From Candidatus Cryosericum hinesii (GTDB taxonomy: Bacteria; Caldisericota; Caldisericia; Cryosericales; Cryosericaceae), in assembly GCF_003570985.1 (NCBI RefSeq), contig NZ_QXIW01000033.1, positions 1 to 64,000 on the forward strand: DNA of 64,000 nucleotides. The letters are read 5' to 3'. Below, one piece after another: positions 1 through 64,000 of the stretch. The notes beneath the pieces were generated by a model that was not told where the DNA came from, did no database searches, and worked only from the letters and a program-made list of their open reading frames with translations. Numbering within the stretch: the stretch's first letter is position 1; every line of letters begins with the position of its first letter. The translations under genes and the position numbers were made by a program.

Positions 1-297
1 TGCTAGAGTGTTGATATCAATAGCCCCTTGTTGAAGTTGTCCTGTCAGATTATTGTTTGTTTCTGTCCAATTAATAAAAATGGCCAAATTTGTATAGACT
101 GCAACATACTCAGTTCCGGTAAGGGCAGATCCGTTTGCAATATTGTCAGGAACTGTGGGAGTTGAAGCGGGCTGTGAAGTGACATTCAAACCTGGTTGTT
201 GCACCCCGGCCACGCTTCCACCAGACAATGATGTGCAACCCGCTAGCACCAGAAGCGACAAAAACAAGGCAATGATTCCTGAAACTCTCTTTTTCAT
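1..297 (-). CDS. Lipoprotein, C-terminus beyond window edge
   Basis: Reading leftwards from an ATG at 297, 99 residues are visible before the window ends. The protein opens MKKRVSGIIALFLSLLVLAG followed by Cys, a textbook type II signal with lipobox LAGC, so it should be a lipid-anchored exported protein. A Ser/Gly/Pro-rich linker follows, then a region containing NIANGSALTGTEYVAVYTN that I do not recognise. GGAGCAGGAA precedes the start and a good promoter lies at 355-383. It probably belongs to the host chromosome just outside the island. Function unknown. Confidence 0.85.
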   Translation of the reverse strand, partial: MKKRVSGIIALFLSLLVLAGCTSLSGGSVAGVQQPGLNVTSQPASTPTVPDNIANGSALTGTEYVAVYTNLAIFINWTETNNNLTGQLQQGAIDINTLA

Positions 298-354
298 TTC
301 CTGCTCCCCTTTCTTCCCTTCATCATTACCCCCTTCTTGTCAAGTTCTTTTGTT

Positions 355-383
355 AGTATACACCCCCGCCACGCTTCGTCCAA
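355..383 (-). promoter_or_regulatory. Sigma-70 promoter for the lipoprotein gene
   Basis: On the minus strand TTGGAC (383-378) and TATACT (360-355) are separated by exactly 17 nt. The start codon at 297 lies about 50 nt downstream. The promoter sits just past the 3' end of the recombinase gene, at the island/host boundary. The TATACTAAC form of the -10 recurs upstream of other minus-strand genes in the window. Confidence 0.7.
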
Positions 384-407
384 ATCTGGTCTCTGGCACT
401 CCTTCCC

Positions 408-2051
408 TCACGCTCTTGCTCTCTTTCCTCGCCGGGTTTTCCGCTCTCTCTTGGTATGAAGGGTTGGTCTTCGGCAAGCATCTTGGACGGAGGCGCGCAA
501 TATGTGGAGAAGTAGTGCACTTTGGGGGTTATGCTGGACGCATAATGGGTTAGCTGCCCCTATCTCCACCACTCGACCCCTTACACCTGTCTTTCTCGCT
601 CTGGGACTGACTTCCAGCCGAGGCATCTTGCACTCATTTTCCGAGAACCTCCAGTGGATAACTATGTTAGTAACTCCCAGATCGATACGTCTCGCAAACC
701 GATGCACCACTTCCAGCTGGCTCTTTCGGTCAAGACTGTGAAAGAATGGCTCGAAATTCGCCAGCACGTTGTTCACCTCTTCCAACTGCGCCTTTTCCTT
801 CCCGATTTCGGCCCGTTCCTGCAGTGCTTCATGCTTCAACGTCCTAAGCACAGCAATGCGCTCCCTCACTTTCTCTACGGAAACCTCCGGAATGGCAAGT
901 CTTCCCTCGAGCTGAGTTATGTCCCTGTCGTACTTGGCGATCTTCCTATCCATCTCGATCAATCGGTCCGTACCATCGAACTTGGGCACGAAGTAACGCA
1001 GCTCCTCGCTGAGCTTGCTGACAAACACTGGAAGTAGGTTGTGTTCCAGCAACTGAGCTCCGCAGGCCTTCTGCCCGCCTCCTGCGCTCTGGCATGCATA
1101 CTCGGTCTTGTTGCTCTTCGAGCTCCCGTGAGCGCTCAGGAGATGTTTGCACTTCGTGCAGTAGATCATCCTACCGAAGAGTGGCAGCGTTGACCCTTCA
1201 CTTCTATCAGAGCGAAGGGCAAGTTCCTGCTGCAGACTAAGCCAGTCATCGAATTCAAGAATCGGTTCAATGCCAACGTAGTCCACGTAGGTCCACTTGT
1301 CGTATCCAACTCGCGTACCGTTCTTGCCACGTTTGTCATAGGCAATCTTCCCGGCAAACAGTGAGTTGTGCAGCACCGAGCGTACCTGGTCGCGCGTCAA
1401 CCCTAGGCTATGTGCAACCTTCCGCTCAGGCTCACCGGATCCTGAACGGCGAAGGATCTCTTTCGCAACCGGGAGAGTCTCAGGATCATACAGTAGCTTC
1501 TTGTCTTCGTGCTTGAAGCCGAATGGAGCCGGTCCGCAGACCAAGGTGCCCAGTTCCTTCATTCGCGCCTCAGCGTCCACTGTTCGCTCGATGATCAGAT
1601 TTCGCTCGAATCCAGCGATGACCGCGAGCATGCCAAGCACCATTTTCCCCATGGCAGTTGTCGTGTCGAAGGGCTCTGTGGTCGAAATGAGCCCCACGTC
1701 ATGGGTCTCAAGTCTGTCACAGAGGGTAAACAAGTCGACGGGTCTCCTTGAGAGCCTGTCGGTCTTGTAGACGAGGACGACAGAGAAATGACCAGCCTCA
1801 GCATCGTCCATCATACGGCCGAGAGCAGGCCTTTCAATTGTCGCGCCAGACAACCCAGCGTCTTCATAGCACTGGTATACAGGCCAGTCTTTGGCTACAG
1901 CGAACGCTTCCAGACGACTCCTCTGCATCTCCAGCGACACACCTTCGTCGGCCTGTTCTGCAGTACTGACCCGCGTGTAGATCGCGCATCGTTTGCTGCC
2001 GGCCTCTTTGGCGGGACTTGTAGAAGCCAACTCATGCCATAGTGCGCTCAT
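408..2051 (-). CDS. Large serine recombinase / integrase
   Basis: 547 residues. The N-terminal resolvase fold (about residues 20-165) has the catalytic RVSTAEQ motif with Ser29, and later YKTDRLSRR. The Recombinase domain spans about 175-290 (GPAPFGFK ... NSLFAGKIAYDKRGK). A zinc ribbon follows (YCTKCKHLL ... ACGAQLLE), then a coiled-coil region. This is the domain order of large serine integrases that insert phages and integrative elements. AAGGAGGAATCCGAT precedes the ATG. The gene lies at the left end of the island and reads outward. The last 60 or so residues are Arg-rich and unlike a normal C-terminus, so the reading frame may have been extended by the junction. A diverged copy of its 3' part lies at 52503-52643. 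Confidence 0.93.
   Translation of the reverse strand: MSALWHELASTSPAKEAGSKRCAIYTRVSTAEQADEGVSLEMQRSRLEAFAVAKDWPVYQCYEDAGLSGATIERPALGRMMDDAEAGHFSVVLVYKTDRLSRRPVDLFTLCDRLETHDVGLISTTEPFDTTTAMGKMVLGMLAVIAGFERNLIIERTVDAEARMKELGTLVCGPAPFGFKHEDKKLLYDPETLPVAKEILRRSGSGEPERKVAHSLGLTRDQVRSVLHNSLFAGKIAYDKRGKNGTRVGYDKWTYVDYVGIEPILEFDDWLSLQQELALRSDRSEGSTLPLFGRMIYCTKCKHLLSAHGSSKSNKTEYACQSAGGGQKACGAQLLEHNLLPVFVSKLSEELRYFVPKFDGTDRLIEMDRKIAKYDRDITQLEGRLAIPEVSVEKVRERIAVLRTLKHEALQERAEIGKEKAQLEEVNNVLANFEPFFHSLDRKSQLEVVHRFARRIDLGVTNIVIHWRFSENECKMPRLEVSPRARKTGVRGRVVEIGAANPLCVQHNPQSALLLHILRASVQDACRRPTLHTKRERKTRRGKRARA
555..690 (-). repeat. Left copy of the recombinase 3'-end repeat
   Basis: This stretch of the recombinase gene encodes the region around TNIVIHWRFSENECKMPR and RKTGVRGRVVEIGA. 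It recurs in the same orientation at 52503-52643 with roughly four in five bases identical by eye. Homology stops abruptly just after EIGA. The two copies bracket the accessory region. Confidence 0.75.
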
Positions 2052-2064
2052 ATCGGATTCCTCC

Positions 2065-2277
2065 TTACGCCATCACGTAGAACAAAGCGCCCCCTGCTGC
2101 GAACAAGAATACCCAGCATTCCGGACCAGCGCAAGACTCACGCATTTGTGGACGTTCAGAGTGCCCAAAGTCACCGACCTGCTTGCACTCAGCCATCCCT
2201 CTCTGCGCGATCGTGCTCGCGCCATCATGTTTCGTCCTGCGTTGCTTCAGACGACAACTCGCCTGATTCGTGATCAT
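2065..2277 (-). CDS. Small hypothetical protein with hydrophobic tail
   Basis: 70 residues, starting at an ATG two bases beyond the stop of the upstream small gene and ending 14 bases before the recombinase ATG. The last 17 residues (CWVFLFAAGGALFYVMA) are hydrophobic and could insert in a membrane. The N-terminal two thirds are basic and polar. The tight spacing on both sides suggests co-transcription with the recombinase. Family not recognised. Support is positional only. Confidence 0.4.
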   Translation of the reverse strand: MITNQASCRLKQRRTKHDGASTIAQRGMAECKQVGDFGHSERPQMRESCAGPECWVFLFAAGGALFYVMA

Positions 2278-2278
2278 G

Positions 2279-2485
2279 CTAAGACTTGGTTGCATCGACC
2301 GATCGCGTCTCCATATAGAATTCCGTAGAGACGGGTTCCACTCCGAGCATGATGGGTGTATCTTGGCCATCGCTTCCACACACCAACCCTACGACACTTG
2401 CACTTCGTCTGCTTTCCTGGACAATCACGGCCAGCAGGAACTCAGTAAGGCCTTCGCTGAGTTCGGACTTGAGCTGCCGATTCAT
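2279..2485 (-). CDS. Small hypothetical protein
   Basis: 68 residues beginning MNRQLKSELSEGLTEFLLAV. Its ATG overlaps the stop of the next upstream gene as ATGA (2482-2485), a sign of translational coupling. It is one link in a chain of five tiny genes leading into the recombinase. Product not recognised. Confidence 0.5.
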   Translation of the reverse strand: MNRQLKSELSEGLTEFLLAVIVQESRRSASVVGLVCGSDGQDTPIMLGVEPVSTEFYMETRSVDATKS

Positions 2486-2763
2486 GGCTGACCTTCACCC
2501 TCGCAATGAAGTGCCCTCGGTCTGGCCGTGGTCCATAGAGTGTCAAACGCGGCGAGCGCTCCTGCGTTCCGGGATGTGGGTCTCTTGAACGCACCCCATG
2601 CGTTGACGGTAGAGGAACTGTATCGATTCCCACAATTCACTTTCGTTGCCCTCCCTAGAATGCCGTCCTCGTCCAGGCCTACGCCAGCCGCACGAGCCTC
2701 CACGCTCACCTCGTCGTCTGCCCGGATGTACAGGCTCCTCAGTGCCTTCCAACCGTATCTCAT
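2482..2763 (-). CDS. Small hypothetical protein
   Basis: 93 residues starting MRYGWKALRSLYIRADDEVS. It overlaps its upstream neighbour by ATGA at 2760-2763 and its downstream neighbour by ATGA at 2482-2485. It is basic overall and I do not recognise it. The double overlap is the main reason to believe it is translated. Confidence 0.5.
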   Translation of the reverse strand: MRYGWKALRSLYIRADDEVSVEARAAGVGLDEDGILGRATKVNCGNRYSSSTVNAWGAFKRPTSRNAGALAAFDTLWTTARPRALHCEGEGQP

Positions 2764-2972
2764 GCTCCCTTCTTCTTTCGTCTCGGGACCTTCACGATCC
2801 GCTCATGGCTTGAACAGGTCCAAGTGACATGAAGACCCTCGAAGAAGAGGTCTCCTTTCCCTTCATGCTTCGTACCGGCAAACATGTGGACACTTGCCTG
2901 GATGATCCCAGCAATATCGGGAACCTTGCCCAGGTTTCCGATGACTCTGATCTGCATCGTTGCTGTTGTCAT
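2760..2972 (-). CDS. Small hypothetical protein
   Basis: 70 residues, with an internal Met at position 6 (MQIRVIGNLGKVPDIAG) that may be the true start. It ends in a lysine/arginine-rich tail (VPRRKKKGA). ATGA overlaps join it to the genes on both sides. No family recognised. It probably belongs to the same short operon as the recombinase. Confidence 0.5.
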   Translation of the reverse strand: MTTATMQIRVIGNLGKVPDIAGIIQASVHMFAGTKHEGKGDLFFEGLHVTWTCSSHERIVKVPRRKKKGA

Positions 2973-3460
2973 TCTGCCCTCCCGGAGCGTACGATCTCAA
3001 GGCCCAGATCCTGCTGACACTCCCCACGATCAAAGTGGAGGGCCTGGAAAGGAACCGACTCGTCGATCACAATAGCTGTTCCGTCCAACACCATCTCGAT
3101 GTCCAGCTCCCGCCAGATTGTCTCAAGTCTGGACAGGTAGAAGACGAGAGAACCCTCGTCTGATTGCCTCTTCAGCCCCTGCTGCACGTCGTCTTTGGTC
3201 CAGCCCTCAAACTCCTCGACTACTGACGAGGAAAAAACGGAGGACGTGTGATCAAACCGATCCATACTCGACCTCATCAGGTCGCGTGAGACTGTTGCTC
3301 CATGCCCCAGGAACTTGACCGCCTTGACCGTAACGCTCTCGCCGCGCAGCGTACCCATAGGTGGGCACAGGTCTAACATCGGGACAGAGTCTTCAGTAGT
3401 CTCGGTATCAACGCCAAACTCCTCAGTAGGAGTAGAGACTGCTGCCATCTTGGTCTCCAT
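2969..3460 (-). CDS. Hypothetical protein, first gene of the small-gene chain
   Basis: 163 residues. A strong ribosome site, GGAGGTGGTGAC, precedes the ATG. The first 45 residues are acidic and probably disordered. The rest (from SVTVKAVKFLGHGATVSRDL) looks folded, with an alpha/beta pattern through LVFYLSRLETIWRELDIEMV. It overlaps the next gene by ATGA. Function unknown. It heads a run of five overlapping genes that ends at the recombinase, so a role in element maintenance or recombination is possible but only inferred. Confidence 0.6.
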   Translation of the reverse strand: METKMAAVSTPTEEFGVDTETTEDSVPMLDLCPPMGTLRGESVTVKAVKFLGHGATVSRDLMRSSMDRFDHTSSVFSSSVVEEFEGWTKDDVQQGLKRQSDEGSLVFYLSRLETIWRELDIEMVLDGTAIVIDESVPFQALHFDRGECQQDLGLEIVRSGRAE

Positions 3461-3544
3461 GTCACCACCTCCTGCAACCGTAGATTGCCGATGAACCCGT
3501 GGCGACGGGAGCGCCGCTTCGCCAAAAATCGCGCCGTGGTCGGG

Positions 3545-3553
3545 TTATCCACA
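3545..3553 (+). other. DnaA box (TTATCCACA)
   Basis: A perfect TTATCCACA 9-mer lies in the non-coding gap between the 163-residue gene and the small gene downstream of prim-pol. Another perfect copy lies at 6840-6848 on the other strand. In a mobile element with a prim-pol gene this may belong to a replication origin. Two isolated boxes are suggestive only. Confidence 0.4.
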
Positions 3554-3740
3554 GATAATCAGAGCAATTCAAGGCAGAAGAACCAAAGACGAAACACAAG
3601 ACCCTGCGTATCCAGAAGCCTCCCTCTAGGGCATACAGAGGCATGTTCTTCTCTCTCATCGGTGAGTGCCTGTTCTGTTTGTAGTGATGAAGGGTTGATC
3701 CCCGTTTTGGAGAGCGTCCAAACTGTGCATTCTTGTACAG

Positions 3741-3773
3741 TTGTGAATGACACGGGTACATGTTTGTTCACAA
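3741..3773. repeat. Inverted repeat TTGTGAA-N19-TTCACAA
   Basis: Perfect 7-bp arms lie at 3741-3747 and 3767-3773 in the 3461-3797 gap, with a second imperfect pair (TGTAC/GTACA) next to and inside them. The gap holds no convincing gene. The site looks like an operator or initiator-binding site close to the replication gene. No protein partner can be assigned. Confidence 0.35.
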
Positions 3774-3797
3774 TTCACTCTGCCTGGTGGTTCCTTG

Positions 3798-3989
3798 TCA
3801 CCCGCACACGGAACACGCTTCGTTTAAGAACCACACAGCTTCTTCCAACAGTTTAACCCTCACCGCGTTCTCGTCTTCTGATGACCTCACTTCAAGCAGG
3901 AGCAGGTCAAGGGCCTGTTCTGCTCGGGACCATGCATCCTCGTACAGGCATATACTCATTAGGCTTTTGCTCATTGGACCTTTACTCAT
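3798..3989 (-). CDS. Small helical hypothetical protein
   Basis: 63 residues from an ATG at 3989 that overlaps the last 8 bases of the prim-pol gene. GAGAGGTG precedes it, inside the prim-pol coding end. The sequence (DAWSRAEQALDLLLLEVRSS ... LEEAVWFLNEACSVCG) is predicted to be largely alpha-helical and ends in a CxxC-like CSVCG. The overlap suggests translational coupling with prim-pol. Function unknown. Confidence 0.5.
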   Translation of the reverse strand: MSKGPMSKSLMSICLYEDAWSRAEQALDLLLLEVRSSEDENAVRVKLLEEAVWFLNEACSVCG

Positions 3990-5193
3990 TTGTATCACCT
4001 CTCCCCTCGGCGTCCGCCCAGAGCCTCAACTCTTGCAGATGTTCACGAGCACTCTTGACTGCCCGTCTGTCCACGTTGCAGGCCTTGGCCGTCGACGCAT
4101 CAGACTTGTACCCCATCTTGGTTGTATAAGACCACACAAACCACTCAGGTGCTGACAACCCTTGCTTCAGAGCTACGCCAAACCTTGCAGTTATCTTCGC
4201 GTCCCCATGCGGGCAGTCCTCACAGCGGACCCAGGGCAAAGCGTCACGCGTGAACCGACAACCTACGGGACCGTGCCGGTTCTGCGCCTTGTCCTGCTCT
4301 AACCCCTCGTGAATGATCCTTTCAACCTCTGCAGACTTCAGTGGTGGTTTCAGGGTTTCGTTTTTCCAGTAGAGAGCCTTTTCTACTTGTTCTGGGTCAT
4401 TCCTCAGCGTACAACCGCGCTGCCAGAGAACATATAGCGCCACTTCCCGTTCACCTGGACCGTTGCTGTCCGGGGCTTTCAAATCGCGTCCCCAAATCTG
4501 CTCAAGGCACAGCCGACCATTCGACCTGAATGGCAACGGTTTACCCCGTAGCAGCGTGTCCCCCCGTGATGTTAGTCCCCTACTGGTTTGCAGCTCCTCA
4601 GTGATGAAAGCGAACGCTGGCAAGCGTTGAAGGTGATCCGGACCTAGCCTGGGCTCAAACTCGTACACGCGTCCGCTCGCATGAAGTCCGGGCGGGGCGA
4701 CTATAAGCGCATCAGCACCCTTGAACTCGCACGTTGTACCGTCTGGCAAGTGCAGCGTTCTGACTGTGGCATAAGCGCCAGCTGTACCCAAGAACCAAAG
4801 GTGGAACCCATGCCCTGTTCTCACTGTCGTTGTGTTACAGGCACTGAGTACGTCTGGCACATGGTCACACCAATCGAGGTCCAGAACGTACAGGGCATTG
4901 TCTGGGTTAACGCTGTTGCGTCCCGTGAGGATCCCAGGATTGAAGCCGGGCCCACCAAATTCAGTACTGTAGTCGGCAAACCACTGCAGCTGCTGTTCGA
5001 CAGACGGGTTGCTGGTTCTGTACGGCACATAGTGGCCGTGCGTGTCCTGCAGGGCTGCTGACAGAGGCTGTTTTCCGTCGTACTCTTTGCCCGTGGTGCC
5101 GTCCACGCCCGGCAAGTGCAAAGGGATCCAGGGCAGCGATAGGTTGCCACCGTACTCAGTTACCGCGTCCTGAAGCGTCAGTATGCGAGACAT
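3982..5193 (-). CDS. Primase-polymerase (prim-pol) replication protein
   Basis: 403 residues from the ATG at 5193 (GAGG eight bases upstream). The first half matches archaeo-eukaryotic primase superfamily prim-pol proteins of plasmids and phages. YVLDLDW carries the metal-binding acidic pair, TGHGFHLWFL is the His motif, and EFKGADALIVAPPGLHASGR is the third motif. Residues about 215-300 resemble the PriCT-type helical module (WQRGCTLRNDPEQVEKAL, NETLKPPLKSAEVERIIHEG). A Cys cluster (VRCEDCPHGD) and a winged-helix-like end (DASTAKACNVDRRAVKSARE) follow. It would prime and copy DNA during replication of the element. It lies near DnaA boxes and an inverted repeat. Confidence 0.85.
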   Translation of the reverse strand: MSRILTLQDAVTEYGGNLSLPWIPLHLPGVDGTTGKEYDGKQPLSAALQDTHGHYVPYRTSNPSVEQQLQWFADYSTEFGGPGFNPGILTGRNSVNPDNALYVLDLDWCDHVPDVLSACNTTTVRTGHGFHLWFLGTAGAYATVRTLHLPDGTTCEFKGADALIVAPPGLHASGRVYEFEPRLGPDHLQRLPAFAFITEELQTSRGLTSRGDTLLRGKPLPFRSNGRLCLEQIWGRDLKAPDSNGPGEREVALYVLWQRGCTLRNDPEQVEKALYWKNETLKPPLKSAEVERIIHEGLEQDKAQNRHGPVGCRFTRDALPWVRCEDCPHGDAKITARFGVALKQGLSAPEWFVWSYTTKMGYKSDASTAKACNVDRRAVKSAREHLQELRLWADAEGRGDTNE

Positions 5194-5409
5194 GTCGCGC
5201 CTCGTTCTTCGAGGCCATCGAACGCAGGTGAACAACCTAGATTCTGCTTCTGGAGGGTCGCACGATGACGGACGGATCGACCGCCACAGTCAGGCGCCGA
5301 AGCGAACCCCTGCCCAGATTGCCCTATGTCCTTCCACTTCGCTTCTCTTCTCATCGACAACCAATGTAGCAGGGCAGTCGATGCACGATATGGAATGAAG
5401 TGTACTACG

Positions 5410-6153
5410 CTACTGTTTGGTGAGGCGTTTCTTCATATAGTGCTTGATGGAGTCGATCTCGTAGTATTCCAGCCACTTGCCATGGAACTGATCGTGGACG
5501 ATGGGTGCCAGTTCCTCCGACGGAACCTCGCGGTTCTCCCAGATGAAACGGTCTCTTGCCTCGTTCTTCCTCTTTCGGATCACCAACGGTCCCTTGTGAT
5601 AGCTGTCCAGCGCGGGGCGGATCTTGCTCCACCTCTTCTTTACATAGTCGAGGACATCTCGCTCCGATGCCAACGGACTGATGCAAATGTGTACTGGAAA
5701 GAGCAGGATGGAGAGTCCCTTGGCAGGGGTCGGATCTGGCGGCGTCCTGTACCAGTCGCCCTCGGAGCTTCTCAGAATCTCCTGCGGCTCGTCGACTATC
5801 TGGCAAGGATCTAGGGCAGACCATCCAAGAGCGCCGTTGCTGTCGGCCATGAGGTGACTCCAAGGCGCTGCATCGTAGCAGTGAATGCCAAAGAACATCG
5901 CCAGTGCGGCCAGTCGTTGGCTGCGTTCCTTTGGGTCCTTGATCAGCAGTATGTCGGTCAGCTCAGCACCGTACTTGGGGTCTTGACACTGATCCAGCAG
6001 CCGTAGCCGGGCCTTCTTGAGACCTTGGCTCCGCTTGGGGGCCTGGACTTCATCAACGGGCCCCCTCGGCTTGCTTGCTCCTTGTTTCTTCGGACCAGAA
6101 GTCCCCGCAGGGAACTCTTGAGACGACTTCGGCTTCTCCGGTTTGCTACTCAC
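5410..6153 (-). CDS. Hypothetical protein upstream of prim-pol
   Basis: 247 residues from a GTG at 6153, preceded by AGGAGGCCGTA. The first 50 residues are Lys/Pro/Ser-rich and probably disordered. The remainder looks globular, with LTDILLIKDPKERSQRLAAL and a basic C-terminal half (VIRKRKNEARDRFIWENREV). It points the same way as prim-pol, 217 bases upstream of it. That spacer holds a possible 60-codon frame (5178-5360) I do not trust. Function unknown. A role in replication or plasmid maintenance is only a positional guess. Confidence 0.65.
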   Translation of the reverse strand: MSSKPEKPKSSQEFPAGTSGPKKQGASKPRGPVDEVQAPKRSQGLKKARLRLLDQCQDPKYGAELTDILLIKDPKERSQRLAALAMFFGIHCYDAAPWSHLMADSNGALGWSALDPCQIVDEPQEILRSSEGDWYRTPPDPTPAKGLSILLFPVHICISPLASERDVLDYVKKRWSKIRPALDSYHKGPLVIRKRKNEARDRFIWENREVPSEELAPIVHDQFHGKWLEYYEIDSIKHYMKKRLTKQ

Positions 6154-6343
6154 TACGGCCTCCTAGTGACTGCTGTTTCGTGCGCTTCTTCCTGCGTTCA
6201 GTCCAGATGGTGTACCCCACACCTTGGAGAACGAACGCTAGGCCGATGAGGATTCAGTAGATCCCGCTCTTGATACTGCGGTAGATCACCATTGCTGCGC
6301 TCATCAGTCCACCGGTGAGGCTCAAACAACAACTCCGCGACAT
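6147..6343 (-). pseudogene. Small membrane protein interrupted by a TGA
   Basis: GGGGAGGCGGAC precedes an ATG at 6343, which opens a 29-codon frame (MSRSCCLSLTGGLMSAAMVI...) ending at TGA 6256-6254. The same frame continues past the stop with ILIGLAFVLQGVGYTIWTER and then KKRTKQQ. That is a convincing transmembrane helix with a basic cytoplasmic tail, running to 6147 at the start of the next gene. The simplest reading is a small membrane protein split by a nonsense change. Two very short genes are the alternative. Confidence 0.4.
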
Positions 6344-6379
6344 GTCCGCCTCCCCTGCGTTGCCTGTCTGTATGATACC

Positions 6380-7406
6380 GCATTTCGGGTTCTAGGGCCT
6401 ACTCTGCATTATGTGCGCCAGAGCGTCTCTTCACAGAACTGCTCCGGGCCAAATGAACTTAGTCTTCGTTCGGGGCTGGCGACAGCGAACGCTGAAGGTA
6501 CTCCCGGGGGTCATCCATGGCATCAGCGGGCGGGACTTGTTTCGGCCTGACAGTTCGCGTATCGAGCTTCCCAAGGTCATTCTGACCATGCTCATGACCA
6601 CCGGCAGTGCGTGCACGCGCTTTGAATGCGCTCGTGCTGGCACGGCAGTGCCCCGTCGCGCTGATTGTGCCCGAACACATGATCCATTGACATGTCGACT
6701 CTTGGTGGAAAGCGAACATAGCCAAAACCAGCACATGCTGATGATTGCTGACGATTGCCTCTCGTTTCATGCTCCGCAAACGTCAGTTTTCGAACGTGGC
6801 AAGCTACGACCCCCATCACAAGCGCACTCTGCAAAGGCCTGTGGATAACTCATCGACGGGCGATCGAGGACAGGGCGAGCCAAGATCGATGGAGCAAACC
6901 CAGGAAATAGCCAGGGAAGCGGGCCGAGGTGCTTGACCGGCATGGTGGCTATAGCCGGGGCTGCGGTCAACGGAGCACTCAGTCGCCCTGCCGGTGCTAG
7001 AGCCCAACAGCAGGAAGGCTCAGACCAATACAGACAAGTACCCTGATCCCATCCCGTATCTTCTGGCATCCTCTGCACCGTTCTCTTCCTTAAGGTTCCT
7101 CTTCCCACCTCTCCTTCTTCCTCTTTGGGTTTCCCCTCACCGAGCAAACCGGGACTGATCGGAGCAACCTCAGACCAGAGACAAGCTCGTTCCATGAGAA
7201 GCATGGGCAAAGCAGGGCAAATGGACGGTCAAATTCGCAGTTTCGGGAGGCATGCCGTACCATACGACTCCCCACTGCAAATCGCGTCAGAAAACCCCTT
7301 CTTCCGTGTTGCTCCATAGACTCCGGGAATCTCGACGGCGGACCCATGCACCTGGTCGACGTGGAGCACAAGAGTCCCGGAAGGATCGGTCCCAAGCGAG
7401 TCGGGG
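6380..7406. other. About 1 kb without a convincing gene
   Basis: Several open frames exist on both strands (for example 6459-6779 minus and 6411-6848 plus). None has a good ribosome site or a recognisable protein, and they overlap each other. The minus frame ending at 6459 has a plausible acidic C-terminus, so a decayed gene may lie here. A perfect DnaA box (TTATCCACA on the minus strand) occupies 6840-6848. Confidence 0.4.
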
Positions 7407-7724
7407 TTGTGTGGGCCTGGCCTAGGTCCTCGCCTTGTCGCTGCATCCATCTCGTTGCAAGGGCGTTGTCCAGCTGCATGTCGCTGCATACGGTACTTTC
7501 ACCAGCAGGTGGCAAGACTGGACGTCAGTCAGAGGTCCCGGATAGTATCCGACACCCTCGGCCAGGTTGTCGAGAAGGTGAAGTATCTGCACATCGGCCA
7601 GGACCTGACCCCGAAGAAGCTTGGTGCCGTGCTCAAGTATCTGAAGAAGGCAGGCGCGCGCTTCGGAGAACTCAAGAGGAAGCAGAAGCACTTCCACACG
7701 CTCACCAGAAAGTTCGAGGTGTGA
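7407..7724 (+). CDS. Small basic protein before the BRO gene
   Basis: The frame opens with TTG at 7407, but only the part from about 7509 (GTG, ARLDVSQRSRIVSDTLGQ onward) looks like protein. That part is a lysine-rich helical domain with KKLGAVLKYLKKAGARFGEL. The gene ends one base before the BRO ATG, and its last codons provide that gene's GAGGTGTGAC ribosome site, so the two are coupled. A DNA-binding role is plausible from its charge. The start is uncertain and could lie anywhere from 7407 to 7509. Confidence 0.45.
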   Translation: MCGPGLGPRLVAASISLQGRCPAACRCIRYFHQQVARLDVSQRSRIVSDTLGQVVEKVKYLHIGQDLTPKKLGAVLKYLKKAGARFGELKRKQKHFHTLTRKFEV

Positions 7725-7725
7725 C

Positions 7726-8217
7726 ATGAGCAACGATTTACAGGTATGGCAGTACAACAAGAACAAGTTCCGTACGGTTACCAAGGACGGTGAACCGTGG
7801 TTTGTGGCAAAGGACCTGAGCGACATCCTCGAGTTCAGGGACCCAGAACAAGCACTCCGTGGTCTTGAAGACTCTGAAAAGGGTACCACTATTGTTGGTA
7901 CCCTTGGTGGACAGCAGTCTATGACTGTCATCAACGAATCGGGCATGTACGCGCTCATCCTCAAGAGCCGCAAGAAGGAGGCCAAATACTTCCGGCTGTG
8001 GGTCACCGGCACGGTCCTCCCGGAGATCAGAAAGCATGGGACCTATGCGATTGCCACGGCGACACCGGCGCTCACTGTCCCCGCAACCTTCAGTGAGGCC
8101 TTGTTCCTGGCAGCGAAGCAGGCAGAACAGGTCAAGCAGTGGCTAACTCATCAGACGTCTTGGACATCGGAAGCGGCGAGCTATACCGCAACCTTCTTCA
8201 CGGTCAGGCGCAGATAG
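7726..8217 (+). CDS. BRO-N domain antirepressor-like protein, truncated
   Basis: 163 residues. Residues 5-110 match the BRO-N (Bro/Alt family) DNA-binding domain: LQVWQYNKNKFRTVTKDGEP, WFVAKDLSDILEF, INESGMYALILKSRKKEAK and FRLWVTGTVLPEIRKHGTYA. In phages this domain is usually followed by a KilA-C or antirepressor domain. Here the frame runs about 50 residues further and ends in a tail (LTHQTSWTSEAASYTATFF...) that does not look like one. The change occurs around AEQVKQW, so a frameshift or deletion has probably removed the C-terminal domain. It marks a phage- or plasmid-type regulatory module. Confidence 0.75.
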   Translation: MSNDLQVWQYNKNKFRTVTKDGEPWFVAKDLSDILEFRDPEQALRGLEDSEKGTTIVGTLGGQQSMTVINESGMYALILKSRKKEAKYFRLWVTGTVLPEIRKHGTYAIATATPALTVPATFSEALFLAAKQAEQVKQWLTHQTSWTSEAASYTATFFTVRRR

Positions 8218-8249
8218 TGCCCCAGTGTCTTCTTCCCTTGCAGCATAAC

Positions 8250-8633
8250 CTAGTCCCCTTTTGGCGGCTTCTTGTCGCCGGTATCCTGACGCGTCGCCGG
8301 GGGAGCCTTGGGGTGGAACGTGAAGTTGGCCTGCTCCATCCTGGCGAGGGTGGTGTTGATCGCTTTCAGGTTGCTGTACAGCTCATTGTCGAAGTCGTGC
8401 GCCATCTTCTCGTCAATCATCATGCGGCAGAGTGCCAGAGCAGTGATGGCAAGGCGCTCGAGATGCTTCCGCCACTCGCCAGGCCAGTACCCGGCCGGAA
8501 GGGCAGCGATCTTGTTGCACTCGAGATCGATTGCCAGGTGTCTTGCTGTGGTCGCGATCTTGTCTTCGTTCTCGGGTACCGGGGTCTTGATGATAGCATC
8601 CTGTGCAAGGAATGGCTGCGAACGTTCACTCAT
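8250..8633 (-). CDS. Hypothetical protein with EWRKH motif, last gene of leader-controlled operon
   Basis: 127 residues with AGGAGGATGCC before the ATG. The central part, EWRKHLERLAITALALCRMM followed by DEKMAHDFD, is mostly helical. It has a clear relative in the small frame at 39660-39854 (EWRKHVRALGITSLALIYWM, then a similar GHEFD). The C-terminus is Pro/Lys-rich and disordered. It is the last of five minus-strand genes that follow the tandem riboswitch-like leader at 10.1-10.3 kb. Function unknown. Two related copies in one island suggest a mobile-element family. Confidence 0.65.
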   Translation of the reverse strand: MSERSQPFLAQDAIIKTPVPENEDKIATTARHLAIDLECNKIAALPAGYWPGEWRKHLERLAITALALCRMMIDEKMAHDFDNELYSNLKAINTTLARMEQANFTFHPKAPPATRQDTGDKKPPKGD

Positions 8634-8642
8634 GGCATCCTC

Positions 8643-9014
8643 CTAGGAGATGAGTGTCATGCTGTGCTTGGCTGCAGCTTCGATCAGTTCGGCCCTGCAG
8701 GCGGCCGTGAACCATGCCAGGCACATGTGCGCCAAGTTGTCGATGGGGCGCCAATCCCCGAGTATCTTGGGCCCGAGGTAGCGGACGCTGGCCTCGAACC
8801 CATGGCTCCCTCCGTAGTTCCAGTAGTAGTCGATGACGTCGGCGGGGGTGATCTTCGCCACCCTGGGTTCATCGGTCACGACGTCGGCGTACGTGACGAT
8901 CAGGGACGTGTGGTGGACCTCCTCAACGCTCCAGTCCCAGGGAGCGCCGACCCTTTGCTCGAACAGTTCACCCAGGTCATCTGAGGCTGCGCTACGTTTT
9001 GCGCTGCTATCCAT
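8643..9014 (-). CDS. Hypothetical protein
   Basis: 123 residues, start ATG preceded by CTAGGAGGTCCGT. The sequence has an alpha/beta look, with FEQRVGAPWDWSVEEVHHTS, DYYWNYGGSHGFEASVRYLG and a final helix (AAAKHSMTLIS). It sits 9 bases upstream of the 127-residue gene and 9 bases downstream of the 65-residue gene, clearly the same operon. No family recognised. Confidence 0.65.
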   Translation of the reverse strand: MDSSAKRSAASDDLGELFEQRVGAPWDWSVEEVHHTSLIVTYADVVTDEPRVAKITPADVIDYYWNYGGSHGFEASVRYLGPKILGDWRPIDNLAHMCLAWFTAACRAELIEAAAKHSMTLIS

Positions 9015-9023
9015 ACGGACCTC

Positions 9024-9221
9024 CTAGTCCTCAATGTTGAGAAGCGTATAGGTACCGACCTCCCCACTTCTGTCCGCGGCGGCCATGAAGACCTCTGCAT
9101 CTCTCCGATCGGTGAATGTTGCGATGATGATGGAGGGGGCATCCGGGGCAAGGCGGTAGCCAATGACGGCCTCAATGTCATACATGTGCGCCAGGACGAC
9201 CTCGAGTACTGATCGTGTCAT
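9024..9221 (-). CDS. Small hypothetical protein
   Basis: 65 residues starting MTRSVLEVVLAHMYDIEAVI. The pattern IIIATFTDRRDAEVFMAAAD suggests a compact alpha/beta fold. It lies in the same operon as its neighbours, with a 9-base gap to the downstream gene. Not recognised. Confidence 0.6.
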   Translation of the reverse strand: MTRSVLEVVLAHMYDIEAVIGYRLAPDAPSIIIATFTDRRDAEVFMAAADRSGEVGTYTLLNIED

Positions 9222-9254
9222 GGTCTATGCTCCCTTCTCGCCGGCTGAACTCAT

Positions 9255-9992
9255 TCAAGAGACCATGGCGTCCCCAGGGACACAGTGATGACCGAGGGCT
9301 TCAAACCCGGGTACATGCCAGATGTTGCCATCTGCGGAGTTGTAGTAGTTGGCGTTGAGCTTGCGCTTAGACAGGCGACCACCACACCGTGCACACCTAT
9401 TCCTGTTGTCACAGAGGCAATGCATGGTCAGCACCTGTGCCTGGAAGACCGGACTGGGATCCAGGCACTCCCCTCGGTACTCGTGGCAGACCGGGCAGAG
9501 TGCCAACCCCTTGGGGACCCCTGGAGCTTCTGTATTGAGACCAGAGAGCCGCAGCAGGTCCTCGGCAGTTGCCGGCCTCGCGCCCATCGTGAGGTCGCCC
9601 ATGAGGGCACCTGTGACAGGATGGCTGCTGATGGACTCGGCCAGGATGGCCACCCGTGTGGCATACGTGGCATCTGTTGCCGTCCAGGCACTGACGCGAC
9701 GCGAAAGCTTGAGGATGCCCGTCATGAGCATCCCGTTGGTGGGGATGTCACTTGCCGGCCGGCACTGACCATTCATGAGGTAGAAGCAGCGGTCAGGCGC
9801 CAGGACGAGACAGGTATTCAGGTCGTTGGCCAGTGCTTGCGAGATGGCGACGGTGAGCAGGGCTTCCTCACTGATGGTTGGCAGAATAGTCACATGGTAC
9901 AGCGCAGCCACAAGCCTTGTTTCCAGATACGGGAACACTGGCGGATGCGGCCACGGTCCTGGCAGGATGACCGACGTGTCCTGGGAGATCAT
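9255..9992 (-). CDS. Hypothetical zinc-binding protein under leader control
   Basis: 245 residues. The N-terminal 150 residues are hydrophobic to mixed and not recognised. The C-terminal 90 residues are rich in Cys and His: CPVCHEYRGEC, then HCLCDNRNRCARCGGRL, then HVPGFEALGHHC. That is enough ligands for two zinc sites. Its ATG overlaps the stop of a 19-codon upstream frame as ATGA. It is the first sizeable gene after the tandem SAM-II-like aptamers. A nucleic-acid- or protein-binding role is possible, but nothing shows which. Confidence 0.7.
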   Translation of the reverse strand: MISQDTSVILPGPWPHPPVFPYLETRLVAALYHVTILPTISEEALLTVAISQALANDLNTCLVLAPDRCFYLMNGQCRPASDIPTNGMLMTGILKLSRRVSAWTATDATYATRVAILAESISSHPVTGALMGDLTMGARPATAEDLLRLSGLNTEAPGVPKGLALCPVCHEYRGECLDPSPVFQAQVLTMHCLCDNRNRCARCGGRLSKRKLNANYYNSADGNIWHVPGFEALGHHCVPGDAMVS

Positions 9993-10048
9993 TGTGCGTC
10001 ACCAGAGTGGTTCGTGTGCTTGAGGTTGGATCTCGGTTCGTCGTGCAT
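9989..10048 (-). CDS. 19-residue leader peptide gene, coupled to zinc protein
   Basis: AAAGGAGGCAGTGAC precedes an ATG at 10048 and opens 19 codons (MHDEPRSNLKHTNHSGDAQ). Its TGA overlaps the next gene's ATG as ATGA. The excellent ribosome site belongs to this tiny frame and not to the 245-residue gene, so ribosomes probably reach the zinc protein by termination-reinitiation. It lies between the riboswitch-like leader and the first large gene. Confidence 0.5.
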   Translation of the reverse strand: MHDEPRSNLKHTNHSGDAQ

Positions 10049-10103
10049 GTCACTGCCTCCTTTGTCATCAGGCGCAGCGAGCCTCACCAGGAGAACCGAA
10101 GAC

Positions 10104-10137
10104 GGCTCCCCTGCCGCAAAGACGTGGCAAGGGAGCC
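10104..10137 (-). terminator. 12-bp perfect hairpin after second aptamer
   Basis: On the minus strand GGCTCCCTTGCC (10137-10126) pairs over its full length, with one G-U, to GGCAGGGGAGCC (10115-10104) around a 10-base loop. The following bases, GTCTTCGGTTCT, are only moderately U-rich. The hairpin starts 8 bases after the conserved GCUAAA of aptamer 2, where an expression platform would sit. It could be a terminator or an anti-terminator element. Confidence 0.55.
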
Positions 10138-10145
10138 ACGGCATT

Positions 10146-10191
10146 TTTAGCAGGTTGGTGAGGCGGCTGCAAGTTGCCATAAATCGCCGCC
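10146..10191 (-). ncRNA. SAM-II-like aptamer, second of tandem pair
   Basis: Minus-strand RNA: GGCGGC stem strand, GAUUUA, a loop with GGCA, CUUGCA, GCCGCC stem strand, a 10-base linker, then GCUAAA and UGCC. The P1 strands pair perfectly (6 bp). The loop GGCA can pair with the 3' UGCC as the pseudoknot. This is the order of elements in the SAM-II riboswitch: UGAUUUA, UUGC, GCUAAA. The stem and pseudoknot bases differ from the other three copies while remaining pairable. A covariance search against Rfam SAM-II and SAM-V would settle it. Confidence 0.6.
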
Positions 10192-10217
10192 GGGCTGCAG
10201 TGCAGTCCAGGAAAAGC

Positions 10218-10246
10218 AAAAACCTTGCGCGCCAAAAACGCAAGGT
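10218..10246 (-). terminator. Intrinsic terminator between the tandem aptamers
   Basis: CCTTGCG (10245-10239) pairs with CGCAAGG (10229-10223) on the minus strand and is followed directly by TTTTT (10222-10218). It lies about 27 bases past the GCUAAA of aptamer 1, so aptamer 1 is well placed to control early termination. Confidence 0.75.
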
Positions 10247-10271
10247 CAGAACGTCAACTCCTGTCCCGGCG

Positions 10272-10325
10272 TTTAGCACATTTGTAGAACCCGCGGATGC
10301 AAGTAGCCTTCGTAAATCACCGCGT
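10272..10325 (-). ncRNA. SAM-II-like aptamer, first of tandem pair
   Basis: Minus-strand RNA reading CGCGG, UGAUUUA, a loop with AAGGCU, CUUGC, CCGCG, then UACAAAUGUGCUAAA and CGCCGGGACA. P1 (CGCGG/CCGCG) is 5 bp, and loop GGC can pair with the downstream GCC. The solved SAM-II aptamer carries the same UGAUUUA, UUGC and AAAUGU(A)GCUAAA blocks in the same order. A TTGACA-N16-TATTCT promoter starts transcription a few bases upstream, and an intrinsic terminator follows. Near-identical copies lie at 34073-34123 and 38493-38542. SAM binding is inferred from sequence resemblance only. Confidence 0.7.
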
Positions 10326-10336
10326 CGTACAATTTT

Positions 10337-10364
10337 AGAATACAGCGGACCGTCGACGTGTCAA
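10337..10364 (-). promoter_or_regulatory. Promoter of the tandem-aptamer operon
   Basis: TTGACA (10364-10359) and TATTCT (10342-10337) on the minus strand are 16 nt apart. The same -35, spacing and relation to the aptamer recur at 34141-34168 and 38555-38582. The region from here to 10632 on the plus strand shows no gene. Confidence 0.8.
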
Positions 10365-10632
10365 GACCACTTGGGAGAGCTGAGCTCTTCCCTGGAGAGA
10401 ACGGGTCCTCGATGTCCTGTGTCGATTTCAGGTCAATTCTGATGCTGCACCCTGCCATGGGGCACGAGGCACCTTGAGATCTCCGCTATGGGGCTGGAAT
10501 CGCCCCATGCGGCCACAGCGAGGTGACATCCCAGAAGACTCACTCGTGCTGACCCTTCCTCCGGTTGACGATGAAGCCAAGATAGCTAGCATGCAATACA
10601 GATGTGTGTCATGTCAGCCCCTGGAGGAATGT

Positions 10633-10878
10633 ATGCCGAACGCAGATGACTTTCGAAGTGAGCTCCATAGCATCTTCTCTTCGTCTCGAGGTGGCTACGT
10701 CGACGTGACGTCGGGTGACCTACACCGGAGGGTCGGAGGATATCCGGGGCCAAATCATCGCATGCCGATCTGCTGCAGTGTCATGAGACAGGCCATGCAA
10801 GGTGGTGATGTCATCCTCGATGAACCGCCGAAAGGAAATGGCGCCACGCTTGCGATACGGTACCGATTGCCGCGGTAG
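10633..10878 (+). CDS. Small conserved-type hypothetical protein
   Basis: 81 residues from ATG 10633, preceded by GGAGGAATGT. The sequence VTSGDLHRRVGGYPGPNHRM, then PICCSVMRQAMQGGD and GNGATLAIRYRLPR, resembles a small domain I associate with the N-termini of, or partners to, HNH-type restriction proteins. That link is from memory and uncertain. No HNH gene follows here. It would be the leftmost plus-strand gene of the 10.6-16 kb block. Confidence 0.55.
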   Translation: MPNADDFRSELHSIFSSSRGGYVDVTSGDLHRRVGGYPGPNHRMPICCSVMRQAMQGGDVILDEPPKGNGATLAIRYRLPR

Positions 10879-11049
10879 AACGGCTTGCCTACGCAGGACA
10901 ACTTGTCTGACGAGACCATGGGTGCCCGCACATGGAGCTGACTCCGACGGTTCTTGTGTTGATCCGTGGCTTGCCACCACGGTCCTGCAAGTCACTCTCT
11001 ACTTCTTAGTACACTTGTTCAATAGACAATCGGAATCCTCGGCCCACTC

Positions 11050-11079
11050 TTGCGTATTCCATACATCCAGGGCTATACT
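11050..11079 (+). promoter_or_regulatory. Plus-strand promoter
   Basis: TTGCGT (11050-11055) and TATACT (11074-11079) are 18 nt apart, followed by AATAAGGG. It would transcribe the short frame at 11126 and the gene at 11423. The gap 10879-11125 holds nothing else I can support. Confidence 0.5.
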
Positions 11080-11125
11080 AATAAGGGTGAACGAATCGAT
11101 ACGGTCATCACTCTGAGGAGGGTTG

Positions 11126-11230
11126 ATGCGTCTCAACGTGGGTTTCACAGAAGTGTGTGCACCTAGGTTTGCCCGATCCGACAGCCGGTATACATACGGC
11201 GCTGTTGCGGAGGAACGGCGGTTGCACTAG
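11126..11230 (+). CDS. 34-codon frame with strong ribosome site
   Basis: GAGGAGGGTTG precedes an ATG at 11126. The frame (MRLNVGFTEVCAPRFARSDS...) stops at TAG 11228-11230. It lies 47 bases past the TATACT box. It may be a genuine small gene or the start of a decayed longer one. From 11231 to 11422 there is no convincing gene, although a 42-codon frame opens near 11270. Confidence 0.3.
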   Translation: MRLNVGFTEVCAPRFARSDSRYTYGAVAEERRLH

Positions 11231-11422
11231 TGTTTGCGGGAAGACGCCCCTGAACACGGGTGAGACAGGAATGGCAGCGAAGATGACTGATAGGCGTGCG
11301 GATTGCGTGCATCGCCATGACCATCTCGTTGGACACCTGGAAGTTGACATTGATTGTTCCGGTGGCGACAATTGGAGGATTCAAAGGAGAAGGATGTGAC
11401 CCTGTTGAGGGAGGCTGACACC

Positions 11423-11899
11423 ATGGTTGTTTTGCTCACTCACAACTTTGACGGAGCGAGATTCAGGTGGCTTTATGCCAAATACGCTTCTGGATGTAAT
11501 CCAACGCACCACTGCACGAATGCCATCAGAGGAAGATACAGTAGAAGATTCACTCGCTTGAGCAGCGAGTTTCGTCCGGGGCAGACTATTGCTCTTGATG
11601 AGTTTCCAACGGATACATGGGATGCTATATACATTTGCGGCGTTTCGGCAGACGGCTACTCAAGACACACAAACTACCCACACAACGTGCATGTCGCCAT
11701 TTTGCCGAGATCCGGAGCAACAGACACATGGTTGTTTGAAAACTGGACTATGTCTGTCGAAAATGGAGTGTTCGAACGGGTCATTTCTGAGGGTGAACTC
11801 AATAGCAAGTACAAGAGCCTTCCTAGAGAATTCGTTACCTGCCGTATGTTCCGATGGGCAGTGTGGCACTATCGTCACCAGCTTGGGGATGACGAATAG
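11423..11899 (+). CDS. Hypothetical protein
   Basis: 158 residues from ATG 11423, preceded by GAGGGAGGCTGACACC. Features include FDGARFRWLYAKYASGCNPT, FRPGQTIALDEFPTDTWDAI and a Trp-rich end (FRWAVWHYRHQLGDDE). The middle (DAIYICGVSADGYSRHTNYP) looks like an alpha/beta enzyme-like core. I do not recognise the family. Base composition is more AT-rich than the neighbouring genes. It converges with the broken Nmad3 gene. Confidence 0.6.
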   Translation: MVVLLTHNFDGARFRWLYAKYASGCNPTHHCTNAIRGRYSRRFTRLSSEFRPGQTIALDEFPTDTWDAIYICGVSADGYSRHTNYPHNVHVAILPRSGATDTWLFENWTMSVENGVFERVISEGELNSKYKSLPREFVTCRMFRWAVWHYRHQLGDDE

Positions 11900-11909
11900 C
11901 ATATGAGAT

Positions 11910-12314
11910 AGTTGGTTCGTGCCGGCGGTGCGGCAACCACGAAGCGTCTTTGCTCTGCCGCATCGCCGGAAGACGGACGTTTCTCCCTCGAAGGCGGCCA
12001 CACAGTCCAAGGCGACCAGCTCATTGCGCGTCTGCAGCAGCCGAATACTGCCCTGCTCCCGCGAAGCCACTCCACGTCAGGGATGCGACTCATCCGCCAG
12101 GTACATGACATCCGCTGCGTGCGGCTGAGCGCCGGCGCTGACTGCACAAGGAGTTCATGGCACTGGACCTGTGCCGCATGCTCGAAATGAACAGTCGTGC
12201 CATCGTCCTGCTGGCTGGGATCGGTAGAGAAAGCATCCTCCCGTCGGGGAGAATGGGGCTGGCCCATCCTCCGTATCCGCTGTCAAAGCCCTTGCGACTC
12301 AGAATGACTCTCAT
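11910..12314 (-). pseudogene. Broken Nmad3-type (nucleotide-modification-associated) gene
   Basis: An ATG at 12314, preceded by GGAGAGAGCATCGA, starts MRVILSRKGFDSGYGGWASP and then ILPDGRMLSLPIP. This is the characteristic N-terminus of Nmad3 proteins, which are linked to modified-nucleotide metabolism in phage and defence loci. The frame then goes wrong and continues for only about 40 unrelated-looking residues. Recognisable pieces such as SIRLLQTRNELVALDCVAAF occur in another minus-strand frame further on. At least one frameshift or deletion has therefore inactivated it. Family members are usually well over 200 residues. Confidence 0.6.
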
Positions 12315-12519
12315 TCGATGCTCTCTCCTCTTCTCATACGCACACCTGTCATCAGTGTCCCAACTGAGCGCGACAACAACCATTGTCGGTTTTCGCAACG
12401 CCAATTCAACTGTACGCAAGGAAGCGCGGTGCATGCGACAGCGAGGGCATCTTGCATGGGGGTTGCGCAGTACTAGACTGACTCTGTCGGAGAATGGGCG
12501 AAAAGCAGGGGGCAGGCAC

Positions 12520-13728
12520 ATGACACGTACGGGAAAGGAAGCTCACGGCACTAAGGGTGGTGTAACACCACGACCCGCTCAAACGCCTCAGAGGACCACT
12601 GCCCGAGCCACCCATCGTCGACACCGGCGTGGTCCTTTTATGCGTACACCTCCATTGCTGCTGGACGCGTCGCCGTGGGGGACAACGCTGACCGAGTCAC
12701 CGGGCGGCGGGTGCGATCTTATCGCCATGCTGGCTGCATTGGCGCTCGCCGAACATCGTCAGCAGGAGAACCAGCAACATCAGAACCTGCTGATCGTGGC
12801 AGATACATCAATGCAAGCACGCCTGCTCACATGCGCGCGCCGCGAGACAGGGCTCGGAACGCTTCCAGTGCATACTCTGGATGACCTGCCTGTTGATCTC
12901 CGTGGTATGAGCATCATGCTGGTGTCTGTCACTTCTGATGACGCTCTCCGGACAATGCACCACTTGTGCACGGCTGGGGCTATTCCCTACTGCATCGTCT
13001 GCAATACAGGGACGAAATCAAGCCGGTTCATAGCCGACGCAATTCGCGGCAACTACCAGATTCTAAGGCTTAGCGCAGACCTCATCCTGACACTGGCAGG
13101 ACGCCCGGCTCGTTGGATCTCACCTGTTCGCGTCCTGCTGCCAACCGTTGGGGAGTGGCAGCGCGTGACCTCTGCTACCCTGCCTTCATGCCACTCATTG
13201 CTCGTCGCCCCAGGACCAAGTCAGACGGTTCTGGTCTCCAGTGTCGATCGATGGAACGCGACAAGCCTCTCTGTCTCACTCGGTGTTCAGCTGCCAGGGA
13301 CCATGGGGCTGTTTCTCTACGAGTGCGTGGGGCTTGATCCATACGGCGTGCACGAGATATGTCACGTGCAAACCTTGGCAGTCGATCTCACGGACGTCAA
13401 CGGCCGTGCCGAGATTGCGCCTTTGAGTGAACCTGGTGCGCACAGCCAGGGTCTTGTCAAGACTGTCTCGCTGCGACAGGACCGCAGTGCCGTGAGCCAA
13501 TACGATTCGCCACCACACGGTGCGACAGAGGACAGCTCTCGCCACTACGGAGACGACCAGTGGTATGATACCGAAGCAGAAAAAGAGGCCCAAGACCGGC
13601 GCCAAGGCGGCAAGATCAGCTACAGTGACGTTGGTGTCAAGCGGCAAAGCGCCCGGGACTATGGCATCACGTCAGAGCAGATGGAACAGCTACGAAAGAG
13701 GAGAGGTACTCCAAGAGAGGATCAGTGA
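12520..13728 (+). CDS. Hypothetical protein, paralogue-like to the 14.2 kb gene
   Basis: 402 residues from ATG 12520. A second candidate start is ATG 12634 (MRTPPLLLDASPWGTTLTES). After a basic N-terminus comes an alpha/beta region with LLIVADTSMQARLLTCARRE, ISIMLVS-like strands and YCIVCNTGTKSSRFIADAIR. A polar, Arg-rich linker and a short C-terminal motif (EQMEQLRKRRGT) follow. Its layout (S-x-W-x-T-T near the start, then an Ala-rich helix, then strand-helix units) resembles the 424-residue protein at 14225. Family unknown. It faces the BREX operon tail to tail with one gene between. Confidence 0.6.
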   Translation: MTRTGKEAHGTKGGVTPRPAQTPQRTTARATHRRHRRGPFMRTPPLLLDASPWGTTLTESPGGGCDLIAMLAALALAEHRQQENQQHQNLLIVADTSMQARLLTCARRETGLGTLPVHTLDDLPVDLRGMSIMLVSVTSDDALRTMHHLCTAGAIPYCIVCNTGTKSSRFIADAIRGNYQILRLSADLILTLAGRPARWISPVRVLLPTVGEWQRVTSATLPSCHSLLVAPGPSQTVLVSSVDRWNATSLSVSLGVQLPGTMGLFLYECVGLDPYGVHEICHVQTLAVDLTDVNGRAEIAPLSEPGAHSQGLVKTVSLRQDRSAVSQYDSPPHGATEDSSRHYGDDQWYDTEAEKEAQDRRQGGKISYSDVGVKRQSARDYGITSEQMEQLRKRRGTPREDQ

Positions 13729-13769
13729 GCATATTGCTGCACATCGGCTCTGGCTGTCAGATTGGCTAA

Positions 13770-14036
13770 GTGTACGACTACACGAATGGCTCAGTTGTTG
13801 TCTCGCGAGAAGCAGTGATCTCCACCACCAGGGAGGTGCCTTTGACTATCCACACGAACGGCTCATCGTCAGCCGGGACCAAGAAGGCCAAACATAAGAA
13901 GCGGAGGAAGCGTTCCGAGTACTACATCGAGAAGGCCGTGTCTGCTCAGCGGCATGCTCGTGGCACTCACCCGAACATCTCCAGTTCAACGATTGAAGAT
14001 CTGTTGAAGAGGCGCGGCACTGCTGGACCTGATTGA
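13770..14036 (+). CDS. Small basic hypothetical protein
   Basis: 88 residues from a GTG at 13770 without a clear ribosome site. The centre is strongly basic (KKAKHKKRRKRSEYYIEKA). The end, STIEDLLKRRGTAGPD, echoes the end of the upstream 402-residue protein (MEQLRKRRGTPREDQ). The shared RRGT tail suggests a common docking or degradation motif, or simple duplication. Function unknown. Confidence 0.4.
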   Translation: MYDYTNGSVVVSREAVISTTREVPLTIHTNGSSSAGTKKAKHKKRRKRSEYYIEKAVSAQRHARGTHPNISSSTIEDLLKRRGTAGPD

Positions 14037-14162
14037 GGCCACACATGCCTGGCTGGCAGATTCTGCTCGTTCCGCCCGCTGAGCCCGGGAGTCGGGTGCG
14101 TTCGCCCTCGGAACTGCAATGATGCGACCGCAGAAGGTGTCTTCCCAGGAGACCCAGCTACG

Positions 14163-14190
14163 TTGCCGACCTTCGACGTCGTGCTACAAT
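14163..14190 (+). promoter_or_regulatory. Promoter before the 424-residue gene
   Basis: TTGCCG (14163-14168) and TACAAT (14185-14190) are 16 nt apart and lie 34 bases upstream of the ATG at 14225. Confidence 0.5.
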
Positions 14191-14224
14191 ATCTGATGAT
14201 ACGGCTCACTGAGGGGATGAGGCG

Positions 14225-15499
14225 ATGCAGTCGGGTTCGAAAAAGGAGACAGTGCTGGCAACTTGGCGAGCAGTATCCACCAAACCACAGGGGCACACTG
14301 ATCAAGGAGATCAGAAACTCCGTGTCTCGCACGTAGACACACGCGCATTGGGCTCAGTGTGGCACACCACCGCCAACAACGGTTCTTGGTCCATTACAGA
14401 AGCACTGGCCACAATCTTCTCGGCGTTCCTCGCAGCGAAGCTCGCGGCAAAGCAACGCAGGTCAGGCCCGATCCAGCTTGTCGTCCCATCCCCGGTACAA
14501 GCCCTGCTGACCACAAGTCTCCTCAGAGACCTGGGCCTTGGCAACATGGCGGTCTCGACTGCTCCCAGACAACCGCAACGTGGCGGCAGTCACAGCATCC
14601 TTGTGGTCTCTCTGCCCTCGAGCGGTGATTCCATGAGCAGCGACTATATCGGTATGATTAAGAACGCTCTGAGACACGACGTCTATCCCAATAGGGTCGA
14701 GGTAATCTCTGTCGGTGCAAAACCACTCCCGAATGCGTGTCATTCAGATCTTCTGGCGCGCGCGAGGCTGGACCCTTTCACTAGCAGAGGAGACCTGATC
14801 TTACGACTGCCTGCTCTCTCTTCACTAGCCGAGCGGAAGGTTGTCCCGTTGCTCACATCTCAAGACGTCCACGAGATCCCCTTGCTCATGGGGCGTCGCA
14901 ACTGGACGAATCAGAGAGTTGTCTGTCTTTGTGGACCCGATCTGCCGCCCATAATAGCCGGCTTCAGCCATCTCTTCGCCAGAGAGGCGAGTGTCATGAC
15001 GAACTCCCCCCAGTCTCTCGGATTCCGTGCTGCTGCGTCGAAGTCGCTCAGCGACATGCGAGACTTTGAGGGCGAGGCAGTCCTCTGCACGTCCAAACAG
15101 TGGCTGCTCGTCGAGCCACAACTCGGTCGGGACGGCGCTCATCGAGATGCGACGCTCTTCATGCGAGCCGCATCTACCACAGCCTTCTTCACCCAGCTTG
15201 CGCACGGGAAACTCGATGGCTCAGTCGGAGTAGGAGTCCCGAAAATCCATCATCAAGCGGCTGACCGCGCCAGCAGCCCCCCGCCTCCCAAACAAGAGCC
15301 CACCGTCACCCAACGGGCGGTTCAAGCGACACCTACCTCCCATTCGACTGCAGCCAGACCAGAACTGAACAACAAGAAGCATCGGTGCCGGCGCTACAGC
15401 GATCTCTATGAGAAGAGACTCCGTGAAGTCCTTGCGAAGCTAACGCCTGAGGAGACTGAAGCGCTGCTCGCTGCTCTTGAAGCGCAGGAGGCGGAGTGA
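14225..15499 (+). CDS. Hypothetical protein
   Basis: 424 residues, start ATG preceded by GAGGGGATGAGGCG. Residues about 40-140 alternate strands and helices (ITEALATIFSAFLAAKLAAK, QLVVPSPVQALLTTSLLRDL, HSILVVSLPSSGDS). A second alpha/beta part contains NQRVVCLCGPDLPPIIAGFS. Then a Pro/Thr-rich linker leads to a helical C-terminus with YSDLYEKRLREVLAKLTPEE. I recognise no family. Its organisation parallels the 402-residue protein at 12520. Both lie beside, but converge on, the BREX operon. Confidence 0.65.
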   Translation: MQSGSKKETVLATWRAVSTKPQGHTDQGDQKLRVSHVDTRALGSVWHTTANNGSWSITEALATIFSAFLAAKLAAKQRRSGPIQLVVPSPVQALLTTSLLRDLGLGNMAVSTAPRQPQRGGSHSILVVSLPSSGDSMSSDYIGMIKNALRHDVYPNRVEVISVGAKPLPNACHSDLLARARLDPFTSRGDLILRLPALSSLAERKVVPLLTSQDVHEIPLLMGRRNWTNQRVVCLCGPDLPPIIAGFSHLFAREASVMTNSPQSLGFRAAASKSLSDMRDFEGEAVLCTSKQWLLVEPQLGRDGAHRDATLFMRAASTTAFFTQLAHGKLDGSVGVGVPKIHHQAADRASSPPPPKQEPTVTQRAVQATPTSHSTAARPELNNKKHRCRRYSDLYEKRLREVLAKLTPEETEALLAALEAQEAE

Positions 15500-15559
15500 C
15501 GTGCCACACTCCGAGGGTGACAGTCGGCTGTCGTCATTGCACGCAAGAACGGACCAGCT

Positions 15560-16006
15560 ATGAGAAAACCTGTTGCCATCAATGAACAAGGGAAGCCACC
15601 AACCATGGCAGAGCTGCTGGAGCAGGCAGGTGATGCTCAACAGTGGTGGGGGGCGATAGCCGCGTTCCTCGTCGACTCGTACCGCGTGCGTGCTACGGTG
15701 CGGTGGGAGTCTCAGTCTAGGGCTTGGGGAGAGACCTACTGGAAGGGCTCAAGCCCAGTCGTACACATCGTACCCTGCAACGGACATCTACTAGCGTTCA
15801 TCCCCTTCAGAACCGCTGCGGTGAACAGGGCGACCACGAACCCCGGACTTCTCGATCCTGCTGCACGGACTGCGCTCGACAGCTACGTTGCTGGAGAAAG
15901 TCCTATGCCCGTTGTCTGTGTACGCTCAGACGTAGACGTAGATGCTGTCATGCGCCTGGTGTCGCTGGCTCATCCTCGAAAAGGTCATCCGTGCGGTTCC
16001 CTGTAG
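15560..16006 (+). CDS. DUF3788-like protein, end overlapping brxL
   Basis: 148 residues. The region WWGAIAAFLVDSYRVRATVR through a Trp/Gly-rich strand (SRAWGETYWKGSSPVVHIVP) to CNGHLLAFIPF resembles small DUF3788-type proteins in layout. That is a tentative match. The ribosome site is poor. The last 20 residues are read from DNA that is also the 3' end of brxL on the opposite strand, with a tail-to-tail overlap of 59 bases. The C-terminus may be an artefact of a lost stop. Confidence 0.45.
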   Translation: MRKPVAINEQGKPPTMAELLEQAGDAQQWWGAIAAFLVDSYRVRATVRWESQSRAWGETYWKGSSPVVHIVPCNGHLLAFIPFRTAAVNRATTNPGLLDPAARTALDSYVAGESPMPVVCVRSDVDVDAVMRLVSLAHPRKGHPCGSL

Positions 16007-17453
16007 AACTGCCAGATGGGTCCCGCTTGACAGTGATGTCTGGCATTTCCTCCCTGAACTCGCTGTCGACAAGATGGGCCTGACGCCTTATGATCGCACG
16101 CTTCTCCAGTGCCGGCTGAAGACAGTAAAGGTCGAAGTCAGCAGGGGTGATGTCTTTGCTCTTATGTACGTTGGGAAAGAGCAGACGGAGGTAAGCAGCA
16201 CATAGGCGCTTGACCGCAGTAACGTCACGCGTGTCTGCTTTTGTCGGCACAACGAGCATCTCCCCTACCACAACATCATAGTCGGCAACGCTTCGCAGTG
16301 CGTGCAGTACTTCTGAGAAGTACTCAACATTGAGCGTATATCCTCTGACTTTGAGATTCTCCTGTATTCGAGGAAGATACCACCCCTCAATGAAACCATG
16401 GAATCTGTCCAGTAGCGCAGATTCACGAAACATGGGTGGCAGGTCCTCAAAGTAGTGACTGTTTCGAGGGCGCAGATCGGAGGTCAAAGGAATGTTGCCC
16501 AAGAGAACGAACCCGGCATCAGCCTCCTGGCGCGATTTGCCGACAGTGAACGCGCCCGACTCAAGATAGTTCTTCATCGCCCCTGCAAGTTCGTCGGCGT
16601 CTGCGAACACGATTGTCGCTACTTCATCCATGGCGACATAGTCGTAGGACGTTACGATACCAGGGGAATTCTTTTGCATATCGTAGAAGAGCTTGGCCCG
16701 CGTGACGGTTCCGCCACTGATCAGCCATCCATACTTCGTGAGGTTGCCAAAGACGTATGATTTCCCTGTGCCCTTGGGAGCTAGTTCTACCATGTTCAGT
16801 CGTTGCTGAACAAATGGCAACAGCCGGGCAAGAAATCGGAGCTTCTGCGTCAAACCCTCAAAACCACCTGGATTGTACTCCATCGATTTGATCAACAAGT
16901 TCACCCATTCATCAACTGTAAACTTGTCCCGTGCCTGCCGGTAGTATTCGATGTCGACGTCATATGGCTTGAAAGGCTTGAAGTCAATGAGCTCGATATG
17001 GCCATCTTTCTTCCCAGTTGCGGTCGGTGCGATCCAAGTCAACTTCCCAACACCCCAAACCTCGCCACCCAGCAATTCACGGTGCTTATGCAGCAGAGAC
17101 GCATTGACGCTGGCCTCGTTTGCTTTCACGCCCAAATCAGGGATGGCCAGCCTGTAGCTTCCGGTCTTGACGTCAACTTCGACTACCATGCGCATCAGCA
17201 GTTGTACGTCTTCGCCTTTGGTCAACTGACCCTTGATCGTGTGGCTCGTCTCCTTGTCTGGTATATGCTCCTGAAGGAAGCGGGCGAGAGCATAGCCATC
17301 GACGCTCCCGGCGTCATCTGCGTACTTCTTCACCAGCCAGTCGCGTATGAACGACGGCAACGCCCTGCCTCCGAAAGCCGAGTAGTTCTCAGGGTTCTTC
17401 AGGACTGACTCATTCGGAAAGATCTTAACTAGTTTCTCATCCAGGGTATCCAT
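15948..17453 (-). CDS. brxL: BREX protein BrxL, short form (AAA+ ATPase)
   Basis: 501 residues. The ATG at 17453 overlaps the pglZ stop as TAATG. The N-terminal half includes SAFGGRALPSFIRDWLVKKY. An AAA+ core follows, with Walker A LAPKGTGKSY (about residue 224), then SGGTVTRAKLFYDMQ and Walker B YVAMDEVATIVF (about 274), and sensor-like VLLGNIPLTSDLRPRN. BrxL proteins are described as Lon-like and form DNA-binding AAA+ rings in BREX defence. Type 1 BrxL is near 680-700 residues. This one ends soon after the AAA+ region in a disordered acidic tail, and I see no Lon-type Ser/Lys peptidase region. It is the last gene of the operon. Confidence 0.9.
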   Translation of the reverse strand: MDTLDEKLVKIFPNESVLKNPENYSAFGGRALPSFIRDWLVKKYADDAGSVDGYALARFLQEHIPDKETSHTIKGQLTKGEDVQLLMRMVVEVDVKTGSYRLAIPDLGVKANEASVNASLLHKHRELLGGEVWGVGKLTWIAPTATGKKDGHIELIDFKPFKPYDVDIEYYRQARDKFTVDEWVNLLIKSMEYNPGGFEGLTQKLRFLARLLPFVQQRLNMVELAPKGTGKSYVFGNLTKYGWLISGGTVTRAKLFYDMQKNSPGIVTSYDYVAMDEVATIVFADADELAGAMKNYLESGAFTVGKSRQEADAGFVLLGNIPLTSDLRPRNSHYFEDLPPMFRESALLDRFHGFIEGWYLPRIQENLKVRGYTLNVEYFSEVLHALRSVADYDVVVGEMLVVPTKADTRDVTAVKRLCAAYLRLLFPNVHKSKDITPADFDLYCLQPALEKRAIIRRQAHLVDSEFREEMPDITVKRDPSGSSTGNRTDDLFEDEPATPGA

Positions 17454-19834
17454 TAGAACAACTCCCTTTCTGTCATGCCTGCCTTGACAGGAATCATCCA
17501 TGTCACAACAACAGTCCCGACTGCAACCGTAACGCTGACAGACCCAACCGCATCGTTCGGCAGCTGTATCCGCCAGGTGCCATCGGCTGAGTGGCTAACG
17601 TGAATGTCTTTCTGACCTACCGTAACCTTAGGAGCAGAAAGCGGCTCAGGCGTTACTGTAAACACCACCTGCCGCGACGTCTCGGCACTCTCTTCGACTA
17701 TCTGCTTGATTTCGTACTGCTTTTGCACCTCGTCAAGCAAGCGCACGATGAAGGATGGAACGAGCACTTCCTCGGGAGTTGCGCCTCCATGAGCGAGATG
17801 TGTGCCTATTTGGTACAGTGAGCTGTAACCAAGAGAAAGTGCCACAGGTCCAGATCGCAATCCTTCCTGAGGCAGCACATCGTGAACAAGAAAGTCGGAG
17901 CATGACTTCTCTGCTTTCGCAAGCCAGGCGCAGCGTCCTTCGTGCTCTTGGCCCTCCATGTTGTACTTGCTCAAGGCAGCCACAGAGCGGGAAAAGACAG
18001 TCAGCCCGTGGTCGGCCAGCACCACCGTGCCCGGCTGAGCCATCTGCTCCTCAACGGCGGTTCCCATGACTTCCAATTCCTCAAGCAAGGTCTGTGGATA
18101 CTTGTAGGGAGCTTTGTGGGCGACGGCATCCGGACTCTTGTCGATACCGACCACCCCAGAACCGAATCGGTTGAACTCGGTGGTACTCGGCAGTTGCGCT
18201 GCCATCGGAGCCAGGTCGGTTACGTCCAGACCACGTCGGTGGAGCTGACGTGTGATGAATGGTACCCATTCCCATCCCATGCCATCGACCATGAGAGCTC
18301 GCGTTCCCTGCGCCAGTAACCCCTCGGCTGTTTCATGTTTCCGTGCTGCATAGTACCACTCGTAGAATGCTCTCTCGTCAGTATTGACACGCGCCAGCTC
18401 TGCTCTTAAAGATTCACTCGGCATGTCAACCAGGCAACAAGCCCTGTACTCGTTGAAATATGCGTTCACCCACGAAAGTGGCTCCGAAAGTCCGCTGATA
18501 TTGAGGGGAGCCGCGTAGTCGTACAAAAGGGGGAACGCATGCTCGACAGCGTCAAACCACAGATCCCGAGGAACCGTTGCATCAGCGAACAAGAGTACGA
18601 ACTGAGCGCGTTCCCAGGGAGTTGTGTCTGTGAGCACTCTCATCCGCTCCGATGGCGGCAGGCCCGCCAGACCCCTCTGCAACTTCTCCGGCAGCTCCGT
18701 AGATTGGCCTGCAGAACGCGTTAGCACATCTAGGTGATCCCTTCTCTCTTTCAGCCGTTCCGGCGTGCGGTCGTCCTTTTCACCAATGGCACCACTCAAC
18801 AACGCAGACATCAGCGCTGCCGAGTCCAATTCCTCCAAGCTCCTCATGCACTTCGCCAAGTAGCTGTAAGGAAAGAGTGTGCAAACGCCGACACGCAATA
18901 GCCACCGAGAGTACTTGTCTGACGCACTGGCGGGCCAGTACTTAAGGCACCCAGTCAGCCCAAACTGTGCCACATTGAACCTCTGACAAAGGGTGTTCTG
19001 AAGACGCGGCTCTGACGCCACCTGCATGTCTTCCACAAACTGCCTCCAGAGGTCCACATCCTGATTTCTGAATGACACCGGCACATCGACGCCGAGAACG
19101 TCACGCAGGTATTTCTCGTAACCCGACACGCGTGATATGTTCACTGCGGAATCCGGAAATACGTCCTTTGGGGCCATATCATACAGGTCGGCAACCATCT
19201 GTGAGGACACAAGAACAGCTGCCATCGGCTCACCTTGCCATAGTGACAAGAACTCCTTGTAACTGTTAATCCTACGAGCTGCCGGCACGTCGAGAGGTTG
19301 TCCGAACAGCACGACCTTGAGCACACCGCCGATCTGTTGATCAATCTTCCACACGGAGGGCCATAATCCGCTCGACTCACGGTTCGCCTTGTTCCAAAGC
19401 AGCTTCTGAAATCGCTCATGGAGTCCGGCCAAAGGAATGTAGAAACGGCGCCCTGTCCGGTTTTCGCCATGATTCTCGCACTCTGTAATGCCTCTCATGA
19501 GAGCCTCGAAATCCTCGTCCGACTTGAATCGCAGCACCTCGGACAGTCCAGTGATCACCCACGACTGGTCCCCTGCCTCACATTTCTGCATGAGACGCAA
19601 GACGTCATCACTGGTGATGACACTCTCAGCTTCGCGTTGCTCGCTAGTCACGTCCACTACGTGAAACTCTTCTCCCAGGCAAGACCTCAGCTCAGTTTCG
19701 ACCGGTTTCAACCCCCACAGCGTCGGTACAAACACGAATCGCCAGGGATACCTGAGGTCTCCTCCATTCTCACTTAGCAGATCCTGCCGGATGACCAGCG
19801 CCAGATCCTGAACGCTACCTATGGTCCTGCTCAT
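17453..19834 (-). CDS. pglZ: BREX protein PglZ (alkaline-phosphatase superfamily)
   Basis: 793 residues. I chose the start MSRTIGSVQDLALVIRQDLL, which overlaps the end of brxC by 20 bases. The C-terminal half carries the PglZ-domain metal motifs: LMVDGMGWEW near residue 515, VLADHGLTVF near 608, and HLAHGGATPEEVLVPS near 681. The N-terminal half (FVFVPTLWGLKPVETELRSC onward) is typical of the BREX-specific extension. The last 80 residues look like an Ig-like beta domain. PglZ is the universal marker of BREX systems and is required for defence, though its exact substrate is unsettled. Confidence 0.92.
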   Translation of the reverse strand: MSRTIGSVQDLALVIRQDLLSENGGDLRYPWRFVFVPTLWGLKPVETELRSCLGEEFHVVDVTSEQREAESVITSDDVLRLMQKCEAGDQSWVITGLSEVLRFKSDEDFEALMRGITECENHGENRTGRRFYIPLAGLHERFQKLLWNKANRESSGLWPSVWKIDQQIGGVLKVVLFGQPLDVPAARRINSYKEFLSLWQGEPMAAVLVSSQMVADLYDMAPKDVFPDSAVNISRVSGYEKYLRDVLGVDVPVSFRNQDVDLWRQFVEDMQVASEPRLQNTLCQRFNVAQFGLTGCLKYWPASASDKYSRWLLRVGVCTLFPYSYLAKCMRSLEELDSAALMSALLSGAIGEKDDRTPERLKERRDHLDVLTRSAGQSTELPEKLQRGLAGLPPSERMRVLTDTTPWERAQFVLLFADATVPRDLWFDAVEHAFPLLYDYAAPLNISGLSEPLSWVNAYFNEYRACCLVDMPSESLRAELARVNTDERAFYEWYYAARKHETAEGLLAQGTRALMVDGMGWEWVPFITRQLHRRGLDVTDLAPMAAQLPSTTEFNRFGSGVVGIDKSPDAVAHKAPYKYPQTLLEELEVMGTAVEEQMAQPGTVVLADHGLTVFSRSVAALSKYNMEGQEHEGRCAWLAKAEKSCSDFLVHDVLPQEGLRSGPVALSLGYSSLYQIGTHLAHGGATPEEVLVPSFIVRLLDEVQKQYEIKQIVEESAETSRQVVFTVTPEPLSAPKVTVGQKDIHVSHSADGTWRIQLPNDAVGSVSVTVAVGTVVVTWMIPVKAGMTERELF

Positions 19835-22800
19835 CCCGTCCGTCTCCAAGCAATTGCTCGAGAGCCACCCATCCGTTTGGCACCCTGTCAGCCATCTCAA
19901 CCAGCAACTGCTGGGCTTCCGATGCCGACCGATGCATGACCTCCTGACGAATCCTGTCCTTGAAGTCCTCAGTCGCATGTAGAATGGGGGGACTCTCTTG
20001 AAGGGCAGCACGCGCCTCCTCCTCCCGGCACATTGATGGATCGCTGGTACTGATAAGCAGCGATTGGTACGCTGCAGTCGTGGTCTCTAGTGATGGGGCG
20101 ACTTTGAGGCTTCGTGCGGCCCACGCGCCAAATGCTGATTTCAGGGTTTCAGGGGCGATGGCATCTTTGACTTGTCCCACGCCTGCCTCCTCTATGGTTT
20201 TCAGAAGTGAGTCGGCGTCCACAGCCTCAATGGAAGCCGATCCGAGGAATTCCTGAACGACTTCTATCGCAGCACGCAGGCTAGGGTTTGTAGCTACAAC
20301 GGCGGCGACAAAAAGTGGGTACTTTCGGCTACGTACCGCCTCTCGCCCAGCCAACTGTATCATGGCCAGATCCTCTGACGGAGTTACATCCAGAATCTCA
20401 CTGATCCTGATCGCAACCACTGAACTCGTCTTGGTCGGCGGTGGCGGGGCTAGTACATCGAGTATCTTCGCATGAGCCAAGCCTTCGGGCCACACCGAAG
20501 GTGAGCCTGCCATCCTTTGGCTCAATTCGCCATAAAGCCGTTCTGCCGAGTCGGCCGACGGCGGGTCAGCCGAGAACTGCGACAACCACTCTCCAAATCC
20601 ACTCTTGAGGTTCTCCTCGCTCAACATCGATTTCAGATCCGCGGTGACCGGATCCAGCGTCTGCATGAGTAGCTGCATGTGGCTCTCATCCACATCAGAC
20701 TGCGTCATCTGCAGAAGGGCACTCAGAGCATCAACGGCATCGCTAATGTTGACCGAACTCTGTATATATTTGAGCGACCACAGCGGCCTGCGTCGCTGAT
20801 CGATCCAAGTACGCAGCTGCCCTCTTGCATCCATGAGCGTCCCAACGTCCGAGAGCCCAAAGACGCTCTTGAGCGATTGGACAAGATGCTCCTCTGTTTC
20901 CGTCCCAAACTGGACTTCAAGTGACTCTCTCCCCTTGCCAGTTGACCAGTATCTAAACAGGTCCTCCACGATGTCGCGCATGGACAGCACCCCAATGCGC
21001 CTGCCATTGGCGTCGTAAAGACGCTGTCTGTATGGTCGGAGAGCAAAGGCAAGTGCTGCACTGTGAAGCAGGTTCTCATACAGGCCGTATGGCGCAACTG
21101 ACAGGTCATGCAAGCTGTCTCCCAGATTGAAGGAGGCCACCTTCTTGGTCATCGGCTCCAATGCTGCATGAACCGCCAGCGACAAGCGTCCGATGGGCTC
21201 CTGTTCGGCCGATTCGGTCAATTCAAGGCGCTGATCAACCACATATGAAGAGCCACTCGAGTTCTTGAAGATACCCAAAACCTGTCTCTGTACGCCAGCC
21301 AGATCCCTCCATAAGTCATCCAGCGACTCAGCCTGGAGCGCCCTCTCTGCAATCTTCTTCCCCCCTCCACCCCAACACGTCTTGGGGATGCGCTGCACGT
21401 CATCAAACCCGTTCTTGAACACTTGTTTAGCGCAGTCCTGCAGCGCTGCAGGCAGAACGCTGCAGCCAACGGACGCTATGGCCCCTGCCATGTAGACGTT
21501 GTATTGGCTGGCGCTGCCGAGTTGCGCCATCCAGCCGGCCACAAGGTCATCGGCCATCTTGTCATATTGACTCTGGACATTCGTCAGCGAATGGTGCTCT
21601 GCGACAGCGGCACGTCCACGGTCATTAGCCAATTCATGCAGCCTCTTCGAGCCGATCGGGGTGAGAGCCTCGAGAATAATCAGCGCAGGGTCTGTCGCTG
21701 TCGCTCGCCGACTGTACTCCAGGAGCTGATCGGTTGCTCCAGCCACATCCTCATCCTTTGCATAGAGAACTACCGCCACGTGAAGTCTCGAGGCGTCGCC
21801 AAAGCCCAACTGATCTATGGTTCTCTTGTGGAACGCCGCCGCATGTGCTCCGGCGTTGAAGAAGCCAAATTGCACTTCGCGCAGCACGCTTGATCCACGG
21901 TATTTTTCCTGCAGCTCATTCCTCTTCCCGTTGTCGAGCACCGAAACAATATCCTCACTGAATTGCGCCGCCAAGCGATCGACCTCGCTTCGGACGTCTT
22001 CCTCTGGTAGAGTGGCCCCATACATGACCACGTACTCGGCGCCCATCTTGTGAAGCGCTCCCTGTTCTTCCAGGAATCCAAGTTCCTCCGTCGCGTGACC
22101 CTGCAGGGCCGTCCCTGTAAACATGGCTTCGCAGTTGTCGGCTGTGGGTGCCACCAGTGAAGTCTCAAGGCTGTCCGAATGGCCAAGATATGCGTACAGG
22201 AAGTTCAGCAGTAGCATACTCTTGAGAACCATCAAGCAGTTCTTGCCGCGAGTTTCAACGACCGCCTGTCGCTGATTAAACACCGTGTTGACAGCAAGAA
22301 AATCGTCCGCCTCGTCGACCGCCAGCGTGGGCGCAAAGTAATCCCACAGAGCATCTGCCGTCAGCCACTGCTGACCGTTTTCGGGATTGACCTCGATGAA
22401 CTTCTTAAATCCCTTCTCACCATCGTGCAAGAACATGAAGATGCTCCTGTCTGATGAGCCAATGTGATGCGAGATAAGTGTCGCCAGATATGCGGTGTAT
22501 GGGTGGATTGGAAACAAGCCGCGAATGTCGTCACGCATGTTCGCTGTGCCACCGACATCCAACCGGTCAACCAGAGCGTCGAGGTCACCATTGCCAGAGT
22601 ATGCCCGCGACACCAATTTGGCATAGGCCGAAGCATCCTTACGGAGTATGGCTGTCGATAGGATCCTGTAAACAGTGACGTCGGACATCGAATAGTCGAC
22701 CATTTTGAAACGATCATCGATCTTCCGCTGGTCGTCAGCATTCAGAGCGAACTGGCCCGGTTTCCGATGACTGATGATGACCATCTTGAGTCGAGACTCA

Positions 22801-23633
22801 GTCTGGCAGAACTCGGCCAGTCTCTGCAGTGCAGCTGCTATGTCCTGAGCGTGCGTCAGCTCAAGGACAGACGTGAATTCATCCCAGTAGATCATCACCC
22901 CTGAGTACCCAGCAGCTTCTGTCAGTGCACCATCGAGAACCTGCGTGAGCCACTCCGTCAATGAAGTTGCGCCGACGTACGCATGCCCCTCCTCAGCAAA
23001 GTAGTCTTCGAGTGCCTCCAGCGTTTCCTTGTCTTGTGTCTTGAGTCGATGCAGCAAGTCCTTCGCTCCGCCAGGAGCATAAACCCTCAGTTGACTGCTG
23101 TTCCGTATGACTGCATCCCAGTCCATGCTAAATGGGTTGCTCTCGATGAGGGTAATGAACCGATCGAAGTCACTCTGGGCGTCAACGCACAAACCAAAAG
23201 ACTCGAGGCCGTCCTTCACCGCTATCTGGACAGCCAGGTCAAAGGTACGAGAGCTGTGAACGAGCGGGGCTCCTGATCCATAGAGGTAGATGGGAGCGAT
23301 CCGATGCTTCTCGCGGAAACTTCTGACGCGGGCGGACAGCTCGGGCTTCATACGAGACAGGAACTGCTCAAGGTCAGCGACATCGTCGTCAAGAAGATGC
23401 GAAATGACGGACGCGGCATGGCTCTTCCCCGTGCCGTACGTTCCCTGCACCCACACAGGCCTCTGCGCTTTTGGCTCTAACGATTCGAAAGAGTCTATGG
23501 TCTTTCGCAGCAAGTTCTCGAAAGGTTCCACAGTGGGGATGAAAGTGGACCATGCAGCAGACTTGTCACCATCAGCGAGCTTGAAAACAGGATCAAAATG
23601 CTTGTCCAGTTCAACGATATCAGCGTACTTCAT
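19815..23633 (-). CDS. brxC: BREX ATPase BrxC/PglY
   Basis: 1272 residues, close to the usual BrxC size. Its ATG overlaps the upstream stop as ATGA. A P-loop ATPase domain begins early: FKLADGDKSAAWSTFIPTVE, Walker A QGTYGTGKSHAAS (residues 64-71 core) and Walker B VMIYWDEFTSVLEL (about 246-258). The long C-terminal part is helical, with SLDDLWRDLAGVQRQVLGIF and similar. BrxC is a core BREX component of the DUF499/DUF6079-like ATPase group. It probably works with PglZ in sensing or remodelling DNA. Confidence 0.93.
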   Translation of the reverse strand: MKYADIVELDKHFDPVFKLADGDKSAAWSTFIPTVEPFENLLRKTIDSFESLEPKAQRPVWVQGTYGTGKSHAASVISHLLDDDVADLEQFLSRMKPELSARVRSFREKHRIAPIYLYGSGAPLVHSSRTFDLAVQIAVKDGLESFGLCVDAQSDFDRFITLIESNPFSMDWDAVIRNSSQLRVYAPGGAKDLLHRLKTQDKETLEALEDYFAEEGHAYVGATSLTEWLTQVLDGALTEAAGYSGVMIYWDEFTSVLELTHAQDIAAALQRLAEFCQTESRLKMVIISHRKPGQFALNADDQRKIDDRFKMVDYSMSDVTVYRILSTAILRKDASAYAKLVSRAYSGNGDLDALVDRLDVGGTANMRDDIRGLFPIHPYTAYLATLISHHIGSSDRSIFMFLHDGEKGFKKFIEVNPENGQQWLTADALWDYFAPTLAVDEADDFLAVNTVFNQRQAVVETRGKNCLMVLKSMLLLNFLYAYLGHSDSLETSLVAPTADNCEAMFTGTALQGHATEELGFLEEQGALHKMGAEYVVMYGATLPEEDVRSEVDRLAAQFSEDIVSVLDNGKRNELQEKYRGSSVLREVQFGFFNAGAHAAAFHKRTIDQLGFGDASRLHVAVVLYAKDEDVAGATDQLLEYSRRATATDPALIILEALTPIGSKRLHELANDRGRAAVAEHHSLTNVQSQYDKMADDLVAGWMAQLGSASQYNVYMAGAIASVGCSVLPAALQDCAKQVFKNGFDDVQRIPKTCWGGGGKKIAERALQAESLDDLWRDLAGVQRQVLGIFKNSSGSSYVVDQRLELTESAEQEPIGRLSLAVHAALEPMTKKVASFNLGDSLHDLSVAPYGLYENLLHSAALAFALRPYRQRLYDANGRRIGVLSMRDIVEDLFRYWSTGKGRESLEVQFGTETEEHLVQSLKSVFGLSDVGTLMDARGQLRTWIDQRRRPLWSLKYIQSSVNISDAVDALSALLQMTQSDVDESHMQLLMQTLDPVTADLKSMLSEENLKSGFGEWLSQFSADPPSADSAERLYGELSQRMAGSPSVWPEGLAHAKILDVLAPPPPTKTSSVVAIRISEILDVTPSEDLAMIQLAGREAVRSRKYPLFVAAVVATNPSLRAAIEVVQEFLGSASIEAVDADSLLKTIEEAGVGQVKDAIAPETLKSAFGAWAARSLKVAPSLETTTAAYQSLLISTSDPSMCREEEARAALQESPPILHATEDFKDRIRQEVMHRSASEAQQLLVEMADRVPNGWVALEQLLGDGRDEQDHR

Positions 23634-24490
23634 TGATAGCCCCTCCTCCGCGAATACTCCTTGACGACATCACAGGCATCCTTCTCTGCTTGAATCGAGA
23701 ACATGACCCTCTTTCCTTCCCGGCGCTGGGTCAGCAAGCCGGGCAACCAGAGGGAGAGCAACTGGTGCTCCGCTGTGGATCCGTCGATTCCCAGCGCCAT
23801 GCATGGGCCGTACGGTAGTCTGGCAAGCTGATCCTTATCGATGGCCAACATGCTGGACACGTCTGACGCCCTATACAAGCCATAGAGAACCACAAGCGGA
23901 TCGACCTCCGTCGGTGGTGTGCGGGTCCACAATCGACGCCCATACGCTGGCACTCCTCCAATACCTAGCTGGCCCCAGGGCGTGTTTCGGAATGAATCCT
24001 CCAGCGACGATGCCGCACCTCGGTCCAGGCTATCAACGGTGTTGTCCCCACACAAATACGAACACAGGGGTTCGACAAGTAGCGTCACGGTGGGACCCTG
24101 CCTGGTCAGCATGTTCCAGCTCATCGCACCCAGCCATGCACACGACAGGTTGATCCACAGCGCGTACCAGACAAACGGAGATGACACACCCTCATGACTC
24201 AGGACTGGCAATAGAGCCGCCCCTAATGATGTCACACTCCTCCGATCCATCAGACCCACCAGGTCGAGACACTCCAGCGCGCCAGACAATTCACCCGTCG
24301 CCTCGTACTCGCGCATCTTGTGTCGGTCGACAAGCAGGTCGAGGTATCGGGACTGGAAACCTCTCTGTCCCAGTACACCACCCCTTCGGAAGTACTCTTC
24401 AGTCCTGGCTGCGGACACTCTGCGTGGTTCGGCTAGAGTTTGGAGGTCAGCATAGACTCGGCTAACAACTGCATTCTGATCGACCGTCAT
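23630..24490 (-). CDS. DUF4007-like protein, BREX operon gene 3
   Basis: 286 residues from ATG 24490, which overlaps the previous stop as ATGA. The core (FQSRYLDLLVDRHKMREYEA, then FVWYALWINLSCAWLGAMSW, then FRNTPWGQLGIGG and VLYGLYRASDVSSM) lines up with the 259-residue neighbour and with the C-terminal third of BrxP. The shared signs are W-x(3)-N at a helix start, TPxG-x(3)-G, a GR pair and LYxLYR. I infer a diverged DUF4007-like domain. The tail has KRVMFSIQAEKDA. Its place between brxP and brxC, with overlaps on both sides, makes it part of this BREX system. Confidence 0.7.
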   Translation of the reverse strand: MTVDQNAVVSRVYADLQTLAEPRRVSAARTEEYFRRGGVLGQRGFQSRYLDLLVDRHKMREYEATGELSGALECLDLVGLMDRRSVTSLGAALLPVLSHEGVSSPFVWYALWINLSCAWLGAMSWNMLTRQGPTVTLLVEPLCSYLCGDNTVDSLDRGAASSLEDSFRNTPWGQLGIGGVPAYGRRLWTRTPPTEVDPLVVLYGLYRASDVSSMLAIDKDQLARLPYGPCMALGIDGSTAEHQLLSLWLPGLLTQRREGKRVMFSIQAEKDACDVVKEYSRRRGYQ

Positions 24491-25266
24491 GATCCTCCTT
24501 GCTCTTCGCGTATCCATCTTTGGAGCACGATCTCCGGCGTCACCCCTGGCATGAGGTGAAGGTGCACCAAATCCTCTCCCTCTCGGCTGATAGAGCACAG
24601 ATCCGGTTGCCACAAGGACTCCAACGCCGTCGCAACCACCCTGTCATCCACCCCCAAGACCTGCGCTATGCGGCTGTGATTGTTGCTGTCCCGCGATATC
24701 ACCGCTCCTGTCGTAGGAGACAGCATCGCGATCGAATACAGCGCCCACCAAGAAACTGGCAGATCGGAACCTGTCTTCAGGATCCTCCAGGAACGTCCTG
24801 ACCTAACCACTAATCCTTGTCCAAGCGCGCCCCCTACTGGGGTTTGACGAAGAGTCGCTACGAGTGCAGCAAGTGCATCCCTAATACTTCGGTCAGTAGA
24901 TACGTGAAGTCTGTCTGCGAGCAGGACCAGACAACGGTCCCGAGTGTATTCGCCGCATGGCACAGTCGCCCACCACGAAAAGAGTGCAGACCCCAAAGAC
25001 CAGTTGGTCCAGATAACCTTCCAAGTGGCTGTAGAATGCGATTCTAGTGCCAGTCGGAGCAACTGTCCGGTTGTCGACAGAACATCGCCCACATCCCCAA
25101 CCAGGCCAGCATCGCGTAGGTAGCAGTGAAGCGCAACAAGCTGTTTGGGGCCAAGACTGTCAGGAACACTGCCGCCCTTCGCAAGGAGTGTCTCTACCCA
25201 GGTCTGGCGACAGCCAAACGTCAGATAGCGAAAAGCACCGTGCGGCTGGTCCCGGACTTCTAGCAA
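24487..25266 (-). CDS. DUF4007-like protein, BREX operon gene 2
   Basis: 259 residues, ATG three bases beyond the brxP stop. The start (AFRYLTFGCRQTWVETLLAK) matches the start of the BrxP C-terminal domain (SRYQTFGLRREWLDGLMIHG). Later segments also correspond: LRQTPVGGALGQGLVVRSGR against LKTTPLGDVYALGVAHGVGR, and LYSIAML against LYSLYRY. This is the xxFxxRxxW signature of DUF4007, a helical domain that accompanies PAPS-reductase-like DNA modification proteins. It therefore looks like a free-standing copy of the BrxP tail and may form a heteromer with BrxP. Confidence 0.75.
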   Translation of the reverse strand: MLEVRDQPHGAFRYLTFGCRQTWVETLLAKGGSVPDSLGPKQLVALHCYLRDAGLVGDVGDVLSTTGQLLRLALESHSTATWKVIWTNWSLGSALFSWWATVPCGEYTRDRCLVLLADRLHVSTDRSIRDALAALVATLRQTPVGGALGQGLVVRSGRSWRILKTGSDLPVSWWALYSIAMLSPTTGAVISRDSNNHSRIAQVLGVDDRVVATALESLWQPDLCSISREGEDLVHLHLMPGVTPEIVLQRWIREEQGGS

Positions 25267-25269
25267 GGT

Positions 25270-27669
25270 TCATTCCCTCCAGAAACGTTGGAGCGCCAAG
25301 ATCGCTGAGAGACCGCGCTCAAGGCTAATGTTATCCAATCCACCTAGTAGATCAACATGAGCGTAGCCTGCCGCTGTCGTTGTGCTCAATTCCCTGAGTC
25401 GAGCGATAAGAGCCTCGCGTGACAACCCAAACTCCTTCGCAGGTCCACCATTCGCCTCGCCGTTTACCAGCTGAGTTACAGTAAAATCGTAACTTCCGCG
25501 TTCTTCAGCATATCGATACAGCGAGTACAAGAGTACTGCGGCAGAAATGCTCGCACCCCCCAGCTTGCGAACCGATGATGAGCGCCCTACCCCATGGGCC
25601 ACACCCAGCGCGTATACATCTCCCAGCGGTGTTGTCTTCAATAAGTTTAGGAGTGCGGTCAAACCGTTACGAGAACTCCTGTTGTCCCCGCAAGTCGCCG
25701 ACAGCCGTTGATACAAGTCTGACGTCGTGTAATCACCTAGCGAAACCTCCGTCACGTACCAGCGCACTATCCCGGATCTGTGGGCCAAGTTGATGAAAAG
25801 TATGCCCCATACAGCACTTGGTGCGGTCACGTACTTCGACTGACAGAGCGCCCCCAAGTCGGTCAATTGGAATATGCCGCCTTTGGCTACAGACTCAATT
25901 AGCCCAGACTCTCTGAACCATACCACAGCCGAATCACGCTGGCGGTTACCCAAGGAGTTAGCCCCGATCCACTCGACACCGTGTATCATTAGTCCATCCA
26001 ACCATTCGCGCCTTAGCCCAAATGTCTGATAGCGACTGAATCCCGTATATGACTCCATACCTGAACCTCCGAGGGGCCTGATAGATGCTTGACTAGTGGA
26101 AAGAGACTTCGCCCTGAGACAGCCTTTGTCTACAAAAGTGAGACAGCGCCCGCAATGTTCGCAGCGTGCTTCATCAATGTGAACCAATGGGGATAGGCTC
26201 AGTGCCCCTGTCGGACACTGGACCGTGCAGACCCCACACTGCACGCAGTAGGCAGCTTTCGTAAGAGCTTTCTGAATCAGACCCGTGGCCTCGGGTGCAC
26301 TTGCCACCGCATCAAACGCGATCCTGCCGCCGGATGCATCAACCGACTCCCACTGTGAGAAATTGATCGATTCGGCTCTTGCTGCGATGGTTCCGCGACG
26401 AACACCATCATGCCAATCGCTGACAGAAAGAACTCCTACTGCCTTGAGCCACTCCAGAACCTCATTCTTAGAGCACCCCTTGATCGTAGCTCTTAGCTGC
26501 CCAGAACCCATTGTGAAGTCCACGCGTGATCCTTCACTGTCAATCCCTACTCCGCCACCTCGCTTCTTCCAATCCCCATTGTTGAGATACATATCCATAT
26601 CCGATTCTTGGGCTCCCTGCGTGGTGGCATAAGCCTCAAGAATTCTGCGATAGCCAGCAAGGACCTTGGGGTAAGCTTGCGCGATCACGCGCTCTGTCCC
26701 CGGACTGCTGAAAGGGCAAACAGCGCACCCAACACGAGCAAGACCGTCGCGGTATCCTTGGTTCACAATGAGAGCCCTCCGAAAGATGTGTAGGTAGACC
26801 TCGGTGCTGCTCCATAGCTGTATAACGCTCGCATTTATTTGCGTAAGACTCTTGCCGCCCGCCGTGATTCGTGCATAGGCACTCCGCCTCTGACTCTCAT
26901 CTGACCTGACTCCATCAAACAGAAGAACTCTGGCCTGCGTTCCATCGCCCTTGAGCTGCTGGAGAAGCCGCACGACGGGAGCCGATTTGTAGACAGAGCA
27001 GCACCATCTATGCATGCGACTGGGAGGGCCGAATTTGGACCACAGTTCGAGGGCCGGCGTCTCATGGCGTGCCGTGAGGAACTGAAGTTCAGGGAAACGC
27101 ATCCTGTACTCCTCTCGTACCCGCTCAACAGTCTCAAGCGTGCAAGGAAGCTCCATTGTCGTGTCAGTGAAAATGACCATGTACTGATCCGGGTGGAGCG
27201 CACGGCTGACAATGTCGAGGATGACCTGGGAGTCCTTGCCCCCCGAAAAAGCAACGACTGTGTAGTCGACACGCTTGCGAAAGCGGCGATACGTCTTGAG
27301 GACAAACTCCATGGCTTCGTTCTCAAGTGTCTCGAGGGTTGCCGAATTGCGTTCGAGCGTTGAGGCCACATCGATCGGCGCAAGCTTCAGCTTCCTCTTG
27401 CCAAGAAACTCTAGTGTCGGTGCACTGGTCATCCCGCCTCCATGCACATCAAGGACCGGATCACCTCGGTAGTAGTAGCGACGCTCTATTGCCCACAGCA
27501 GGGGTTCCTTTGACCTAGGGTACTTCCAGGTCTTCGACAGCCCTAGCAGATCGAGCTCCTCCCAGAACACGGGGCGTGGCGCACCCACGACAACGTCGGC
27601 CATGCCGGTCGGGAACGCTGGCGCGAGCAATACACCACCTGTCTCTCGGTCCCATCGAACACTGTTCAA
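25270..27669 (-). CDS. brxP: BREX type 4 PAPS-reductase-like protein BrxP
   Basis: 799 residues from a TTG start (GGAAGGGG upstream). Residues about 135-330 form a PAPS-reductase/DndC-like domain: FSGGKDSQ PP-loop at 141-148, VIFTDTTMELPCTLETVERV, the Cys pair MHRWCCSVYK (223-224) and GCAVCPF (315, 318), which could bind an Fe-S cluster as in DndC. Residues 475-517 hold two ferredoxin 4Fe-4S motifs (CVQCGVCTVQCP and CEHCGRCLTFVDKGC). Residues 545-799 are a DUF4007-like domain. BrxP defines type 4 BREX. Its relation to DndC suggests sulfur chemistry on DNA (phosphorothioation) in place of the usual PglX methylation. Confidence 0.9.
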   Translation of the reverse strand: MNSVRWDRETGGVLLAPAFPTGMADVVVGAPRPVFWEELDLLGLSKTWKYPRSKEPLLWAIERRYYYRGDPVLDVHGGGMTSAPTLEFLGKRKLKLAPIDVASTLERNSATLETLENEAMEFVLKTYRRFRKRVDYTVVAFSGGKDSQVILDIVSRALHPDQYMVIFTDTTMELPCTLETVERVREEYRMRFPELQFLTARHETPALELWSKFGPPSRMHRWCCSVYKSAPVVRLLQQLKGDGTQARVLLFDGVRSDESQRRSAYARITAGGKSLTQINASVIQLWSSTEVYLHIFRRALIVNQGYRDGLARVGCAVCPFSSPGTERVIAQAYPKVLAGYRRILEAYATTQGAQESDMDMYLNNGDWKKRGGGVGIDSEGSRVDFTMGSGQLRATIKGCSKNEVLEWLKAVGVLSVSDWHDGVRRGTIAARAESINFSQWESVDASGGRIAFDAVASAPEATGLIQKALTKAAYCVQCGVCTVQCPTGALSLSPLVHIDEARCEHCGRCLTFVDKGCLRAKSLSTSQASIRPLGGSGMESYTGFSRYQTFGLRREWLDGLMIHGVEWIGANSLGNRQRDSAVVWFRESGLIESVAKGGIFQLTDLGALCQSKYVTAPSAVWGILFINLAHRSGIVRWYVTEVSLGDYTTSDLYQRLSATCGDNRSSRNGLTALLNLLKTTPLGDVYALGVAHGVGRSSSVRKLGGASISAAVLLYSLYRYAEERGSYDFTVTQLVNGEANGGPAKEFGLSREALIARLRELSTTTAAGYAHVDLLGGLDNISLERGLSAILALQRFWRE

Positions 27670-27763
27670 TTCAGACCCCTTCCTTCAGACGGTTGCCGCT
27701 GCAACAAGACAAGATACACCTCAAAATCACTGCCAACACTGGTTGAGGAAACGCTGTTTTGTT

Positions 27764-27792
27764 AGTATACATCGGCAACGCGCCTGTTCAAG
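27764..27792 (-). promoter_or_regulatory. Promoter of the BREX operon
   Basis: On the minus strand TATACT (27769-27764) is preceded at 16-17 nt by CTTGAAC (27792-27786). The leader to the TTG start of brxP is about 88 nt and contains no obvious structure. The TATACTAAC form matches the promoters at 355 and 31497. Confidence 0.6.
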
Positions 27793-27855
27793 TACACGAA
27801 GTGAGTGGGAGGCACCGCAGGGGCATGCAAGAGCTGGGCCGACCTCACTCGGAGC

Positions 27856-29730
27856 TTACTCCATCCTTGACCTGACGTAGTCCGCAGTCTCCTTGTCCTG
27901 GAAAAAGACGTAGCAGCCCTTGAGGCCGCGGGTCAGTAGCACGCGGTACGTGTTCTTGAGTAGGTCAAGCAGCTTGCCTTTGGACCGCTTCACGACTCTG
28001 TCGTAGCAGGAGTCGGGCTGTGCTGTCCAGTCTTGCTGGGCAAAACGGTAGACCAGGTCCTTGCCGAAGATGACGCCGACATAGTCGAACTCAAATCCCT
28101 GCGCCGTGTAGACACAACCGACTTGGTCGATGCCGCTTGGTTCGTATGCCCAGAGATTCGACGACGGCACGCCAGCAGGAAGGCGAGCGGTCTCTGGACG
28201 CGCGTTCCACGGCCGGCTGTACCCGTAGTCATCGATGTCCACGTCCTTCACGAGGGAGCCGTGTCCATCAAGCTCGCGCGACCACGGCCAGCAGAATCCG
28301 GCAGTCATGCGCCCGGTGTGGCCCTCCGCCACCTTCGCACGGATGGCATCTTCAACCTTCTGTGGAGTGTCCATGATCTGGAAGTCAAAAGCATCCTCGT
28401 GGGACCATAGGGTGTTGGCAGTCCGCTTGACGCGCAGGGTATTCTCGACCCAGGCCACAAATGCCTCAGAGCCCGCGCACCGGAACTGAGCCTCAAGGTC
28501 ATAGTCATGACACTCAATGCCTTGCTCACGGGCACGCTGGAGGATGAGGTCCGAGGAACCAATCTCGTCTGGACGAACCACCTGATCATCATCGATGAAG
28601 AAGACACCCACCCGTGCCGCGTGCAGCAGTTCATCGATCTGAGGCTGGTCCGTCCTGCGTGCCCTCGGCGTGTAGAGGCTGTTGCTGTTCTTCCGTATGC
28701 GGTGGGCCTCATCGCAGATCAAGACATCGATAAGGTTTGGCTCGGCGTCCATGTAGCTGTTGAAGTACTTGAATAGCGCACTTCCACGACGGCCGATGAT
28801 CTCGCGGAGCGTCGTCGTGAAGGACCTGGAACCAGTCGCGTACTCTGTCCCGATTCCCGCTTTGGCAAGGTCGGCCATCAGGTTGAGTGCTATCACGGAC
28901 TTACCCGTCCCGGGTCCACCGCGAACGACGATGACGGTCTTGTGTTGCTGTCCTACCGTCTGCTGCGCTACCGCCATGACCTTGTCAAAGACGACGCGCT
29001 GTTCATCGAGCAGGATGTACTGAGGCACACCCTTGATCATGGCGCTGACGTGGTCCAACAACTTCTTGCTGGGACGATACGTTCCGGCGTCGACGTGCTT
29101 CATGACCTCTGCCCCTTGCCCGGTCGAGAGCCTCTTCCGAAGGTACTCCTCGAGATGCGTCGACGTGACTTCTGTGAAGGCGGGCGCCTGCTTGAGGATG
29201 TCGGCGAACTTGGGCTCAAAGATGGTGTCATTCTTGCGTGGCCGATAGTTGTGCAGGTAGGCGCAGGATCCCAGCCGGACCGAGGGATTGCCGTAGAAGG
29301 CGGTGTCCGTGTCCTCCAAGTAGTTCTGATATTGTAGGACCTGCATGGAGGGGTGTAGCACCTCGCGCTTGGTGCCGCCGACCCATGTCACCACCTCATT
29401 TGCACAGTCCGAAGCCTCGCAGGATTCCCATTGCTTCAGCTCGACGATGACCGCATTGTCCCGCCGGTCATCATCCTTGCCCATGACCATGCAGTCGATG
29501 CGGCGCGAGGTCAGGGGCAGCTGGTACTCAATGGCCACAGCATGATCCTCGAGCCCTGCGTCCTCGAAAACACCAGCCAGTGCGGTGATGGAGTTCTCCC
29601 ACGCACCGACTTCCTCGTCCGATGGTTTGTATCCGTAGTAGCCGAAGTAGGACTGTTTCAGCTGCCCCGCAATACTGCGACGGGCCACATCGTCAAACAG
29701 TTGCAGCGTGCTGCCAGCGTAGAGCCTCAC
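27856..29730 (-). CDS. Nuclease-helicase fusion with DUF2075 (Schlafen-type) ATPase
   Basis: 624 residues from a GTG at 29730 with GAGGAGGGACTCA before it. Residues about 65-115 carry a PD-(D/E)XK-like nuclease signature: EYQLPLTSRRIDCMVMGKDD with the Asp, then AVIVELKQWE with E-x-K. From about 260 comes a superfamily 1-like ATPase of the DUF2075 family: Walker A VRGGPGTGKSVIAL, Walker B VLICDEAHRI, FIDDDQVVRPDEIGSSD, and the late motif VYTAQGFEFDYVGVIFG. Such proteins couple nucleic-acid unwinding to cleavage and are common in defence islands. It is the third gene of an operon with a TPR protein and an HExxH peptidase. Confidence 0.85.
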   Translation of the reverse strand: MRLYAGSTLQLFDDVARRSIAGQLKQSYFGYYGYKPSDEEVGAWENSITALAGVFEDAGLEDHAVAIEYQLPLTSRRIDCMVMGKDDDRRDNAVIVELKQWESCEASDCANEVVTWVGGTKREVLHPSMQVLQYQNYLEDTDTAFYGNPSVRLGSCAYLHNYRPRKNDTIFEPKFADILKQAPAFTEVTSTHLEEYLRKRLSTGQGAEVMKHVDAGTYRPSKKLLDHVSAMIKGVPQYILLDEQRVVFDKVMAVAQQTVGQQHKTVIVVRGGPGTGKSVIALNLMADLAKAGIGTEYATGSRSFTTTLREIIGRRGSALFKYFNSYMDAEPNLIDVLICDEAHRIRKNSNSLYTPRARRTDQPQIDELLHAARVGVFFIDDDQVVRPDEIGSSDLILQRAREQGIECHDYDLEAQFRCAGSEAFVAWVENTLRVKRTANTLWSHEDAFDFQIMDTPQKVEDAIRAKVAEGHTGRMTAGFCWPWSRELDGHGSLVKDVDIDDYGYSRPWNARPETARLPAGVPSSNLWAYEPSGIDQVGCVYTAQGFEFDYVGVIFGKDLVYRFAQQDWTAQPDSCYDRVVKRSKGKLLDLLKNTYRVLLTRGLKGCYVFFQDKETADYVRSRME

Positions 29731-29757
29731 TGAGTCCCTCCTCGTGCTCGACGGATA

Positions 29758-30591
29758 CTACGTCCTTGGCGAGCCGCTCAGGTACGAAGCCGGCACGTCC
29801 TCGAATGCCTGCCAGTCGAACCAGTCACTGATGCCGAGCATGGCTGCCCACTCGTTGGACTCCCGCACGTCACCCTCGAACCCCGTGTCCGGTTCCTCCA
29901 GAACAGCTGCCAGCCGTTTGCCCAGCACTACAATGGTAGAGTCCGTGTAGTCACGGACGAGGTTCCGGCCAAGCATGATGCCGACAGAGCGGAGATACGC
30001 GTAGTTGACGGCGTTGCTTCCTTCATACACCATGTGCGGCGTATCTCGTTTGACGTTGGACGCCAGCCCCGCAACCGACATCTGGACCTGTAATGCAATC
30101 GATTTCGCCTGGTTAGGCCTGACGCCCGGATACTCCCGGTAGAGCCATGACTCGATGCGGTAGTCGACGTTCAGGTTCACGACCTGGTTCACCATCCCCT
30201 GATGCCAGATAGTCAGCATCTCGCGAGCTTGCTGCTCGTCCATGGTGTCGAGGGTCACGCAGGGGTCCGCTGCTAGGATCCGAAAGACACGGTCGATGTG
30301 TTTCGACTTCGTGACCGGGGCCAGCCGCCTGTCGGGAGGGGTGGCATAGATCCTCTGGACATGCCCGCATTCGTGCGCGATGAGATGAGGCAGAAGCACC
30401 GGGTCGGCCTCGCGGAAGCGGATGACGTGCGCCGGCATGGAGGACCTGGCGATCCTCACGCTCGCTAGAACCGGCAGATGTTCGTCCTCGACGAACTCAA
30501 TCGGCTTGCCCGTCAGGTCCTCGGTCTGCTCAAGGACGGCGATGACGTCGCCCTCAAGCCCGGTCAACTGCTGCAGCTCCTTCAGCGTCAT
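29758..30591 (-). CDS. HExxH metallopeptidase-like protein
   Basis: 277 residues from ATG 30591, which overlaps the TPR gene stop as ATGA. VLLPHLIAHECGHVQRIYAT contains HECGH at residues 73-77, the zinc-binding HExxH of gluzincin-type peptidases. The third ligand is not obvious. A helical stretch with VNLNVDYRIESWLYREYPGV contains acidic candidates. No signal peptide or membrane helix is visible, so it should be cytoplasmic. Its placement between a TPR protein and a nuclease-helicase suggests a regulated protease in a defence operon, for example releasing an effector. That role is inference. Confidence 0.75.
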   Translation of the reverse strand: MTLKELQQLTGLEGDVIAVLEQTEDLTGKPIEFVEDEHLPVLASVRIARSSMPAHVIRFREADPVLLPHLIAHECGHVQRIYATPPDRRLAPVTKSKHIDRVFRILAADPCVTLDTMDEQQAREMLTIWHQGMVNQVVNLNVDYRIESWLYREYPGVRPNQAKSIALQVQMSVAGLASNVKRDTPHMVYEGSNAVNYAYLRSVGIMLGRNLVRDYTDSTIVVLGKRLAAVLEEPDTGFEGDVRESNEWAAMLGISDWFDWQAFEDVPASYLSGSPRT

Positions 30592-31490
30592 GCCCTGGGC
30601 TCCTTGCGCCATGCACAGGCGACGTCGTACTCGGACGACAGGTCGAAGCCGATGTCCTGCTCCAGGGCGACCCTCTTCATGCCCACGTAGAGGAAGCAGA
30701 CGAGCTGAAGTCCACTGAACCTGCCAGCCATGGAGTCCAAGCTGTACTTCCTCTCTGCATCTTGGGGATCGAGCCCGTGGCGGCCGAGGAGGGCGATCTC
30801 ACAGACGACGGCTTGCACAGCCTCGTCGGTCATGGCGTCGAACCTGGTGAGGGCCTCGTAGCAGAACTGCACGGCGTCCATGCGGAGCCCGCTGCTCTTG
30901 AACGACTCCTCGGCTATCTCGCGCAATTGGTTGCGTGCCATCTCGGCGTAGCTGGCATCGGCGAGGGCGGCGCACCTCTGGAATGATTTTGTTGCCTCCA
31001 TGGGTCGACCAAGAGTCCGATACACCAGGCCGAGTCCGTAGACGGTCGGCGGGTCATCATGCAGGATCGCGTCAACGCGAAGCAGTTCCTTCAGGGCCTG
31101 CGGAAGCCTCTTGGTGGCAGCATGAACGCTCGCCAGGTTCCGCAGGGCATATGGGTTGCCGGGTTCGATCGCGACCGCCTGGACAAGATGCGCCTCGGCA
31201 TCGGCCATCTGTCCCAGCTTCGCCTCCGCCAGGCCGAGTGCCACGTACGTGTTGGCTTCACTCGGGTCGAGCTCGAGACACTTGAGCAGGGTCTTGCGTG
31301 CGGCCTCGTAGCTGCCTGCCTCGTTGTAGCAGAGCCCGAGGTTGTACAGCGCCAGCGGGTCTCGCGGGTCGTCCATCACCAGTTCCTCGAACTGCCGCCG
31401 AGCGCTCTCCAGATCGCCTGCCTGCACAGCGGCAAGAGCACGCTCAAGTCTAGGTTGCTGCTCGACATGCTTTTCGCTGTCTGTGCTCAT
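30588..31490 (-). CDS. TPR-repeat protein heading the peptidase/nuclease operon
   Basis: 300 residues from ATG 31490. About four tetratricopeptide repeats span residues 15-170, for example LALYNLGLCYNEAGSYEAAR, TYVALGLAEAKLGQMADAEA and YALRNLASVHAATKRLPQAL. The C-terminal 120 residues are non-repetitive. The start lies only 6 bases past a TATACT box, so transcription should begin at the A of the ATG, making this a leaderless mRNA. TPR proteins bind partner proteins, so it may be the sensor or scaffold for the peptidase whose gene overlaps its stop. Confidence 0.85.
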   Translation of the reverse strand: MSTDSEKHVEQQPRLERALAAVQAGDLESARRQFEELVMDDPRDPLALYNLGLCYNEAGSYEAARKTLLKCLELDPSEANTYVALGLAEAKLGQMADAEAHLVQAVAIEPGNPYALRNLASVHAATKRLPQALKELLRVDAILHDDPPTVYGLGLVYRTLGRPMEATKSFQRCAALADASYAEMARNQLREIAEESFKSSGLRMDAVQFCYEALTRFDAMTDEAVQAVVCEIALLGRHGLDPQDAERKYSLDSMAGRFSGLQLVCFLYVGMKRVALEQDIGFDLSSEYDVACAWRKEPRA

Positions 31491-31496
31491 GATGTT

Positions 31497-31524
31497 AGTA
31501 TAGGCCCACAAGGTTGATAGCCAA
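31497..31524 (-). promoter_or_regulatory. Promoter giving a leaderless TPR mRNA
   Basis: TTGGCT (31524-31519) and TATACT (31502-31497) are 16 nt apart. Only six bases (31496-31491) separate the -10 from the ATG at 31490, so the predicted +1 coincides with the start codon. Confidence 0.6.
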
Positions 31525-31572
31525 CACGACGTGCTTGAACTCTTGTCGTCATCCGTGATGTACCTTCTCTCA

Positions 31573-32622
31573 CTAACCGGTCGGAGCCGGGCCAAAGAAC
31601 GCCCACCCCTCCGCGCTGTGCCTGATGTCGAATGAATCGCCGGTCCAGTCCTTGCCCGTAAGCGTCACCGACAAGGCCCGCGCACGCTGGGCTGCAGCGA
31701 AGTAGAGGTTTGGCAGCAGTCCCGGCTTGTGCATGAAGTTCGGGAAGAACGTCGAGAAGCAGAGGAGGCCCTCTCGGTAGAAGTACGAGCCGAACCCGTA
31801 GCCCAAGGGCTTGCCGGCGAGTTCTGTCGCATTCATGAGGAGCGCGAATCCGGCTCCCTCAGCGTCACTTGACTTTGACACGGGAAAGGATTGTGTCACG
31901 CGGAGTCCGTTGCCATATGCAGGGTGTGGCCTGTCCGCTGTTGCCTCACACAGGGACGAGAGATCTCCATAGGGGAACTCAACTGTGAAACCCGTTTGAT
32001 CACCCGTGGCCAGCAGGGACGGCGCGCGCTGCATGTACTGTCCGACCACATCTTCGAACTCCTCGCCTGTCCATGTGCCAGGCTCTTGGCCGTGCGGGAT
32101 GATGACCGATCTGCCAATGTTGGCCATCTCATCCGGAGTTGTCCTCATCCCGTTTATGGGATGCCCGCTTGTCGCCTCTGATGCCCGGGCACCCGAGTAG
32201 TTCACAAACGCTGCTGCCATCCCCGCTGCTTCGCCAATCTGAAGCACGGCAGCAACGCTCATGAGCAGCTGGAGCCATTCCCGAGTGTCTTCATGCACTA
32301 TGGCAAGGGAACACAAGTCCAGGCGGCGCATACTTGCGTCGTAGACAAGCCCGGACATGCTGTACATCCCGCCCTTGACGACTTCATTGATGAACACGGC
32401 CGCACTATCGGTCAAGTCGAGATCGCGCAGGACCTCTGTCCGTATGGCGAGGCAAGATCCCGAAACACCATCGGGCCCCCTTACTTCGCCTGTGACCTCG
32501 ATGGTCTGGGCATGCTGGTACGGCCACCAGGTGAAGCCCCGTTCGGTCCGCACCGACCACTGTTCGTCAACCTGCAGCTGATTCTTGTAGAGCCACTCGA
32601 CAATCTGTTCACCTGCACTCAT
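31573..32622 (-). CDS. Hypothetical protein
   Basis: 349 residues, GGGAGGTTTCC before the ATG. It has an alpha/beta look with FTWWPYQHAQTIEVTGEVRG, LQLLMSVAAVLQIGEAAGMA, PLGYGFGSYFYREGLLCFST and a C-terminal ALSVTLTGKDWTGDSFDIRH. No signal peptide or transmembrane helix is visible. I do not recognise a family. It follows the 299- and 137-residue genes on the same strand after 41 bases, so it is probably the last gene of the operon driven from 34.1 kb. Confidence 0.65.
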   Translation of the reverse strand: MSAGEQIVEWLYKNQLQVDEQWSVRTERGFTWWPYQHAQTIEVTGEVRGPDGVSGSCLAIRTEVLRDLDLTDSAAVFINEVVKGGMYSMSGLVYDASMRRLDLCSLAIVHEDTREWLQLLMSVAAVLQIGEAAGMAAAFVNYSGARASEATSGHPINGMRTTPDEMANIGRSVIIPHGQEPGTWTGEEFEDVVGQYMQRAPSLLATGDQTGFTVEFPYGDLSSLCEATADRPHPAYGNGLRVTQSFPVSKSSDAEGAGFALLMNATELAGKPLGYGFGSYFYREGLLCFSTFFPNFMHKPGLLPNLYFAAAQRARALSVTLTGKDWTGDSFDIRHSAEGWAFFGPAPTG

Positions 32623-32663
32623 GGAAACCTCCCTCTCTGCAGAATCTACTTGCGTGAGCAGGC

Positions 32664-33080
32664 CTAGTTGTTCCAGAGGTCGCGCGCGTCGTCATGCGAT
32701 AGCTGAGCCAGAGGAGCTCTCGGCGGTTCATCTTTGACCAGATGATGCCGTGGTGCACGATCCGTTTCGATGGGATTCGGCTTCCAAAGCCCGCGACTCT
32801 GTAGCGAAGCGATAGAGGCACTCCGTTTCTTCAGCCTAGCGGGCAGTCCGCCTTTGTTCTTGGCTATACTAGGGTCCACATGACGCCTTGTTCCGGCTTG
32901 CTTCTGCTCCCTCTGATCGAGCGCTCGCTGTTCGTCCAGTTCGGCACGCGCCCGAGACAGCGCCTCGCGAGCCGCCCTCTCGCAGTTCGTAGCAGCTTGA
33001 ACGGCTCTGGAAGACAACTCCAGCGCCCGGAGTGCTTCGTCAACGTTCTCACGAAGCCGGTCCATCTGCCTATTGCTCAT
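32664..33080 (-). CDS. Coiled-coil hypothetical protein
   Basis: 138 residues from ATG 33080, overlapping the previous gene's stop by 11 bases, with GGGGTG as ribosome site. Residues 1-60 form a long charged coiled coil (LRALELSSRAVQAATNCERA, AREALSRARAELDEQRALDQ). The rest is basic and proline-rich, with KNKGGLPARLKKRSASIASL. It may be a DNA- or partner-binding accessory protein. Family unknown. Confidence 0.55.
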   Translation of the reverse strand: MSNRQMDRLRENVDEALRALELSSRAVQAATNCERAAREALSRARAELDEQRALDQREQKQAGTRRHVDPSIAKNKGGLPARLKKRSASIASLQSRGLWKPNPIETDRAPRHHLVKDEPPRAPLAQLSHDDARDLWNN

Positions 33081-33969
33081 TGTGCACCCCCTTGGCCTTC
33101 TTGTCCCCTCTCCACGTGCAATCATGAGCATACCACCACTTCAGGAACCGCTGGAGAGACTCGAACGAGATGAGCACGCTGCCGTAGACGATGCCCGCCT
33201 CCAGCCTGCCCTCTCGCCGCGCACGACGCTGGGCCGTGGCAGAGATGAGATAGAGCCGCACCACTTCACTGCCCCAGATGAAGCGCTCGCCCAGGAACTC
33301 CACCCACGTCCCTCCCCACTTTCCGGACAGCTTCGGCGCCTCGCCGGGCGAAAGCTTCCGGGAGCACCCTGCGGCATGCACTGCCGCACGCAGGCTGGGG
33401 ATGGGCGGGCGGGGCCTCCCCGAGAGCCAGCACCGGAGCGCCTCCTCGGTCGTGTACAGACGCCGGTCCCAGGAGACCGCTGCCAGCCGGGCGTCCATCA
33501 GCCTGTACTTCCACCCCGTCCATGAGAACCAGTCCAGCATCGCCTTCAGGGCGTACGCGTCGTACAGCGCGACTCCGTCCACGACCAGGACATGGCGGTT
33601 GGCCCGGAGCCGCGCCCAGTCGGCGGCCTTGCAGTACTCCCCGTACTGTGACTGGAGGGTCTTGGCGGTCTCGCCATACATCGAGACAGCGCCACGGACA
33701 ACGTGCTCGCAGATGGTATTGCGGCAGGTGGCTGAGCAGGACGTCACGTCGTACAGCGCGGCGCGCAGGTCGGGCATATCCATGTGAAGCTGTTCGGCCA
33801 GGCGCGGGAGCCAGAGCGCACGGCCCTCGGGATCTGCCTGCCAGGCCACGCTGGGTGCCTGCCCCGGAGCAGGCGGAGCGTAGTGGTGCTGGCCGATGAA
33901 TGCCAGCAGGGGGTTCCGCAGGGTCTCCCCTGCGTCGACACGCAGTTCTTCCTGTTCTCTCGTTTCCAT
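33070..33969 (-). CDS. Hypothetical protein, first gene after the 34.1 kb leader
   Basis: 299 residues from ATG 33969, preceded by GAGGGAGGCAGCC. The open frame runs further upstream through the leader RNA, so the strong ribosome site fixes the start. Features include LAFIGQHHYAPPAPGQAPSV, a Cys group (DVTSCSATCRNTICEHV), LDWFSWTGWKYRLMDARLAA and a basic stretch (SATAQRRARREGRLEAGIVY). No family recognised. It is the first gene transcribed from the promoter and SAM-II-like leader at 34.1 kb. Confidence 0.65.
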   Translation of the reverse strand: METREQEELRVDAGETLRNPLLAFIGQHHYAPPAPGQAPSVAWQADPEGRALWLPRLAEQLHMDMPDLRAALYDVTSCSATCRNTICEHVVRGAVSMYGETAKTLQSQYGEYCKAADWARLRANRHVLVVDGVALYDAYALKAMLDWFSWTGWKYRLMDARLAAVSWDRRLYTTEEALRCWLSGRPRPPIPSLRAAVHAAGCSRKLSPGEAPKLSGKWGGTWVEFLGERFIWGSEVVRLYLISATAQRRARREGRLEAGIVYGSVLISFESLQRFLKWWYAHDCTWRGDKKAKGVHNEQ

Positions 33970-34024
33970 GGCTGCCTCCCTCGTGGTCGCCGCGTTGCCA
34001 AGATGCCCGGGGGTGAACGCAAAC

Positions 34025-34048
34025 GACCTCGCGCTCACGCCCGAGGTC
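34025..34048 (-). terminator. Leader hairpin after the 34.1 kb aptamer
   Basis: On the minus strand GACCTCG (34048-34042) pairs with CGAGGTC (34031-34025). The paired stem can be extended by one more pair on the outside and is followed by GTTTGCGTT. It begins 25 bases after the aptamer GCUAAA. The U-tract is interrupted, so termination efficiency is uncertain. Confidence 0.45.
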
Positions 34049-34072
34049 GACAGATGCTCGATGTCCCGGCGC

Positions 34073-34123
34073 TTTAGCACATTTGTATCGCGGAGCAAGT
34101 AAGCCTTACCTAAATTGCCGCGG
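34073..34123 (-). ncRNA. SAM-II-like aptamer, 34.1 kb copy
   Basis: Minus-strand RNA CGCGG, CAAUUUA (one change from UGAUUUA), loop with AAGGCU, ACUUGCU, CCGCG, then UACAAAUGUGCUAAAG and CGCCGGGACA. P1 and the GGC/GCC pseudoknot are intact. Sequence and layout match the copies at 38493 and 10272. It starts directly after the promoter and precedes a hairpin and the 299-residue gene. From 34169 to 34427 there is no gene I can support. Confidence 0.7.
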
Positions 34124-34140
34124 TTCTTGCGAACACCTAT

Positions 34141-34168
34141 ATGATAATCGGTTGCGATGCGTTGTCAA
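34141..34168 (-). promoter_or_regulatory. Promoter of the 34.1 kb leader
   Basis: TTGACA (34168-34163) and TATCAT (34146-34141) on the minus strand, 16 nt apart, in the same arrangement as the two sister loci. Confidence 0.75.
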
Positions 34169-34427
34169 GCATTTTGCACGTGCTGTACGCCGCTCCAGGA
34201 CACGTTTTCAGGCCTTCTGGAACGCAGTCTGCAAGCTGCCTGAGCAGGTGCAGGCGAAAGTCCCCGGATTGCAGTGAAACAGCGCTGTGCCAGGTCCTCC
34301 GACACCCTGCCGGGGGAGCCAGCAGACGGGTCGTTCGCAGCCGGCCTCCCCTTCATCGCCTCGCAACCCATGAACGCCTCTTGCCGGGTTCATTGCACAC
34401 TCGCCTCCTGTGGTGAAATGCTGCGGC

Positions 34428-35654
34428 TCAGTGACCGTCTCCATCCGCATGATTGCCCGTCTGAGCGCACTTCACCCACTCCCTGCCCGGGATCCACGTC
34501 TTCCCGTCGCATACCTGCACCTGCTGCTTGCAGGACTCGAGGACATGAACTCCATCCGCACGATGCTCGACGGGATAGATGAGCCCGGCGATCGAGTAGT
34601 CGGTCTCGTCCGAGCCATCGTGCGAAACCATCCCCTCCATCTGGGTAAGGGCGCGGCCGCCGACGTCCAAGGCATCCCCTACCATCCGGGCCAGCCGAAG
34701 CATCTGTTCGTCGTCCAATGGTGTGGCGCTCATCGTGTCTGCGGGCAGGGCGACCCCATATTGCTCCGCTTGCTCCCGGTCCTCGTCCAGTGATTCCGTG
34801 TGCCTGTCCCGAAGGCTGTCTGAGTTCGCAGGCACGAGCTGTCCGTCAATGACCTGCAGACGCCACGGGAACGCATCTTCGGGTTTCTCGAAATAGGAGT
34901 ATGCCTCGATGAGGGCTTCGTTGAGGTGCTGCACGAAGGCAGGCGATTTCAGGAGCTTTGCAGGGAACACGGTGACCCTCTGCCCGACGCAGGCGTGTTC
35001 GTCGACCCAGCCGTACAGCCCCGACACGGGACTTGCGTCACCGATGTAGTCGACTCGATCCGGATACGGCTCGCCGATCCATTCGTCGAGAGGTGTCGAC
35101 ATCTCGCCGTCCCGCACGGTGTCCAGTATCCTGCAGGGCAGTTCCTCAAACTCGGTCCTGCTGTTGCGCCGCACGGCAGTGGCCACCGAACGCACAAACA
35201 CCTCGTCATCGCCCTTGCCACAAAGGTCGATCGAGGTATTGAACTCCATCCCGACTCCCAGAATGCGGGTTCCCGGGACCGAGAGCGCGGTGAAGAGCCA
35301 CAGCCACGACAGGAGTTCGGATTCGTCCACGAATCGGCAGTCCCCCGTTGTATTGAAACGGCCCTCGCCATCCAGCGGAAGCCCGGCGGAGTCCCCGACA
35401 TCGCTCCAGTCAATCTGCCTGGCCTCCCAGAAGTATTCAGGATCCACCCCCTCCAGGCGCTGGTGCATCAGGCTCTCGATGCCCGCCCGGATGTCATCCC
35501 CCTTGTCCCGGCTCAGCTTCCACAAGCTCTGCAGTATCTCCTGCCAGGAAGTCTGCCAGACAAGACGGTCGTCATTGTCAAGGTCGTCCACGCACTGGCT
35601 AAGGAGCTCGCCTGCGCCAGGCAGCAGGTTCAGTCCATCAATGTGTACAATCAT
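34428..35654 (-). CDS. Hypothetical protein
   Basis: 408 residues with AGGAGGTTGGG before the ATG. It is acidic, with alternating helix and strand (MIVHIDGLNLLPGAGELLSQ, FVDESELLSWLWLFTALSVP, ILGVGMEFNTSIDLCGKGDD, CVGQRVTVFPAKLLKSPAFV). A His-containing acidic tail ends in NHADGDGH. No family recognised. It lies 87 bases after the zinc-finger cluster and may be part of that operon. Confidence 0.65.
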   Translation of the reverse strand: MIVHIDGLNLLPGAGELLSQCVDDLDNDDRLVWQTSWQEILQSLWKLSRDKGDDIRAGIESLMHQRLEGVDPEYFWEARQIDWSDVGDSAGLPLDGEGRFNTTGDCRFVDESELLSWLWLFTALSVPGTRILGVGMEFNTSIDLCGKGDDEVFVRSVATAVRRNSRTEFEELPCRILDTVRDGEMSTPLDEWIGEPYPDRVDYIGDASPVSGLYGWVDEHACVGQRVTVFPAKLLKSPAFVQHLNEALIEAYSYFEKPEDAFPWRLQVIDGQLVPANSDSLRDRHTESLDEDREQAEQYGVALPADTMSATPLDDEQMLRLARMVGDALDVGGRALTQMEGMVSHDGSDETDYSIAGLIYPVEHRADGVHVLESCKQQVQVCDGKTWIPGREWVKCAQTGNHADGDGH

Positions 35655-35741
35655 CCCAACCTCCTGTCCAAGTGATTGATAGTAGCACCAAATGTTGCCG
35701 TTGGCGCGACCTTCAGAAACGACTACTCCCTGCGCCGCTTC

Positions 35742-36377
35742 CTAGAAGTCGTCCCCGATGCACGGCGGCGAGCAGATCTCCTCGATTCCGGCCTCCGTCA
35801 GCCGCTCCTTGGCGGCGTCCAGCTTCATAAGCCGCATCAGGGCAGCACCGTCTCCCCACGTGTGCCAGTTCTCCCTGATGCAGCGGAAGACCCATGCGAC
35901 CTCGTCGGCCTTCGAGGACTGGTACACGGCGCTCCCCTCGCGTGCGGCCGATTGCCGGACGGCTGACTCCAGGGCAACGCCTTCCTCCTTGGACCAGGCA
36001 CGCGGTCCCGTCATCATCTGCATGCCTCTGCCCTCCTGAATTGCCAGCAATAATCCAAGGCTCATGTGCCCGTAGTCGGCCATCGGCGCCTCGAGTAGCA
36101 GGCTGGCGAGTTTCTCGGGTTGGTTGAACAGCGCCATACACGAGGCGTCGAACCTGGAGGGCTCGAAATCCAGGAGGGCCTGCAGCAGCTCCTTGGAGCG
36201 GGGAGCATCGCAGAGCGGCGTCACGTGGCGGTCCGGCTTCGCCCCGTACATCGAGACCACGAGGAAGTTGCCGTCGTCGTCGCGCGCCCAGCAGAATACT
36301 GTCATCATCGTGATCCCGCGGGCCAGCAGGGACAGGCAGGCGTTCAGACTCGGGACCTGCTGTTCAAGATTGCTCAT
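35742..36377 (-). CDS. Hypothetical protein closing the zinc-finger cluster
   Basis: 211 residues. The ATG at 36377 overlaps the previous stop as ATGA. Features are a hydrophobic N-terminal part (LNACLSLLARGITMMTVFCW, GNFLVVSMYGAKPDRHVTPL) and a helical C-terminal half (EVAWVFRCIRENWHTWGDGA). No zinc motif is present, unlike the three genes before it. Function unknown. The overlap ties it to the zinc-finger operon. Confidence 0.6.
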   Translation of the reverse strand: MSNLEQQVPSLNACLSLLARGITMMTVFCWARDDDGNFLVVSMYGAKPDRHVTPLCDAPRSKELLQALLDFEPSRFDASCMALFNQPEKLASLLLEAPMADYGHMSLGLLLAIQEGRGMQMMTGPRAWSKEEGVALESAVRQSAAREGSAVYQSSKADEVAWVFRCIRENWHTWGDGAALMRLMKLDAAKERLTEAGIEEICSPPCIGDDF

Positions 36378-36760
36378 AGCTCTCCCTCGACCTTCAGTTC
36401 CGGGGCCGGCCTCGTTTCCACCCTCGACCACAGCCTGCCCCAGTCGGGCGGCGGAGCCGTCCTGTGGACGAGGGCGATGTCCGCGGAGTCCGTCAGCTCC
36501 TCGGCCAGCAGGATGCGCGTCCCGCTGCACCGGGGGCACCAGTGGTTGCCGTGGTCGACCCACAAGCCGCGCCCGCCGCAGTCCGGGCACCAGATCCACT
36601 CCCATGGCGCCAACTCGCTCCGGAACTGCCCCATGTGGTTCAGCCAGTGCATGACGGCCATGCCTTCCCAGTGCCCGGAGCTCCGCATCTGCTCCAGCTT
36701 GGTCCGCCAGTGGATGAAACTGTTGATCATCTGGTCGGGCGGTTCCCGTTCGACGCGCAT
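36374..36760 (-). CDS. DnaJ-type zinc-finger protein, copy 3
   Basis: 128 residues. The ATG at 36760 overlaps the upstream stop as TGATG. The order is a helical segment (FIHWRTKLEQMRSSGHWEGM), then RSELAPWEWIWCPDCGGRGL and HWCPRCSGTRILLAEELTDS. The two CxxCxGxx knuckles, 17 residues apart, resemble half of the DnaJ cysteine-rich zinc domain. No J domain is present. It is homologous to both neighbours upstream. Confidence 0.65.
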   Translation of the reverse strand: MRVEREPPDQMINSFIHWRTKLEQMRSSGHWEGMAVMHWLNHMGQFRSELAPWEWIWCPDCGGRGLWVDHGNHWCPRCSGTRILLAEELTDSADIALVHRTAPPPDWGRLWSRVETRPAPELKVEGEL

Positions 36761-37140
36761 CACGCCTCCCCCGGCGGCTGTCCGTCCTCTTCCCGGAACT
36801 CGACCGTCCTGTGAGCGAGAGCGATCTCGTCCGGGCCCGTCAGCTCGGCCACGAGCAGGATGGCCGTCCCGCTGCATCGGTCGCACCAGTGGTTCCCGTC
36901 CTCCTCCACCCAGGTTCCCCGCCCGCCGCACTCGGGGCACGGAATCCGCTCTGACGGCGCCAGCTGGTCGCGGCAGTTCGCCATGTCCGTGTACAGGTGT
37001 TGGAACTCGAACAGGTTGGCCCGCCCGGTGCTGAGCCACTTCTCCCGGAACTGCTCCATGTGCGTCCGCGCGAGGACGAACCAGTACATGGGGGTCATCG
37101 GCCGGAGCCGCCGCTCCCAGCCCTGCAAATCGCGGCTCAC
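36760..37140 (-). CDS. DnaJ-type zinc-finger protein, copy 2
   Basis: 126 residues from a GTG at 37140 that overlaps the upstream stop as GTGA. The module repeats: FVLARTHMEQFREKWLSTGR, CRDQLAPSERIPCPECGGRG, then HWCDRCSGTAILLVAELTGP. Each CxxCxGxG pair can bind one zinc. The protein seems to consist of just one helical domain plus one finger pair. Probably a product of tandem duplication. Confidence 0.65.
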   Translation of the reverse strand: MSRDLQGWERRLRPMTPMYWFVLARTHMEQFREKWLSTGRANLFEFQHLYTDMANCRDQLAPSERIPCPECGGRGTWVEEDGNHWCDRCSGTAILLVAELTGPDEIALAHRTVEFREEDGQPPGEA

Positions 37141-37919
37141 GGGAGCCTCTCGGGGAGCACGTCCATCGGAGCGTCCGGTCTTCCCGGCTCTCGGGAGCAT
37201 GGACGCCGGCCCGTTGGGGCCTGCTCGAGTTGAGCGGACTCCTGCTGCTCGCACGCCAGCAGGATCCCGGTCCCATAGCACCGGTGACACCAGCGTTGCC
37301 TTCCGTCCTCCATCCAGAGGCCGCGCTCATGGCACTCGGGGCACGGGATCCAGGCTGCAGGCGCCAGCTTCCTGCGGCAGGGCATCATTTGCCTGATCGC
37401 GTACACGGTGCCCATCGTCACGCGGCCTCCACCCTCCAGATCGGACTTCATCCATGCGCGCCAGCGGACGAAGCCGTCGATGGGGGAGTCGCGCTCAAAC
37501 TGCTGCTCCCTGCCCAGGAGCTGCACGCCGAACGCGTGCTCCCGTTCGTGGAGGTGCCTCAGCCTGCAGAGCAGCGAGAACCAGGCGCGCGGAGAGGATG
37601 CCTCCCCGGCAGGGTAGCGCTGCTCGCACGTGAGAAGGATCCCCGTCCCGCTGCACGCGCCGCAGTACCGGTGGGGTTCCTCACCGAACAACCAAGCGCC
37701 GCCGCCGCGCCCGCCACAGTCCGGACACCAGAACCACTCTCCGGGTGACAGCTCGTCACGATATGCCATCACCCTGCCATACGCGTGCAGGAGATCAGGG
37801 ACGTACCCGTGGCCCGAAAGCAGGACTTCCTCCATCCGCGCCCGCCAGTAGACCAGCTCCTCGGTTTCGTACCTATGCTCCAGGTGGCCTTCCCAGCCGG
37901 TCGTCTTGACGCCGCTCAT
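37137..37919 (-). CDS. Protein with two DnaJ-type zinc-finger modules
   Basis: 260 residues from ATG 37919, overlapping the upstream stop as ATGA. Two copies of the same module occur. The first has Cys65/68 (EWFWCPDCGGRGGG) and Cys86/89 (YCGACSGTGILLTCEQ). The second has Cys193/196 (IPCPECHERGLW) and Cys211/214 (WCHRCYGTGILLACEQ). Each follows a helical segment with a WRAxM motif (LVYWRARMEEVLL, FVRWRAWMKSDLE). The CxxCxGxG knuckles are those of the DnaJ/Hsp40 zinc domain, which binds unfolded protein. No J domain is present here. Confidence 0.7.
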   Translation of the reverse strand: MSGVKTTGWEGHLEHRYETEELVYWRARMEEVLLSGHGYVPDLLHAYGRVMAYRDELSPGEWFWCPDCGGRGGGAWLFGEEPHRYCGACSGTGILLTCEQRYPAGEASSPRAWFSLLCRLRHLHEREHAFGVQLLGREQQFERDSPIDGFVRWRAWMKSDLEGGGRVTMGTVYAIRQMMPCRRKLAPAAWIPCPECHERGLWMEDGRQRWCHRCYGTGILLACEQQESAQLEQAPTGRRPCSREPGRPDAPMDVLPERLP

Positions 37920-38401
37920 GGATGTCTCCGCCGAGATTCCCCGGAGGAGATGGTCCCATCGGTTCCAGGGGGGACCTGCAGCTGGAACAGGGTGCAGCCG
38001 TTCCCAGTCACTGTGGAGGAAATGATGTCGGGAGGGGTGTCCGGTCCGACGGTGGGTTCGGCGGCGGAATGTCCTTCCCGTACGCCTTCCTGGAACCGGC
38101 GCTGGAGTGCGGGGAAGCTCTCGATCAGGAGGGTGCGCTCTGCCTCGAAGGCTCCGTGCTCCCGCACCTGATGGTAGCAGGACGACTTCCACACTGCATA
38201 GCCCAGGAACCGGAGCTTGCGCAGGAACGCAACGTATTGTTTCTCCTGCGGCAGTCCGGCGATCGCGTCGTCTGGCAGGCAGAACGCGAGGTCCACAGAC
38301 GATGGACTCCCCGTCCGCCTGATGTTGTCGAAGACACGGTCCAGCACTCTCGACTGGGCCTCGGCGTACGCCATTATGGCGCTCTTCAGCTTGTTCTCCA
38401 T
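37916..38401 (-). CDS. Hypothetical protein, first gene after the 38.5 kb leader
   Basis: 161 residues from ATG 38401 with CAAGGAGGGAAGC upstream. The frame extends further 5' through the leader, but the ribosome site fixes this start. It is helical (MENKLKSAIMAYAEAQSRVL, YVAFLRKLRFLGYAVWKSSC, ESFPALQRRFQEGVREGHSA) with a polar C-terminal tail. Family unknown. It opens the zinc-finger operon under the SAM-II-like leader. Confidence 0.6.
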   Translation of the reverse strand: MENKLKSAIMAYAEAQSRVLDRVFDNIRRTGSPSSVDLAFCLPDDAIAGLPQEKQYVAFLRKLRFLGYAVWKSSCYHQVREHGAFEAERTLLIESFPALQRRFQEGVREGHSAAEPTVGPDTPPDIISSTVTGNGCTLFQLQVPPGTDGTISSGESRRRHP

Positions 38402-38443
38402 GCTTCCCTCCTTGCGGCGCATCGTGCGCCACACAATGAAACA

Positions 38444-38465
38444 ACCCCGTGCAAGCGCATGGGGT
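38444..38465 (-). terminator. Leader hairpin after the 38.5 kb aptamer
   Basis: On the minus strand ACCCCATGC (38465-38457) pairs with GCACGGGGT (38452-38444) with one A-C mismatch around a 4-base loop. TGTTTCATTGTG follows. It lies about 30 bases beyond the aptamer GCUAAA, where the sister loci have hairpins of different sequence. Confidence 0.45.
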
Positions 38466-38492
38466 CGACGCGGGAACAAGCTGTCCCGGCGC

Positions 38493-38542
38493 TTTAGCAC
38501 ATTTGTAACGCGGAGCAAGTGAGCCTTACATAAATCACCGCG
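38493..38542 (-). ncRNA. SAM-II-like aptamer, 38.5 kb copy
   Basis: Minus-strand RNA CGCGG, UGAUUUA, loop with AAGGCU, CACUUGCU, CCGCG, then UUACAAAUGUGCUAAAG and CGCC. Compared with the crystallised SAM-II aptamer the blocks UGAUUUA, UUGC and AAAUGU(A)GCUAAA are the same, in the same order and close to the same spacing. P1 is 5 bp. Transcription should start just upstream. The ligand is inferred, not shown. Confidence 0.72.
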
Positions 38543-38554
38543 TCTTGCACAAAT

Positions 38555-38582
38555 AGGATACGCCACGGTTCTGCAGTGTCAA
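38555..38582 (-). promoter_or_regulatory. Promoter of the 38.5 kb leader
   Basis: TTGACA (38582-38577) and TATCCT (38560-38555) on the minus strand are 16 nt apart. The intergenic region also serves the divergent CBS-HEPN gene at 38668. Confidence 0.8.
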
Positions 38583-38667
38583 CTGCCTCACCTGAGTCGC
38601 AGTCTCTATTGTGTGGTGGCTGGTTCGCTGGTACTCTGTGGTCAAGATACGTGCAAAAGGAGGTCCC

Positions 38668-39501
38668 ATGCTAACGTCATCACCAAGACCGAGAAGCCAA
38701 GCGCTTGAGGAGGTTCTACAGACGCTGGACACAGGCATTACTGCTCGTTCCATTTCCTCACCGCTATCCGATGCCCTACAGGTCAAGGACAGCGCGTCGA
38801 AAGCTCTCAAGTACATGGAGGACCACAAGTACGATCGTGTCGTCGTAGCAGACGGAGAGACCACGATCGGATACATCGATATCAAGAACCTCGAGAAACT
38901 CGAACACGACGGAGACACTCTCCTGGAGAAGTGCGTCTCAACGTTTGGGCCGGATCTGCTTATCTCAGAGGAAACTCCGCTTCCCGTGGTGTTACACAGG
39001 CTTCAAAGGGAGTCCTCTCTGTTCATCGTGGGCAGGGACGGAATCAACGCCATCGTTACGCCTGCCGACCTGGAGAAGCAGTTCATGCGCGTATACGCCT
39101 TCGGCCTCGTCTCACTGATGGAACAGGTGCTGGGTCAGCTAATGGAGGATCTCCCCTGGGACGTCGTGGCGGAGGAAATCCTGGACGAATCCGAACGGAG
39201 GACGTACAAGGCCTTCTTCAAGGGGAAAGAGTCTGCGGATGCAGAGCTCGCCCCCATCTGCTATGCGTGCTTGGGCACCAAGATCAAACTCTTCGTCAAA
39301 CGACCCGAGAACTGGAAGCTGCTTGGAGATTCAAAGAGACACGCACGCTTCCGTCTGATGCAGATCAAGGGACTGCGCAACAAGCTGGACCATGTCAAAC
39401 CCTTGATTGCCGGACATGATACCCTTGAGAACCTCGATGCTACTCTCGACGACGTTACGAACGTCATTCGCATTCTGGAGTCAGTAACGGAACAGACCTG
39501 A
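38668..39501 (+). CDS. CBS-domain protein with C-terminal HEPN-like domain
   Basis: 277 residues from ATG 38668, preceded by AAAGGAGGTCCC. Residues about 25-140 form a CBS pair, the adenine-nucleotide-sensing module (ISSPLSDALQVKDSASKALK, YDRVVVADGETTIGYIDIKN, LFIVGRDGINAIVTPADLEK). The C-terminal 130 residues are helical and end with IKGLRNKLDHVKPLIAG. RNKLDH at 237-242 fits the R-x4-H catalytic motif of HEPN ribonucleases. A nucleotide-gated RNase acting as an abortive-infection effector is a reasonable hypothesis. The CBS call is firm and the HEPN call is inference. Confidence 0.8.
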   Translation: MLTSSPRPRSQALEEVLQTLDTGITARSISSPLSDALQVKDSASKALKYMEDHKYDRVVVADGETTIGYIDIKNLEKLEHDGDTLLEKCVSTFGPDLLISEETPLPVVLHRLQRESSLFIVGRDGINAIVTPADLEKQFMRVYAFGLVSLMEQVLGQLMEDLPWDVVAEEILDESERRTYKAFFKGKESADAELAPICYACLGTKIKLFVKRPENWKLLGDSKRHARFRLMQIKGLRNKLDHVKPLIAGHDTLENLDATLDDVTNVIRILESVTEQT

Positions 39502-39502
39502 G

Positions 39503-39656
39503 CTACCCCAGACAAACGAGCGACGCGGGCACTACGCAAACGGTGTCCTCCAGTTTCACCCTCCGGAATTGGCTGCTACCCATATGACTTGACGGGCCCC
39601 CTTGAGCAGTCTCCTTGTCAGGGCTCCTGGGACTCCAGTACGTTGTGTAGTCTCCT
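39503..39656 (-). pseudogene. Remnant of an EVE-HNH gene N-terminus
   Basis: The minus-strand frame reads DYTTYWSPRSP, then FRRVKLEDTVCVVPASLVCL and stops. It matches the N-terminus of the intact EVE-HNH protein at 48494-49885 (NYMTYWRPKTV, then LQRVEPGDTVWIVTVRPPGH). The start Met and everything beyond about 55 residues are missing, so this is a truncated second copy. Confidence 0.6.
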
Positions 39657-39659
39657 GCT

Positions 39660-39854
39660 ATGGCGTCCTCCCAAGATGGGGATAGGCCAGCAGAGTGGCG
39701 CAAGCATGTCAGGGCGCTGGGCATCACCAGCCTCGCGCTCATCTACTGGATGGCAGACAAGGCCAAGGGGCATGAGTTCGACCTCCGCGCAACACAGGCG
39801 CTTGACGAAGTCGGGAAGGTACTTCTGGAGATGGAGCACAGCATGTTCGACTGA
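39660..39854 (+). CDS. Short relative of the 8.25 kb EWRKH protein
   Basis: 64 residues without a clear ribosome site. EWRKHVRALGITSLALIYWM, GHEFD and LLEMEHSMFD align with the central part of the 127-residue protein at 8250-8633, which has longer ends. It abuts the EVE-HNH remnant, so both pieces mark a rearrangement scar. It may not be expressed. Confidence 0.45.
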   Translation: MASSQDGDRPAEWRKHVRALGITSLALIYWMADKAKGHEFDLRATQALDEVGKVLLEMEHSMFD

Positions 39855-40065
39855 GGAGGGAAGCCGGAGAAGAACTCGTGTGTAAACTACACTGCAGGGC
39901 AAGTGAGATCTCCAAATAGGGGCATGTTTTCGCATCCTGAGTTCCATTCCCGCTGCTCCTTTCTCATCCCAAGGACCGGCAGTATTGTGTCATCCTTCAG
40001 GTACTTTTTCTCATGAGTTCACGGAACCACTTCGGATACATAATAGATGAGTCGATGCGATCATG

Positions 40066-40093
40066 TTGTATCGGCACACTAGTCGCGTATACT
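40066..40093 (+). promoter_or_regulatory. Promoter of the propeller lipoprotein operon
   Basis: TTGTAT (40066-40071) and TATACT (40088-40093) are 16 nt apart, about 30 bases upstream of the TTG start at 40124. Confidence 0.5.
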
Positions 40094-40123
40094 TATGTTA
40101 TACAAGAAATGCAGGAGTGCTTC

Positions 40124-42133
40124 TTGAGAAGCCGGCTCGGAAGAGGCGTTGTTGTTGCTGTTGTCTTGATGTCTACTCTTCCGTTTCTGGGTGGCTGTAG
40201 CGCCAAGCGGTTGGCTGAAGACTCATACCCCTACGAGCCCTACGTTCTCCTTCGGAGCTTCAAGACCCCAACAGGCTCAATCCCGCAACCCCTGAACGGT
40301 GGGCGCGTCTGCTACGCCGCGTCGGCGGTGTATCCGGGCCAGCACCTCAGTGTCTGGACGCTCGTGGACGGAGACGTGACACGAGAGAAGGCTGCCGTAT
40401 GGTCCAACACTGCAATTCGCATACAGAAGACGTCGGGGCTGGCGTACTGTTCGGGAGGATGGAAGAGCGATATCTCGGTGCTAGACCACAATTTGAAGAC
40501 CATCCAGCAGTTCGATGCTGCCGCACTTAGTGCCATTCACGCCAGCCAGATCGTTGTGGTTCCTTCCACGGGCCGCCGGCATGCTGTTATTGTGGTCTCG
40601 GACTCGGCCGAGCGTGTGGTCGGTATCATGAGGGTCTATGGGCAGACAGCTACGTTTCAGCAACTGGCGCCCCTGGCCGGTTCTGATGGGGACGTTGGCA
40701 TCGACGATTCGGCGTCGCTTGTCGTGGCCATGGGATGCCGGGGAGCAGCGCTCCAGGCATGGGACGGTGCCGGAAAGCAGCTGTGGAAGGTCGAAGACCG
40801 TTGGAGCAACTCCGGAAACGGGCTGGTCTCCGTCTCAGGCTTGGGCAATAGAGTCGTCGCCGGCCGTTCCGGAGCTCAGCTTCTGTCCTGCTTCGATGCC
40901 AAAGGCGCTGTCTTGTGGGAGTATGCCACCAATCGCCTGAAGTCGCTTTCGATATCGACGGACGGGAACACGGTTGCCTTCTTGGACAACAGGGGGGTGA
41001 CAGTGCTGGACGGCTCCGGAGTGGAGATCTGGCATCTGCCATCCAAACAGGTGGCTCCGTCTGGGTTTGGCCTGTCCGGAGATGCCACCACAATCGCAGT
41101 GAGCCACGATTCGAGCGTCGATGTTTACACAACGCCGAGTGTGGCTCTACAGTCAGTAGTGTCGCTGGCGAGTGTTGCCCTGAAGCATTGTACTGATGCC
41201 GGCATACCGTGCCCAGAAGCTCAAGTCTTACTCGATGGACTTCACTCCCCTGAAGCGGCCAAGTCCTACTCTATTTCCCGGAGCGAGGCGGAACAGGCTG
41301 TCTCCCTTGCAAAGTCGACACTTGAAGCGGGACAGGCGGCCGTGGCAGCTCTCAAGAAGGCTCGCGAGGCAATTTCAGCTCTGTCCTCAGCAAAGTACGT
41401 GCCAGGCAAAGCAGCGTCTACGCTGGACGAGGCTGAACGGGCTTTTGAGGCAACGAACTACGAGCAGTCCAAGAGCTTGGCGCAGGAGTCATCGACGGAG
41501 GCAGGCAAGATCGCCGAAGCTGCTGCGCAAGCCGATGGTATGATGATGTACGCTGGCAAGGGGCTTCAGGAAGCTCGGGCGGCCAAGTGGCAACTTGGTT
41601 CGCTGACTGTGGACTTCGAGTCAGCTACGAACACCTTCAAATCTGGTGACTACTCATCTGCACTGGATCAACTTGCGGACGTCTCCGCGAGGGTGCAGTC
41701 GACCCTCACTGCTGCCCCCCTCGTCCAGGAGAAACGGGCGTTGGCCTTGGCCAGAGTACGGGCAGAGACCAGACCAGGTGTTGACATAGCGCGAGCGCAG
41801 GCCTTGGTCGATTCCGCGGATGCCGCAATCGAGACTGGCGACTACGCTACAGCTGTTTCGGATCTTGACAAGGCTATTGCGGTGGCCCCGGACGTTGATC
41901 GGGATGGCGTCCCGAACCGGGATGATTTCTCTCCCAACATCAACAACTACGTCATCTTCGGCACGCCGATCGTTGCTGCAGCCGGCCTGCTATGGCTCGT
42001 AGCGAGAATGCGCCGACGCCGCCAAGTGGAGAGGGAAAACAAGGCCCTCCTCGACGCAGTCGGCAGGACAGTCGCCGAGTGGGAGACAGATGGCTATGAC
42101 CTCGGCGACTTCAGGAGGAAGTGGATTTCATGA
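40124..42133 (+). CDS. Lipoprotein with beta-propeller, helical stalk and C-terminal membrane anchor
   Basis: 669 residues from a TTG at 40124 preceded by CAGGAG (an in-frame ATG at 40109 is the alternative). GRGVVVAVVLMSTLPFLGGC is a lipoprotein signal. Residues about 35-340 repeat strand patterns with GxxLW (GKQLWKVEDRW, GAVLWEYATNRLKSLSISTD), as in PQQ/WD-type beta-propellers. An Ala-rich helical region follows (about 350-600), then DVDRDGVPNRDDFSPN, a calcium-binding thrombospondin-3-like loop. A transmembrane helix (YVIFGTPIVAAAGLLWLVAR) leads to a basic cytoplasmic tail. It overlaps the J-domain gene by ATGA, so an outside sensor wired to an inside chaperone partner is plausible. Confidence 0.75.
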   Translation: MRSRLGRGVVVAVVLMSTLPFLGGCSAKRLAEDSYPYEPYVLLRSFKTPTGSIPQPLNGGRVCYAASAVYPGQHLSVWTLVDGDVTREKAAVWSNTAIRIQKTSGLAYCSGGWKSDISVLDHNLKTIQQFDAAALSAIHASQIVVVPSTGRRHAVIVVSDSAERVVGIMRVYGQTATFQQLAPLAGSDGDVGIDDSASLVVAMGCRGAALQAWDGAGKQLWKVEDRWSNSGNGLVSVSGLGNRVVAGRSGAQLLSCFDAKGAVLWEYATNRLKSLSISTDGNTVAFLDNRGVTVLDGSGVEIWHLPSKQVAPSGFGLSGDATTIAVSHDSSVDVYTTPSVALQSVVSLASVALKHCTDAGIPCPEAQVLLDGLHSPEAAKSYSISRSEAEQAVSLAKSTLEAGQAAVAALKKAREAISALSSAKYVPGKAASTLDEAERAFEATNYEQSKSLAQESSTEAGKIAEAAAQADGMMMYAGKGLQEARAAKWQLGSLTVDFESATNTFKSGDYSSALDQLADVSARVQSTLTAAPLVQEKRALALARVRAETRPGVDIARAQALVDSADAAIETGDYATAVSDLDKAIAVAPDVDRDGVPNRDDFSPNINNYVIFGTPIVAAAGLLWLVARMRRRRQVERENKALLDAVGRTVAEWETDGYDLGDFRRKWIS

Positions 42134-42999
42134 CGGACTACGCAAAACTCAAGTTGGACTTTGAGAAGCTGTCTGGCGCCATCAGCACGCTCAAGAGGCT
42201 CCAGAGCCAGCTCGACACCATGGATACCACTCCTTTCCCTGAGGACGCCAGGAATCTGCGCGCGTTATTCCACTCTCCGGACAAGGCTTCGGAGGCACAA
42301 GCCCTCATGAGGCGGCTCGAAGAGAAGGTTGCAGCACGTGAGCGTGCCGAGCGCAACCAGCAAGAAGAAAGGAGAAGGTCCGCCGAGCGCGAGAAGCAGG
42401 AAGAGGAGGAGAGATCGCGCGCGGAGCGGGAGCGCCAGAGAAAGCTCAAGACCATCCACATAGCTAACGCGATGAGGAAGACAGAAACAGTGCTCAACTA
42501 CGTGCTCAACTTTGCCTCAGACCCGGAAATGGTCGGAGCCGCCAGGAACGGCTTGCTCGCCCTTCAGCAGATGGCCGGAGCACTCCTGCAGCCGGACGCC
42601 GATCTCGATGCCGCAGATGCGCAAGCCGACCAGCTTTTCGATCTCGCTTCCCAGCTTGCTGAAGCGCAGCGGCGAGGCAATGCAGGAGCCCGCGGTTCGG
42701 CTGGCGGATCCGATGAAGGGCGGAGATCAGCTGGTTCGTCCGCCAACCATGAGGAACAACGAGGAGAGTCTGGTGACTCCAAGAGCTACTATTTAGTGCT
42801 CGGGGTGAAACCCAATGCCGCTGCCGAAGAGATCAAGAAGGCGTACCGAGCTAAGGTCCAGCAGTATCATCCTGACCTCTTTGCACATGAGGACCACGAG
42901 TGGGTACGCCAGGAGGCGGCAGAGATGACCGAGAAGATCAACGAGGCATGGGACATCCTTGGTAACCCCGCCAGGCGCAGGGACTACGATCGCTCCTGA
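42130..42999 (+). CDS. J-domain protein with long coiled coil
   Basis: 289 residues from ATG 42130 (ATGA overlap with the lipoprotein gene). Residues about 55-110 are a highly charged coiled coil. Next comes a helical domain (IANAMRKTETVLNYVLNFAS) and a Gly/Ser linker. The C-terminal 70 residues are a J domain: SYYLVLGVKPNAAAEEIKKA, YRAKVQQYHPDLFAHEDHEW with the essential HPD, and INEAWDILGNPARRRDYDRS. J domains recruit and stimulate DnaK-type Hsp70. It lacks the zinc fingers and client-binding domains of DnaJ. Coupling to the membrane propeller protein is unusual. Confidence 0.88.
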   Translation: MTDYAKLKLDFEKLSGAISTLKRLQSQLDTMDTTPFPEDARNLRALFHSPDKASEAQALMRRLEEKVAARERAERNQQEERRRSAEREKQEEEERSRAERERQRKLKTIHIANAMRKTETVLNYVLNFASDPEMVGAARNGLLALQQMAGALLQPDADLDAADAQADQLFDLASQLAEAQRRGNAGARGSAGGSDEGRRSAGSSANHEEQRGESGDSKSYYLVLGVKPNAAAEEIKKAYRAKVQQYHPDLFAHEDHEWVRQEAAEMTEKINEAWDILGNPARRRDYDRS

Positions 43000-43299
43000 T
43001 GGCTGCAGTATATGTCTTGCTCTCCAGCGAATTCGTATTCCAACCAGTCTCAATCACGGCCTGGAGATGTCGTCGCGTGGCAAGCAAGGGCCCACTGGCA
43101 GTGATTTGGATGAGAGGCTTGTCAAGTTGCCCGCCACTACCGAAAGAGATTTCCGGTTGGTTCTGGATGTTTCACAGTCGCGTCTTCCGTCAAACCCGAT
43201 ACCCTCATTATGAGGACAGGTCATGTTTGGCCGCTGCAGTTTAGGCGCCTATGATACTGGCAGTACTATGAGCGACGCCAGAGTCCAAAGGAGGCCCTG

Positions 43300-46197
43300 A
43301 TGAGACAGTTCACGCGTCTTGTCTTGACGCTCGTTCTGTGTCTCGCCTTCGGTATTCTAGGAGGGTGGGTTGCCGACCCCATTGCGTTGGCAGCCGATGC
43401 GTACACATGGACCGCAATGAGCACGGGCCTCACCAATATGACGGTCTGGGGTCTTGCCATCAACCCCGTTACTCCTTCCACGCTGTATGTCGGTACCTAC
43501 AATGGTGGCATATTTCGTTCGACGGACAGTGGTGCCCACTGGACACCGGTGAATACGGGCCTCCCTCTTCCGTACTTGCCCATCGGATCCTTTGCCATCA
43601 ACCCTGACACGCCTTCCACGCTGTATGCTGCTACACTCTCTGGCGGGGAAGGCGCCGTGGGTGGCGTCTTCCGCTCCACGGACAGCGGCGACCACTGGAC
43701 TGCGACAGCCCTCTCTGGGGCCAGGACGGAGGTTCGCTTTGTTGCGATCGACCCTGACACCCCTGCTGTCCTGTATGCCGGGACCGGGAGAGGCCTGTTC
43801 CGGTCGGCTGATGGCGGCACCACTTGGACTGCGGTGAACACTGGACTCACCAAACACACTGCTACCGGCACTTCCATCATCCCTCTCAACGCTCTTGCTA
43901 TCGACCCTGCTGCACCTGCCACCCTGTATGCTGGCACCGATGAGGGCGTCTTCCGTTCCACGGACAGCGGCAACGACTGGACGGCGGTGAATGTCGGGCT
44001 CACCAACCCATGTGTCGTCACCGTTCTTGCCATCGACCCCCTCGCCCCCACAAACTTGTATGCCGGTACCGAGGATATGGTCTTCTGTTCCACTGACAGC
44101 GGCAATACTTGGATTGCAGCTACCGCCTGCCCTACTAGTACCATTCATCCTACCAGGACCATTTATCTCAGTTGTCTGCTAGTGGACCCGCACACGCCTA
44201 GCACCCTGTACGCCGGTACCCCGCTTGGGGTCTTCCGGTCGATGGACAGTGGCTCGACCTGGGCTACAGTGAACATTGGTCTCACCAGTATCGACGTCTG
44301 GGCTCTTGCCATCAACCCTCTCGACCCTACCGTGCTCTATGCTGGTACCTACGGTGGGGGAGTGTTCCGGTATGATGTCGTGCCTTCGTACGCTCTCACG
44401 ACCACTGCTTCCCCCTCCGATGGCGGTTCCATCCACAGGACTCCCGATGCTGCATCCTACGCTTTCGGCACGGTCGTCACCCTAACCGCTATCCCGGCTG
44501 CCGGGCACACCTTCACAGGCTGGTCGGGGAACGCCACAGGTACCACGAACCCGCAGGCGATTCACATGGATGCTGACAATACTATCACTGCGACCTTCTT
44601 GCCCGACACCGAGTCTCTCTCAGTTGCCAAGGTGGGCAATGGCACAGTGATGCTTGATCCAGCGGGTGGGACACATGACTATGGTACGGTCGTCACCCTC
44701 ACAGCCACGCCTTCCTCGGGATATGTCTTCAGCGGTTGGTCCGGCGATCTGACTGGAACGGCAAACCCTGCCGTGCTGAACATGGATTCATCGAAGAGCG
44801 TCACTGCGGTGTTCGCCGAACACGTGACTAACTCGCTGGCCGTCAGCGTGAACGGAAAAGGATCAGTGGGCCGAAGTCCTGACCTCCCGTCCTATGAACC
44901 CGGCACGGCGGTAACGGTCACAGCCACCGCTTCGCCTGGATATGTCTTCAGCGGTTGGTCCGGCGATCTGACCGGAACGGCGAACCCTGCCGTGCTGAAC
45001 ATGGATTCATCGAAGAGCGTCACTGCCCGGTTCACGCCAAAACTCGAGGAGAGTTCGATTATCCCATCCGCTGGTCCGGGAGGGCACATTTCGCCAGGTA
45101 CGGTGCAGTACCTGCAAGCCGGTGCCAGCATGACATTCTGGGTAACGCCGGATACAGGATATCATCTTGCAGAGGTCGTGGCGAATGGTGTCGTTCAGGG
45201 GCTCTCCAAAGGATATACCTTCACAGATGTCCATGGTGCCAACACAATCCACGCGTCGTTTGCGCCCGACTTCTGCAAGCTGACCATCGCTCCGTTGCAG
45301 CATGGCACGATCGCGAGGTCCCCTTCCCTGACTTCGTATTCCTACGGTGCCGTTGTCACCCTCACCGCAGCACCAGCTAGTGGATACCGCCTTGTCGGCT
45401 GGATCGGCGCTGTCGCCAGTGGGACGAATCCTCTCAAAGCCACTGTCAAGATGGACACCGATAAGACGATCAGCGCGACCTTTCAGGCCATTTCCGGTCC
45501 GCCACCTGCCGTCACTCTCTCATCACCCTCAAACGGCTCATCGATACGCGGTTCGACGGCCACGCTGTCTTGGAAAGCCTCTTCGGGGGCAACGAGTTAC
45601 AGGCTCGACCTCGCCAAGTCATCCGCTTTCGCAAACGCGACTGCCTGGACCATCTCGGGCACTTCTCGGACGGCAAGTGCGCTAAGCCCCGGCACGACCT
45701 ACTACTGGCGTGTAACAGCAGTCAACACCAGGGGAACATCTCCATGGAGTCCAGTGTTCCACTTCACGACGAAGAAGCCAGAAGTCACTCTGACACTGAC
45801 ACTGCGACTGGGAAGCTCCCAAATGCTGGTGACTGACGGCAAGGGAGCGAGCGACTCCTGGACGCTGGACGCTGCACCGCTGCTAGGCATTGGCAGCCGA
45901 ACGCTCGTGCCCATAAGGGCTGTGGCTGAGGCGATAGGCGGAACCGTAGAATGGAACTCCTCCGCCAGGGCAGCCACGGTTGTCGTGGGCGGCAACACGC
46001 TGGTACTGACGCTGGGGAGGAACACGGCAAGTCTCAATGGCGAGGCGACGCGGATCGACACCGATAGCAGAGTCGTTCCCACAATCATCAATGCAAGAAC
46101 GATGCTTCCTCTCCGGTTCGTTGCAGAGTCGCTGGGCGCACAAGTGTCCTATAACTCAAGTACGAAGACCATTGTCATCACGTGTCCAGTCGGCTGA
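43300..46197 (+). CDS. Large secreted multidomain surface protein
   Basis: 965 residues, AAAGGAGGCCCTG before the ATG. A signal peptide (about 1-30) precedes residues 35-355, which hold about seven BNR/sialidase-type propeller units (INPVTPSTLYVGTYNGGIFR, STDSGAHWTPVNTGL). From 360 to about 700 come InlB-type repeats (GYVFSGWSGDLTGTANPAVL). An Fn3 domain (about 725-825) and a copper-amine-oxidase-like stalk domain (VPIRAVAEAIGGTVEWNSSA, RTMLPLRFVAESLGAQVSYN) follow. The stalk domain is common in Clostridia, Thermotogae and related thermophiles. It is probably cell-wall associated and involved in adhesion or polysaccharide binding. No obvious link to defence. Confidence 0.85.
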   Translation: MRQFTRLVLTLVLCLAFGILGGWVADPIALAADAYTWTAMSTGLTNMTVWGLAINPVTPSTLYVGTYNGGIFRSTDSGAHWTPVNTGLPLPYLPIGSFAINPDTPSTLYAATLSGGEGAVGGVFRSTDSGDHWTATALSGARTEVRFVAIDPDTPAVLYAGTGRGLFRSADGGTTWTAVNTGLTKHTATGTSIIPLNALAIDPAAPATLYAGTDEGVFRSTDSGNDWTAVNVGLTNPCVVTVLAIDPLAPTNLYAGTEDMVFCSTDSGNTWIAATACPTSTIHPTRTIYLSCLLVDPHTPSTLYAGTPLGVFRSMDSGSTWATVNIGLTSIDVWALAINPLDPTVLYAGTYGGGVFRYDVVPSYALTTTASPSDGGSIHRTPDAASYAFGTVVTLTAIPAAGHTFTGWSGNATGTTNPQAIHMDADNTITATFLPDTESLSVAKVGNGTVMLDPAGGTHDYGTVVTLTATPSSGYVFSGWSGDLTGTANPAVLNMDSSKSVTAVFAEHVTNSLAVSVNGKGSVGRSPDLPSYEPGTAVTVTATASPGYVFSGWSGDLTGTANPAVLNMDSSKSVTARFTPKLEESSIIPSAGPGGHISPGTVQYLQAGASMTFWVTPDTGYHLAEVVANGVVQGLSKGYTFTDVHGANTIHASFAPDFCKLTIAPLQHGTIARSPSLTSYSYGAVVTLTAAPASGYRLVGWIGAVASGTNPLKATVKMDTDKTISATFQAISGPPPAVTLSSPSNGSSIRGSTATLSWKASSGATSYRLDLAKSSAFANATAWTISGTSRTASALSPGTTYYWRVTAVNTRGTSPWSPVFHFTTKKPEVTLTLTLRLGSSQMLVTDGKGASDSWTLDAAPLLGIGSRTLVPIRAVAEAIGGTVEWNSSARAATVVVGGNTLVLTLGRNTASLNGEATRIDTDSRVVPTIINARTMLPLRFVAESLGAQVSYNSSTKTIVITCPVG
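44719..45026 (+). repeat. 89-bp direct repeat inside the surface-protein gene
   Basis: Bases 44719-44807 and 44938-45026 are identical except for two silent changes. Both encode the core of an InlB-type repeat. Near identity at the DNA level points to recent duplication or gene conversion. Confidence 0.85.
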
Positions 46198-46558
46198 CAC
46201 AGCGGCGGGCCTGAATGGTGCCTGTTTCCCGGGCAGCACCGATGACTACATAGGAGTGACGGGCGGGCGAAATTCCAAGGACTCCCCTTCGAGAGATGCG
46301 TGGGTCCCCGTACTCGAGAGAGAGACTACTACCACAATGAGGTGCTAGTTCCAGATACTCGGGTAGTGAACATCGGGAACAGACCCTAGTGATCGTCTAG
46401 AGAGCTACCTCTTCCTCCGTTCTGATGCTACAGCGCTTGGAGACTTCTGGCCTCTGTCGTTCGCGGATCGCTCAGCAATCCTGCCAAGTCTCGACAATTC
46501 CGTCAGCAGAGGGTTGGAGTTGGGCCCTGCCTGGTCCACGATGTTGCCTTCGACGAGG
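46198..46558. other. 361-bp intergenic gap
   Basis: It lies between two converging genes. I see no gene, terminator or repeat worth calling. A few short open frames overlap each other without ribosome sites. Confidence 0.5.
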
Positions 46559-47227
46559 TCATACACCTCGTTCTCTTTGGTGTGGAACGTCGTCCGGCTG
46601 GTTTCTCCTCCGACCTTCCTCCCAGATATGGAACTCCTCTTCCAGAGGGATGCCGGGGAGGTTCTCCCGGATCAGCCGTTGACACGCCATGTACTCCTTG
46701 TAGTCCGTCAGCTGGCTCCAAGGGTCCTGGAGAAGATCCCGAGGCATCCAGTCCTTGCGCCTCAGCTCACCCAAGACAATCCGGTCCAAGGGGACGTGCG
46801 CGACGTCGTAGACGCGGAAGAGGTCTGGCATCAGTCGATCCCCGAGTGCGATCGCATTCTTGATGCTCACATTGATCCACTTCTGCGCCTGCCCCACTGT
46901 GAAGTGGAAGTCGGGGTTCTCTGCTATCTGGACGAGTCGAGATGTTGTGTCCCGATGCCACGCGTCGAACTCATCCTGACTCCACATTAGACGGCAAGTC
47001 AGGGCAGCGAGTCTCTCTTTCAGGAAATCCGTCATGAACCTGCGCCAACCGTCAGCATCCGGCGACTTCGCCATCCCCACGAGCGTCCGGTTCATCGTCA
47101 AGTAAGCACTCTGGATACAGCGCCCCAGCCCATCACCCGGCCGATCGAGCCGGGCAAGTGCCACGAAGCCGTTCCACTCTTCCCTTGTTACCTTGCGCGT
47201 GCGGAGCGTCTCATCGTCCTGTGACAT
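46559..47227 (-). CDS. Hypothetical protein, last gene of EVE-HNH operon
   Basis: 222 residues. The most distinctive part is FHFTVGQAQKWINVSIKNAI followed by MPDLFRVYDVAHVPLDRIVL. I recall this combination (GxxQKWxNxxxK with a later CHVPLD-like motif) from uncharacterised proteins of defence and mobile regions. It lies 38 bases downstream of the 292-residue gene on the same strand. Product unknown. Confidence 0.6.
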   Translation of the reverse strand: MSQDDETLRTRKVTREEWNGFVALARLDRPGDGLGRCIQSAYLTMNRTLVGMAKSPDADGWRRFMTDFLKERLAALTCRLMWSQDEFDAWHRDTTSRLVQIAENPDFHFTVGQAQKWINVSIKNAIALGDRLMPDLFRVYDVAHVPLDRIVLGELRRKDWMPRDLLQDPWSQLTDYKEYMACQRLIRENLPGIPLEEEFHIWEEGRRRNQPDDVPHQRERGV

Positions 47228-47265
47228 CTATGCCCCCAACTCCTTGTCTCCCTTCTGCGTGGCGA

Positions 47266-48144
47266 TCAGCCGTCTCCAATTCGGCCAATGTCGAAGACTC
47301 GAACAGCGACCTCCAGCCTCGTGCCAGGCAAATCGTACAGACATCTCATCGAGCAATACGTACAGTACTCATCTCTGGGATTCCACTGCACGTTGTCCCC
47401 ATGATGACCCAGCAGGTTGGTCTCCCCAAACAGGGTAGCCGTGTCATCCTGGAGCAGTGCCTTCAACAAGGTGCCGTCGGGAAACCCCAGACTTATGCCA
47501 AGTCGTTTACTGAGACAGTCGATGTCCGATCCGTCGTGGAAGTGGAGAGCGGAGGCGATGCCGTCGATGAGCGGCTTCACGATGTTGGAGCACGTGATTT
47601 TGGAGGAGGACGGTGCCCTTATGGAAATGAGGATGCCCCAGGGCTTATTCACGTAGGGACCGCCCGTCACGACAATACCCGCTGTTTTGGCCGCATACCA
47701 CACGGTTGCAGGACTCTCGGGAACACGAGCAGGTAGTTCAAACGACACGGAAGCTAATACGTGCCCGCCCTGCCCCTCCGGAGACATGGGTTCGTCGTCG
47801 ACCAGCCTGTACTCGTATTGGCACAGTGCCTGGGAGGACAGTGGTGTCGGGCAGTCTGAAGGGACTTCGTCGAAACGTTCGAAGATGAGCCCATCCCTCG
47901 CGGCTCTTGACAGCTTGGCGTTGAATACGTTGTAGATCAGCAGGTTCTCGACGTCCGCGCCTTCGCTGATCGCGGATCGGTACGTCGCAGAGAGGACCTT
48001 CCCTTGCCGTGAAGGGAGTCTCGCGATGGCTTTTCGCAGGTCATTTCTGAAGTCAAGACGCCAACCTTCTGGCTCGAAAGGTATGCACGCGGTGCTCCAT
48101 GCGGTCACCGGAGAAACATCAGGATCTATATAGTAAGGAGTCAC
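47266..48144 (-). CDS. Hypothetical protein, EVE-HNH operon gene 3
   Basis: 292 residues from a GTG one base past the stop of the 113-residue gene, so translationally coupled. Segments include LDFRNDLRKAIARLPSRQGK, NVFNAKLSRAARDGLIFERF and CSNIVKPLIDGIASALHFHD. The end has a Cys cluster (DEYCTYCSMRCLYDL). This suggests an alpha/beta enzyme-like fold with a possible metal site. Family not recognised. Confidence 0.6.
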   Translation of the reverse strand: MTPYYIDPDVSPVTAWSTACIPFEPEGWRLDFRNDLRKAIARLPSRQGKVLSATYRSAISEGADVENLLIYNVFNAKLSRAARDGLIFERFDEVPSDCPTPLSSQALCQYEYRLVDDEPMSPEGQGGHVLASVSFELPARVPESPATVWYAAKTAGIVVTGGPYVNKPWGILISIRAPSSSKITCSNIVKPLIDGIASALHFHDGSDIDCLSKRLGISLGFPDGTLLKALLQDDTATLFGETNLLGHHGDNVQWNPRDEYCTYCSMRCLYDLPGTRLEVAVRVFDIGRIGDG

Positions 48145-48145
48145 G

Positions 48146-48487
48146 TCAGGGCACCGGTTCCTTCATGTACCCCGGGAAGTTCCAGTCATCATCGGGGTGC
48201 ATCCGGTCGCATGGGATTCCTGCTGCACGCATAAGGAGGAGCGCCTTGTGGAGGTCGGGATCTGTGACGATCTCCGCTCCAAGCTTGCCATAAGTCAAAC
48301 GGTACCGCCGCTGCAGAAGCCACACCCAGGCACACATGGCACCGCTGCAGCCCTTGAACGTCTTGAGCAGGCGACGTTCCCCATCACTGAGTGTCCGGTT
48401 CCACCCTGCAACCTTGATCCAATCACAGTTGAGACAGCCGTACTCCCGATCGGCCAAACCCCGCATCGGTTTTCCTTGCTCGTACAA
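48146..48487 (-). CDS. Hypothetical protein, EVE-HNH operon gene 2
   Basis: 113 residues from a TTG at 48487, preceded by GAGGTAGGGAACC and six bases past the EVE-HNH stop. It contains YGCLNCDWIKVAGWNRTLSD, a Cys pair, GCSGAMCAWVWLLQRRYRLT and KALLLMRAAGIPCDRMHPDD. It is small and Cys/Trp-rich. No family recognised. Confidence 0.55.
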   Translation of the reverse strand: MYEQGKPMRGLADREYGCLNCDWIKVAGWNRTLSDGERRLLKTFKGCSGAMCAWVWLLQRRYRLTYGKLGAEIVTDPDLHKALLLMRAAGIPCDRMHPDDDWNFPGYMKEPVP

Positions 48488-48493
48488 GGTTCC

Positions 48494-49885
48494 CTACCTC
48501 AAGGGCAAGCCGTCACGCCGTCTAGCGAACAGGTTCTCGCGGTGATAGGCCAGATATTCCTTCTGCTTCGCGTTGAATCTGCCAACGTTCCGGTCGGTCC
48601 TGAGTCCCCACGTGCGCATAATCTCGCGCACAGCATCGTTCGCACAGAGGATCTCTCCTGCATCACTGAACGAGATCCAGCCACCATCGAACAACTTGTC
48701 GACATGTGGTGCAAACAGGAACCCGTTATTGGCATCAAGCCGTTCTGCATTTGATGAATCTGCCCAGGGTTTGATGTGGCTCGCTATCAGGAAGGTCCCG
48801 TCGCTCGTACCAGTAAGCCGACACTTGGTCTCGATCGCCCCCACGTTGAGACGGAATCTGCCTTGACCTTTGCGTGCCATGATCAACTGCTGCTTCTCCG
48901 TTTCCTCCATGTTCTGTGCCCACAGGTTCGCTTCCTCTTCATCTGCCTTGGCCTCTGACTGCAGGGAGAACACGGCGCCAGCTGCAGTTGGTCTTTCCTG
49001 TTGGACCAAGCGCAGCACCAATTCCCCCAATTCCGTCGAGATCGAAGCGAGATAGCAGCCTTGGTTGCCTCTCCCGTCTTGCTGCAGCGGTGAATGTCGG
49101 CGAGGTAGAAGCGGCGCGATTTCGTCCATGTGCGCAACTGGAGCGATAGGCGTCTCAAGGGGGGTCCACTCGATCGGGACAAGCCATCCGTTCCGAGCCC
49201 ACGCATCACCCGCCCTGCCGTATTCAGATGGTTTCTCCTGCTCTCGATGGTCGCCGATTGCCACGCCGACCGCCTTGATGACTCCTTGCGCATACGAGAA
49301 GACTACGTCACCGGCACGAACTCGAGTGAGGTTGTCGTATGTCTCATTCGTCGCACCATTGGCGTTCTTCTTTGGCGACCAGATGTAGCCTCCATTGAGT
49401 TCAGCAACGAACGTCTGCCTATGGTTCACCCACCAGTAGGATGGAGTGTCTGGATACGTCTCAAGCAACTCTACTGTTTCTGGCGTCAGGAGCCGCATGG
49501 TCTCGAGTTGTCTGCCATCGACATGCCCATCTACGACATGCAGTCGTGGTGCTGCTTCACTGACGAAGCGCAGTCGGTCTGCAATGCTCGTGAGATCCAC
49601 TTCATGGAGGAGTCTCTCGGTTCCAGGTTGTGCGATGATGTGCCAGGGGGCTTGCCAAAGGTCCTCGTTGTTCAAGACCTTCTTCGCTTCCTCATAGTTG
49701 GTGACCATTCCAACGACGATACGACCAAGAAGGCTCAGGTGACCCGGTGGGCGCACCGTTACGATCCAGACCGTGTCCCCCGGTTCCACCCTTTGAAGCT
49801 GACCGCCCGCGGAATGTCTCAGCGGTTCCCATTCCTGAGCGTCGACAGTCTTGGGTCTCCAATACGTCATGTAGTTCTTCGCCAT
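48494..49885 (-). CDS. EVE/PUA-like and HNH modification-dependent restriction endonuclease
   Basis: 463 residues from ATG 49885 with GGAGGATGAC before it. N-terminal EVE-like modules (MAKNYMTYWRPKTVDAQEWE, VEPGDTVWIVTVRPPGHLSL; then PSYWWVNHRQTFVAELNGGY, IWSPKKNANGATNETYDNLT, VRAGDVVFSYAQGVIKAVGV) would read modified bases. The C-terminal HNH nuclease has TKCRLTGTSDGTFLIASHIK, PWADSSNAERLDANNGFLFA and PHVDKLFDGGWISFSDAGEI. This matches type IV, McrA-like restriction enzymes that cut modified phage DNA. It heads a four-gene operon. A truncated second copy lies at 39.5 kb. Confidence 0.85.
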   Translation of the reverse strand: MAKNYMTYWRPKTVDAQEWEPLRHSAGGQLQRVEPGDTVWIVTVRPPGHLSLLGRIVVGMVTNYEEAKKVLNNEDLWQAPWHIIAQPGTERLLHEVDLTSIADRLRFVSEAAPRLHVVDGHVDGRQLETMRLLTPETVELLETYPDTPSYWWVNHRQTFVAELNGGYIWSPKKNANGATNETYDNLTRVRAGDVVFSYAQGVIKAVGVAIGDHREQEKPSEYGRAGDAWARNGWLVPIEWTPLETPIAPVAHMDEIAPLLPRRHSPLQQDGRGNQGCYLASISTELGELVLRLVQQERPTAAGAVFSLQSEAKADEEEANLWAQNMEETEKQQLIMARKGQGRFRLNVGAIETKCRLTGTSDGTFLIASHIKPWADSSNAERLDANNGFLFAPHVDKLFDGGWISFSDAGEILCANDAVREIMRTWGLRTDRNVGRFNAKQKEYLAYHRENLFARRRDGLPLR

Positions 49886-49993
49886 GTCATCCTCCACGGA
49901 TGCGACTAGTCACACACAACCTACGACACTCACACTGCTGCATCCAAAAATCTGGAGCCGCTCGATATGTCGAAGTAGAAACTCAGAGTCACA

Positions 49994-50587
49994 TCACCAC
50001 GTGTGACGAGTTTGTGCTCCTATCGTCCAAGACTCACGCACTGGCGTACTTGATTTCAGCCACATGACGACGTCATGGCCATGAATCTCAGGGTCCGCCC
50101 ACACTATCGACGGAATCCGCCGGTGAGACGCGATGACGCGCGGGAGCGGATCCCTGTGGCAGTACTCAATCCAATCGTTCAGTACTGGACCGTCCCGAGC
50201 GATGATCATAAGGTCAGAACTCAGGGCGCTTTCCACCATGTGGGCATCTTTGACCATCGCAGCTGTCATCTCGACTGCCTCGGTCGGGTGAAACCGATGT
50301 TCCGCAGGGACAGTCAGGTCGGGTATGCGGCCCGATTTCTCCATGGTCAGAATCCATTTGCGACCGTACTCGCGGTCGTGTGTCCTTGGATTCTTGTCAT
50401 TGAAGAGCTGGTCGTTGATCTCTCCGAAGAGTTCATCCGACATGGCGAGGAGGAAGCCGCTATTGAGAATGCACTCCATCAGCGCAATGCACTCGGCCCT
50501 GCACCTCTTGTCCCTTGCGGGTGCACACCCCGGCAGTTCTGCCGACCAGCATGCGATGCTGGTATCAACAACGAGGCTAGGCCTCAT
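49994..50587 (-). CDS. PIN-like nuclease-domain protein
   Basis: 197 residues. The ATG at 50587 overlaps the ATPase gene by 11 bases. LVVDTSIACWSAELPG carries the first acidic residue of a PIN fold. A long helical middle follows, then AAMVKDAHMVESALSSDLMI and IARDGPVLNDWIEY, which fit the later PIN acidic positions. PIN proteins are Mg-dependent RNases or DNases. Paired with the AAA ATPase it is the likely effector of a two-gene defence module. Confidence 0.7.
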   Translation of the reverse strand: MRPSLVVDTSIACWSAELPGCAPARDKRCRAECIALMECILNSGFLLAMSDELFGEINDQLFNDKNPRTHDREYGRKWILTMEKSGRIPDLTVPAEHRFHPTEAVEMTAAMVKDAHMVESALSSDLMIIARDGPVLNDWIEYCHRDPLPRVIASHRRIPSIVWADPEIHGHDVVMWLKSSTPVRESWTIGAQTRHTW

Positions 50588-51971
50588 GATCCCCGCGGCC
50601 TCGCAGCTTCATCTGAGCCATCATGTATTCCTTCTCGGCAAGCAAGGAGACCTCGTCAAAGTCCTCGGGCCAGTCACCAAAACGACCGCGATCGTCAAGT
50701 TCAGTTGTCGTAACGGAAGTGGCACCGTCCTTGTCGCGGCTGAACCAGTTGAGGCTGACATCGGAGGCCTTGATCTTGCCCTCGGCTACGAGGGTCTGGA
50801 TGCCTAGAATGAACAGCGGGCTGTGAGTCTCGATGACAGCCCGAGCTCTTGTGTACTTCGTGGCGTCGGCTACTATCGACGCCAAGTCATACTGAGCGCG
50901 GGGATGAAGGTGGATCTCCGGCTGCTCGATGTGGACCAGACCTCCCTCATGAGCGGCAAGGAGTCCAACCAAAACCGGAAGCGTCTGTGACAAGCCCAAT
51001 CCGACGTCCGCAATGCTAACCATGTCGCTGGCATCCGGATGCCCACTCATGACTCTCTGCACCTGGATTTCGGCGGCGGTGTCGCTAACACGCTTCACGT
51101 TGATGCCAGACGTGAAGCCCAATCGAAGCAGGTACCCATTCAATCGTGCAATCTTCTTGACATCATCACTGATCTTGGAGTTGCTCCAGTTGTAGAGCAG
51201 GCCCGCCACATACGTGAGAAATGAGCCGGGGTAGCTCCCCCTTCTTGACTCCTGTGACCAACCCCCTGAATAGGCGAGCTCATACTCCCGGGCTGGATTA
51301 CCGCGAAGACCCGGCAGATGAATGGTGTCACGGAGCAGGTCTGCGAGCGGGCTCATTGGGTGCAAGACGCACGGTCGCCAGGATTCCGTGCGGTCCGCCG
51401 CCCTCTTCGGTTTCTGCTCTTCGAGAATCATGAAGCCTTTCTCGGACGTCACTTTCATTGGCCCCTGTACTCTCGAGAAGGCGTGGCGCTCAAAGTGCGG
51501 AAGGTCCGATACGCCTACCAAGCTGTCTCGTTTGAATATGCAGTCTTCCCACTTACCGCGGAATTCCTCGTGGAACTCGCACTCCGAAAGGACTATCTCG
51601 GCATCCGTTCCGGATTTCTGCCCGAGTTTGTACGACTGTTGGTACCAGAAGTCGTCGACCATCATCATGCCTACCGAGTAGACAGGTGGTTTGGAGCCTT
51701 CGCCATGTCGCCAGAACAACTCCCGGTAGTTTCTGAATGTGACCTGCGGGCCTGAAAGCAGCAGTGGACCGTAGTTGGCCTGTTCTTCCTGTGTCTGTTT
51801 GATGAGAAGAAGCGCCTGCATGAAGCTTGACTTCCCGGAGCTGTTCGGCCCCGCCAATACTGTGATGGGTCTGAGTGCGATATGTTGACGATCCCGAATT
51901 GACTTGAAGCCCTCCACTGAGATTGCCTCGAGCCACTTCGCGTACGACAGTGACTTCCTATCCATCCACAT
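50577..51971 (-). CDS. AAA-family (OLD/DUF3696-like) ATPase
   Basis: 464 residues, GGAGGCAGTCC before the ATG. Residues 15-60 show EAISVEGFKSIRDRQHIALR and Walker A VLAGPNSSGKSSFMQALLLI. Later come DVGLGLSQTLPVLVGLLAAH (ABC-type signature region), Walker B GLVHIEQPEIHLHPRAQYDL and the switch IETHSPLFILGIQTL. This is the AAA_15/AAA_21 architecture with a DUF3696-like end (YMMAQMK). Such SMC/ABC-like ATPases act as sensors that hold a toxic nuclease in check. The overlap with the PIN-like gene supports that reading. Confidence 0.85.
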   Translation of the reverse strand: MWMDRKSLSYAKWLEAISVEGFKSIRDRQHIALRPITVLAGPNSSGKSSFMQALLLIKQTQEEQANYGPLLLSGPQVTFRNYRELFWRHGEGSKPPVYSVGMMMVDDFWYQQSYKLGQKSGTDAEIVLSECEFHEEFRGKWEDCIFKRDSLVGVSDLPHFERHAFSRVQGPMKVTSEKGFMILEEQKPKRAADRTESWRPCVLHPMSPLADLLRDTIHLPGLRGNPAREYELAYSGGWSQESRRGSYPGSFLTYVAGLLYNWSNSKISDDVKKIARLNGYLLRLGFTSGINVKRVSDTAAEIQVQRVMSGHPDASDMVSIADVGLGLSQTLPVLVGLLAAHEGGLVHIEQPEIHLHPRAQYDLASIVADATKYTRARAVIETHSPLFILGIQTLVAEGKIKASDVSLNWFSRDKDGATSVTTTELDDRGRFGDWPEDFDEVSLLAEKEYMMAQMKLRGRGDHEA

Positions 51972-52257
51972 GGACTGCCTCCTCTACTCAACACGAGACG
52001 CTATTGGCTCCGCTCAACTGTACTGTACACCAAAACAACTGGAAGGAGAAGCCAAAAGGCTCATGACACGAACGGTCGCTGCTGCAGATGACCCCGGACT
52101 GGCGTTGGACGCCACAGTCAGAGGGATACAGGAGCTATCAACGCATGCACGAATTGCATCTGCGCGAAGGGCCAGCCGCTGGTTCGCCGAGATGAACACG
52201 TTGTGGCACGCGTATCAGCTGGGGCAAAAACGACTTTCCAGCCTTGTCGGGCCATGA
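51970..52257 (+). CDS. Possible small helical protein
   Basis: 95 residues from ATG 51970 with no ribosome site. The part from QLEGEAKRLMTRTVAAADDP to ELSTHARIASARRASRWFAE reads like a helical protein, so this may be a decayed gene piece. It starts back-to-back with the ATPase gene. Support is weak. Confidence 0.25.
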   Translation: MDCLLYSTRDAIGSAQLYCTPKQLEGEAKRLMTRTVAAADDPGLALDATVRGIQELSTHARIASARRASRWFAEMNTLWHAYQLGQKRLSSLVGP

Positions 52258-52502
52258 GGATCCCATCCTCTCTTGCTTCCTGAACGTGTCCCCTCCCCTT
52301 GTCGCAAGGATCACCAGTTGGCTACGGCGCGCCTCTCACGCCGCACCAAGCCGCACGACACTCAGAAGACCCTCTTGCGACGAGGCAAGCTGCCACTCAC
52401 GCTTCGGCGAAAAGAATCGTTGACCCGCTGGGAGTCATCCAGAACGGTCCCCAAGACTAGCTTGCAGAGCAACGCCGTCGATGGTTCGCAGGACTGCCTG
52501 TT

Positions 52503-52643
52503 CGCCCCTATCTCCACCACACGACCCCTTACACCCGTCTTTCTCGTTCTGGGACTGACTTCAGATCGAGCCACCTTACACACGTCTTCCGAAAATCGCC
52601 AGTGCACAACTATGTTAGTAGCTCCGCGTTGGATACGACATTG
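52503..52643 (-). pseudogene. Remnant of a serine recombinase 3' end
   Basis: The minus-strand frame encodes GATNIVVHWRFSEDVCKVAR and RTRKTGVRGRVVEIGA, nearly the same as the C-terminal region of the intact recombinase at 408-2051. On both sides the sequence changes to unrelated DNA. It is in the same orientation as the intact gene and marks the right border of the island. The surrounding gap 52258-52687 has no other supported feature. Confidence 0.75.
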
Positions 52644-52687
52644 GGATGTTCGTCCAGCCATGCGCACGTGTCGCGATGTTAGGGTAT

Positions 52688-53110
52688 CTACTTCTCTGGT
52701 TTCTTCTTCGGGTTGCCTCGTGTCGCGTGAGGCCGGTCTGTGGATTGCACCCTGGAATGATTGTAACCTACGGCATCATGGATAAGAACTTTTAGCGATC
52801 TCTCATTGATTTTGTCGTCCTTATAAATATCAATGGCTCTCCATTGTTTGCCTGTGAGTCCGTTATTGAAGAGCTTGTCAGGATCTGCAAGGCTCGCTCC
52901 CTGAGAGAAGGTGAGCTTCACTTTGTCCTTGAAGGCATTGGCATTACAGACTATCCCATCGTGGGACCATACTGGAGTTCCCATCCATTTCCACTCCTCC
53001 ACTACATCGGGATCAGCTTCATGGATAATCCTCCTGATACTGGCAAACGTGGGGCCGCGCCAATCAGTGAGATTGGCAATGAGATCGTCAATAAGTTCAC
53101 TTGCGTTCAT
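52688..53110 (-). CDS. DUF1801 (YdhG-like) protein
   Basis: 140 residues, GGAGGCAATGAAGCA before the ATG. It has the DUF1801 pattern: DWRGPTFASIRRIIHEADPD, VVEEWKWMGTPVWSHDGIVC and KVKLTFSQGASLADPDKLFN, ending with NERSLKVLIHDAV. The fold resembles frataxin/YdhG proteins. Cellular role is not known. It is more AT-rich than the island genes and should lie outside it. Confidence 0.85.
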   Translation of the reverse strand: MNASELIDDLIANLTDWRGPTFASIRRIIHEADPDVVEEWKWMGTPVWSHDGIVCNANAFKDKVKLTFSQGASLADPDKLFNNGLTGKQWRAIDIYKDDKINERSLKVLIHDAVGYNHSRVQSTDRPHATRGNPKKKPEK

Positions 53111-53167
53111 TGCTTCATTGCCTCCTCAATCACACAATATCACCTGTCGTATCAACATCGGAATGTT

Positions 53168-54100
53168 TTATGGCACGACATTGCCTGCCGCGCGGTAGAT
53201 TTCGTACCACTCTTGCCTTGTTAATTCAATTGTGGATGCTTTGCAGATGTCTTTCAGTCGAGCCGCGTTTGTTGTTCCGACGATCGGCTGAATTTTGGCA
53301 GGATGCCGCAAAATCCAGGCAATAGCGATCGCAGTATTCGGTACCCCTTTGGTTTTGGCGAGCTCATCGATCTTGAGATTGAGTTCCGGAAACTTCTCGT
53401 TATTGAGAAACACCCCTGCAAACAAACCATACTGGAATGGCGACCACGCCTGAATAGTAATATCTTTCAGACGGCAATAATCGAGAATGCCGCCATCTCT
53501 GTCAACAGCGCTGGCATTTTCCATATTCACGTTGATGCCGTTACTGATCATGGTCGCGTTGGTAATGCTGAGCTGCAGCTGATTAATGACGAGTTTCTGA
53601 TTCAGGTACCTGTTGAGCAATTCAATCTGCATAGGTTTTTCATTGCTTACACCAAAGAATCGGACTTTCCCACTGCTGTGTAGAATGTTAAAAGCTTCAG
53701 CCACTTCTTGTGGATCTGCTAGTGCGTCGGGGCGGTGGAGCAGCAATACATCAACATAATCGGTATTCAACCGTTTTAGGCTGCCATCGACCGATTCCAG
53801 AATATGCTCTTTAGAAAAATCATAGTAAATGTTGCTTCCATCGTGCTGGCATATGCCACATTTTGTCTGGAGCAGTATTTTTTCACGGACAGCCGGACTC
53901 ATGTGAATTGCCCGTGCGAACAACTCCTCAGACTTACCGCCGGCGTAGATATCTGCATGGTCGAAGAAATTGATGCCTTCGTCCAAAGCAGTCTGAACAA
54001 AAACTTCCGCTTCCTTGCCAGATAGACCGGGTAGTCTCATGCATCCAAGTGAAATCTCGGATGCCTGAATCTCCCCGTTTGCAATGCGAATTGTTTTCAT
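53168..54100 (-). CDS. Aldo/keto reductase
   Basis: 310 residues from ATG 54100 with AAAGGAGCGCTTCTC before it. The AKR (alpha/beta)8 barrel is evident: ISLGCMRLPG, NFFDHADIYAGGKSEELFAR with catalytic Asp and Tyr, KILLQTKCGI with Lys, VDVLLLHRPDALADPQEVAE with His, and the cofactor end IAIAWILRHPAKIQPIVGTT. It reduces carbonyls with NAD(P)H. It is closest to the YdhF/oxidoreductase-like subgroup. An ordinary metabolic gene of AT-richer, Clostridia-like composition. Confidence 0.93.
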   Translation of the reverse strand: MKTIRIANGEIQASEISLGCMRLPGLSGKEAEVFVQTALDEGINFFDHADIYAGGKSEELFARAIHMSPAVREKILLQTKCGICQHDGSNIYYDFSKEHILESVDGSLKRLNTDYVDVLLLHRPDALADPQEVAEAFNILHSSGKVRFFGVSNEKPMQIELLNRYLNQKLVINQLQLSITNATMISNGINVNMENASAVDRDGGILDYCRLKDITIQAWSPFQYGLFAGVFLNNEKFPELNLKIDELAKTKGVPNTAIAIAWILRHPAKIQPIVGTTNAARLKDICKASTIELTRQEWYEIYRAAGNVVP

Positions 54101-54310
54101 GAGAAGCGCTCCTTTGAGATTCATGACGTATAAGGAAGTCTATACCTTGAGTCCATCTTGTGTCAAGGGGACCGTATAGATTCTGTTGCCATAGCGAGCG
54201 ATGGTGGAACTCGTTTGACCTATGGCAAAGCAGGTCTAAAATTGGCCTTGCGTTGATGCGGTGGCGCAGGATCTGTCTGTCGAGCTTATTTCGGTTTTCG
54301 GGGGGAATAT

Positions 54311-54991
54311 ATGGAGATCATCAAGGGACTGCACACTATAGACGACACGGGCTTCGTCAATATCTATCTCCTCATTGAGGAGAATGGGCTGACGATCGTT
54401 GACACGGGAATACCTGGAAATGCCAAAAAGATTGCGGAGTACGCCCGTAGTGTTGGTTACAAGAGCACTGACATCAAGACAATCGTTCTGACACATGCCG
54501 ACCTGGACCACAGCGGAAGCGCCAGGCAGTTGAAGGAGCTTACTGGTGCAGAAATTGCGATCGGAGTCCTTGATGCTCCGCGGGTTGAGGGAAAAATGGA
54601 ACTAAAGGCTGCAAAGGGGCTTTCTGCCGCGCTGTTGGGGGCTGTGTCGAAGTTTGGGAGGTTCGAAACGTTCAAACCTGACATTCTTCTCAAGGAGGGC
54701 GACCGAGTGAAAAGTCTTAGCGTTCTTGACACGCCGGGTCACACCGATGGGAGTATATGTCTCTACCGGGAACGTGCCTTCATGTTCGTCGGGGACACCT
54801 TGAGGGGAGATGACAATGGCGGCGTACAACCTCCCTCGGACAACATGACCTACGACATCGAGAAGGCATGGGAGTCTATCAAGAAGCTCTCCCACTTCGA
54901 GTGCGATATCATGCTGCCTGGACATGGAAAGCCTGTCATGCCAGATGCATCGAAGAAGGTAAGGGAGCTCCTGCAGAAACACTATTCCTAG
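54311..54991 (+). CDS. Metallo-beta-lactamase-fold hydrolase
   Basis: 226 residues. VLTHADLDHSGSARQLKEL gives the HxDxDH metal motif, LDTPGHTDGSICLYRERAFM the third His region with FVGDTLRG (Asp), and IMLPGHGKPVMPDASKKV the last His. This is the glyoxalase II/MBL family that hydrolyses thioesters or related bonds with two metals. Substrate unknown. The ATG is preceded by GGGGGAATAT, a weak ribosome site. Confidence 0.9.
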   Translation: MEIIKGLHTIDDTGFVNIYLLIEENGLTIVDTGIPGNAKKIAEYARSVGYKSTDIKTIVLTHADLDHSGSARQLKELTGAEIAIGVLDAPRVEGKMELKAAKGLSAALLGAVSKFGRFETFKPDILLKEGDRVKSLSVLDTPGHTDGSICLYRERAFMFVGDTLRGDDNGGVQPPSDNMTYDIEKAWESIKKLSHFECDIMLPGHGKPVMPDASKKVRELLQKHYS

Positions 54992-55037
54992 ATCAAATTG
55001 AAAAAGGAAAAGCCAAAAGGCGAAGAAAGGACAAGAC

Positions 55038-55997
55038 TCAGGTGCCAAGTCTCACGGTGGAAGACACACCCCAATTCTTGGTGCAAACCTTGTTTCCTGT
55101 ACGGTGCATGTCCAAGCGAACTCTCCCGACGTCTCGAACCCAGCGCCCGGTTGGTACCACTTCCGCATATGAGATTCTCAGGTACTGCCCAAGACACCAT
55201 AGGGCATTGTGGTCCTTCACGTCGCTGCTTACTTCATTAGTTGTTTCGAGGTGGGTAAGGAAGTCTGTAATGAAGTCCTCAAGTATTTGTCCCGTTTCTC
55301 CTTCGTAGGCCTCCGTCTGCAATGTCTGCAGATACTCACGAGGAGAATGGCCTACCTCCAGTTGTCTTCTACCTCCCAATGTCTTTCCCTGGCCTTGCTC
55401 GGGCATAATGCGTGAATCCTCGACTAATCCCACAGACCAACCTGGAACAGCACAAATCCGCCTGCTATTGACTACCTCCAATTTGGTCTGTCCCCGATGG
55501 TTGCTTGAGTATTCCTGAGGAAAGTATACGAGATCATCTCCATCTAGTGCTTGTTCTAACGTATCCCACAGCCAGACTTGTTTCTCGGCATTGACACGAA
55601 CAGGCACCAAAGGATCAGAAGGAGAACGTCTGGTCTGATAAATCAGTCCTTCTGCCGCGTGTCTGACAATGGCTGATCTCATCAGGCCAATAAGTCGTGA
55701 AGCGGGCATTGCGATCGGCGTCAACTGAAGCTGAGTAAAGCCTTGTCGCATCTTCCTGTCAACCAATTCCTTGTTGCGTGCAAATACCTCTTGCAGCTGT
55801 TCGTGAGTTGGTACGGGATACTCCTTGCCGTCGATTCCGATCACCCCTGGACTTCCTGATCGTGGGAGAAGGATCAGAATTCCTGTTCGGTTCAATGCCG
55901 CAGTGGCGCGAGCATACTCCTTCTCAAAAGGGAATGAGTCTTCGGGGGGGCGAGTACCCCCTGGTTGTGCTATTCCATTGGTTGCCTGTCTAGCCAT
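55038..55997 (-). CDS. Hypothetical protein
   Basis: 319 residues from ATG 55997 (GGAG about 11 bases upstream). It is coherent alpha/beta protein with LIGLMRSAIVRHAAEGLIYQ, LEQALDGDDLVYFPQEYSSN and GETGQILEDFITDFLTHLET. The last 50 residues (LWCLGQYLRISYAEVVPTGR onward) are basic and less regular. I do not recognise the family. It may be a mobile or defence gene outside the main island. Confidence 0.6.
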   Translation of the reverse strand: MARQATNGIAQPGGTRPPEDSFPFEKEYARATAALNRTGILILLPRSGSPGVIGIDGKEYPVPTHEQLQEVFARNKELVDRKMRQGFTQLQLTPIAMPASRLIGLMRSAIVRHAAEGLIYQTRRSPSDPLVPVRVNAEKQVWLWDTLEQALDGDDLVYFPQEYSSNHRGQTKLEVVNSRRICAVPGWSVGLVEDSRIMPEQGQGKTLGGRRQLEVGHSPREYLQTLQTEAYEGETGQILEDFITDFLTHLETTNEVSSDVKDHNALWCLGQYLRISYAEVVPTGRWVRDVGRVRLDMHRTGNKVCTKNWGVSSTVRLGT

Positions 55998-56124
55998 ACA
56001 ACCCATAGCTCCTGGATTCTACCGGACCAGATCATCAACTTGAACTTCCAACGCTCCAGCATTCTTTCGCATTGCCTCAAGTGTCGGATTGGCAATTTCG
56101 CCGCTTCCCCTGTAGGAGCGTGGC

Positions 56125-56886
56125 CTATTCTTCCAGTTTCCTGAGCGAATTCAAAGACCACCAGAACACGACAGACATCAGCAAGAAAACTATGACGAAT
56201 CCCTTGATGATATCTACACTGTGAAAACTGCCGGCGAATAAGGCTCGAGATGCATTCACTGCGTAAGAAAATGGGTTCGCTTTAGCCAGATCTTGAAGCC
56301 ACAAGGGGGCAAGCGCCAATGGAAGCATAATGCCCGACAATAAAGAAAGAGGAAGAGTAATCGTATTCAGCGTTGGAGCGAGAGGGTCTTCGATCCTGTA
56401 AATAAGCGCGAAAGAATACGACATTGAAGCCATCGTAATCGATACCATCGCATATAACACAAGGGAAAGTAAGAATCCACCTACGTTTACGCTAAGTCCA
56501 AGCGGAATTGCGACCAAAGTAATCAAAACGCATTGGGTAAGGAGCACAACCGCGTCTCTCAAAACCCTGCCCAAAAGAATTGCCGAACGGTTTACTGGCG
56601 TTACTAGAAATCTTTCTATAACTCCTGATCTAATATCATCGATAAGATTGAATCCCACGAATGCCGAGCCAAAAAGCGCCATCATTACCAAAAGTCCTGG
56701 GATAAAAATCTGCACTGTTTTTCCAGCGGGTAGACCAGGCACCCCTCCCAGACCATTTAAGAGAGGCATAAATAGAAACAGGTACAACAGGGGCTGGAAT
56801 AAGCTCACAAATACAAAAATGGGACTGCGCAGAGTCTGGCGCATATTCCTGATAAACATTAATTGTATTCCCCTCAATAGTTTCAT
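56125..56886 (-). CDS. ABC-2 type transporter permease (DrrB-like)
   Basis: 253 residues, two bases after the ATPase stop. About six hydrophobic segments are visible, including IFVFVSLFQPLLYLFLFMPL, LLVMMALFGSAFVGFNLIDD and DIIKGFVIVFLLMSVVFWWS. The RSGVIERFLVTPVNR region is typical of ABC-2 permeases. With the adjacent ATPase it makes an exporter for drugs, lipids or glycans. The DNA is notably AT-rich compared with the island. Confidence 0.9.
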   Translation of the reverse strand: MKLLRGIQLMFIRNMRQTLRSPIFVFVSLFQPLLYLFLFMPLLNGLGGVPGLPAGKTVQIFIPGLLVMMALFGSAFVGFNLIDDIRSGVIERFLVTPVNRSAILLGRVLRDAVVLLTQCVLITLVAIPLGLSVNVGGFLLSLVLYAMVSITMASMSYSFALIYRIEDPLAPTLNTITLPLSLLSGIMLPLALAPLWLQDLAKANPFSYAVNASRALFAGSFHSVDIIKGFVIVFLLMSVVFWWSLNSLRKLEE

Positions 56887-56888
56887 GA

Positions 56889-57866
56889 TTACTTATTGTC
56901 CTCTCTTAATGAACGTCCTGTATACTTTAGGAAAACGTCATCAAGACTTGGTCTTGATAACGTAATGTTTTGCGCTTTCAAATTGTTTGCATCAAGTAAT
57001 CTTAGCACTTCTGGCATTGCCCTATCTCCGTCTTTGATATGCAAACGAACAAAAGTTTTCTCCAAGGTTATTTTTTCTGGATGAAATTTTTCTAATAATT
57101 GTTCAGATTTGCGAGCGATATTTTCATCCGAAAAGCCAAAAACTATAATGTCGGCTCCAATACTGTTCTTTAATTCCATCGGCGTACCTTTCACTATAAT
57201 TGTTCCATCGTCGATAATCGCTATTGTATCGCAAAGATTGTCAGCTTCCTCCATATAATGCGTAGTCAAGAATATACTGACGCCATCTGCTTTCAGCTTC
57301 TTTATTTCTTCCCACATATAGACTCTGCTTTGTGGATCGAGTCCGGTAGTCGGTTCATCAAGAAGAAGTAATTGAGGCCGATGAGTCATACCAAGAGCGA
57401 CATCCAACCTGCGCTTTTGACCTCCAGAATACGTAGACGCCGGCCTGTCTGCAAAAGAGTCCATTTGAAAACGTTTTACCAATTCTTCCGCCTGCTTTTT
57501 TGCAGTTTTATCATCTATACCGTAAAGCTGTGCCTGCAAAATCAAATTCTCGTATCCTGTTGCGCCAGAATCTGTGCCACCTGCCTGACTGACATATCCA
57601 ATATTTTTCCTTATTTGACTCTGCTCTTTTTGTAGATCAAAACCCGCAACCTTAGCTTCCCCACCGGTCGGAGGCAATAATGTGGAAAGCATTTTCTGTG
57701 TCGTTGATTTACCTGCGCCATTGGGACCTAGAAAACCAAAAATTTCACCCTTCTTTACGGCTAAGTCCACACCCTTTACGGCTTCCACTTCTTTCTTCTT
57801 GCCTTTGATTTTAGAAACAAATGTTTTCTTAAGTCCCTTTGTTTCGATTACAAGTTCCTCGGTCAT
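56889..57866 (-). CDS. ABC transporter ATP-binding protein (DrrA-like)
   Basis: 325 residues from ATG 57866 (GAGGAGTGTCT; a GTG at 57872 is also possible). Walker A FLGPNGAGKSTTQKML, Q-loop GYVSQAGGT, signature YSGGQKRRLDVALG, Walker B LLLLDEPTTGLDPQSR and H-loop LTTHYMEEADNL are all present. The C-terminal 90 residues are the regulatory domain of daunorubicin-resistance-type ATPases. It pairs with the permease at 56125. Its AT-rich composition suggests transfer from a low-GC source. Confidence 0.93.
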   Translation of the reverse strand: MTEELVIETKGLKKTFVSKIKGKKKEVEAVKGVDLAVKKGEIFGFLGPNGAGKSTTQKMLSTLLPPTGGEAKVAGFDLQKEQSQIRKNIGYVSQAGGTDSGATGYENLILQAQLYGIDDKTAKKQAEELVKRFQMDSFADRPASTYSGGQKRRLDVALGMTHRPQLLLLDEPTTGLDPQSRVYMWEEIKKLKADGVSIFLTTHYMEEADNLCDTIAIIDDGTIIVKGTPMELKNSIGADIIVFGFSDENIARKSEQLLEKFHPEKITLEKTFVRLHIKDGDRAMPEVLRLLDANNLKAQNITLSRPSLDDVFLKYTGRSLREDNK

Positions 57867-57945
57867 AGACACTCCTCGGTCACATACGCTTTTTGATCAT
57901 ATGGATTATATCGTATTCCCTATCATCAATATGGTCAATCAAACG

Positions 57946-57971
57946 AAAAAACCGCCTCAATTAGAAGGTGG
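57946..57971 (-). terminator. Intrinsic terminator
   Basis: On the minus strand CCACCT (57971-57966) pairs with AGGCGG (57957-57952) with one A-C mismatch around an 8-base loop, followed by TTTTTT (57951-57946). It would end transcription from the aldolase gene before the ABC operon. Confidence 0.55.
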
Positions 57972-58119
57972 CAGTTCAAGTCTCATCCCTCTGTATCCCA
58001 AAATTGGATATAATTTACGAACAAAAATAGATAAAAACGATGCACCCGGGACAAAGAGATTCGAATCACGTGAGCCGCGCCAGACCATGCCCTGCCCATA
58101 ATTGTGTTTCAGTTTTTCA

Positions 58120-59019
58120 TCAAACCGTCGGCTTCGGGAAAAATCCCGTCTGTGTCAGGATCTTCCGGAGTGCTTCCCGGTCCGTCTCACCCAGCGGCAC
58201 CAGAGGTGAGCGGGGAGGGCCGCCGTAAAGGCCGATCATCTCCATGGCGGCCTTCAGACCGGCGATACCCCACCTTTCCGTGACCGCATTGTTGCTGTCC
58301 ATGAGAACCATCTGCAGATTCCGGGCTTCCTCCATCTTGCCGGCTTCGAAAAGCTTCTGCAGACGGGCGCATTCGTTTGGGAAGACGTTGGCCAAGGCGA
58401 GGGTGCCTCCGGTGGCGCCGAGGACGAGGCTCACGTAAAGGAAACTCGCGGAACCCGCAAAAACGGAAAAACCCTTCGGTGCATTCCGGATCATGTCTGC
58501 GATCTGGACGATATTGCCGCTGCTATCCTTGATTCCGATGATGTTTTGGTGCTTTGCAAGTTCGACGGCAAGTTTGGCAGAGATGTTGATTCCGGTATTG
58601 CGCGGCATGTTGTAGAGAATGAGCGGCAGTGGAGAGACGTTGGCTACATCTGTGTAGAAACGCGCCAGAACCGGGTCAGTCATGCTCCCTTTGTAGTAGT
58701 TCGGGGTCACGACCAAGACCGCTTCCGCTCCCGCTTCGGCGGCCTTTTCATTGAGATGGATTGTCTCCATCGTCGATTCGGCGCCGGTTCCCGCGATAAC
58801 GGGTTTTTTACCTTTGGCTCGGGTGCAGACAAATCGCATCAGTTCCACTTTTTCCTCCGAGGACAGCAGGACGAACTCCCCGTTGGAGCCCATGACTACG
58901 ATGCCCTCCAAGTCAGATTTGAGCCAGAAATCCAGATTTTTTTCTAACTTATCGTAGGCGATTTTCCCACCTGCAAACGGCGTTGCGATGGGTGCATAAA
59001 TTCCGTGAAGTTTAAACAT
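58120..59019 (-). CDS. DHDPS/NAL-family aldolase (DapA-like)
   Basis: 299 residues, AAAAGGAGGATTCTCCG before the ATG. A TIM-barrel Schiff-base aldolase: VVMGSNGEFVLLSSEEKVEL, PVIAGTGAESTMETIHLNEK, the Tyr motif VVTPNYYKGSMTDP and the lysine NIIGIKDSSGNIVQIADM. Family members include dihydrodipicolinate synthase, N-acetylneuraminate lyase and sugar-acid aldolases. With no neighbouring lysine genes the substrate cannot be fixed, so I do not assign dapA. Confidence 0.9.
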   Translation of the reverse strand: MFKLHGIYAPIATPFAGGKIAYDKLEKNLDFWLKSDLEGIVVMGSNGEFVLLSSEEKVELMRFVCTRAKGKKPVIAGTGAESTMETIHLNEKAAEAGAEAVLVVTPNYYKGSMTDPVLARFYTDVANVSPLPLILYNMPRNTGINISAKLAVELAKHQNIIGIKDSSGNIVQIADMIRNAPKGFSVFAGSASFLYVSLVLGATGGTLALANVFPNECARLQKLFEAGKMEEARNLQMVLMDSNNAVTERWGIAGLKAAMEMIGLYGGPPRSPLVPLGETDREALRKILTQTGFFPKPTV

Positions 59020-59363
59020 CGGAGAATCCTCCTTTTCCTACCAGCATATCGGTAGGGAACAAATGGCTGAATGACGTTGACACTGCCCTGAAGACCGCAA
59101 AGATTGAATTGATCTTGTGTAGCCAAGACTCAGCCAAGTGGCCATGGAGCAACTTCGAGGCTGGCATGGGGACACCTCTAGATTAGCTACGACATTAACT
59201 ATGTCCCCGTTACCACTATAAACATAAATCACGAAATTCCCCTCATAATCCCCAAGTGTTGTTGCCCATGTTAACATCCATTCATCTGAATCCGGACTAG
59301 ACACCCCACCAAACCGTGGGATAATTATTAAAATAGAAAGTTCAAATTGAGGAGATTATTGGG
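59020..59363. other. Intergenic gap with a possible gene fragment
   Basis: A minus-strand frame (59304-59038) reads DEWMLTWATTLGDYEGNFVI, then YVYSGNGDIVNVVANLEV. That looks like a piece of an exported beta-rich protein, but it is followed by unrelated residues. It may be the remains of a gene lost at this junction. The ABC exporter's ribosome site (GAGGAGATTATTGGG) is at the right end. Confidence 0.35.
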
Positions 59364-61313
59364 ATGCCAATTCAGGGGGGACCAGTTCGCGGGGGGTCAT
59401 TTTACGGGGGCATGCGGAGCATTATCAATTCCCCCGATGAAAAACCAAGAATCACACGGCAACTGCTTAAACGGGTGCTCTACTACGCCAAACCCTACCG
59501 CTGGCTCATCGGCGGTATGCTGCTGCTGGTCTTGGTCAACACGGGTTTGATGCTGCTGACACCGCTCATCTTGCGTGACTTGATTGACAACACCATCCCG
59601 GCCCGGAACATTCATAGGTTGATACTACTGGCCATGGCACTGCTTCTGATCCCAGCCTTGACTGGTGCAATCAACGTGGCCCAGCGGCGCATAAATGCGC
59701 GCGTTGGTGAGGGCGTAACGTATGATTTGCGCCTGGCACTCTATGCTCGTTTGCAACGTATGTCGCTGCGCTTCTTTACCAACACCAAAGTCGGCGAGCT
59801 CATGAGCCGTCTCAACAACGATGTTGTGGGAGCACAAGATGCCATCAGCAGCACTATTGTCAGTATGGTCACCCAGACCATCCAGGCAGCGGCGGTATTG
59901 ACGATCATGCTGACACTCGAATGGCGGTTGACGTTGATCAGTGTGGCTATTCTGCCTTTGTTCATTTTAGCGGTGCGCCTGTTGGGCACCCGCCTGCGCG
60001 ACATTGCCCGCAGACAGATGGAAGCCAACGCACAGATGAACGCCATGATGAACGAGACACTCAATATTGGCGGTGCACTGCTTGTAAAGCTGTTTGGTCG
60101 GCAGCAGTTGGAGGTTACCCGTTTTGGCCAACGGGCAACGCAGGTGCGTGACCTGGACGTGCAGCGGACATTTACCGGATCGATCTTTATAGGAATTATC
60201 GCTCTGATCAGTGCGGTGGGCACCGCCCTGGTTTATGGGCTGGGTGGCTATTTTGTCATCCAGGGTGCTTTCACGATCGGAACAATTGTGGCCTTTGGAG
60301 CCTATCTGAGCTACCTGTATAGTGCGCTGCAAGGGCTTTCAAATGCGCCTGTGGACTTTGCCACCTCGATGGTCAGCTTTGAGCGTGTGTTTGAAGTGAT
60401 CGACCTGCCTGTCGATATAGCCGAGAAATCAGGTGCAGTAGCACTCCAAAACATCCAAGGTGAGATTGTTTTTGACAATGTCTCTTTCAAGTACGAAGCC
60501 GGCGATGAAAAGTTGCTCGCTGATGTCCACCGCTATGGCAGTATGGACAACGTCACAGCGGTCCTCTCGAGAGCACGGACAAGCGCAGAGGATGAGGAGA
60601 TTGCCTCGCGCAGTCAGGCGCGCAGTATTGCGTTAGAAAACGTCAGTTTCAGGGCTGCACCGGGGCAGCTTGTTGCACTTGTGGGGCCGAGTGGCGCAGG
60701 TAAAACGACCCTCACGTATCTCATCCCCCGCCTCTATGATCCAATTGCCGGGGTCATTCGCATTGATGGTCACGATCTACGTGACTTGACACTCGAATCA
60801 CTCTCGGCACAAATCGGCATGGTCACCCAGGAAACATATTTGTTCCACGATACCATCCGCACCAACCTGCAATACGCCCGGCTAAATGCAAGTCAGCAAG
60901 AACTCGAGACCGCCTGTCGGGTCGCGAATATCTACGAATTTATCCATGCGTTGCCAGAAGGGTACGATACGATCGTAGGCGAGCGCGGTTATCGCCTGAG
61001 CGGTGGCGAGAAGCAACGGATTGCATTGGCGCGTGTGATACTCAAGAATCCGCGCATTCTGGTATTGGATGAAGCCACCAGCAGCTTGGACAGCGAATCT
61101 GAAGCTCTGATTCAGGATGCACTTGGTTCTGTGATGGCACAACGCACCAGCATAGTCATCGCCCACCGGCTGAGCACCATCCTGGCTGCAGACCTGATTC
61201 TGGTCATGGATCGGGGGAGAATTGTGGAGAGTGGCAATCACGCCACGTTACTGGCGCAGGGTGGGCTGTATGCGGGCCTGTACGAGACGCAGTTCCGAAA
61301 AAGCTCTCAGTAA
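59364..61313 (+). CDS. ABC exporter (membrane domain fused to ATPase)
   Basis: 649 residues. Six-helix membrane domain (about 40-350: LIGGMLLLVLVNTGLMLLTP, LTIMLTLEWRLTLISVAILP, TIVAFGAYLSYLYSALQGLS), then an ATPase domain with Walker A VGPSGAGKTTLTYLIPRL, signature YRLSGGEKQRIALARVIL, Walker B ILVLDEATSSLDSESE and H-loop VIAHRLSTIL. The start of the ATPase domain appears twice (FDNVSFKYEAG and LENVSFRAAPG) with about 45 extra residues between. It probably works as a homodimer exporting lipids or drugs. Confidence 0.93.
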   Translation: MPIQGGPVRGGSFYGGMRSIINSPDEKPRITRQLLKRVLYYAKPYRWLIGGMLLLVLVNTGLMLLTPLILRDLIDNTIPARNIHRLILLAMALLLIPALTGAINVAQRRINARVGEGVTYDLRLALYARLQRMSLRFFTNTKVGELMSRLNNDVVGAQDAISSTIVSMVTQTIQAAAVLTIMLTLEWRLTLISVAILPLFILAVRLLGTRLRDIARRQMEANAQMNAMMNETLNIGGALLVKLFGRQQLEVTRFGQRATQVRDLDVQRTFTGSIFIGIIALISAVGTALVYGLGGYFVIQGAFTIGTIVAFGAYLSYLYSALQGLSNAPVDFATSMVSFERVFEVIDLPVDIAEKSGAVALQNIQGEIVFDNVSFKYEAGDEKLLADVHRYGSMDNVTAVLSRARTSAEDEEIASRSQARSIALENVSFRAAPGQLVALVGPSGAGKTTLTYLIPRLYDPIAGVIRIDGHDLRDLTLESLSAQIGMVTQETYLFHDTIRTNLQYARLNASQQELETACRVANIYEFIHALPEGYDTIVGERGYRLSGGEKQRIALARVILKNPRILVLDEATSSLDSESEALIQDALGSVMAQRTSIVIAHRLSTILAADLILVMDRGRIVESGNHATLLAQGGLYAGLYETQFRKSSQ

Positions 61314-61332
61314 AGACGTTTATTCGATGACG

Positions 61333-62238
61333 TTATGCCTTTTCTTTAGGAACCAAAACCCTGATCGCCTCTGGAATGATCTTGATATGAAGAGGCATTT
61401 CTTTTAATACTTCGCCATCATATTGAATCGTTTGTTTGGGGCTTGAGGAAACGCTGATGTCTTTGCCTTGCCAGTGCTCCACTAATTCAAAATTGTCCGG
61501 ACGTTCCCGTTTAAGCAAGGTGACAGCCATAAGTTTAAGCAGACTGAGATTCGCTTCTCGTACGACAACAACATCCAAGAGCCCATCGCTGACGTCTATG
61601 TGCTTATCGTAAGAAATGTTGCTGAACCCGAGATTCCCCGTATTGGTAACAATACATGTCAGACCTTGAACTTCGTGCTTTTGTCCATCGATTTCCAGAT
61701 GGTAGACGGCCTTCTTGGCTTTCTTTAGTGCCGCGGCCGCTGAAAGAAAATAGGCGAAGAAACCAATTCTATTTTTGGTCTCACGATCCGCACCCTCAAT
61801 CAAATCCGCACCAAAACCAAGACTTACTCCTAGAATGAAATAGTGGCCACTAAACTGCCCCACATCAATGGTTTTCATTGTCAACGGAACTTGACTCATG
61901 AGTGCACAGGCTTCTTTAAGATCCTGGGGTATGCCAAGTTCCTTGGCCATGATATTCGCCGATCCTCCCGGTAAAATAACCAAGGGGACCCCTGATCCCA
62001 TCAGGCCACTGATTGCTTCCATGAGTGTGCCGTCGCCGCCGAAAACAGCAAGGGCATCTACTCCTTCTTTGACAGCAGCCTTGGCAAACTTGATCGCCTC
62101 GCCCGCTTCGTGGGTAATTGATGCATGCCACTTAATGCCAGCTTCTTTCATGGACAGATTGAGAACAGGCAAAACAGATTCTCCCCTTCCAGCGGCTGGA
62201 TTAATAATAACGCGGATATTGCCTATTTTCTTCTCCAT
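61333..62238 (-). CDS. YegS/diacylglycerol kinase family lipid kinase
   Basis: 301 residues. VIINPAAGRGESVLPVLN, ALAVFGGDGTLMEAISGLMG and VILPGGSANIMAKELGIP are the nucleotide-binding motifs of the DAGK catalytic domain. The C-terminal half forms the lipid-binding beta sandwich. It phosphorylates diacylglycerol or a related lipid. It converges on the ABC exporter with 19 bases between stops. Confidence 0.92.
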   Translation of the reverse strand: MEKKIGNIRVIINPAAGRGESVLPVLNLSMKEAGIKWHASITHEAGEAIKFAKAAVKEGVDALAVFGGDGTLMEAISGLMGSGVPLVILPGGSANIMAKELGIPQDLKEACALMSQVPLTMKTIDVGQFSGHYFILGVSLGFGADLIEGADRETKNRIGFFAYFLSAAAALKKAKKAVYHLEIDGQKHEVQGLTCIVTNTGNLGFSNISYDKHIDVSDGLLDVVVVREANLSLLKLMAVTLLKRERPDNFELVEHWQGKDISVSSSPKQTIQYDGEVLKEMPLHIKIIPEAIRVLVPKEKA

Positions 62239-62599
62239 AGCAACTTTTATTCTGACCCTATTCTACTACTGTGTCAATTTTACTCTTTCGACACTTATAG
62301 CAATGTTCTTACAAGGAGAGGGAGGAATCCATGGGGAAGGTATATTCAGTTTTGAGTGCCAACTACATGGCGGAATAGTCAGGGTTTACTATGGGTGGAA
62401 GAAACTCAGAATTGGCAAGTGTTTGAACCAGATGCTCCTGCAATGCCACATAGGACAGAGGAATAGCAGAAAATGCAAACTGCCCGTACCGAGATGGTTG
62501 TTCGATTTTCGGTTGTCGGTGCTTTCAAATAGTCGCATAATGGCAATGCGTCAAGATGATCCAAAACACAAAATACTGAAGAACAGGGAAGGTGAATCT

Positions 62600-63655
62600 A
62601 TGAATCACTCATTACCCGACAGCGAAATATTGTATTCGGCGTTGGTCAACAGAGACAGCAATTTCGAGGGGATATTCGTGGTTGGAGTCAAAACCACGGG
62701 AATATTTTGCCGTCCCACTTGCACTGCGCGAAAACCAAAGCGTGCAAACGTCGAGTTCTTTGCTTCGGCGCATGACGCGCTCCTGGCTGGGTATAGACCA
62801 TGCAAGGTTTGTACTCCCCTGGAATATAAAGGGGCTGCCCCTGACTGGCTTAAACCACTGTTGACCGAAATTAATGACAATCCATTGATCAGACTAAGGG
62901 ATAGTGACTTGCGGGCAAGGGGTTTAGATCCCAGCCGCGTCAGTTACTGGTTCAAGAGACATCATGAAATGACTTTCCAGGCATATTTGCGCGCCTTGAG
63001 GATCGGGCAAGCGTTTGGACGAATCAAGCATGGAGAAAGCGTTACCAGAACGGCTCTTGAGTCTGGTTATGAATCGTTGAGTGGTTTTGCAGATTCGTTC
63101 AAGAGAACGGCCGGCTTTTCTCCGAACAAGAGCCAGGAGAGTCAGCTCATTGTGACAACAAGGATCTTGACACCTTTAGGGCCAATGCTGGCAGGGGCTA
63201 CCGATGATGGAATCTGCCTATTGGAATTTGTCGACAGAAGAATGCTGGAGACCCAATTGAAGAGATTGAGCAAGTTGCTGAACGCCGAATGTGCTCCTGG
63301 TTTCTGCAAACACTTTGACAAGTTGAGCAGTGAATTGGAAGAGTATTTTTCTGGAAAGAGAAGAGAATTTGATGTTCCCCTGGTGCTGCCAGGAACACCA
63401 TTTCAGCAAAGAGTATGGACCGCATTGCAGACGATACCGTACGGTTCAACGCGTTCTTACAAAGAACAGGCCGAAACCATAGGTCTTCCCAATGCGGTCC
63501 GGGCAGTTGCAAGGGCGAATGGCGATAATCGAATAGCCATCATCATTCCGTGTCACAGAGTCATTGGGGCAGACGGTAACCTCACCGGCTATGGTGGTGG
63601 GTTGTGGCGCAAGCGATACCTGTTGAATCTCGAATCCAGTCATGGCCCAAGATAG
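62600..63655 (+). CDS. Ada-type alkylation repair protein (Ada N-domain, AraC-like HTH, MGMT)
   Basis: 351 residues from ATG 62600 (GGGAAGGTG upstream). Residues 1-75 are the zinc-binding Ada domain: VGVKTTGIFCRPTCTARKPK and AGYRPCKVCTPLEY, with the methyl-accepting Cys. An AraC-type HTH region follows (SYWFKRHHEMTFQAYLRALR, ALESGYESLSGFADSFKR). The C-terminal O6-methylguanine transferase has AVARANGDNRIAIIIPCHRV with the PCHR acceptor Cys. It repairs methyl adducts and probably controls its own transcription. The open frame runs far upstream, but the leader (62239-62599) shows no protein features. Confidence 0.93.
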   Translation: MNHSLPDSEILYSALVNRDSNFEGIFVVGVKTTGIFCRPTCTARKPKRANVEFFASAHDALLAGYRPCKVCTPLEYKGAAPDWLKPLLTEINDNPLIRLRDSDLRARGLDPSRVSYWFKRHHEMTFQAYLRALRIGQAFGRIKHGESVTRTALESGYESLSGFADSFKRTAGFSPNKSQESQLIVTTRILTPLGPMLAGATDDGICLLEFVDRRMLETQLKRLSKLLNAECAPGFCKHFDKLSSELEEYFSGKRREFDVPLVLPGTPFQQRVWTALQTIPYGSTRSYKEQAETIGLPNAVRAVARANGDNRIAIIIPCHRVIGADGNLTGYGGGLWRKRYLLNLESSHGPR

Positions 63656-63844
63656 GACCTCTGGGCGGCTAACACCGCATGCACCAAACTTTCTCTGTCG
63701 CACTTCACAGGTGGCAGACTGCGAGTAGTCCACTTTCTTGGAAAAATGCTAGACTCATCTTGACATGCAGCTGCGATACATGCAATCTGGGTAAACCAAC
63801 TGTAAGCTAACAGCGTCCTGGCTACTCGAACCGGAGGTGAGGGT

Positions 63845-64000
63845 GTGAGTATCGTGTTTAATGAAATTCTCTTAGGTATCAAGAGATCAATTGGCTTACT
63901 GAGCCGAAGAGAAAAGAGAAGCCTCTGTATTGCAACCTTCCTAATGCTCATAACGGGTATCCTGACCAATGGCCCTGCAGTTATTTTAGGAAAACTCGTG
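63845..64000 (+). CDS. N-terminus of a probable ABC exporter, cut by window end
   Basis: A GTG at 63845, preceded by CCGGAGGTGAGG, opens 52 codons to the window edge. A charged stretch (LLSRREKRSLC) leads into a hydrophobic helix (IATFLMLITGILTNGPAVIL). This is the usual beginning of fused ABC exporters, and the gene lies near other transport genes. The identification rests on 52 residues only. Confidence 0.5.
   Translation, partial: MSIVFNEILLGIKRSIGLLSRREKRSLCIATFLMLITGILTNGPAVILGKLV

Follow-up and report, generated by a model that had tools for sequence, protein, structure and literature searches.

A type 4 BREX operon of Candidatus Cryosericum hinesii with two stand-alone relatives of the C-terminal BrxP domain

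If a defence operon carries genes beyond the minimal set of its type, then these may be new components that set it apart as a subtype, or they may be relatives of parts that the system already has. This question is raised by a window of 64,000 nucleotides (the whole stretch of DNA analysed; NZ_QXIW01000033.1, positions 1-64,000) from Candidatus Cryosericum hinesii, the host MAG of which is 80% complete. A sequence-only reading had described here a type 4 BREX operon with no methyltransferase and with two extra DUF4007-like genes, and had suggested that it may be a distinct subtype.

Operon layout and core proteins

Six open reading frames form a gap-free series on the minus strand at 15948-27669, in the order brxP-D1-D2-brxC-pglZ-brxL, where D1 and D2 denote the two extra genes. 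The features are as follows:

27670..27855, minus strand: intergenic gap 5' of brxP, 186 bases, candidate promoter region with TTGAAC-16-TATACT at 27791-27764
25270..27669, minus strand: brxP; TTG start, GAAGGAAGGGG upstream
24487..25266, minus strand: D1, stand-alone SspB/DUF4007-like subunit, 259 aa; TTG start at 25266; PADLOC PDLC02511, 6.9e-24
23630..24490, minus strand: D2, second stand-alone D protein, 286 aa; ATG start at 24490; 55.6 bits with a D1 HMM
19815..23633, minus strand: brxC, ORC/Cdc6-type AAA+ ATPase; ATG start at 23633; PADLOC BrxC, 1.1e-149
17453..19834, minus strand: pglZ, type 4 form; start reassigned to ATG 19834; NF033445, 365.5 bits
15948..17453, minus strand: brxL, AAA+ Lon-like; start reassigned to ATG 17453; PADLOC BrxL, 8.1e-207

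The order, position and contiguity of the six genes are thus as first read, and their junctions are tighter than had been claimed. The TTG start of D1 follows brxP after 3 bases and is preceded by GGAGG, and the D1/D2 and D2/brxC junctions are both ATGA overlaps, the ATG of D2 overlapping the stop codon of D1. The start of D2 was also reassigned, giving 286 codons from ATG 24490 to the stop in place of a 327-aa frame. Further downstream, brxC and pglZ overlap by about 20 bases, and pglZ and brxL meet at TAATG. The sole sizeable intergenic gap is that of 186 bases 5' of brxP, behind a helicase gene on the same strand; a promoter scan returned 5 promoter-like sites, versus 5.0 expected by chance, and so lends no support to the single promoter of the first reading. 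The helicase gene directly upstream (27856-29730, minus strand) encodes a Schlafen group 3 helicase domain protein (Pfam 9.2e-89; PADLOC PDC-S41 6.8e-22), no homologue of which adjoins the other type 4 loci.

All four core proteins were assigned by PADLOC and NCBIfam profiles, and the strong matches, including a type 4 model for PglZ, bear out the identification as type 4 BREX. BrxP (PDLC02510, 5.3e-239 across residues 1-793) combines a PAPS-reductase-like domain with an SGGKDS loop (Pfam PAPS_reduct, 8.5e-24), a two-cluster ferredoxin-like cysteine region, and a C-terminal SspB/DUF4007-like domain at residues ~545-797, the Pfam DUF4007 match of which (9.3e-6, 25.4 bits) is slightly under the cut-off of 27. 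The SGGKDS loop and all eight ferredoxin-like cysteines are retained, and they are invariant in an alignment with relatives. BrxC (PDLC02472, 1.1e-149) has the P-loop GTYGTGKS and also matches the SspC profile (1.7e-28). PglZ matches PDLC02542 (8.7e-62) and scores 365.5 bits with NF033445 (BREX_PglZ_4; cut-off 140), and BrxL matches PDLC02505 (8.1e-207), Pfam BrxL_ATPase (7.9e-115) and TIGR02688 (486 bits; cut-off 329). As had been claimed, no methyltransferase family of PADLOC, Pfam or NCBIfam is above cut-off among the operon proteins, the match of BrxP itself being marginal (0.0084).

The proposed relation of BrxP to DndC is likewise supported, BrxP being related to DndC/SspD. A preprint by Yuan et al. 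is said to have shown phosphorothioate (PT) formation by type 4 BREX. The same BrxP architecture has been given for type 4 BREX, which was called DNA-phosphorothioation based, with DUF4007 related to SspB (PMC12839542), and brxPCZL is one of three gene families for PT synthesis (PMC11931770). The suggested phosphorothioate link is therefore already in print, and neither the core genes nor their chemistry are new. The window shares with type 4 BREX the four core proteins, their order and coupling, the BrxP-DUF4007 fusion and the lack of a methyltransferase (PMC12839542), and differs in the two stand-alone D genes added between brxP and brxC. It also differs in that no cysteine desulfurase gene is present within the operon, a non-defining feature, as such a gene is reported in the locus for 56% of type 4 taxa and housekeeping enzymes can substitute (PMC12839542). 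In line with such a substitution, the MAG encodes two class-V aminotransferases outside the operon, which could supply the sulfur.

Given the homology of BrxP to SspD, of BrxC to SspC and of the D proteins to SspB (profiles and folds; PMC12839542), the locus could be regarded as an Ssp or Dnd system instead of BREX. However, this is extremely improbable: type 4 PglZ and BrxL are above cut-off, the BrxP and BrxC profiles far outscore those of SspD and SspC, and Ssp-type sequences sit outside as an outgroup in the trees. Additionally, SspB is a separate, unfused gene in SspBCD systems, and PglZ and BrxL stand in the place of SspE or SspFGH; no SspE, SspFGH effector or SspA desulfurase was found among the scanned operon and neighbouring genes.

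Relationship of D1 and D2 to BrxP

D1 and D2 match solely the C-terminal part of BrxP profiles in PADLOC (PDLC02511, 6.9e-24, and 4.4e-5, respectively), and neither matches Pfam, including DUF4007, at E values up to 0.1. Profile searches thus connect both with this one region rather than with unrelated families. Because BrxP already bears a fused DUF4007-like domain, D1 and D2 do not add a new component but are paralogous to an existing part of BrxP, its own C-terminal SspB/DUF4007-like domain. This domain family (hereafter D) also forms part of BrxP in 74 further loci, and in the loci read, free D1 coexists with the fused domain and does not replace it.

The AlphaFold2 model of D1 (pLDDT 90) has the SspB fold: in a Foldseek search against the PDB, SspB (6juf_B) is the top match, with an E value of 9e-6 and a TM score of 0.67, and the next match has an E value of 0.15. 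SspB is a triple winged-helix protein (PMC10853773), and such a DNA-binding architecture is also reported for BrxA of BREX types 1, 3, 5 and 6 and for DndG (PMC12839542, PMC10853773); neither BrxA nor DndG was recovered as a fold match of the D1 and D2 models, and their likeness to the D proteins rests on those two reports. The D2 model is weaker, with a pLDDT of 80 overall, at least 90 over 151 residues, and low values at residues ~121-160. Its best fold matches are again SspB (6lb9/6juf; E 1e-4, TM 0.54-0.56), which makes an SspB fold probable for D2; since the model was built from an alignment of D1 and fused-domain relatives, this match is not fully independent.

Within the family, D1 and the fused domain differ in a patterned way. 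Many family positions across the N-terminal two thirds are kept in D1 at 92-100%, and an LDNI motif near the C-terminus, in which D and N are found in 82% and 74% of fused domains, has 0% and 0% in D1. This pattern suggests that D1 is a specialised partner rather than a spare copy.

D2 has diverged much further. Its branch in the D-domain tree is 3.1, compared with 1.61 for D1 and 1.0 for the fused domain of the window, and several otherwise fixed positions are lost, so D2 may do something else. With an HMM of D1 proteins from other genomes, built without any sequence of the window, D2 scores 55.6 bits, versus 21 bits with an HMM of their fused domains, and it therefore most likely belongs, judging from sequence, to the free-D lineage, in which it would be an old and fast-evolving branch that has diverged strongly. 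A paralogue of the fused domain is disfavoured by these scores; the AU test does not reject it, and the exact placement of D2 in the tree is left ambiguous by AU tests. Over 170 residues, D1 and D2 are 28% identical in protein sequence, and their nucleotide sequences show no similarity, which rules out a recent tandem duplication and places the origin of the pair, by duplication or by a second acquisition, far back in time. Codon usage is uninformative for D2, as its signal is too weak in this genome, and no relatives of D2 were found among plasmids.

Two alternatives bear on these features. D2 could be a decaying duplicate without function, given its very long branch, its missing fixed residues, and the fact that D1 itself is broken in other genomes. 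Nevertheless, D2 has an intact frame of 286 aa with a strong ribosome-binding site and ATGA overlaps on both sides, well-modelled regions (the 151 residues noted above), and homology detectable over 210 residues, which make decay unlikely; the junctions and the homology also rule out a spurious overlapping frame. Alternatively, one or both D proteins could be autoregulators of the operon, that is, winged-helix repressors derived from the BrxP domain and acting outside the modifying machine. The winged-helix folds would suit this role, and the C-terminal part of D2 has a weak likeness to ArsR-type regulators (0.0072), with ArsR/SqrR-like proteins as secondary fold matches. However, DNA binding by itself does not discriminate between the readings, the whole-fold match of D1 to SspB is far ahead of that to regulators (9e-6 versus 0.15), and D1 keeps the family positions of its N-terminal two thirds; autoregulation is thus quite improbable.

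Distribution and ancestry of free D genes

Named genomes contributed 80 loci to the survey, and viral, phage and plasmid records contributed further ones; in addition, BrxP or D profiles were run against 1,385 genomes, a figure that counts repeats. Single-sequence scans of genome and viral collections with BrxP gave no matches, and an alignment query succeeded. A free D gene lies between brxP and brxC in 17 of ~101 loci with a readable junction, in several phyla; the window itself is counted, as are L072, where the fused domain was duplicated recently, and a few broken copies. The sample is non-random, as the search was deliberately directed at phyla that have a free D gene. In the undirected set, 6 of 80 loci have the gene, L072 among them. 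Free-D loci occur in Coprothermobacter, a Syntrophaceae, an Ammonifex MAG and members of their phyla, as well as in one further genome of the window's own class (G014). For instance, the loci of Coprothermobacter platensis (L076), Syntrophaceae UBA3084 (L011) and Ammonifex (L016) share the order brxP-D1-brxC-pglZ-brxL, and their D1 and that of the window belong to one lineage, although the window has two extra genes and these loci have one.

The claim of two extra DUF4007-like genes outside the minimal set is therefore borne out in that 84 of the ~101 readable loci have no free D gene, and qualified in that one such gene is a recurrent feature of type 4 loci across several phyla. Among the loci surveyed, the window alone has two intact free D genes; a second candidate (G756) was ruled out, since its two frames (111 and 81 aa) are one broken gene. 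It is D2 alone that makes the locus unusual, and "variant" fits it better than "distinct subtype", which is too strong. The single free D gene is already hidden in the PADLOC library, as model PDLC02511, which carries the label "BrxP", scores the free D gene of Coprothermobacter platensis at 2.4e-108; the library thereby conceals a free D subunit under the name of another protein.

In the phylum of the window, D proteins were found in 2 of 54 genomes, just the two with this operon, and BrxP was found in none of 14 congeners, which points to sporadic acquisition. At least two other genomes (G708, L268:12525-12941; G668, L269:10540-10830) have full-length BrxP, BrxC, PglZ and BrxL and a broken free D gene. 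These look like cases of loss under way or of assembly error, and D1 would be dispensable or in the course of being lost there.

In the D-domain tree, the free D proteins fall into two separate clades (95/99 and 100/100), distinct from the fused domains; the exception is L072, a locus other than the window, whose free D gene truly arose by recent duplication of its fused domain. The AU test does not reject a single D1 clade (p-AU 0.29). In the BrxP tree rooted on SspD, each of the two main clades contains free-D loci, which branch early, and the loci that lack the gene are mostly nested. The free-D label requires four to five changes on this tree, fewer than in any of 500 shuffles. As the D1 clades parallel the BrxP tree and the LDNI motif is absent, the simplest reading is that D1 is probably an ancestral subunit of type 4 BREX that was lost repeatedly, and the type 4 system of four genes may have arisen by reduction.

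Other genes are also found in the slot of D1. Ten type 4 loci (L009, L021, L022, L027, L028, L030, L042, L046, L048 and L089), the named ones mostly Bacteroidota, have a homologous gene of 139-155 aa there (e.g. L022:12514-12963). None of three representatives reaches the cut-off of any Pfam or NCBIfam family, nor does the single one compared with PADLOC match a model there, making this gene a candidate for an uncharacterised type 4 accessory subunit. Similarly, in two Prevotellaceae (L013:3618-4682 and L019:5823-6887) brxP is followed by a 354-aa gene that is RhuM-like by eye, in contigs that stop before brxC.

Possible roles of the D proteins and neighbouring genes

We favour, with moderate confidence, the reading that this phage-defence operon is a complete BREX system of type 4 (the phosphorothioate type) whose set of SspB-like DNA-reading subunits is enlarged, D1 and D2 forming hetero-oligomers with the D domain of BrxP. 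BrxP would introduce sulfur, drawn from a housekeeping cysteine desulfurase, into the DNA backbone, BrxC would serve as an ORC/Cdc6-type AAA+ ring, and PglZ and BrxL would perform or permit interference. D1, D2 and the fused triple-winged-helix D domain of BrxP would jointly recognise the targets. As SspB acts as a dimer, D1 (here also D2) would most likely pair with that domain in a similar way, as a hetero-dimer or oligomer guiding BrxP and BrxC, and a single machine would then read either several sites or one that is composite or asymmetric. SspB is a dimeric, DNA-nicking protein needed for PT formation (PMC7188994, PMC9240713), its dimer-interface residues are essential for function according to the passage of PMC9240713 that cites Xiong 2020, and a DNA-scanning role in type 4 BREX has been proposed for DUF4007 (PMC12839542). 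The location of D1 and D2 directly behind brxP, with the start of D2 overlapping the stop of D1, supports such a hetero-oligomeric reader, while the 84 readable loci that do without a free D gene, the loci with an intact core and a broken D1, and the strong divergence of D2 count against it.

Alternatively, D1 and D2 could be exchangeable specificity subunits, each giving BrxP and BrxC a site of its own, or one serving modification and another the sensing of foreign DNA. The presence of several D proteins in one operon, the missing LDNI motif of D1, and branches of D1 and D2 that are longer than that of the fused domain, as for changing target readers, would agree with this. However, neither protein has a catalytic or BrxP-like region, and a position right behind brxP suits co-assembly equally well, so we regard alternative subunits as conceivable but rather doubtful. 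Under the preferred hetero-oligomeric reading, a tentative extension is that type 4 BREX originated with two SspB-like readers, one fused to BrxP and one free, acting as a hetero-dimer; that most lineages lost the free one; and that a duplication here gave rise to a three-reader machine for composite or several sites. This can be likened to the swapping or adding of specificity subunits in type I restriction systems. Loci with zero, one and two free D subunits around the same BrxP-BrxC-PglZ-BrxL core form a series in which site choice is directly testable by PT mapping.

Several further genes lie in the window. More than 10 kb downstream of brxL are genes for a large serine recombinase with a Resolvase domain (408-2051, minus strand, 547 aa) and for a primase-polymerase (Prim-Pol) protein (3982-5235, minus strand), possibly belonging to a mobile element that bears the defence genes. 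An HNH_2 endonuclease gene (48494-49897, minus strand) is near a gene for an AAA_21/AAA_15 (OLD/AbiEii-like) ATPase on the same strand (50577-51971), and the pair is possibly a second defence locus. On the plus strand, 43300-46197 encodes a surface-type protein of 965 aa with divergent InlB B-repeats, fn3 and copper amine oxidase N-terminal domains.
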